Positions 1 to 21,586 of a stretch of DNA of 21,586 bases are shown piece after piece. Numbering within the stretch: position 1 is the stretch's first letter; every line of letters begins with the position of its first letter. The position numbers were made by a program, and so were the translations under genes. The notes under the pieces are model-generated. The model searched no databases and was not told the DNA's origin. It worked only from the letters and a program-made list of their open reading frames with translations. The stretch comes from a virus: positions 1-21,586 of IMG/VR virus record IMGVR_UViG_3300017986_002032; one strand, given 5' to 3'.

Positions 1-2
1 CT

Positions 3-428
3 AATCCAGTTATATTAGATTGTGCGTATATAGGCAGCACAGCAAAAAAACAGATACAGATACCTAAAAACACAGAACAAGTATTTTTTAGTTTTAGTAA
101 AGGTTGGGGATTAGTTGGACAACGTATGGGTGTTGTTTTTACAAAGCATCCGCATAAAAGTCTACAACCGATGAAAAATGTTGAAGCATGGAACTATACA
201 GGAGTTGAAGTAGCTCATGCTATTCTAGACAACTTTGACGTAGATACTATCTATAATCTATATAAACCTATGCAAGATAGCATTTGTAAAGAAATTGGAT
301 TTACACCAAGTGACTGTTTCTTTATAGCAAATACTACAGACGACAAATGGAAATTGCGTCGACGCACAGGAAATATTGCAAGGATAGACTTGTCATATGC
401 AATGAATAAGGAAATAGGCAATGACTAA
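3..428 (+). CDS. PLP-dependent aminotransferase (class I/II), C-terminal part; 5' end outside window
   Basis: The reading frame is open from base 3, upstream of the first ATG at 126, so the gene begins before the window. The visible 141 residues carry the class I/II aminotransferase lysine region: a short hydrophobic strand followed by D-x-A-Y, then about 25 residues later SFSKGWGLVGQRMG, which matches the family pattern S-x-S-K-x-x-G-L-x-G-x-R-x-G. The lysine there would hold PLP as a Schiff base, and the arginine two residues before the final glycine normally contacts the cofactor phosphate. The family moves amino groups between an amino acid and a 2-oxo acid; the substrate cannot be told from this part. 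It ends 8 bases inside the next gene, so it is the first visible member of the + strand operon. The rest of the small domain is short (about 100 residues after the lysine), suggesting a compact enzyme. Confidence 0.8.
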   Translation, partial: NPVILDCAYIGSTAKKQIQIPKNTEQVFFSFSKGWGLVGQRMGVVFTKHPHKSLQPMKNVEAWNYTGVEVAHAILDNFDVDTIYNLYKPMQDSICKEIGFTPSDCFFIANTTDDKWKLRRRTGNIARIDLSYAMNKEIGND

Positions 429-1059
429 AATAGTAGGTATGGCATTTAGTTATAGTCCAAATAGTATGCAACGTAGAGGATTAGAACTACTTAATAATGT
501 AGTGCCATTTCACAAGATTTATACACTTGCTGATTTTGATATTCCGCTAGTTAAAACAAATTATCCAAACGGTGAAGCACCGGACAGTGTAAAGCGTTTT
601 GTTGAAGCAATGGAAGAAGCAGATGCATTAGTATTTGGCATTGCAGAGATGGTTGCACAACCTTGTGCAAGTTTTAAAAATGCTATGGAATGGTTGGTTA
701 TTGAAATAAACAGTGATGTTGACTTGTCACGTAGTTATTGTATTAGTCACAAGCCTATGGTAACTACAACTTTTACACCTGGACCACATGCTGGTGCTAG
801 ACATTGGGATGCAACTAACCAACTGCTATTTCAATTAAACTGCAAAGTAAAAGAAAACTATGTATTTAGAGATGCATGGGAAAACCTATTACCTAACAAT
901 GTTAGCTATATAGAGAATTCTGCAAATGATATGCTTAAATATCTTACAGAGTCATACATAGACGAAGGCATACAAGTACATGACAGAGTAAGAACTATGG
1001 GTGCATGGTTAGATTATTACGATGATTGGAATAACGCATGGAACACTTCAAAGAAATAG
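421..1059 (+). CDS. NADPH-dependent FMN reductase-like flavoprotein (copy 1)
   Basis: A 212-residue flavodoxin-fold protein. The N-terminus has a beta strand followed by FSYSPNS, in the place of the S-x-R-x-x-S loop that binds FMN phosphate. Residues about 66-91 contain an acidic-hydrophobic strand, then an E and the segment ASFKNAMEWL, the PF03358 hallmark (usually lKNaiDWl) near the isoalloxazine ring. The family reduces FMN, quinones or other small molecules with NAD(P)H. The C-terminus is rich in aromatic residues (YYDDWNNAW) and is shared with the paralogue at 7437-8069. An AAGGA ribosome binding site lies 8 bases before the ATG. Both flanking genes overlap it. In this operon it could supply reduced flavin or act directly on the pathway intermediate; the electron acceptor is unknown. 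Confidence 0.75.
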   Translation: MTKIVGMAFSYSPNSMQRRGLELLNNVVPFHKIYTLADFDIPLVKTNYPNGEAPDSVKRFVEAMEEADALVFGIAEMVAQPCASFKNAMEWLVIEINSDVDLSRSYCISHKPMVTTTFTPGPHAGARHWDATNQLLFQLNCKVKENYVFRDAWENLLPNNVSYIENSANDMLKYLTESYIDEGIQVHDRVRTMGAWLDYYDDWNNAWNTSKK

Positions 1060-1637
1060 ATTTTAACACCGACATATCTTTTTTCTATGAACTAGTGGAA
1101 CATATCAAAAATGACACTTCGTTTGATATGGATGAAAGTGTGTTTATGTGTTGGACAAAGGATAATCCTGTGTTTGAACAAATAAACAATTTTGTTGAAC
1201 GTATGGCAACAGTATTAGATTGTAAGTACAGTAGAAGTTGCTATACAGTACAAACAACTAAAGATAGTAACTTACCTGTACACATAGACAAAGACGACTC
1301 TTTAGTGGGTCATACAAGCGTACACAGCAACGTATACAGCTTGATAATACCTATTACAGGTAAAGCAAGCACTAGATTTTATCATCTGCACAGCAACGAT
1401 TTAGGGCCCGATACAACGGATGTAGATTACCGTTACGGATTGTATATCAATGATAAAAACATAGAAAACAAAATACATTGGATGTCGTCTATAACAATAA
1501 ACAAACCAACAGTGTTAAACATAAGTTATCCGCACAGTGTTAAAATGTTTCAAGCACCAAGAATAACTTATCATGTTAAACTACTTCAATGCAAACACAA
1601 TATTAGAGAGATCGGAAAACTATTAAGTGAGCTATAA
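1038..1637 (+). CDS. Fe(II)/2-oxoglutarate oxygenase-like protein, Asp/Asn beta-hydroxylase (cupin) type
   Basis: A 199-residue protein with the order of residues expected of a double-stranded beta-helix Fe(II)/2OG oxygenase. H82-x-D84 (VHIDKDD) is followed by a hydrophobic strand (SLIIPITG), a distal histidine in ISYPHSVKM (H166) and an arginine in APRITYHVKL (R175), which would bind the 2OG carboxylate. The 'YPHSV...PRI' arrangement matches the protein at 6051-6668 ('YPHAV...PRI'), so the two are probably distant paralogues. The substrate is unknown. The start overlaps the upstream gene by 22 bases and its end overlaps the next by 11. I place it in the Asp/Asn hydroxylase-like group by motif; a non-catalytic relative is possible. 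Confidence 0.6.
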   Translation: MEHFKEIDFNTDISFFYELVEHIKNDTSFDMDESVFMCWTKDNPVFEQINNFVERMATVLDCKYSRSCYTVQTTKDSNLPVHIDKDDSLVGHTSVHSNVYSLIIPITGKASTRFYHLHSNDLGPDTTDVDYRYGLYINDKNIENKIHWMSSITINKPTVLNISYPHSVKMFQAPRITYHVKLLQCKHNIREIGKLLSEL

Positions 1638-3162
1638 CTCTCTGCTACTAGCAGCAACACCGCGACAAAAATCATATTATGCTTCAAAGAACTTTGGAGT
1701 ACACAGAGTTGCGGCTGAGTTTAGAAGCAGAGATGTTGACACACAAGTTGTACATTACTTTAATAGATTTACAGATACAGAACTAAAAGACCTTGTAAAC
1801 AAGTATTGTAATGCTAACACAGTAGTCGTAGGATTTAATACAATGTTTTGGGAAAACTACGAAGACGGTGAAAAGGAATATGTTTTAGAAAAAGCAAAAA
1901 CAGTTGCAACTTATGTTAAAACAAATTTGCCACATGTAAAAGTTATTGTAGGTGGTCCTAGTTGCAGATTATTTTTAAAAGATGAGTTTGAAAATCTCAT
2001 AGATGCTATATTTGAAGGATTTAGTGAAAACGACTTTATCAAATACATAGAACATTTAAAAGGCAACGGATTATGTCCAATACCTAACAAGTCTTACAAT
2101 AGCATTGATGTTTACAACAATATATATGGCTCATTTGATTTTTCAACCAGTACTACGTTATACACAAAAAAAGATTGTTTGCACAGTACTGATGTACCTA
2201 CACTAGAAGTAGGTCGTGGTTGCATTTTTAAATGCAAGTTTTGTGCATTTGCACTTAATGGTAAAAAGAAGTTTGATTACATTAAAGATCCTGATATACT
2301 CAAACAAGAACTTATACACAACTACGAAAACTTTGGATTTACAAACTACATACTCAGCGATGACACATTTAATGACAGCACTTACAAAATAGAAATGCTG
2401 CATCGTGTGTTTACTAGTTTACCGTTTGATATTAAGTTTGCATCTTATCTAAGACTTGACCTGTTACGAGCACACCCTGAACAAATACCTTTGTTAAAAG
2501 AGATGGGTCTTGTAGGTGCATTTTTTGGTATCGAATCGTTTAACTATGAAAGTGCAAAATTAATAGGCAAAGGTTTAGATCCTGACATAGCAAAAGAAAT
2601 GTTGTTAGACTTAAAAGCAAACCGTTGGGGCAACAAAGTAAAAATAGGAGTAGGGCTTATTGTAGGGTTGCCTTATGAAGACTATAAATCTCATGAACGT
2701 ACACAAGAATGGATATTAGACGAAAACAACACAGTTGATCAAGTTATTCCGTTTCCGTTAGGAGTTACTAATCCAAATAATGTAAAACCACAGCCATGGG
2801 ACAGCGAGTTTCAAAAAAATGCAGACACTTATGGGTTCTATTGGCCTAACAACGATAGCATACGTTGGCACAATAGGATAGGACCAATAAAGTCGTTAGA
2901 CGAAGCAGAAAGAATATATGCCGACTATTCGGTAAATGTATCAAAATCTGCACGTTGGAAACAAGGAGGGTTTAACTTGTTAAAAGCATACCCTCTTATA
3001 AGTTCGCAAAAAGATGCTCCTAGTTTAGATCAGCTTCTTGAAATGAACAGATACCAGTACACTAAGTATATTAAACACGTAGAAAACAACACAGACCTTG
3101 AAACAAAATATGTAGAAGATTATAAAAAGGAAATATTATATGTTAACCAAACTAGAGAATAA
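1627..3162 (+). CDS. Radical SAM enzyme with N-terminal cobalamin-binding-like domain
   Basis: A 511-residue enzyme. Residues about 1-145 look like the Rossmann domain of B12-binding radical SAM proteins: repeated hydrophobic strands, VIVGGPS at about 106-112 and DAIFEGFSEND at about 126-136, matching the usual GGpH and GEgE strands. The classical DxHxxG lower-axial histidine motif is not seen, as in many base-off members. The radical SAM core starts at GRGCIFKCKFCAF, with the [4Fe-4S] cysteines C199, C203 and C206 (CxxxCxxC). Later, GVGLIVGLPYED resembles the SAM-supporting GxPGE-type strand. Members methylate unactivated carbons or do ring and thioether chemistry; the substrate is unknown. 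The start is GTG at 1627, because the next in-frame Met is about 70 residues in and would remove the domain. It is the longest gene of the cluster and probably its central enzyme. Confidence 0.85.
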   Translation: MSYNSLLLAATPRQKSYYASKNFGVHRVAAEFRSRDVDTQVVHYFNRFTDTELKDLVNKYCNANTVVVGFNTMFWENYEDGEKEYVLEKAKTVATYVKTNLPHVKVIVGGPSCRLFLKDEFENLIDAIFEGFSENDFIKYIEHLKGNGLCPIPNKSYNSIDVYNNIYGSFDFSTSTTLYTKKDCLHSTDVPTLEVGRGCIFKCKFCAFALNGKKKFDYIKDPDILKQELIHNYENFGFTNYILSDDTFNDSTYKIEMLHRVFTSLPFDIKFASYLRLDLLRAHPEQIPLLKEMGLVGAFFGIESFNYESAKLIGKGLDPDIAKEMLLDLKANRWGNKVKIGVGLIVGLPYEDYKSHERTQEWILDENNTVDQVIPFPLGVTNPNNVKPQPWDSEFQKNADTYGFYWPNNDSIRWHNRIGPIKSLDEAERIYADYSVNVSKSARWKQGGFNLLKAYPLISSQKDAPSLDQLLEMNRYQYTKYIKHVENNTDLETKYVEDYKKEILYVNQTRE

Positions 3163-3547
3163 TAAACCAGTTGATTACATCATTGATGAATCGAAACGGA
3201 TTATCCTTTGTGGTGTTCCTGGTGCATTTACTCCAGGCTGCACCAGTAGACACTTGCCAGGATTTATTGGCGGATTAGAAGAATTAAAAAACAAAGGCAT
3301 TGATAAAGTTGTGTTTGTTGCTACCAACGATGCATATGTTATGGATGCATGGAACACACACCACGGACACCCTGACATTGATTGTGTAAGTGATATGTTT
3401 GGCAACTATTGTGAAAGCATTGGAGAGTTATCGAAAGACCATTCATTTGGCATGAGATGCAATCGTTTTGCAGTATTAATAGAAGATGGTAAAATAGTAC
3501 GCAAGTTTGAAAATCCTTTTATTGAAGGTGTACTTGGAGAGCTTTAA
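3140..3547 (+). CDS. Peroxiredoxin (Prx5-like)
   Basis: A 135-residue thioredoxin-fold peroxidase. GVPGAFTPGCTSRHLPGF (residues 25-42) is close to the Prx5 active site PGAFTPxCSxxHLPGF, with peroxidatic Cys34, the activating Thr31, and an arginine at about 107-109 (GMRCNRFAVLIEDGK) in the expected place. It would reduce hydrogen or organic peroxides; C24, C82, C91 and C108 are candidate partners for the resolving disulfide. It lacks roughly the first 20 residues of usual Prx5 proteins. The ATG follows AAGGA by 8 bases and overlaps the radical SAM gene by 23. Its position next to oxygen-sensitive iron enzymes suggests peroxide protection of the cluster, but a catalytic role on a pathway peroxide cannot be excluded. 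Confidence 0.85.
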   Translation: MLTKLENNKPVDYIIDESKRIILCGVPGAFTPGCTSRHLPGFIGGLEELKNKGIDKVVFVATNDAYVMDAWNTHHGHPDIDCVSDMFGNYCESIGELSKDHSFGMRCNRFAVLIEDGKIVRKFENPFIEGVLGEL

Positions 3548-4398
3548 TGGAACCATTTAAAACAACACACTCTAACTATAGACGAGTTTTAAACAGCAAA
3601 GAACCGTTGTATCACTATAATATTGAAGATTATATTGCAAGAGAAAATCCTGAGCATCCTGAGCATAAAAACTTGAACTATCACAGTGAGTACACCGGTT
3701 ATAGAGGTGTTGTATGGACGCCATTAGATTTGCCATTTTTAGAAATAGACTTAGACCATGTATGGAATGTGTGGCAAGAAGTAAGACACGAAAAGCGTGA
3801 AGGACTTGCACAACCTTGGTTTGATGAACGTCCTGATGATATGAATAGTTCACGCCATAGTGCATATTCTGATCATGATTACAGAGGATTCTTGTTATTT
3901 AAAAATACTGATTATTATAACATGGATACACCTGGCGAATGGTATGATATTGTACAGCAAGAATTTCCACAAGTAAAAGAGTTTTGTGAAGCATTGCCTT
4001 TTGATAATATGCGTTTTATTGCATTTGCCGGACGTGACGATCACGGTGTAGGTCCGCATTACGATGAAGATCCTGCAAACAGAGCAAGACTTGCTCCACA
4101 AGAACCTAGCCAGATAAGAATACGTTGGAGCAACGTCACAACACCTGAAAAAGAACATTTGTACTTTACAAAGGATCATGGAGCAACACGCATCTATCCT
4201 ATACTGCCAGCAGATACAAACACTATGGCATGGGATGGACAAGTACACGAACACGGTGCCGACCGTGGATTTCATCCTAAGGACAGACTTATACTCATGC
4301 CTATGGGTACATTAAATGTTAAGAAGTGGCATGAACTGCTAGAACGCAGTATAAACAAATACAAAGATTATGTTATTACAGTAGATCATTTAAAATGA
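3547..4398 (+). CDS. Putative Fe(II)/2OG oxygenase, cupin (Asp/Asn hydroxylase-like) type
   Basis: A 283-residue protein. The C-terminal half has an HxD at H171-D173 (GPHYDEDP), a strand with alternating hydrophobic and basic residues (QIRIRWSNVT), a second strand leading to AWDGQVHEHGADRGFHPKDR (distal histidine H234 or H236), then an arginine (R240 or R247) and a strand LILMPMG. That order fits a jelly-roll Fe(II)/2OG oxygenase. The N-terminal about 110 residues are rich in His, Asp and aromatic residues and have no domain I recognise. It is joined to the peroxiredoxin gene by a one-base stop/start overlap (TAATG) and to the next gene by ATGA. The substrate is unknown. Confidence in the fold is moderate because the metal site is inferred from spacing alone. 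Confidence 0.5.
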   Translation: MEPFKTTHSNYRRVLNSKEPLYHYNIEDYIARENPEHPEHKNLNYHSEYTGYRGVVWTPLDLPFLEIDLDHVWNVWQEVRHEKREGLAQPWFDERPDDMNSSRHSAYSDHDYRGFLLFKNTDYYNMDTPGEWYDIVQQEFPQVKEFCEALPFDNMRFIAFAGRDDHGVGPHYDEDPANRARLAPQEPSQIRIRWSNVTTPEKEHLYFTKDHGATRIYPILPADTNTMAWDGQVHEHGADRGFHPKDRLILMPMGTLNVKKWHELLERSINKYKDYVITVDHLK

Positions 4399-5336
4399 AA
4401 TACCAAGGAAAAAAGTTAAGTCAAATAGATCCTGTTGAAGCAAGTTGTGCAACTGCTGAACACGGTTGGATCGTTATTGAAGGTAGTAATGCATCTCCTG
4501 AAGAGTTTGCAGAATGGTATTTAGATACATTTTATACACTAAGTCCAGATATTTGGTGTAGTGACACAACACACAGTAATTTATTTTGGAGAGTAACAAA
4601 CGATTTAGTCGATGATAAAAATAAAGGACTTTTTGCTAACGACGATGTTGACTGGCATTCAGATCTTATACCTGAGATAGATTCTCAAGAAGTTGTTGGT
4701 TTATATGCTAAAACTATAACTTATCATACAGAAACATGGATATGTTCTTCGACAAAATATTGGAAAAGTTTATCAACTGAAATACAAGACTGGCTACGTA
4801 GTTTAGAAGTAGAAATATTAAACAAAGGCAGTAATAACAAAACTCCATTTTTAAAACCAGACGAAAGTCAGTGGGAACGTGGCGACTGGGACAATCAATA
4901 CACTGAAACAGTTGTTAATGGTATAAGAAAAAATAGACAACTAAGTCAAATCAAAAATTCTTCAAATATCAGTGATGTTGATTCTAAAAAATTTAAAGAA
5001 CATAGAGGAGTAGTTACACAACATAAGTTAGTAACTAATCATCCATTAGAAGTACCTGGTGTATTTTTTCCTCCATATGAAATTGTAAACTTTTACAAAG
5101 ATAACAATGTAATAGAAAATGCAGAAAATTTATACCAAATGATATACAATGACTTGGTACTTAGCGGTAAGTATACATATAAGCACGTATGGAAACCGGG
5201 TGATATATTACTAATGGATCAAGTTAATACAATACACAGAAGAACTAAAGTATTAGATAACAAATCTAGAGAACTACTACGTGCAGCAGGGTGGTACAAA
5301 TCAAATGTTAGGAGACACTTTGATTATGTATTATGA
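4395..5336 (+). CDS. TauD/TfdA-family Fe(II)/2OG dioxygenase (copy 1)
   Basis: A 313-residue protein. The Fe(II) triad is visible: H88-x-D90 in DVDWHSDL and the distal H281 in LLMDQVNTIHRR, with the 2OG-binding arginine at R292 or R296 (SRELLRAAGWYK). The preceding HVWKPGDILLMDQ strand is typical of TauD-like enzymes. The family hydroxylates, desaturates, or cleaves small substrates such as taurine and amino acid derivatives, releasing succinate and CO2. An insert of about 60 polar residues (about 145-205) is less conserved-looking. It starts in an ATGA overlap with the upstream gene. The C-terminal end of its reading frame covers the start of the SGNH gene by 11 bases. Compare the related gene at 6643-7440, which has the same C-terminal 'D-Q-x-x-T-x-H-R-R-T' signature. 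Confidence 0.85.
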   Translation: MKYQGKKLSQIDPVEASCATAEHGWIVIEGSNASPEEFAEWYLDTFYTLSPDIWCSDTTHSNLFWRVTNDLVDDKNKGLFANDDVDWHSDLIPEIDSQEVVGLYAKTITYHTETWICSSTKYWKSLSTEIQDWLRSLEVEILNKGSNNKTPFLKPDESQWERGDWDNQYTETVVNGIRKNRQLSQIKNSSNISDVDSKKFKEHRGVVTQHKLVTNHPLEVPGVFFPPYEIVNFYKDNNVIENAENLYQMIYNDLVLSGKYTYKHVWKPGDILLMDQVNTIHRRTKVLDNKSRELLRAAGWYKSNVRRHFDYVL

Positions 5337-6054
5337 TATAATATATACAAATGGAGATAGCTTTGTTGCTGGTAATGGTTTAGCACAAGAAGAATACACC
5401 AAAGATAACTTGTATACGTTTGATGATTGGCAGCGTAACTATAATAAGGTATTTAATAAAAAAACTTTAGAAAAAGTACATAAGTTACATTTGTCAGGAT
5501 ATCTTACCAACAAAGAAAAACAAAATGCTTGGCCAAGTACGCTAGAAAAAATAACAAATATTAAAACAATAAATGAAGCATATCATTCACAGTCTGCTAC
5601 AACTATTGCTATGAAGTCAATACAATCGTTAAGCAAGATAAAAGATAAAAAGATACTAGCATTAATAGGAACAGCACCGTTTGCAAGACTATGGTTTCCA
5701 AAAGCAGGTACAAATAGCATACAATTAAGTGTATTTGGAGGACGTCCAACTGAATTAGAAAACAATATTGCTAAGTATTATGTAAACAATGCAAAGTTTG
5801 AAGATTTTAAGGCTCAGTACGAAATTAGTTTTTTAGGTTTAAAAAAGTTTGCTGAAAAAAATAATATAGATTTGTATTTTATTAACCATTATTTAAGCGA
5901 ACACAGTGATTTAATAAATGAATACGTAATTGATACTATTGGTAACGATGCTGATCACACATTGCCTGTTTTTACAGCATGTGGACATTATCCAAAAAAA
6001 TATCATGATAGTCTTGCATACAGATTAAAACAAAAGTTTGAGGAAATACAATGA
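5326..6054 (+). CDS. SGNH/GDSL-type hydrolase-like protein
   Basis: A 242-residue protein. The N-terminus reads IIYTNGDSFVAGNGL, a first beta strand followed by the GDS block of SGNH hydrolases (nucleophile Ser12). A second block (NEAYHSQSATTIAMKSI) sits where the Gly/Asn oxyanion blocks usually lie. The C-terminus has ACGHYPKKYHDSLAYRL, like the 'H-P-x-x-x-G-H-x-x-x-A' catalytic histidine region (H221 or H227). Such enzymes remove acyl groups from sugars, lipids or small esters. I chose ATG 5326 because AGGAG lies 11 bases upstream (5310-5314); a GTG at 5281 is in frame but deeper inside the upstream gene. Its place in the operon suggests deacylation of, or acyl transfer to, the cluster product, or an unrelated surface substrate. 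Confidence 0.65.
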   Translation: MYYDIIYTNGDSFVAGNGLAQEEYTKDNLYTFDDWQRNYNKVFNKKTLEKVHKLHLSGYLTNKEKQNAWPSTLEKITNIKTINEAYHSQSATTIAMKSIQSLSKIKDKKILALIGTAPFARLWFPKAGTNSIQLSVFGGRPTELENNIAKYYVNNAKFEDFKAQYEISFLGLKKFAEKNNIDLYFINHYLSEHSDLINEYVIDTIGNDADHTLPVFTACGHYPKKYHDSLAYRLKQKFEEIQ

Positions 6055-6668
6055 AAAAACAAAACTTACCGACTGTAGCTAATTTTAAATTGTCTATTGA
6101 TTTAGACAAGTTACGTGCTGCTACTGACAAACTTGCAGAAAAGTTTGTTGATGTTCGCACTGCTAATCCAATGTTATGTGATAACCATATGGAGTTAGTA
6201 AAAAGTGTGTACGACAATTTTGAGCAGATTAACTTAACTACTCCTAGTGAAATACTACCGTATGAAGCAAGTATCAAAGAACGACTAAAGCGTAGAGAAG
6301 AACATTTGTATAATGTTCCTACTGAAGATTACACAGGAAGTATTTTTGAAGAAATAGTTACACAACTAAAAGCAACAGCAAGCCGTGTGCGTATTACAAA
6401 ACTAGCACCTGGTAAAATAATTCCATTTCATGTTGATTATGATGTAAGTTATGCAGTACGTTGTATTTGTCCTATTTACGGCGGATCTAATGTTGTAAAC
6501 TTGTTTAAAAGAGATGGTAAACTAGAAGCATACAATCTAGAAGATGGTAATGCGTATTTTCTTAATATCGGTTATCCACATGCAGTAGTTAACATGAGCG
6601 ATCAACCACGTATAGCACTAATGTTTAGTTTGGACGGAACAGATGACATCACAAATTTACAACTTTAA
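6051..6668 (+). CDS. Aspartyl/asparaginyl beta-hydroxylase-like Fe(II)/2OG oxygenase
   Basis: A 205-residue protein with the clearest Asp/Asn beta-hydroxylase (PF05118-like) pattern in the window. A helical N-terminal third is followed by VRITKLAPGKIIPFHVDYD (H127-x-D129), a strand with VRCICPIYGG, then a strand ending in LNIGYPHAVVNMSDQPRIALMFSL, with the distal metal ligand H177 and the 2OG-binding R187. The family hydroxylates Asp/Asn side chains in proteins, but bacterial and phage relatives act on free amino acids or unknown small molecules. The start overlaps the SGNH gene in an ATGA junction; an AGGAAA ribosome binding site precedes it. It resembles the 1038-1637 product in its C-terminal half, which suggests an ancient duplication within the cluster. 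Confidence 0.8.
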   Translation: MKKQNLPTVANFKLSIDLDKLRAATDKLAEKFVDVRTANPMLCDNHMELVKSVYDNFEQINLTTPSEILPYEASIKERLKRREEHLYNVPTEDYTGSIFEEIVTQLKATASRVRITKLAPGKIIPFHVDYDVSYAVRCICPIYGGSNVVNLFKRDGKLEAYNLEDGNAYFLNIGYPHAVVNMSDQPRIALMFSLDGTDDITNLQL

Positions 6669-7440
6669 TGATCAAGAACTAAAAGATCTAGCAGTAAAAA
6701 TCCAGACCAAAGGGTTAAGTATACATCACGATCAACAGTTAAACGAAGATCAGATTGTAGAATTTTTTAAGCGTATTGGTGAATGCGAAGCACCTGGTCT
6801 GTTTATGAACTTACCTGATCATCCTGAAATATTTTTAGTAACAGACAGACGTGACGATTCTGGTAAAAAAGTTGGTATGTTTGGTGGCGGCGAGTTAGGT
6901 TGGCACTCAAACGGAAATAGTAGACACCTTATAGACAAGATTGTTATCGGTTTGTATTGTATTAAAGGAGATCCTAACACTACTTTGAGTATTTGTAATA
7001 CTAGCGATCCTTTTTATGATTTATCCGAAGAAGAGCAAGAATATTGGAAAAGTATCACTATACGTTTAAAGTTTAAAAATGATACAATGTATCATTTAGA
7101 TGAAGACGATCCTGAACTTGAGTTTATGAGTCAAAACAAAGGCAGTATACGTCCGTTAGTAGGAACGCATCCGCATACAGGAAAATATTATTTTTACTTT
7201 CCTTATCATTTTATTAGCAAAGCATGGCAAGGCAAAACAGTTATTGACCACGAGGAAATGATAGAAAAACTCAAACCTATTATTTTTAAATCACGCTATC
7301 AGCATCATCATGTATTTGCAGAGGGTGACTTACTTATAATGGATCAGTTTACTACATTGCATAGACGTACACCTGTAATGGGCGATAGATTACTATGGCG
7401 GTTAGCATGTGATTACAAAAATATTATGAGTGAAGAATGA
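6643..7440 (+). CDS. TauD/TfdA-family dioxygenase-like protein with HxN metal motif (copy 2)
   Basis: A 265-residue protein with TauD layout: a short helical N-terminus, strand IFLVTDR, the motif GGELGWHSNGNS (H88-S89-N90), and the C-terminal HHHVFAEGDLLIMDQFTTLHRRT with distal H240, followed by arginines R249 and R253 for 2OG. The first motif reads HxN rather than HxD; the codon at 6910-6912 is AAC. In known Fe(II)/2OG enzymes this position is Asp or Glu, or Ala/Gly in halogenases where chloride fills the site. It may therefore be a modified oxygenase, one with altered chemistry, or a degenerate copy. The overall sequence is otherwise well preserved, arguing against a pseudogene. It overlaps the upstream gene by 26 bases and the next by 4. 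Confidence 0.75.
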   Translation: MTSQIYNFNDQELKDLAVKIQTKGLSIHHDQQLNEDQIVEFFKRIGECEAPGLFMNLPDHPEIFLVTDRRDDSGKKVGMFGGGELGWHSNGNSRHLIDKIVIGLYCIKGDPNTTLSICNTSDPFYDLSEEEQEYWKSITIRLKFKNDTMYHLDEDDPELEFMSQNKGSIRPLVGTHPHTGKYYFYFPYHFISKAWQGKTVIDHEEMIEKLKPIIFKSRYQHHHVFAEGDLLIMDQFTTLHRRTPVMGDRLLWRLACDYKNIMSEE

Positions 7441-8069
7441 TTACAGGAATAAGTTTTAGTTACGCAGAAAACAGTTTACAAACTAGAGGACTTTACTTAT
7501 TACAAGACATTGCAGGCATTAATACAGTTTCAGATATGAGACAGTTTGATATGCCTATTTGCAATTCTAACAAGAGTGATGGTGTGGTTCCAGAATCAGT
7601 TGAAGAATTTGTAAAAACACTTGCAGAATCGGACATACTGGTATTTGCTATTAGTGAAGCAACTAGTCATTACAGTGCAGGATTTAAAAATGCAATGGAT
7701 TGGTTAGTTGTTAAAAGCAAGTTTAATGCTAGATTAGGTACTGACTATGCAATTACAGATAAACCTATATTTGTAGTTACATTTACGCCAACTAAAAAGA
7801 ATGAAGCAAACAACGGAGGCAGACACTTTGATATGACTGTTGAATTGCTTGAAAAATTAGGTGCAAATGTTGTACATACAGAAGTAATACATGATGCATG
7901 GCATACTATTGTACCGGGTAACTATGATCCTGTAAATAACTTATCTAAAGAAATATTGCATTTTTCTAAAGCATATAAGCCTATAATAAAAGAATCAATT
8001 GAAGATACAGGAAGTCCTGGCTGGTTAGATTTATACAACGAATGGGATTCTAAATGGAAAAACAAATAG
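7437..8069 (+). CDS. NADPH-dependent FMN reductase-like flavoprotein (copy 2)
   Basis: A 210-residue flavodoxin-fold protein, paralogous along its whole length to the 421-1059 product. It shares the GxxFSYxxNS phosphate loop at the N-terminus, the strand DILVFAISEA, the segment AGFKNAMDWL near residues 81-90 (PF03358 hallmark), the strand PIFVVTFTPT, a G-x-R-H-F/W-D motif (GGRHFDMT, against GARHWDAT) and a tryptophan-rich end (LDLYNEWDSKW). The GxRHxD motif is not a general family feature that I recall and may mark a substrate or partner site common to this pair. It starts in an ATGA overlap. Two divergent copies within one operon suggest two steps needing separate flavin reductants, or a heteromeric enzyme. 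Confidence 0.75.
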   Translation: MITGISFSYAENSLQTRGLYLLQDIAGINTVSDMRQFDMPICNSNKSDGVVPESVEEFVKTLAESDILVFAISEATSHYSAGFKNAMDWLVVKSKFNARLGTDYAITDKPIFVVTFTPTKKNEANNGGRHFDMTVELLEKLGANVVHTEVIHDAWHTIVPGNYDPVNNLSKEILHFSKAYKPIIKESIEDTGSPGWLDLYNEWDSKWKNK

Positions 8070-8761
8070 TTGACGAAGCAAAATACAATCTAGCACCTGT
8101 TAACAGAAAAGACGGTATGCCGTGGCCACGTTGGCACACAGAGCCTCCTAAAGAGTTTGCTAAAGTTCCATTAAAGGAAGAATACGCATTGCGTACTATG
8201 GATTACTTAGACACTCCAGAAGCTCGTCCTATATTTGATTTACAAGCAGATATTATTATTAAAAACAATATAAAAGGCATTGTTGATGTAGGATGTCGTA
8301 TTGGAATTATCAATGACATTTTGCACGATCGTGGATACACTGATTATAGATACATGGGGTTTGATACTAGTAACGAACCTATACGTTATGCAACAGAAGT
8401 ATGGCAACAGTTTCCAAACATAGAATATCGTTGTGCTAGTATGTATAACAAAAACGACATAACAGTAGATTTTGATGTAGATTGTGTTATTTGGAGTGGA
8501 ATATTATTATATAATCCAGATAATCATTTAGAACTGTTCCACAATTTAACTTTTGATTTCTATAATGCATCACATGCTATTATACAAGAACCTTGTGCAG
8601 AACAAGATCCAAACAAGTTTTTAGAAAATGTTGAACTTAACACTATTGAACAAGATATGTACAAATACAAGGAAAGATACCCAATGTACAAAGATTGGGT
8701 AGTTGATACTAATATTTTTTCAGGACGTAGACGGATTGCACATATATGCTTAGATCAATAA
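8054..8761 (+). CDS. Class I SAM-dependent methyltransferase-like protein
   Basis: A 235-residue protein. Motif I is GIVDVGCRIGIINDIL (V77-G84 region), where the usual G-x-G-x-G reads G-C-R-I-G. It is followed by strand RYMGFDTSNEPI, whose acidic residue D104 would bind the ribose of SAM, then DVDCVIWSGILLYNPD as the motif IV/V strand. The fold assignment is good; the acceptor is not visible. An N-terminal stretch of about 70 residues rich in Pro, Trp and Lys (GMPWPRWHTEPP) precedes the core. It starts 16 bases inside the flavoprotein gene and overlaps the next gene by 16. It may methylate the product made by the oxygenases, or may be the tailoring enzyme that ends the pathway. Confidence 0.7.
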   Translation: MEKQIVDEAKYNLAPVNRKDGMPWPRWHTEPPKEFAKVPLKEEYALRTMDYLDTPEARPIFDLQADIIIKNNIKGIVDVGCRIGIINDILHDRGYTDYRYMGFDTSNEPIRYATEVWQQFPNIEYRCASMYNKNDITVDFDVDCVIWSGILLYNPDNHLELFHNLTFDFYNASHAIIQEPCAEQDPNKFLENVELNTIEQDMYKYKERYPMYKDWVVDTNIFSGRRRIAHICLDQ

Positions 8762-9345
8762 ACATAAATGATAAGTTTAAAATTATTCCTTATATTTTTG
8801 ATGGCAAAGAAAATGCTTCGTTAACCGATGACGAATTAAAAATATGTCGTAACAGCATTAAGTTAATGGCAGAAGATTCTGTACATGATCGTCTAGCCGA
8901 CAATTATTCAAAATGGTTAAAACTTGAATCAATGTACATTTATAGTCTGCTATGGGATATTGAGTACTGCCGTCCTGTGATGTTTAGTGGAGCACAACCA
9001 GTTACAGAAAATTGTTGTAGATTGTTTAGCAGATATTATTTGTTTACCGATTATCGCACTGAACACACAAAGAACTTGTATGATAAAGTTGACGACTTTG
9101 AAGTAGACAAATTTCACTTAGAACACGCTGGCAAAAAATATCCATTTATTTTCTGGAGTAGAGACCGTGGTCCTAGTTTTTTCTACAGAATTAAAAATGC
9201 AAGACCTGATGTATTTGGCGAGTGGGAAATATATCCTTACACTGTGGATATATTATGGAGAGATAATTATCAAGGTATTATGTATACCGGACCTGGCAAG
9301 GAAGATTACGAAAAATATATAGACGAATTATTGTTTGACAAATAA
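8746..9345 (+). CDS. Unrecognised protein, last gene of the + strand operon
   Basis: I do not recognise a family with confidence. The 199-residue protein is soluble, acidic and aromatic-rich, with no signal peptide or membrane segment. Features that stand out: an early helix pair, the central segment MFSGAQPVTENCCRLFSRYY, a Lys/Asp-rich stretch, then FIFWSRDRGPSFFYRIKNA and a Trp/Tyr-rich C-terminus. The central 'S-G-x-Q-x-x-x-x-x-x-x-R-x-x-S-R-Y-Y' layout and the alternating strands faintly recall GNAT-type acyltransferases, but the acetyl-CoA loop is not evident, so this is only a suggestion. It overlaps the methyltransferase gene by 16 bases. Its last 18 bases overlap the end of the desaturase gene on the other strand; no terminator hairpin separates them. 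Confidence 0.6.
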   Translation: MLRSININDKFKIIPYIFDGKENASLTDDELKICRNSIKLMAEDSVHDRLADNYSKWLKLESMYIYSLLWDIEYCRPVMFSGAQPVTENCCRLFSRYYLFTDYRTEHTKNLYDKVDDFEVDKFHLEHAGKKYPFIFWSRDRGPSFFYRIKNARPDVFGEWEIYPYTVDILWRDNYQGIMYTGPGKEDYEKYIDELLFDK

Positions 9346-9966
9346 CTTTTCAGCTAGCCACCCGCCGGTGTCCCATTTGTGTAGTCGTATGCGTTTTGAA
9401 TCGTCGTGATGTTCTTTATGATAACCTTCGCCTGCAATAAACAAATTCAGCCATGGAACATTAGCACCGCCTTCTGTTTTATGTCCTACAGTATTAAGTA
9501 AACCAAAACCTACTTTAGCAAAAATAAACGGAACCAATGCAAATCCTACAAAAAAGTATGGACTAATTATAAAACTAACAATCCAGTTTGCTGCCCAAAT
9601 ATGTTTCCAGTATTTGTGAAAAAATACTAGACGTGGGTTAGCATATAAATCTTTTGCATATTTTGGAGGAATGTTTGGAATATCCCAAGTGGTTAGCAGC
9701 ACTTTCCAAAATCCTACATGTTTAGCAGCATGTGGATCTTCTGGACCATCACTGTGATGATGATGCATTCTGTGACTAGAAATCCAACCAATAGGAGTTC
9801 GAATGACGGCAACCATAAGCATATATAAGCCTACCCATTCAAACCAAACAGGAACTTTGAATTGTTTATGACAATAATGTCTGTGCAATAGAATACTTGC
9901 ACCAATGTGATAAATTATTTGACTCCATACAAGTCCTAAAAATATTGCAATAAATAATTCGGTCAT
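9328..9966 (-). CDS. Membrane fatty-acid (acyl) desaturase, delta-9 type
   Basis: A 212-residue integral membrane di-iron desaturase with all three histidine boxes: H28-RHYC-H33 (HX4H), H65-RM-H68-H69 (HX2HH) and H183-KE-H186-H187 (HX2HH), plus the LLNTVGHKTEG segment typical of stearoyl-CoA/acyl-lipid desaturases. Hydrophobic stretches at about 2-25, 40-58, 125-158 would span the membrane. It would insert a double bond in host acyl chains using O2 and an electron carrier not encoded here. It is shorter than usual bacterial versions (roughly 270-300) but the catalytic boxes are complete. I start at ATG 9966, with AGGAG 5 bases upstream; the in-frame ATG at 9996 lies upstream of the late promoter and is unlikely. 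The gene is alone in its orientation with respect to the + operon and adjoins late structural genes. Confidence 0.93.
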   Translation of the reverse strand: MTELFIAIFLGLVWSQIIYHIGASILLHRHYCHKQFKVPVWFEWVGLYMLMVAVIRTPIGWISSHRMHHHHSDGPEDPHAAKHVGFWKVLLTTWDIPNIPPKYAKDLYANPRLVFFHKYWKHIWAANWIVSFIISPYFFVGFALVPFIFAKVGFGLLNTVGHKTEGGANVPWLNLFIAGEGYHKEHHDDSKRIRLHKWDTGGWLAEKLFVKQ

Positions 9967-9980
9967 GTGATCTCCTACTG

Positions 9981-9988
9981 TATTTATA
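9981..9988 (-). promoter_or_regulatory. T4-type late promoter (TATAAATA) for the desaturase
   Basis: The minus strand reads TATAAATA exactly, the octamer recognised by the T4 gp55 late sigma factor. It lies 14 bases upstream of the desaturase start codon, so transcription would begin very near the ribosome binding site and give a very short leader. It indicates late expression of the desaturase, separate from the + strand operon. Confidence 0.7.
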
Positions 9989-10019
9989 ATATACAATAAT
10001 TATAGAAATCAGTCAAGGA

Positions 10020-10937
10020 TTAATATAGTGCGTTCCAAGAAACACCGTCAAAGTATACTGGGTAACTTACTGAACCGCCTTTAGACGCAGGATCCCAAGT
10101 AGTACCATCTGCTACTGCAAACATACCGTTGGTTGGTGATGCAGGCGGTGCATCTAGAGGATTTACTACCATAGTACCAGTAACTTCAAGCTCGGCTCGC
10201 GGTTGTCTACTAAGTCCTTCAAATCCTGACAACCCAGCTTCGCCATTGATCATTACTCTACCGTTGTTCCATACTTTAAAAAACTGAGTGTAATTGCCAA
10301 CACCGCCAGGGCTTGGAAATAATATATATTGGTCTTGACTATAACTATCTGCCCAGTATGTAGTATCTTCACCGTTTACACTAACACCATGGTTGTGTTT
10401 GGTAAATTCTGTTCCGCCACCTACCCACGGAGAAGATTCTTTTCTAAAGAAATTTGTATTTAGAATTTGTGCTTCGCTGTATTGACTTAAAAACTCAGAT
10501 GTAACTATTTGAGAAGTGACTGCGTTTGCAGTTATTGTTCTATCTGTAGCCTGAACAAATACTGTTGAATCGTCTGCAAAAATACTACCGTTGAGATCAC
10601 CGTCAAACTGTATAGCTGTAATAGTATCAGCAACTATTTGTGTTGCACTCATATTACCTACAATATCAATTCCGCCATTGATATCGATGTTACCAGTACC
10701 GGTTATATCAGCATTGTTTAGATCCAAATTGCCGCCTAATTGAGGAGTTGTATCGTTGATAATATCGGTTAACCCTGCACTGCTAGAAACTTCAACGCCA
10801 CCGTTTGTAACACCATCACCAATCCAAACTGGTGTAACACCTGCTGAATCATAATCAGTAACAAATATAAGTTCACCACTTAATGGTGTAATAGCTAGTC
10901 TTTCTGCATTTGTGCCGCGTCTTAATCGCAATGCCAT
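10020..10937 (-). CDS. Tail-fibre-like protein with RRGTNAERL N-terminal module (copy A)
   Basis: A 305-residue protein. Residues 1-50 (MALRLRRGTNAERL..., GELIFVTDYD, WIGDG) form the short N-terminal module common at the start of phage fibres and tropism-determinant-like proteins. Residues about 55-90 hold DTTPQLGGNLDLN and ITGTGNIDINGG, repeats typical of fibre shaft sequences in marine phages. The rest is beta-rich and Gly/Thr/Asn-rich with a C-terminal 'dG-T-W-D-P...Y-F-D-G-V-S-W' knob-like end. The N-terminal 90 residues closely match the product of 13056-13901, while the remaining parts differ. It is probably a virion adhesin or a tail-associated structural protein. AGGAG lies 9 bases before the ATG, and an exact late promoter lies upstream. 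Confidence 0.75.
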   Translation of the reverse strand: MALRLRRGTNAERLAITPLSGELIFVTDYDSAGVTPVWIGDGVTNGGVEVSSSAGLTDIINDTTPQLGGNLDLNNADITGTGNIDINGGIDIVGNMSATQIVADTITAIQFDGDLNGSIFADDSTVFVQATDRTITANAVTSQIVTSEFLSQYSEAQILNTNFFRKESSPWVGGGTEFTKHNHGVSVNGEDTTYWADSYSQDQYILFPSPGGVGNYTQFFKVWNNGRVMINGEAGLSGFEGLSRQPRAELEVTGTMVVNPLDAPPASPTNGMFAVADGTTWDPASKGGSVSYPVYFDGVSWNALY

Positions 10938-10970
10938 GATATAAATCTCCTGGAAATATTTTATTATATG

Positions 10971-10978
10971 TATTTATA
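10971..10978 (-). promoter_or_regulatory. T4-type late promoter (TATAAATA) for the fibre gene A
   Basis: TATAAATA is read on the minus strand, 33 bases upstream of the fibre start codon and just past the subtilase stop codon at 10989. Distance and orientation fit a gp55-type late promoter serving the 10020-10937 gene independently of read-through from the protease gene. Confidence 0.7.
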
Positions 10979-10988
10979 CTTTTTTAGG

Positions 10989-13046
10989 TCATTGGCCCCT
11001 ATCGAGTCTATTAACATAATTAATCTGTATGCCTCTTAATGTAACACCGTTTTTAAAGTCATTTGTTCTTATAGGAAATGTAGTTTGTTCGTATGGAGCG
11101 TCATATAAAATAATAGGATCACTGCCTGCAAGATTTGTTGTAGTTAACCATCCAGAATCTGTAGCACTATCCCAATCGCTGTTTTGTCCACCAAATTCGC
11201 TTGTTGATTGTTGTTCTAAGTTAGTCTTAATATGATTTCTAACATCAGCATATGTCCAATCTCTGTTAAATTGTAATAGCGTAGCAAGATAACCACATGC
11301 AACAGGACATGCTGCACTAGTACCATTAAAGTAAGTATCCTGAGCACCAGTGGCTTCAATGGTCATTCCTGGGTATGTGTTATCATATCTGTTTAAAATA
11401 CTAGTACTATCGTTAGGTGATGCCGCTGCTATAGTACCGTCTGCTACTGCATAACAATCAATTGCAGGACCACAGTCGCTATAATATGCTTTATTTTCTT
11501 GCGAGCCAATCGGTGATCCGTCACTCCAGTCGTCATCCAATGCACCAATGTTTATTACTTTGAATTCTGTTCCTGTATCACCTAAACACTGCGGAAATCC
11601 TGGTCTGTTTGTTGTAGCATATGCACTAAAATATCCACCTAACTCTGTCCAAGTAGTTTGATCCCAAGTTGCACCTGTTGTTGAATTGTGGAAGTTATTG
11701 TAGTTAGGATGTCCTGGTAGTGTTTGTTGTTGACTATCGTTACCTGCTGCACCAACAAAAATAACACCACTATCAACCATTTCGTTGCCTGCTGTTAAGT
11801 AACTGTTTGGCTTTGGATAATGTTTCATACGTCCGTCGCCGTTGGTAGTTACAACACGCATAATAGCAGGAGCATCAGCTGTTCTACTTGTGTACGAAAT
11901 ATCTGTACCTCTGTGATTGTAATAACCGCTGCTTCTTGGACTAACACGGAACCCCCAACTATTAGAACTTATAGTAGGATCTTTTGTGCCGTATACTGGG
12001 TTAACTGGTTTATACGTATGAAATATTTTCATAACATCGAAATATTCTTCAAACCAAATACCGATGCTACTATAAACGTCAATAACCCATTTATTAGCAT
12101 TATATGCCCATCCGTGTGTTCTACCAAATGTTAAACTAGCACATTGAGTACCGTGTGTACCGTCATATGGTGCAACAGTTGGCGAACCGTGTGCTCTGTC
12201 TCTTGTATAGTTTGTAGTAATAATAATGCCGCCGAAGTTAGGAAAAGTTGCACTGCGTCCTGCTGCACTTGCCCACCATGCTCTAGCTGCTGCTTCGGTA
12301 GGTACAACAGTACCATCCCAACGTGTTTCTAATCTGCCTGCTGCATCTGCATCAAACCATTCTGGATCTAAATAATACGGTCCATCAAAAACCATATCTA
12401 ATACATTACAAGTACTATCGCTTGTGTTGCTATCACGTTGACTCAATACATTTCCTGCAACAAAATCTTGTGGGTAAACAGCATTTGTAACGCCCATCAT
12501 AAATTCTGGGTGTCCGATCCACGAACCGTTGTCACCTACAATAACATCAACATGACGTGCATTACCTCTTTGTTTAGGTAATGCGTCAATCACAGTACTG
12601 TTGCTTGAACCTGCCCATGGTGTTGTTTTTTGTGTCATACGCCATAGTTGACTAGACGCTCTGTTTAACTCCGTTACTGTTGGAGAACTAGGATTTTGTC
12701 CTGAATATTGCATATAGTTTCTAACTGTGCCGCTACTATATCTGTTTAGTGCATCCGGTATGTCACAACGTAAATCATCAGGTGAAATACGTGGCATTTC
12801 GTCTGTGTCTAAGTTATGTACGACACTCAGTTCTACATACTCAATTTCAGTACGACTGCGTAAATTATTTGCTTCGTTGTCAGTTAAAAGAAAAGTACCT
12901 CTTGTAGGACTATGAAGTTTGTCGTCTACACATTCAACACATCTATCTGGAATATTTTCATAACTAGTGTCGGTTGTTAATAAATCGTGGATTGTTGTAA
13001 AATCTTCGGAAGTTTTTGTTCCTATGCTATAATACTTTTCAGTCAT
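10989..13046 (-). CDS. Subtilisin-family (S8) serine protease, probably virion-associated
   Basis: A 685-residue protease with an intact catalytic set: D172 in VIVGDNG, H298 in YDGTHGTQCA, oxyanion N436 in GVIFVGAAGND, and the nucleophile S577 in NGTSAACPVACGYLA, in subtilase order. About 90 N-terminal residues (FLLTDNEANNLRSRTEIEYVEL) look like an inhibitor-I9-type propeptide ending in the V-E-Y-V-E pattern. No secretion signal or membrane segment is visible, so it probably reaches its target in the particle or works inside the cell. A tail of about 90 residues follows the catalytic serine. It lies between two fibre-like genes, AAGGA is 7 bases before the ATG, and the gap to the upstream gene is 9 bases. 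It may mature fibres, or cut host surface proteins at adsorption. Confidence 0.92.
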   Translation of the reverse strand: MTEKYYSIGTKTSEDFTTIHDLLTTDTSYENIPDRCVECVDDKLHSPTRGTFLLTDNEANNLRSRTEIEYVELSVVHNLDTDEMPRISPDDLRCDIPDALNRYSSGTVRNYMQYSGQNPSSPTVTELNRASSQLWRMTQKTTPWAGSSNSTVIDALPKQRGNARHVDVIVGDNGSWIGHPEFMMGVTNAVYPQDFVAGNVLSQRDSNTSDSTCNVLDMVFDGPYYLDPEWFDADAAGRLETRWDGTVVPTEAAARAWWASAAGRSATFPNFGGIIITTNYTRDRAHGSPTVAPYDGTHGTQCASLTFGRTHGWAYNANKWVIDVYSSIGIWFEEYFDVMKIFHTYKPVNPVYGTKDPTISSNSWGFRVSPRSSGYYNHRGTDISYTSRTADAPAIMRVVTTNGDGRMKHYPKPNSYLTAGNEMVDSGVIFVGAAGNDSQQQTLPGHPNYNNFHNSTTGATWDQTTWTELGGYFSAYATTNRPGFPQCLGDTGTEFKVINIGALDDDWSDGSPIGSQENKAYYSDCGPAIDCYAVADGTIAAASPNDSTSILNRYDNTYPGMTIEATGAQDTYFNGTSAACPVACGYLATLLQFNRDWTYADVRNHIKTNLEQQSTSEFGGQNSDWDSATDSGWLTTTNLAGSDPIILYDAPYEQTTFPIRTNDFKNGVTLRGIQINYVNRLDRGQ

Positions 13047-13055
13047 AATTTATCC

Positions 13056-13901
13056 TTAAACTATTGGACTATGATCAATAATAACCCATGCATTGTTTAC
13101 ATATGCTTCAAATCTATTATTATCTGTATTATAAATCATATCACCGTTTTCAGCTGTTAAAGCATCTCTTTGTGCATTAGTAAAACTTGCTAATTTTATA
13201 GGACTTTGTGTAACTTCAACCCTTGTAGTTGCTGTTAATAGTATACTTGTTTCCGAAAATAATTCAGGTGTTCCAGCACCAGCAGTTGTTAAGTTTGTTA
13301 CTTCTAAACTATCTGCTGTAATTTTATTAGTAACTGTTAAATCATTTTCAACTGTAAGATCGCTGTTCATTGTAACAGCCGGTGTTATTATAATACCACT
13401 GGAATCAGAAGTATCCATAGTAGTTGTTGTAAAGGTAAAGTTTCCAAGATTAGCACCAGTAATATCACTGGTTAATGCAAGTGTTCCTGAAGCATCAGGT
13501 AAGGTAAGTGTTCTAGCCGCAGTAGGTTCTGTTTTGGTAATAGTAGTATTAAATGATGTACCTTCAAATACAACATCACTAGCAGTTTGAACCAGTGCAG
13601 ACGTTAAATTTCCTACACTATCAATATTACCATTTATGTCAATATTACCAGTACCGGTAATATCATAAGAATTTAAATCTAGTGTACCACCTAATTGCGG
13701 TGTAGTATCGTTGACAATATCTGTAATGCCGCTGCTTGCACTTGATACTTCTGTTCCGCCAACTGTTGCTCCGTCACCTACCCATAATGGCGAAACACCT
13801 GCTGAATCGTAATCAGTTACATAAATTAGTTCGCCTGACTGTGGGGTAATGCTTAATCTTTCTGCATTCGTGCCGCGTCTTAGTTGCAATACGCTTGACA
13901 T
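13056..13901 (-). CDS. Tail-fibre-like protein with RRGTNAERL N-terminal module (copy B)
   Basis: A 281-residue protein. Residues 1-50 (LQLRRGTNAERLSI, GELIYVTDYDSAG, WVGDG) and about 55-90 (DTTPQLGGTLDLN, ITGTGNIDINGN) match the N-terminus of the 10020-10937 product. The middle is Thr/Ser-rich shaft with TRTLTLPDASGTLALTSD, a known fibre-type element, and TVENDLTVTNK repeats. The C-terminus (NGDMIYNTDNNRFEAYVNNAW) has the 'G-x-M-I-Y-N-T-x-x-x-x-F' end common to phage fibres. It is 9 bases upstream of the protease gene, so the two are probably co-transcribed, with the variant late promoter at 13932-13939 ahead. Function: adhesin or structural. The two copies suggest a two-component or alternative tip. 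Confidence 0.75.
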   Translation of the reverse strand: MSSVLQLRRGTNAERLSITPQSGELIYVTDYDSAGVSPLWVGDGATVGGTEVSSASSGITDIVNDTTPQLGGTLDLNSYDITGTGNIDINGNIDSVGNLTSALVQTASDVVFEGTSFNTTITKTEPTAARTLTLPDASGTLALTSDITGANLGNFTFTTTTMDTSDSSGIIITPAVTMNSDLTVENDLTVTNKITADSLEVTNLTTAGAGTPELFSETSILLTATTRVEVTQSPIKLASFTNAQRDALTAENGDMIYNTDNNRFEAYVNNAWVIIDHSPIV

Positions 13902-13931
13902 ATTAGAATTCTCCTACGGTAATATTTTATG

Positions 13932-13939
13932 TATTTATC
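13932..13939 (-). promoter_or_regulatory. Late promoter-like octamer GATAAATA for fibre gene B and the protease
   Basis: The minus strand reads GATAAATA, one mismatch from the T4 late consensus, 30 bases upstream of the start codon at 13901 and just downstream of the preceding terminator. Position is right; the mismatch and AT-rich setting lower confidence. Confidence 0.45.
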
Positions 13940-13950
13940 GCTTTTAGTAG

Positions 13951-13985
13951 ATAAACGAAAAGGATTAGACCGAAGCCTAATCCTT
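13951..13985 (-). terminator. Rho-independent terminator with UUCG tetraloop
   Basis: On the minus strand, a stem of 9 Watson-Crick pairs (AAGGATTAG with CTAATCCTT), one G-U wobble and a C-G pair closes a UUCG loop, a very stable tetraloop. It is followed by TTTTCGTTT at 13951-13959. It ends the small-protein operon (14006-15506) just before the late promoter of fibre gene B. Confidence 0.85.
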
Positions 13986-14005
13986 AGTAAGAGTTGTTAA
14001 ACAAA

Positions 14006-14302
14006 TTATTTGTTGAGTTTTAGAAAACGTCTTGTTCTTTTAGATATATCTTTTTTAATTCTGTCAATATCTAATCTAAAATCAACATTTACAATAGTAT
14101 CTTGATATTCTTCAAAAAAGTCTTGTAATACATCGTCGATGTCTGCTGTATCTGGTTGATGCTTGATATCTATTTCCCAAGTATCACCGTTGTCAAAATC
14201 AACAACTACCATGTTAATATATTCAAGTGGGAGGAATTCCATATCAATGGTTTCAAATATATCCTCCCAATGATCTTGTTTTTGATTATTTAAATCAGGC
14301 AC
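14006..14302 (-). CDS. Small acidic conserved phage protein, function unknown
   Basis: A 98-residue acidic protein with a basic C-terminus (KKDISKRTRRFLKLNK). The middle has a strand pair (INMVVVDFDNGDTWEIDI) and a helix-rich acidic patch (DVLQDFFEEYQD). I recall similar proteins in marine T4-like phages without a function; this is from memory. It starts at GTG (14302), overlapping the end of the preceding gene in GTGCCTGA, with a weak AAGAGA ribosome binding site, so it is probably translated by coupling. It is the last gene before the UUCG terminator. Acidic body plus basic tail would fit a nucleic-acid-binding or virion accessory role, but nothing proves it. Confidence 0.75.
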   Translation of the reverse strand: MPDLNNQKQDHWEDIFETIDMEFLPLEYINMVVVDFDNGDTWEIDIKHQPDTADIDDVLQDFFEEYQDTIVNVDFRLDIDRIKKDISKRTRRFLKLNK

Positions 14303-14945
14303 TCTCTTTTTTCTTCACTGTTTTCTTTTTAGTAGGTGCAAGTGTTTCTGCTTGTTCTCTTAATGCTTTTGCTTCTTTAAACAATGCATCTGCTTGTGAC
14401 CTGTATTGTGCTGCTAGTGCTTCATCTGTTAAAACACCGTCTTGTGCTGGTGCCTCCTGCGTATATGTTGCAACAGGGTCAACTGTAGGTTCAGTATACA
14501 ATGCTGTTGCATCAGTTGGCTCGCCTGAATCTTTAACAGGAACAGTTTCGCCGTTAGGCCCCTTGATTGCTAGATCGTTAACTGTAACGCCTTTTTGTTC
14601 GGCAATAACTTTGTTAAGCTCTGCAAGGTTAATTGAACTGTTGGTATTTGGAGTCATGTCAATATCTTTGCTATTAACTTTTGACAATTTACCAGTACTG
14701 TGGAAAGCAGCAAGCATAATTCTACCATCTGGTAGTCTAGTACGAGCCATTGCTTCTGCAAACTCGTATGCTTCTTGACCTGCTGCCGATTCAACTGCTT
14801 TAATCAATGAATCATGCTCTTCAGCACTTAGACTTTCTGTCGGAACTATCAAGCATTTTTCTGGCTCGCCAGGAACAACACGATAGGCAACAATTACCTT
14901 GCGATTGTTCTTGTTAATGCGGCCTACGTGTTTTAGTGTAGCCAT
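14295..14945 (-). CDS. Conserved marine T4-like phage protein, function unknown
   Basis: A 216-residue protein. The N-terminal about 80 residues (MATLKHVGRINKNNRKVIVA, VVPGEPEKCLIVPTESL, HDSLIKAVES) form a compact mixed domain that I recall as recurrent in marine T4-like phages. The central part (DIDMTPNTNSSINLAELNKV, IAEQKGVTVNDLAIKGPNGE) is a small alpha/beta unit. The C-terminal 80 residues are Ala/Thr/Glu-rich and likely disordered or helical, ending in a lysine-rich tract (PTKKKTVKKKESA). AGGAG lies 7 bases upstream of the ATG. One base separates it from the preceding gene. No catalytic motif is visible. A structural or DNA-associated role is possible from its lysine-rich tail. Confidence 0.8.
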   Translation of the reverse strand: MATLKHVGRINKNNRKVIVAYRVVPGEPEKCLIVPTESLSAEEHDSLIKAVESAAGQEAYEFAEAMARTRLPDGRIMLAAFHSTGKLSKVNSKDIDMTPNTNSSINLAELNKVIAEQKGVTVNDLAIKGPNGETVPVKDSGEPTDATALYTEPTVDPVATYTQEAPAQDGVLTDEALAAQYRSQADALFKEAKALREQAETLAPTKKKTVKKKESA

Positions 14946-14946
14946 A

Positions 14947-15186
14947 TTATTCTCCTGTTACCTCTGCTGGTGCTGCTTGTGATGCTTCTGCACTTGCTTT
15001 TGCAGCTTCAGCTTGCTTTTCAACTTCTTTTAGAAAAGCATCTAACTTGTTATATAACATACCAACATTTGCTAGTTCGTTGGCTTTAAATGCACCACGA
15101 TCTGTTGCTAGTTCAATAATAGCTCTAGCAAGAGCAAGATCTTGAATGTTTAATTCATTTGGATTGTTTTTAGCTTGTTCGCTCAT
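14947..15186 (-). CDS. Small helical conserved phage protein, function unknown
   Basis: A 79-residue, almost entirely helical protein. NIQDLALARAIIELATDRGAF and ANELANVGMLYNKLDAFLKEV form two helices, followed by an Ala/Glu/Lys-rich coiled-coil-like end (VEKQAEAAKASAEASQAA). AAGGAG precedes the ATG with a longish 11-base spacer. I recall similar small proteins in marine T4-like phages, annotated without function. It lies in tight tandem with the 14295-14945 gene, suggesting the two are made together. Confidence 0.8.
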   Translation of the reverse strand: MSEQAKNNPNELNIQDLALARAIIELATDRGAFKANELANVGMLYNKLDAFLKEVEKQAEAAKASAEASQAAPAEVTGE

Positions 15187-15227
15187 ATGTTTTTCAACTC
15201 CTTATATGTTTAATTATGATGAAAATT

Positions 15228-15506
15228 TTAATTATATTTCAAATATGGACAGGCCAAAGTAAAATAACTCAACTCTTTGGCTGTTTCAAACCCTACAGTG
15301 TATCCAACTGTAATATTGTTATCGCTATCTAACTCGACATTATTACCAAAAAAATATCGACCTGTTAATTTAGATTCAATCCAACTGCAAATAGCCTGTT
15401 CCATATTGTAGTGTTTTTTTAATGTAACAGTTTCAAAATGGGGAGGGCAAAAACTCACCCTCCTCATGTTTAGTACAGTTAATGGATTAGGATCTTTTAA
15501 TTTCAC
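15228..15506 (-). CDS. Small conserved hypothetical protein
   Basis: A 92-residue protein with no recognised family. It has three cysteines and a strand-rich second half (YFFGNNVELDSDNNITVGYT). The start is GTG at 15506, within the GTGA stop/start overlap with the VWA-metallopeptidase gene (GAGG is 7 bases upstream), so it is translationally coupled to it and may work with it. 41 bases separate it from the next gene downstream. Confidence 0.7.
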   Translation of the reverse strand: MKLKDPNPLTVLNMRRVSFCPPHFETVTLKKHYNMEQAICSWIESKLTGRYFFGNNVELDSDNNITVGYTVGFETAKELSYFTLACPYLKYN

Positions 15507-16789
15507 GCCGCATCCTCATAATGGGCTGTAACACCAAAAGGACCTTCCAAGTTACGATCGTGGTTGCTGTGGATAATAAACACTGTATCACAGTATTCTG
15601 GATCGCCCCAGCTATCCCAAGCATAACCATCAGTGAACATAATGAACTTCTTAGGTTGGATGTCATTGTCCTTCATGTATTTCCAGTTCACCATAAAGTC
15701 GGTGCCACCACCACCCATGATTTCGTATTCACTTAGATCTTCACCGCCATCAGCACTGAAGTCTTGTTCGTTATACACTTTAGTATCAAAGCACCAAACT
15801 TTGATTTTGTAGTCTTTGTATTCTTCCATGATGCCTTTGATCTCGCCAAGGAAGTCAGCAGCCTGATCGTTACCAATACTACCGCTCATATCCAAACTAA
15901 CACAAATGTCAATGGTATCTTGGAAATTCATACCTGGCAAGATAGCACCACTGTGCCAGCCTTTGCGGCTAGGACGCGACCAAGTGTAGTCACTTTTGAT
16001 AGTGCTCTGAATCTGTTGACGAAGCAGCTCACGCCAATTCATCTTAGGTTCAGTCATTTCCTTGATCATACGTGCTACACCAGCAGGAACGTTGCCTGCA
16101 CCAGCTGTTTGTGCAGCGTTAATCATTGCTTCTTTGATCTCATCTTTGATTTGATCAAGTTCTTCTTTGGTGTAACGCGGACGACCTTTACCTTTACCTT
16201 TACCATCACCTTCTTCTTCGCCGTCACCTTCCATATCAAGGTGCTCGTCTAGCATTTCGCCTAGTTGCTGTAAATATTCTTCACCGTTCTTTTTTGCTTC
16301 TTTGAACAGTTCGTCATATACTTCTTCACTAGTCCAGCCACGGTATTTGAAGTCTTGGTAGCAATCTACAATTTTAGGCTTCTTACCAATGCGACCGTCT
16401 ACCAGTTCGTTGTTAACAATGTAGTCAGCAGCAATGTTATACAGCATAGGATTACGATCATCACGTCGGCCTAGGTGGTCGTATACCATGTGATAAATTT
16501 CGTGTGCAATAACAAACTCAATTTCTTTATTGTCCATTGCATTAAAAAATTGAGTGTTAAAGTATAGTTTACGCCCATCTACTGCGGCAGTCATTAGCCA
16601 GTCGTCAGCAGCTTCAATCTTAAGACGAGTAGCCATGTTACCAAAGAAAGGATGACGTAGCAACAACCCAACACGAGCAGTAACAATGCGGTCGTATACT
16701 TCTGCTTGCATTGCTTCTAATGCAGCACCTACGATAGTGGGGTCAGGTTCCCAATGCTTGAGTTTGCTTTGTGTGTTTTTAGCGGACAT
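15503..16789 (-). CDS. VWA-domain/putative metallopeptidase protein, partner of MoxR ATPase
   Basis: A 428-residue protein. The N-terminal half has a zinc peptidase-like motif, HEIYH (H96-E97-x-x-H100, HExxH). An acidic/Gly/Lys-rich linker (about 185-205) follows. The C-terminal half is a von Willebrand A domain: MIDAS DMSGS (D300-S304), GGGGTDF (T363) and FTDGYA (D387). This arrangement matches the DUF2201-type VWA-like/metallopeptidase proteins that pair with MoxR ATPases for metal-dependent assembly or remodelling. I start at ATG 16789 (AGAGG upstream, downstream of the mapped promoter); an earlier in-frame ATG at 16849 would precede the predicted transcription start. The MoxR gene lies immediately upstream but each has its own promoter. 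Confidence 0.85.
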   Translation of the reverse strand: MSAKNTQSKLKHWEPDPTIVGAALEAMQAEVYDRIVTARVGLLLRHPFFGNMATRLKIEAADDWLMTAAVDGRKLYFNTQFFNAMDNKEIEFVIAHEIYHMVYDHLGRRDDRNPMLYNIAADYIVNNELVDGRIGKKPKIVDCYQDFKYRGWTSEEVYDELFKEAKKNGEEYLQQLGEMLDEHLDMEGDGEEEGDGKGKGKGRPRYTKEELDQIKDEIKEAMINAAQTAGAGNVPAGVARMIKEMTEPKMNWRELLRQQIQSTIKSDYTWSRPSRKGWHSGAILPGMNFQDTIDICVSLDMSGSIGNDQAADFLGEIKGIMEEYKDYKIKVWCFDTKVYNEQDFSADGGEDLSEYEIMGGGGTDFMVNWKYMKDNDIQPKKFIMFTDGYAWDSWGDPEYCDTVFIIHSNHDRNLEGPFGVTAHYEDAA

Positions 16790-16806
16790 TTCGTACCTCT
16801 TTTGTT

Positions 16807-16849
16807 CAGTGCCTATACTATATAATAACATATTTACAATATAAGTCAA
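16807..16849 (-). promoter_or_regulatory. Sigma70-like promoter plus shared leader box for the VWA gene
   Basis: On the minus strand: -35 TTGACT (16844-16849), a 16-base spacer, -10 TATTAT (16822-16827) and then the box GTATAGGCACTG (16807-16818). The same box follows the promoter of the MoxR gene. Both promoters look like host-RNA-polymerase (early) types, and the gene start at 16789 sits just downstream. The identical box near the predicted transcription start is unlikely by chance. Confidence 0.65.
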
Positions 16850-16850
16850 C

Positions 16851-16890
16851 CAAATAATAGAAAAAGTGAGCGAGTTTCCTCGCCCACTTT
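16851..16890 (-). terminator. Rho-independent terminator with GAAA tetraloop, after the MoxR gene
   Basis: On the minus strand a 12-pair stem (one G-U) made by 16863-16874 and 16879-16890 closes a GAAA loop (GNRA class), followed by a T-rich run TTTCTATTATTT. It ends the MoxR transcript 14 bases after its stop codon and lies directly against the -35 box of the VWA promoter (16844-16849), so the two transcription units are separated. Confidence 0.85.
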
Positions 16891-16903
16891 GTTACAACTC
16901 ACA

Positions 16904-17986
16904 TCAAGCAGCTTGTGCAGCCTTGATATACTTGCCATACCGATCGTGGAACTCGTCGAAGCATTCAACTGCATCAGGATCAATCGGAAGACCGTATTGT
17001 GTAAGAGCAAGTTTGATGCCCATTACAACCATTTCGGTTTCAAAGTTATCCATTGCAAAGCGTAGGAAGTTGTTGACTTTTTCATCAAACTTCTTATCGT
17101 TTGCATCGCTTGCTTCTTTGAGCTCGTAGCAAAGAGAGACAGTCAAGGAATACTTGGCACTGATTTCTTTAGTCTTAAGCTCTTTGACCTTACCGATCAA
17201 AATCTCGGAAGGATTCGGCATGTTTGCAGCAACCTTGCGGTGAGCCATAAACTTAACTGCAAGACCTTCGCCAACTGCACCTGCAACTAGATCAGTAGTA
17301 GTACCTTCGTCTAGTGCATCTTCAAGCAATTCGCTTACAAACGACCAACTACGCGGTGTTGCAAACGAGCGACTTGAACTCTTAGGATCAAAGTCGTAAA
17401 GGTCTTGTTTAGCAAACTGAAGATAACCAACAACATCCTGGTGAATTTTGTTATCAACAGCCCACTGGAACCAATCGTCAAAGTTAACACCCATTTCGAT
17501 GTGAACAAAGCGGTTAGCAAGTGGAGCAGGCATACGGTAAGTAACACCTTTGTCTGCTTCGCGGTTACCTGCCGCAACAATAATAACATTGTCTGGCAGT
17601 TTATATTGTCCTACACGACGGTTAAGAATCAGCTGGTAAGCCGCAGCCTGCACAGCCGGAGCAGCTGAGTTCATCTCGTCAAGGAACAAAACAATATTGT
17701 CGTATTGTGCAGACATTGCAGCATCTGGCAATTCTGCAGGAGCACCCCAAACCATTTTGCCTTCATTGGCGTCGAAGTAAGGGATACCTTTGATGTCGGT
17801 GGGTTCCCACAGCGACAAACGAATATCAATAAGGTGACTGTTGCTCAGTGAACGAGTAATTTGAGCAACAATGTCCGATTTACCGATACCCGGAGGCCCC
17901 CAAAGGAAGATCGGACGTTTTTTACGCATTGCAAATTGCAGTGCATTTTTTGCTTTATTAGGAGTAAGTGTACGTGCTTCAGACAT
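16904..17986 (-). CDS. MoxR-type AAA+ ATPase
   Basis: A 360-residue AAA+ protein. Walker A GPPGIGKS (30-37) and Walker B VLFLDE (99-104) are intact. The sensor 1 asparagine is in IVAAGNRE (N141), and an arginine-finger-like PAPLANRF (R159) follows. A MoxR/RavA-like ATPase; members work with VWA-domain proteins such as the neighbour at 15503-16789 to remodel or insert cofactors into target complexes. AAGGA lies 7 bases before ATG 17986. It has a strong sigma70-like promoter (18025-18053) and its own terminator (16851-16890), so it is an independent unit. The gene is visibly less AT-rich than the + strand cluster. The target in phage infection is not established. Confidence 0.9.
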   Translation of the reverse strand: MSEARTLTPNKAKNALQFAMRKKRPIFLWGPPGIGKSDIVAQITRSLSNSHLIDIRLSLWEPTDIKGIPYFDANEGKMVWGAPAELPDAAMSAQYDNIVLFLDEMNSAAPAVQAAAYQLILNRRVGQYKLPDNVIIVAAGNREADKGVTYRMPAPLANRFVHIEMGVNFDDWFQWAVDNKIHQDVVGYLQFAKQDLYDFDPKSSSRSFATPRSWSFVSELLEDALDEGTTTDLVAGAVGEGLAVKFMAHRKVAANMPNPSEILIGKVKELKTKEISAKYSLTVSLCYELKEASDANDKKFDEKVNNFLRFAMDNFETEMVVMGIKLALTQYGLPIDPDAVECFDEFHDRYGKYIKAAQAA

Positions 17987-18008
17987 AGCGTATTCCTTCT
18001 TTGTTTAA

Positions 18009-18053
18009 CAGTGCCTATACATATATAATAGTATAAGTGTGCTAAATGGTCAA
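18009..18053 (-). promoter_or_regulatory. Sigma70-like promoter plus shared leader box for the MoxR gene
   Basis: On the minus strand: -35 TTGACC (18048-18053), a 17-base spacer, -10 TATTAT (18025-18030), then GTATAGGCACTG (18009-18020). The spacer length is ideal for sigma70. The -35 overlaps the end of the Smr gene by 4 bases. The same 12-base box follows the VWA promoter at 16807-16818. Confidence 0.75.
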
Positions 18054-18280
18054 CCTCTTTTGTTCAATTTTATTGTAAAACTTCCAGGATTATTTGGTGT
18101 CTGTGTACATTCTCTTATGCGAGGATGATTACGAGCCCATGTTTCAAATTCACGCATCATAGCACCTTGACCTGTTATTACAGTGCATTTCTTATGACCT
18201 TGAAAGTACGCTTCTGTTACACGGGTGTTAAAATGCTGCCATGCATTGTGTATATGATATCCATGTAAATCAATCCTCAT
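18050..18280 (-). CDS. Smr-domain protein
   Basis: A 76-residue protein that is a single Smr domain: LHG motif at the start (MRIDLHGYHIHNAW), the glycine motif VITGQGAMM in the middle, and a basic C-terminus (SFTIKLNKRG). Smr domains bind or nick nucleic acids; some are RNA or DNA endonucleases and bacterial members act on collided ribosomes. Here it is the domain alone. The start overlaps the upstream gene by 11 bases. A ribosome binding site-like AAAAGG is about 10 bases upstream. Role in infection unknown; nucleic acid processing is the likely area. Confidence 0.85.
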   Translation of the reverse strand: MRIDLHGYHIHNAWQHFNTRVTEAYFQGHKKCTVITGQGAMMREFETWARNHPRIRECTQTPNNPGSFTIKLNKRG

Positions 18281-18659
18281 CCTTTTGCTGCCTTTTCATG
18301 GCTTTGATTATTCCGTATTTTCTTAGATCGCCGCTAAACAATGTAAGCTCAACAGCTTTCTTTTCGTGAGTAACTGTTATGCTGCGATTGGTTAGATAGT
18401 ATGGACAATCAATAAACTGATCAAGGAATATGATAACTTGAGTAGTAAGTGGCATATCTTTAGGATAAGGTATATCATATGTAGATATGCCAATTTTATG
18501 TATAACTTCGAATCCTTCGTCTGTTAGTCTTAGGCCGCCTGAATCTTTTTTTCTTGTATTATACCACCATAATGGCATCATAGCCTTAACGTTTTCTTCG
18601 CTAATACTTTGACCCATCTCTTTGAGAAATAGTTTGGTATATACAGTTTTATTACTCAT
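18270..18659 (-). CDS. Conserved marine phage protein, function unknown
   Basis: A 129-residue soluble protein. MMPLWWYNTRKKDSGGLRL, then LTDEGFEVIHKIG and MPLTTQVIIFLDQFIDCPYY are characteristic stretches that I recall in small proteins of marine T4-like phages, with no known function. The C-terminus is basic (RKYGIIKAMKRQQKDED). It overlaps the upstream gene by 8 bases and the Smr gene by 11, so it is translated in a coupled string. The WW-rich, GLRLT-type winged-helix-like layout is compatible with nucleic acid binding, but this is a guess. Confidence 0.75.
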   Translation of the reverse strand: MSNKTVYTKLFLKEMGQSISEENVKAMMPLWWYNTRKKDSGGLRLTDEGFEVIHKIGISTYDIPYPKDMPLTTQVIIFLDQFIDCPYYLTNRSITVTHEKKAVELTLFSGDLRKYGIIKAMKRQQKDED

Positions 18660-18945
18660 TGCTATGTAGTGTTTCGCCTGCTGTTAGCTTTACAACACTA
18701 AATTCTTTGGTTTTAAACAACTCATTTAATTTTTTTGCTAGATTAAATGCATGACCAGGATTTGAAAAACTTGTTTTTTTGTATTTCGGCCCTGGATAGT
18801 TTGTTAACGCACTACTACTTTTTAAGTTAAATGGTTTGTTTTGATAAAAGACAGCCCAAATTGCTTCTGCCTCCAAAACTTGTTCGCATTTGTAAGTTAC
18901 GTTATTTGTATATTCTAATAATATATTTGGCTTCGGCCGACTCAT
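18652..18945 (-). CDS. Small conserved phage protein, function unknown
   Basis: A 97-residue basic protein with motifs PKPNILLEY, EQVLEAEAIWAVFY, NPGHAFNLAKKLNELF. I recall close relatives in marine T4-like phages without function. GAGGA lies upstream of the ATG, but inside a hairpin formed by the 9-base inverted repeat at 18944-18973, whose stem includes the first bases of the start codon. No catalytic motif. It starts the coupled set 18945 to 18050 (three genes). Confidence 0.75.
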   Translation of the reverse strand: MSRPKPNILLEYTNNVTYKCEQVLEAEAIWAVFYQNKPFNLKSSSALTNYPGPKYKKTSFSNPGHAFNLAKKLNELFKTKEFSVVKLTAGETLHSNE

Positions 18946-18973
18946 ATGCGTATCCTCTATAAAGTACGCATAT
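18944..18973 (-). promoter_or_regulatory. Hairpin enclosing the ribosome binding site of the 18652-18945 gene
   Basis: A perfect 9-base inverted repeat (ATATGCGTA and TACGCATAT on the + strand) with a 12-base loop. On the minus strand the loop carries the GAGGA ribosome binding site and the 3' arm reaches into the start codon. If transcribed from a start upstream of 18973, the RNA would hide the initiation region. Candidate translational switch or protein operator. Confidence 0.45.
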
Positions 18974-18980
18974 ATTTATC
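18973..18980 (-). promoter_or_regulatory. Late promoter-like octamer GATAAATA upstream of the 18652-18945 gene
   Basis: One mismatch from the T4 late TATAAATA, reading on the minus strand in the 40-base gap between two genes. A start roughly 6 bases downstream would begin inside the hairpin arm and avoid the full hairpin. The match alone is weak. Confidence 0.3.
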
Positions 18981-18985
18981 TCTTT

Positions 18986-19228
18986 TTACCACGAGCCTGA
19001 GTCCATTTTCACTTCTATTACTTGCTCACTGTCTAGTTTTTCAAATTGTTCTTTGATATATTTTTCCATATCACCGTTCATTCTAGCCATTACAACACCC
19101 AAGGTAAAAGCCAAGTTTTTAGCTTGAGTCATATCCATGCGGATTTCTTTGGCTCTACTGGCTTCACCTTGTTTAACTTGTTGTATAAACTGTTGTAATG
19201 GTACTGTATTAATCGGCTCTATTGACAT
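18986..19228 (-). CDS. Small helical conserved phage protein, function unknown
   Basis: An 80-residue, mostly helical protein (LQQFIQQVKQGEASRAKEIR; LAFTLGVVMARMNGDMEKY) that I cannot assign. It overlaps the upstream gene by 20 bases with a weak ribosome binding site, indicating translational coupling. No motif or membrane segment. Confidence 0.7.
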   Translation of the reverse strand: MSIEPINTVPLQQFIQQVKQGEASRAKEIRMDMTQAKNLAFTLGVVMARMNGDMEKYIKEQFEKLDSEQVIEVKMDSGSW

Positions 19229-19685
19229 TTTTTAGTGCTGCTTTCATATCGTCTTCGTTTTTGAAAGGACCTAAATATTCGTTTCTTTCAATAGTAATTA
19301 GCTTTGGACAAAAACTCTTAAGCCAATTAACATTAAATTTAACTAGATAATATCCTGCACAATACACTGATTTAGATTTTTCGCTTTTGGTAAACAGTGG
19401 TAGTTTACGTTTGATATCATACATACTATTGTAAGGTGTACTGCGTGTAGGATATCCATTTACATCTAAGGACTCGTTACTGCTGCTGCTTTCTTTGATT
19501 TTTGCAACAAAAAGGTCTTTGCCAAGTTCTTTTTTAAGTTGGCGTTCTGTTTTATAAAACTTAAGATTTCCTTTGGTACTAATAACAAATCCTTCGTCGT
19601 TTTTACTCAGTGTACCAACTCGTACACCTCCATCTTCAACAATCCAAAATTTATCATCAAGTACAGGTTTTGCTTTAATAGTCAT
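19209..19685 (-). CDS. Conserved phage protein, function unknown
   Basis: A 158-residue protein. I chose ATG 19685 because AGAGGT is 4 bases upstream; a longer in-frame start at 19715 overlaps the preceding gene and lacks a site. The N-terminal half is strand-rich (KFWIVEDGGVRVGTLSKNDE, GFVISTKGNLKFYKTERQLK), with a WIVED...GxLxxxxxGF pattern; the C-terminal half has AGYYLVKFNVNWLKSFCPKL. I recall such proteins in marine T4-like phages without function. It follows the QueC-like gene by 2 bases. Confidence 0.7.
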   Translation of the reverse strand: MTIKAKPVLDDKFWIVEDGGVRVGTLSKNDEGFVISTKGNLKFYKTERQLKKELGKDLFVAKIKESSSSNESLDVNGYPTRSTPYNSMYDIKRKLPLFTKSEKSKSVYCAGYYLVKFNVNWLKSFCPKLITIERNEYLGPFKNEDDMKAALKNVNRAD

Positions 19686-19687
19686 GT

Positions 19688-20332
19688 TTACCTCTCTATG
19701 CTGTTTAAGCCCCAATTGCGTTCTTTACACCACCAACATTCACCGCATGATTCGTTTAAATCTACATTAAATGATTCACATGATTTTGTATATGGTAATA
19801 GTGTATCCAACAATTCTAATTTTTTATATGCTTCAAATATACTTTTTTTATCAACCTTTATAAATGGCATATATCGTTCAATATTGCACAAATGATGTTT
19901 ACCTAGTTCGGAAATAAAGGTTGTATTATCTCTTGAAGAATGTCTTCCAAATTGTAAATCTACAATATTATCTGGATTACGTGTTGTACCATGTATAGTA
20001 AAGTCAATAAATCCTTTGTTATACAACTTTTCTTCTTGATTATCTAGGTAACTTCTTTTTTGTACATCTTTGTAAAAAACCAAATGGTTTTTTATAGATT
20101 TTGTATTTGTAAGATCAATAATTTTATTGATTACTTGTGTAGCATAAACACTATTGTAATGCTTTTTATTAGGATGACATAGTGTTAATACTGTTATCTC
20201 TGCATTGTATTTATCAAGTGCTGAAACCGTAAGATACAATGCTAGTGCTGAATCTACTCCACCACTAACATTTACACAAGGTTTTTTAACACCGTCTGGT
20301 ATTTTAAATTCGAAATCTTTAAACTTTAACAT
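19688..20332 (-). CDS. QueC-like PP-loop ATPase with zinc-binding cysteines
   Basis: A 214-residue N-type ATP pyrophosphatase. The PP-loop SGGVDS (23-28) sits after strand KPCVNV; the C-terminus holds CESF...SCGECWWCKER with C185, C196, C199 and C202, matching the zinc site of QueC-type 7-cyano-7-deazaguanine synthases (C..CGxCxxC). The intervening IHGTTRNPD and PFIKVDKKSI segments sit where QueC has its substrate loops. QueC makes preQ0 from CDG, and phages use such enzymes to make 7-deazaguanine DNA. The PP-loop family also includes other amidating enzymes, and no other queuosine-pathway gene is visible here. The start at ATG 20332 is inside the end of the RNase H gene; an in-frame GTG at 20401 is less likely. 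Confidence 0.75.
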   Translation of the reverse strand: MLKFKDFEFKIPDGVKKPCVNVSGGVDSALALYLTVSALDKYNAEITVLTLCHPNKKHYNSVYATQVINKIIDLTNTKSIKNHLVFYKDVQKRSYLDNQEEKLYNKGFIDFTIHGTTRNPDNIVDLQFGRHSSRDNTTFISELGKHHLCNIERYMPFIKVDKKSIFEAYKKLELLDTLLPYTKSCESFNVDLNESCGECWWCKERNWGLNSIER

Positions 20333-21302
20333 ACCTTGCCTGTAACGGCTCTGCAAAACTTGCTGCCTGATCTGCAATACGTTGCATATCCCAACGAGCA
20401 CAAAACTTCATAAGACGCATACCAACTTGACTAACATCTTTTGACTCGGTGTTAAGTATAGTATTGTCAATTTCTTGTCTAATATGTTCGGGCTGTGCAG
20501 TTAAGTCACACAATGTAACATTGCGTGTATAATCATCTAATACACGATGCTCTACACCTTCATGATCTACCCAACGTTGTAGCATCATGTTATTCCAGTT
20601 GTAGCCTTTGGTTTGCTTATCAGCAAACGCTTCAATCAATCCTACTTTGTTCTTTGTGCCTTTTTTTCTAACACCTGGATAGGCACTAAACACATTGTCA
20701 CTAGTGTCGCCACGCATACACTTTTCAAACAACATGTATTGAGGTTCTGGAGCAGGTTTTGGTTGCTGGGTTTTCTTGTCCACCACGGGCTTGCCTTTGT
20801 CATCAAAATATCCTTCGTGCGTAATAGTAGTATTACTTACTCCATTGTACTGACGTACATTAGGTGCAATAAGTTGTGCAAAGTCTCCATCTGTACTAAT
20901 AATAACATGATCGTCATTGGGATGATTTTGTATCCAACCTGCAATCAAGTCATCTGCTTCTAGTACAGGATTGTGCAATACAGTGCAATTTGTCTTCTCT
21001 GTTACAAAGTCTTTAAACTCGTCAAAGATTTCCCAAAACACTTTATCTTCTTCTGCCTCACGTGGGCTAAGTGCATCACGTGCTTCTTTGCGATTACGTT
21101 TGTAGGGCTCGTAGTAATCTTTACGCCAACTACGACCTTCTAAACAGAAAACAACGTGGCTACCATTAAAGTCTTGCCACGCTTTTTTAATACTACTGAG
21201 TGTAATGTGCATTGCCATGCCAACTTTGGTGTCAATGTCGCCACGTACAACATGACGAGCACGAAAGAATGTGTTAGCAGTGTCAACTAAAATATAAGTC
21301 AT
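20319..21302 (-). CDS. rnh: T4 RNase H-like 5'-3' exonuclease/flap nuclease
   Basis: A 327-residue 5' nuclease. The metal-binding acidic residues are in place: D7 in YILVDTAN, EADD (115-118), STDGD (136-140) and RGDTSDN (197-203), in the order of the PIN/FEN (T4 rnh, Pol I 5' nuclease) family. The SGxxGVRKKGTKNK region (about 207-218) resembles the helix-two-turn-helix DNA-binding loop. It would remove RNA primers from lagging strands. It overlaps the next gene downstream (QueC-like) by 14 bases and the upstream one in ATGA, forming a replication-linked string. Its length is close to T4 RNase H (about 305). Confidence 0.9.
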   Translation of the reverse strand: MTYILVDTANTFFRARHVVRGDIDTKVGMAMHITLSSIKKAWQDFNGSHVVFCLEGRSWRKDYYEPYKRNRKEARDALSPREAEEDKVFWEIFDEFKDFVTEKTNCTVLHNPVLEADDLIAGWIQNHPNDDHVIISTDGDFAQLIAPNVRQYNGVSNTTITHEGYFDDKGKPVVDKKTQQPKPAPEPQYMLFEKCMRGDTSDNVFSAYPGVRKKGTKNKVGLIEAFADKQTKGYNWNNMMLQRWVDHEGVEHRVLDDYTRNVTLCDLTAQPEHIRQEIDNTILNTESKDVSQVGMRLMKFCARWDMQRIADQAASFAEPLQARYVKV

Positions 21303-21586
21303 GATACTTCTGATTTGCCTTTTGCTATTGGTACAACATTAATATAACCGGAATTTCTGTTTGTGTCAAGTCCTTCTTCACTTAACATGTTATACACAAT
21401 ATCACGGAACCAACGATCTACAATTTCTTCTTCTGGATCATTATCAACACCGTACCCTGCTTCAATTAATTGTTGTACAAAGTATTTGTTCCAGTCCATT
21501 TCAAAGAAACCGTTGCGTACATTGTCTTCGTTTACCTTAACATCTAGTACACTAACCCAAGGTTCTTTGCGGCGTGTAGCATACTC
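21299..21586 (-). CDS. Conserved small protein, partial (start outside window)
   Basis: The frame is open on the minus strand from 21586 to the stop at 21299, 95 residues, with no stop codon upstream of the Met at 21499, so the start is beyond the window edge. The visible part begins RRKEPWVSVLDVKVNED and continues NGFFEMDWNKYFVQQLIEAGY and DPEEEIVDRWFRDIVYNML. The sequence is acidic-aromatic and mostly helical in the second half. I recall a similar small protein in marine T4-like phages with no known function. It ends in an ATGA overlap with the RNase H gene, so the two are co-translated. Confidence 0.65.
   Translation of the reverse strand, partial: EYATRRKEPWVSVLDVKVNEDNVRNGFFEMDWNKYFVQQLIEAGYGVDNDPEEEIVDRWFRDIVYNMLSEEGLDTNRNSGYINVVPIAKGKSEVS

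Follow-up and report, generated by a model that had tools for sequence, protein, structure and literature searches.

The window, i.e. the whole 21,586-nucleotide stretch of IMG/VR virus record IMGVR_UViG_3300017986_002032, begins with a block of 13 open reading frames on the plus strand, which tile positions 3–9345 (Table 1). This block had been delineated in a previous sequence-only reading, and its layout was confirmed: adjacent frames overlap by 1–26 nt at 12 of 12 junctions.

Table 1. Genes of the cassette and the evidence for their assignment.
Feature	Position	Strand	Evidence and remarks
PLP aminotransferase, C-terminal 141 aa, truncated by contig end	3..428	+	core; PLP lysine at 99-101
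Flavodoxin-like FMN reductase 1 (FMN_red)	421..1059	+	Pfam 1.7e-13; paralogue of 7437-8069
2OG oxygenase-like (HxD...H...R), accessory	1038..1637	+	sequence motif, aligned with Mos76 family; no Pfam match
Class B-like radical SAM enzyme, accessory	1627..3162	+	Pfam 6.7e-14
Peroxiredoxin, PxxxTxxC + Arg	3140..3547	+	Pfam Redoxin 2e-20; phrog_2281 3.2e-25
2OG oxygenase-like (HYD...H...R)	3547..4398	+	motif; no Pfam match; swaps with flavoprotein module in most loci
TauD-like oxygenase 1, H-S-D at 4656-4664	4395..5336	+	Pfam 9.9e-18
SGNH-like hydrolase (putative), optional cargo	5326..6054	+	GDS motif alone
AspH-like 2OG oxygenase (PF05118, Asp_Arg_Hydrox), core	6051..6668	+	Pfam 2.1e-6
TauD-like oxygenase 2 (TauD2), H-S-N at 6904-6912, core	6643..7440	+	Pfam 7.8e-19
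Flavodoxin-like FMN reductase 2 (FMN_red)	7437..8069	+	Pfam 6e-12
SAM methyltransferase, core	8054..8761	+	Pfam Methyltransf_25 5.5e-5, below curated cut-off; motif kept
GNAT-fold acyltransferase (predicted)	8746..9345	+	AlphaFold model and PDB fold matches
DesC-like fatty acyl desaturase, three His boxes	9328..9996	-	Pfam 5.2e-9; usual cassette member, convergent here

The two FMN-reductase-like flavoproteins and the peroxiredoxin had been recognized before and were confirmed by Pfam; the peroxiredoxin Cys is conserved in 30/30 sequences. The aminotransferase was corroborated by a full-length homologue (L001:7972-8805) of fold-type I, whose AlphaFold model (pLDDT 94) matches class I aminotransferases in the PDB with a Z-score of 20 over 261 residues. 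Among the relatives of this enzyme, the PLP lysine is conserved in 76 and an Asp in 77 of 78 sequences. The methyltransferase, with its Pfam match below the curated cut-off, retains its motif, the Asp of which is present in 69/69 sequences. Other assignments had to be adjusted. The protein described as a B12-type radical SAM enzyme contains a CIFKCKFC motif, but its match to a B12-binding domain is weak (0.043, below the cut-off). One of three proposed cupin-type proteins belongs to Asp_Arg_Hydrox, with HxD, H, and R conserved in 86/86 sequences. The other two are recognizable by their motifs: HxD and H are conserved in 37/37 members of the Mos76 profile family, to which the 1038-1637 oxygenase belongs, and H-x-D...H in 39/39 members of the family of the 3547-4398 oxygenase. 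Both TauD-type oxygenases were verified, except that the second one contains H-x-N instead of H-x-D. The protein that had been left unrecognised has a predicted GNAT fold (pLDDT 92; PDB Z 10.2; every top match is a GNAT enzyme). Active sites are intact in nearly all block proteins where they are readable. For the core, the loss of active sites that had been considered was not seen; its catalytic residues are conserved except at the position that is consistently Asn in the TauD-like proteins.

By means of three independent anchors, which were in agreement, a core was found that consists of the aminotransferase, the TauD-like oxygenase, the methyltransferase, and the AspH-like oxygenase. It occurs in 58 non-redundant IMG/VR loci, in 57 of them on a single strand. 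Fisher p values for the core association, compared to radical-SAM-anchored virus loci, are in the range of 4e-17 to 2e-23, and pooled dN/dS is about 0.1. TauD2 is present in 26/26 flavoprotein-anchored loci. Furthermore, the entire block exists in the same order in a second virus lineage (G001/G002) with protein identities of 35-85%. Homologues of the core genes thus co-occur in many virus loci and are not scattered singly. The two GNAT types are mutually exclusive; they never co-occur in a locus, although one of them is often present. Similarly, the flavoprotein module and the 3547-type oxygenase are alternatives in most loci. Both patterns are consistent with interchangeable steps in one pathway. 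When viral sequences were scanned with the 3547 oxygenase itself, only three loci were obtained, owing to a shallow alignment.

It is therefore well supported that the cassette is a conserved, co-inherited, phage-borne pathway, as the sequence-only reading had suggested for all 13 genes; that these form a single set was not supported, and the boundaries are different. Of the radical SAM protein, 301 relatives were found in virus contigs, mostly without the core. The 48 non-redundant loci anchored on this gene contain the aminotransferase in three cases, TauD2 in two, and the methyltransferase in one, and due to this rarity of the core the radical SAM gene was rejected as a pathway anchor. Strain L095, which is ~97-99% identical, lacks only the SGNH gene (window positions 5340-6000 are absent). 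Neither the radical SAM gene nor the SGNH gene belongs to the core; both are optional. Conversely, the desaturase on the minus strand is part of the functional unit but had been omitted; it is located near the core in 48 of the 58 loci, in 44 on the same strand.

For the five cassette genes with any match among 50,697 phage records, the sole match was Pelagibacter phage Mosig EXVC030M, a cultured T4-like phage of SAR11 (MT647606; PMC7892664). The radical SAM protein and the 3547 oxygenase gave no match in phage records. Mosig shares the core cassette in a reduced form (Mosig_00072-00081). Identities to the window proteins are 72% for AspH, 66% for TauD (which also contains His-x-Asn), 49% for the methyltransferase, 53% for the peroxiredoxin, 47% for the FMN reductase, 36% for the aminotransferase, and 77% for the desaturase. 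Mosig lacks the 1627-3162-type radical SAM enzyme, the SGNH hydrolase, and the 3547-type oxygenase, and possesses a single flavoprotein and the other GNAT type. Its cassette adjoins tail fibres; in G002, the block is flanked by structural-looking genes on one side and by tail-fibre/VWA/AAA genes on the other. In SAR11 T4-like phages, the pelagimyophage host recognition cluster (HRC) is a large hypervariable island that includes tail fibres as well as radical SAM cassettes. It carries glycosyltransferases for which O-chain modification has been proposed, and this tail-fibre island is the suggested location of surface-modifying genes (PMC7029224). VrlC and neck gene gp14, between which the HRC is situated, were not identified within the window. 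Positions 3-9345 contain neither nucleotide-sugar enzymes nor glycosyltransferases and thus do not represent an LPS/O-antigen sugar cluster; related phages carry such genes at other places in their islands.

Among 84,980 prokaryote genomes, a pattern scan for the TauD-like gene had hits in just two; one hit is an 8.6 kb phage-like contig in a Paceibacter bin (L288) that was set aside as likely misbinned. Cassette-related clusters, which are more distant than the phage ones, sit on some Bdellovibrionota chromosomes. On a contig with aro genes (G004:C101), AspH, a His-x-Asn TauD, an FMN reductase, a cupin, a methyltransferase, a GNAT, an aminotransferase, and desaturases are combined. Related sets exist on a tuf contig (G078:C34) and a 505 kb contig (G206:C8), both without the methyltransferase. 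The Bdellovibrionota clusters additionally comprise an acyl carrier protein (ACP), an AsnB-like PP-loop protein, and membrane proteins; in a Bacteriovoracaceae cluster, the ACP lies beside the aminotransferase and the desaturases. No phage structural genes were seen near the Bdellovibrionota clusters.

The core TauD-like clade contains His-x-Asn in 120/124 sequences, including TauD2, i.e. an Asn instead of a carboxylate (Asp/Glu) as third ligand. In the TauD2 family proper, the Asn is present in 97/97 sequences; TauD-like oxygenase 1 is one of three Asp cases in the Asn clade. The equivalents of the two His iron ligands, His99 and His255, are conserved in 124/124 sequences. Of the Arg residues considered for the binding of 2OG and substrate, Arg270 has an equivalent in 124/124 sequences; the automatic alignment is gapped at Arg266, and the match of this residue to R249 therefore rests on the R-x3-R spacing. 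It is plausible to assume that His-x-Asn is a natural "2-His-1-Asn" variant of the iron site, which might be inactive. A description of this triad or of the gene set was not found in the literature covered, which includes few subscription journals. Membership of TauD2 in the ScoE isonitrile synthases was rejected, given 24.1 bits compared to the curated cut-off of 400 for NF049937 (NCBIfam) and the Asn in the triad; ScoE is a lead only. It is conceivable, albeit doubtful, that the cassette encodes a hitherto unrecognised biosynthetic pathway, which is centred on phages and also present in Bdellovibrionota. Its key step would be catalysed by a natural clade of TauD-fold 2-His-1-Asn iron enzymes with a chemistry new to the fold, e.g. 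a halogenation-like or non-hydroxylating oxidation.

The genes, their layout as one operon, their joint inheritance, the conserved catalytic residues, and the Bdellovibrionota clusters were observed here and support a biosynthetic role. The task of the operon is very probably the synthesis or decoration of a small molecule. The product and target that we infer are probably an amine- and acyl-bearing group, which is made and oxidised, and the surface of host or virion. Our preferred but tentative proposal is a modular, mobile biosynthetic operon in the tail-fibre island of T4-like marine phages, which would attach an unusual acyl-amino group to the virion or to a glycan or lipid of the host surface. 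The PLP enzyme would transfer an amino group onto a keto or aldehyde precursor, and the GNAT would acylate the amine; the desaturase might have shaped the acyl chain used for this. C-H bonds may then be oxidised by the His-x-Asn TauD-like and AspH-like enzymes, together with either the flavoprotein/peroxiredoxin/2OG module or a different 2OG enzyme in its place. The methyltransferase would cap the product and the peroxiredoxin remove peroxide. This sequence of reactions is conjectural. The modification would take place during infection, e.g. against superinfection, and would not concern DNA. The lack of a glycosyltransferase in the block counts against a surface role, and such islands also gather unrelated cargo.

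The same enzymes could remodel membrane lipids, for example towards an aminolipid with a desaturase-derived chain, LpxO/OlsC-type hydroxylation by the AspH-like enzyme, GNAT acylation, and head-group methylation. PF05118 includes the lipid hydroxylases LpxO and OlsC, the desaturase accompanies the core in most loci, and one bacterial cluster contains an ACP. However, obvious membrane segments are confined to the desaturase among the cassette proteins and the desaturase family occurs without the core in 82/135 locus clusters, which makes this role rather improbable. Enzymes of the AspH family and GNATs are also able to act on proteins. The adjoining tail-fibre genes would thus agree with hydroxylation, acetylation, or methylation of virion proteins such as tail fibres or baseplate; this is quite improbable, as such modifications offer no easy place for a PLP aminotransferase or an acyl desaturase, and the related chromosomal clusters are devoid of visible phage structural genes. 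A small molecule that is not attached to a surface, such as a metal chelator, a signal, or a compound toxic to competitors, would suit the amine, acyl, and oxidation genes and the ACP of the chromosomal Bdellovibrionota copy. Moreover, the top PDB match and nearest solved relative of TauD2 (8e-9) is the isonitrile-forming ScoE; in this case, TauD2 would produce a metal-binding group. Such a product is nevertheless unlikely, given the differences from ScoE in bit score, third ligand, and R-x3-R pair (PMC7949033) and the absence of an NRPS, ligase, thioesterase, and exporter from the block.

Chance metabolic cargo would be expected in a hypervariable region (PMC7029224), and the radical SAM and SGNH genes, along with part of the 2OG genes, are indeed gained and lost. 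The co-occurrence, order, and common strand of the core and the exclusivity of the modules, however, make it very improbable that the genes do not form one pathway. The same grade applies to DNA modification, since the Pfam/PHROG matches of the cassette, to which the search was confined, include no DNA hypermodification genes such as a base-hydroxylating synthase, kinase, or DNA glycosyltransferase. Of the roles proposed earlier, modification of virion or surface stays plausible in view of the putative tail-fibre/host-recognition island, whereas modification of nucleic acids gained no support. A defence system was dismissed after PADLOC had yielded only a weak radical SAM match.

Metabolic genes of phages are commonly regarded as host genes borrowed one at a time. 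A multi-enzyme operon conserved across dozens of diverse viruses contrasts with this view. The host group is among the most abundant ocean bacteria, and since Mosig and its host Ca. Pelagibacter HTCC1062 form a cultured pair, the product is amenable to a direct test. Furthermore, a natural Asn in a TauD-type iron site would bear on the question of how the ligand steers oxygenase versus halogenase-like outcomes.

In the Mosig announcement, the gene set was not presented as a pathway (PMC7892664), and the main text of the HRC paper does not contain this cassette (PMC7029224). TauD2 resembles both ScoE and the taurine dioxygenase TauD in fold family, the two His ligands, and probably the substrate Arg. 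ScoE lacks the first Arg of the R-x3-R pair, which is present in TauD2 (PMC7949033). At the position of the third iron ligand, both known enzymes contain an Asp, whereas TauD2 contains an Asn.

Bases 3-9345 of the 21,586-base window, a fragment record of a virus, are tiled by thirteen plus-strand open reading frames. Neighbouring frames overlap by 1-26 nt at 12 of 12 junctions, and the block therefore reads as one operon. Most gene names of the sequence-only reading were borne out by family searches. The two genes labelled as cupins in addition to the AspH-like oxygenase (1038-1637 and 3547-4398) contain the HxD...H...R pattern but match no Pfam family, the SGNH label is based on a GDS motif, and the B12 domain match of the radical SAM protein is weak. 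The thirteen genes, taken for one coherent cluster, do recur complete and in the same order in G001/G002, a second virus lineage. However, they form a core plus passengers rather than one unit, since the SGNH gene is absent from a near-identical contig and the radical SAM gene is common in virus contigs without the core. This independent contig is 97.2-99.5% identical to the window and intact except for bases 5340-6000, which comprise most of the SGNH gene.

Coordinates of the genes and regions discussed (window positions unless a genome or locus is named)
Position	Feature	Remark
421-1059; 7437-8069	First and second flavoprotein	FMN reductases
1038-1637	Mos76 oxygenase	
3547-4398	3547-type oxygenase	
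4395-5336; 6643-7440	TauD1; TauD2	
L001:7972-8805	Aminotransferase	Homologue at locus L001
9328-9996 (-)	Desaturase	
10989-13046	Subtilisin-like protease	phrog_9158, 2.8e-75
15503-17986	VWA-domain and MoxR-type AAA gene pair	
19688-20401	PP-loop ATPase	QueC/ExsB-like by eye
Mosig 00072-00081	Reduced cassette	Order: AspH, GNAT, methylase, TauD, cupin, peroxiredoxin, FMN reductase, aminotransferase, desaturase, second AspH
L094:9651-14736	Mosig variable region	MT647606 39650-44735
G002 44655-65000	Radical SAM island	L084, L085
G002 15968-30964	Single 4,998 aa open reading frame	L082, L083
G239:C9:1582-2430	TauD relative L310	H-x-A at iron site
G078:C34:153237-153635	Small protein	
G078:C34:160430-161017	Small protein	
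G206:C8:230177-230767	Small protein	
G239:C9:253-708	Small protein	

IMG/VR scans with TauD2, flavoprotein and aminotransferase yielded 274 loci, which formed 135 clusters at 92% nucleotide identity. In the 42 TauD2-anchored loci, the aminotransferase was found 39 times, methyltransferase and AspH 41 times each, and the desaturase 40 times. The 33 aminotransferase-anchored loci contained TauD2 (28), AspH (26) and methyltransferase (22), and the 26 flavoprotein-anchored loci contained TauD2 (26), methyltransferase (25), AspH (24) and aminotransferase (23). In contrast, only 3, 2 and 1 of 48 radical-SAM-anchored loci contained aminotransferase, TauD2 and methyltransferase, respectively (Fisher p 4e-17 to 2e-23). 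The core of aminotransferase, TauD2, methyltransferase and AspH-like oxygenase is present in 58 non-redundant loci, which were gathered by scans with the core genes themselves; it lies on one strand in 57 of these, with a median span of 5.0 kb. The desaturase shares the strand of the core in 44 and adjoins aminotransferase or AspH in 41. Flavoprotein and 3547-type oxygenase are alternatives, both being present in 5 loci and one alone in 31 and 18 (p = 6e-7). The flavoprotein is usually accompanied by a Mos76 oxygenase and often by peroxiredoxin; the window and G001/G002 carry both alternatives. All gene labels in these tallies stem from iterated profiles, and paralogues are therefore included in the numbers for TauD2 and the 3547-type. 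Pooled dN/dS was 0.0026/0.023 for the window versus its sister strain (few changes) and 0.0103/0.127 for G002 versus G001. Judged by these substitution ratios, the cassette is under purifying selection.

The gene at 8746-9345, previously left unrecognised, has a GNAT acyltransferase fold according to its AlphaFold model (pLDDT 92, built from 26 aligned sequences) and structure matches: GNAT enzymes top both the Foldseek and the VIA-align lists (best Z 10.2, rmsd 3.5, 156 residues). The 58 core loci contain a Mosig-type GNAT (26), the 8746-9345 type (18) or neither (14), and never both (0/58; p = 1.3e-6), as expected if both types do the same job.

TauD2 contains H-S-N at the position of H-T-D in TauD, and the Asn occurs in 97 of 97 alignable relatives. 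Alignment of a wider clade of 124 sequences with E. coli TauD from MG1655 shows both His ligands in every member; the residue at the carboxylate position is Asn in 120 sequences, Asp in three and Ala in one. The three with Asp are the TauD1 proteins of the window, its sister strain and the G001 lineage. Their branch is nested among Asn sequences in the TauD tree, which is most simply read as a reversion from Asn to Asp. To our knowledge, no natural 2-His-1-Asn member of this family has been described, and a literature search of partial coverage returned none. TauD2 has an invariant Arg253 and, four residues upstream of it, Arg249; Arg266 and Arg270 of TauD, which bind 2OG and substrate (PMC7949033), are spaced in the same way. 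The closest solved structure is ScoE (8e-9); TauD2 failed the test for membership of the ScoE family. L310 has the iron-site pattern of Fe/2OG halogenases and is, by this motif, a candidate for chlorination.

G001/G002 were found through their radical SAM protein, which is 72% identical to that of the window; in their block, an additional cupin-like gene separates TauD2 from the second flavoprotein. In the related genome G003 a version of the block is scattered. Among 50,697 phage records, AspH-like oxygenase, first flavoprotein, TauD2, methyltransferase and aminotransferase L001 each matched one record only, that of Pelagibacter phage Mosig EXVC030M, and the radical SAM protein and 3547 oxygenase matched none. 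As Mosig carries a reduced cassette, the likely setting is a T4-like phage that infects SAR11-type bacteria. The Mosig variable region also encodes heme oxygenase, bilin reductase, ferrochelatase and four further 2OG oxygenases; heme-derived iron may therefore be linked to the iron enzymes. In G002, the island with the block also holds about a dozen radical SAM genes (twitch/SPASM-like), nearly back to back and interspersed with GT-like, SGNH-like and methyltransferase-like genes; the 4,998 aa frame of G002 lies amid structural-looking genes. In the remainder of the window, the protease gene stands between two tail-fibre-like genes with a common N-terminus; at the corresponding site, G002 has one 586 aa tail-fibre-like gene and no protease. 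The VWA protein best matches jumbo Pseudomonas phages (46-47% identity). The PP-loop ATPase gene overlaps a 5'-exonuclease-like gene, and the G003 island holds a distant copy.

When 84,980 prokaryote genomes were scanned with a pattern for the TauD-like gene, two loci matched: a phage-like 8.6 kb contig in a Paceibacter bin and a Bacteriovoracaceae contig of 118 kb, on which chorismate-pathway genes were recognised by reading the sequence. The latter contains a consecutive run of AspH, TauD2, FMN reductase, Mos76, methyltransferase and GNAT, with TauD1 and cupins near; its aminotransferase gene lies next to genes for an acyl carrier protein (ACP) and two desaturases. Related TauD genes occur in 6 of 369 Bdellovibrionota genomes (profile search), in one case on a 349 kb contig that also bears tuf and in another on a contig of 505 kb. 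Because the pattern scan was non-exhaustive and the sources are partly metagenome assemblies, wider bacterial occurrence is possible. Since bacterial and phage copies interleave in the TauD tree, transfer between phages and bacteria, in one direction or the other, is likely. Small proteins adjoin His-x-Asn-type TauD genes in Bdellovibrionota clusters, three of four with a twin-arginine-like signal; they could be exported partners or substrates.

Beyond the operon layout, joint inheritance, active-site residues and the aminotransferase (Z 20) and GNAT folds established here, a pathway can be proposed. A carbonyl precursor would be transaminated by the aminotransferase and the amine acylated; TauD2 and AspH, together with the variable module, would carry out oxidations, and a methylation and the desaturation of an acyl chain would also form part of the pathway. 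We infer the target from the gene neighbourhood: the block adjoins tail-fibre genes. The acyl hints, namely desaturase and ACP, lead us to prefer a glycan or lipid as the carrier of an acyl-amino group, a first choice to which we give slightly less than even chances. Less probable alternatives are a free small molecule, modification of virion proteins and tailoring of a lipid.

A literature search of partial coverage found no account of this recurrent operon or its modular logic, of 8746-9345 as a GNAT, of the His-x-Asn clade, or of the link to Bdellovibrionota, and the evidence is compatible with novel chemistry. Already known are metabolic genes in variable islands of marine T4-like phages, and the Mosig genes are deposited. 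The tail-fibre island of pelagimyophages contains glycosyltransferases and radical SAM cassettes, and its glycosyltransferases were proposed to change the host O-chain (PMC7029224).
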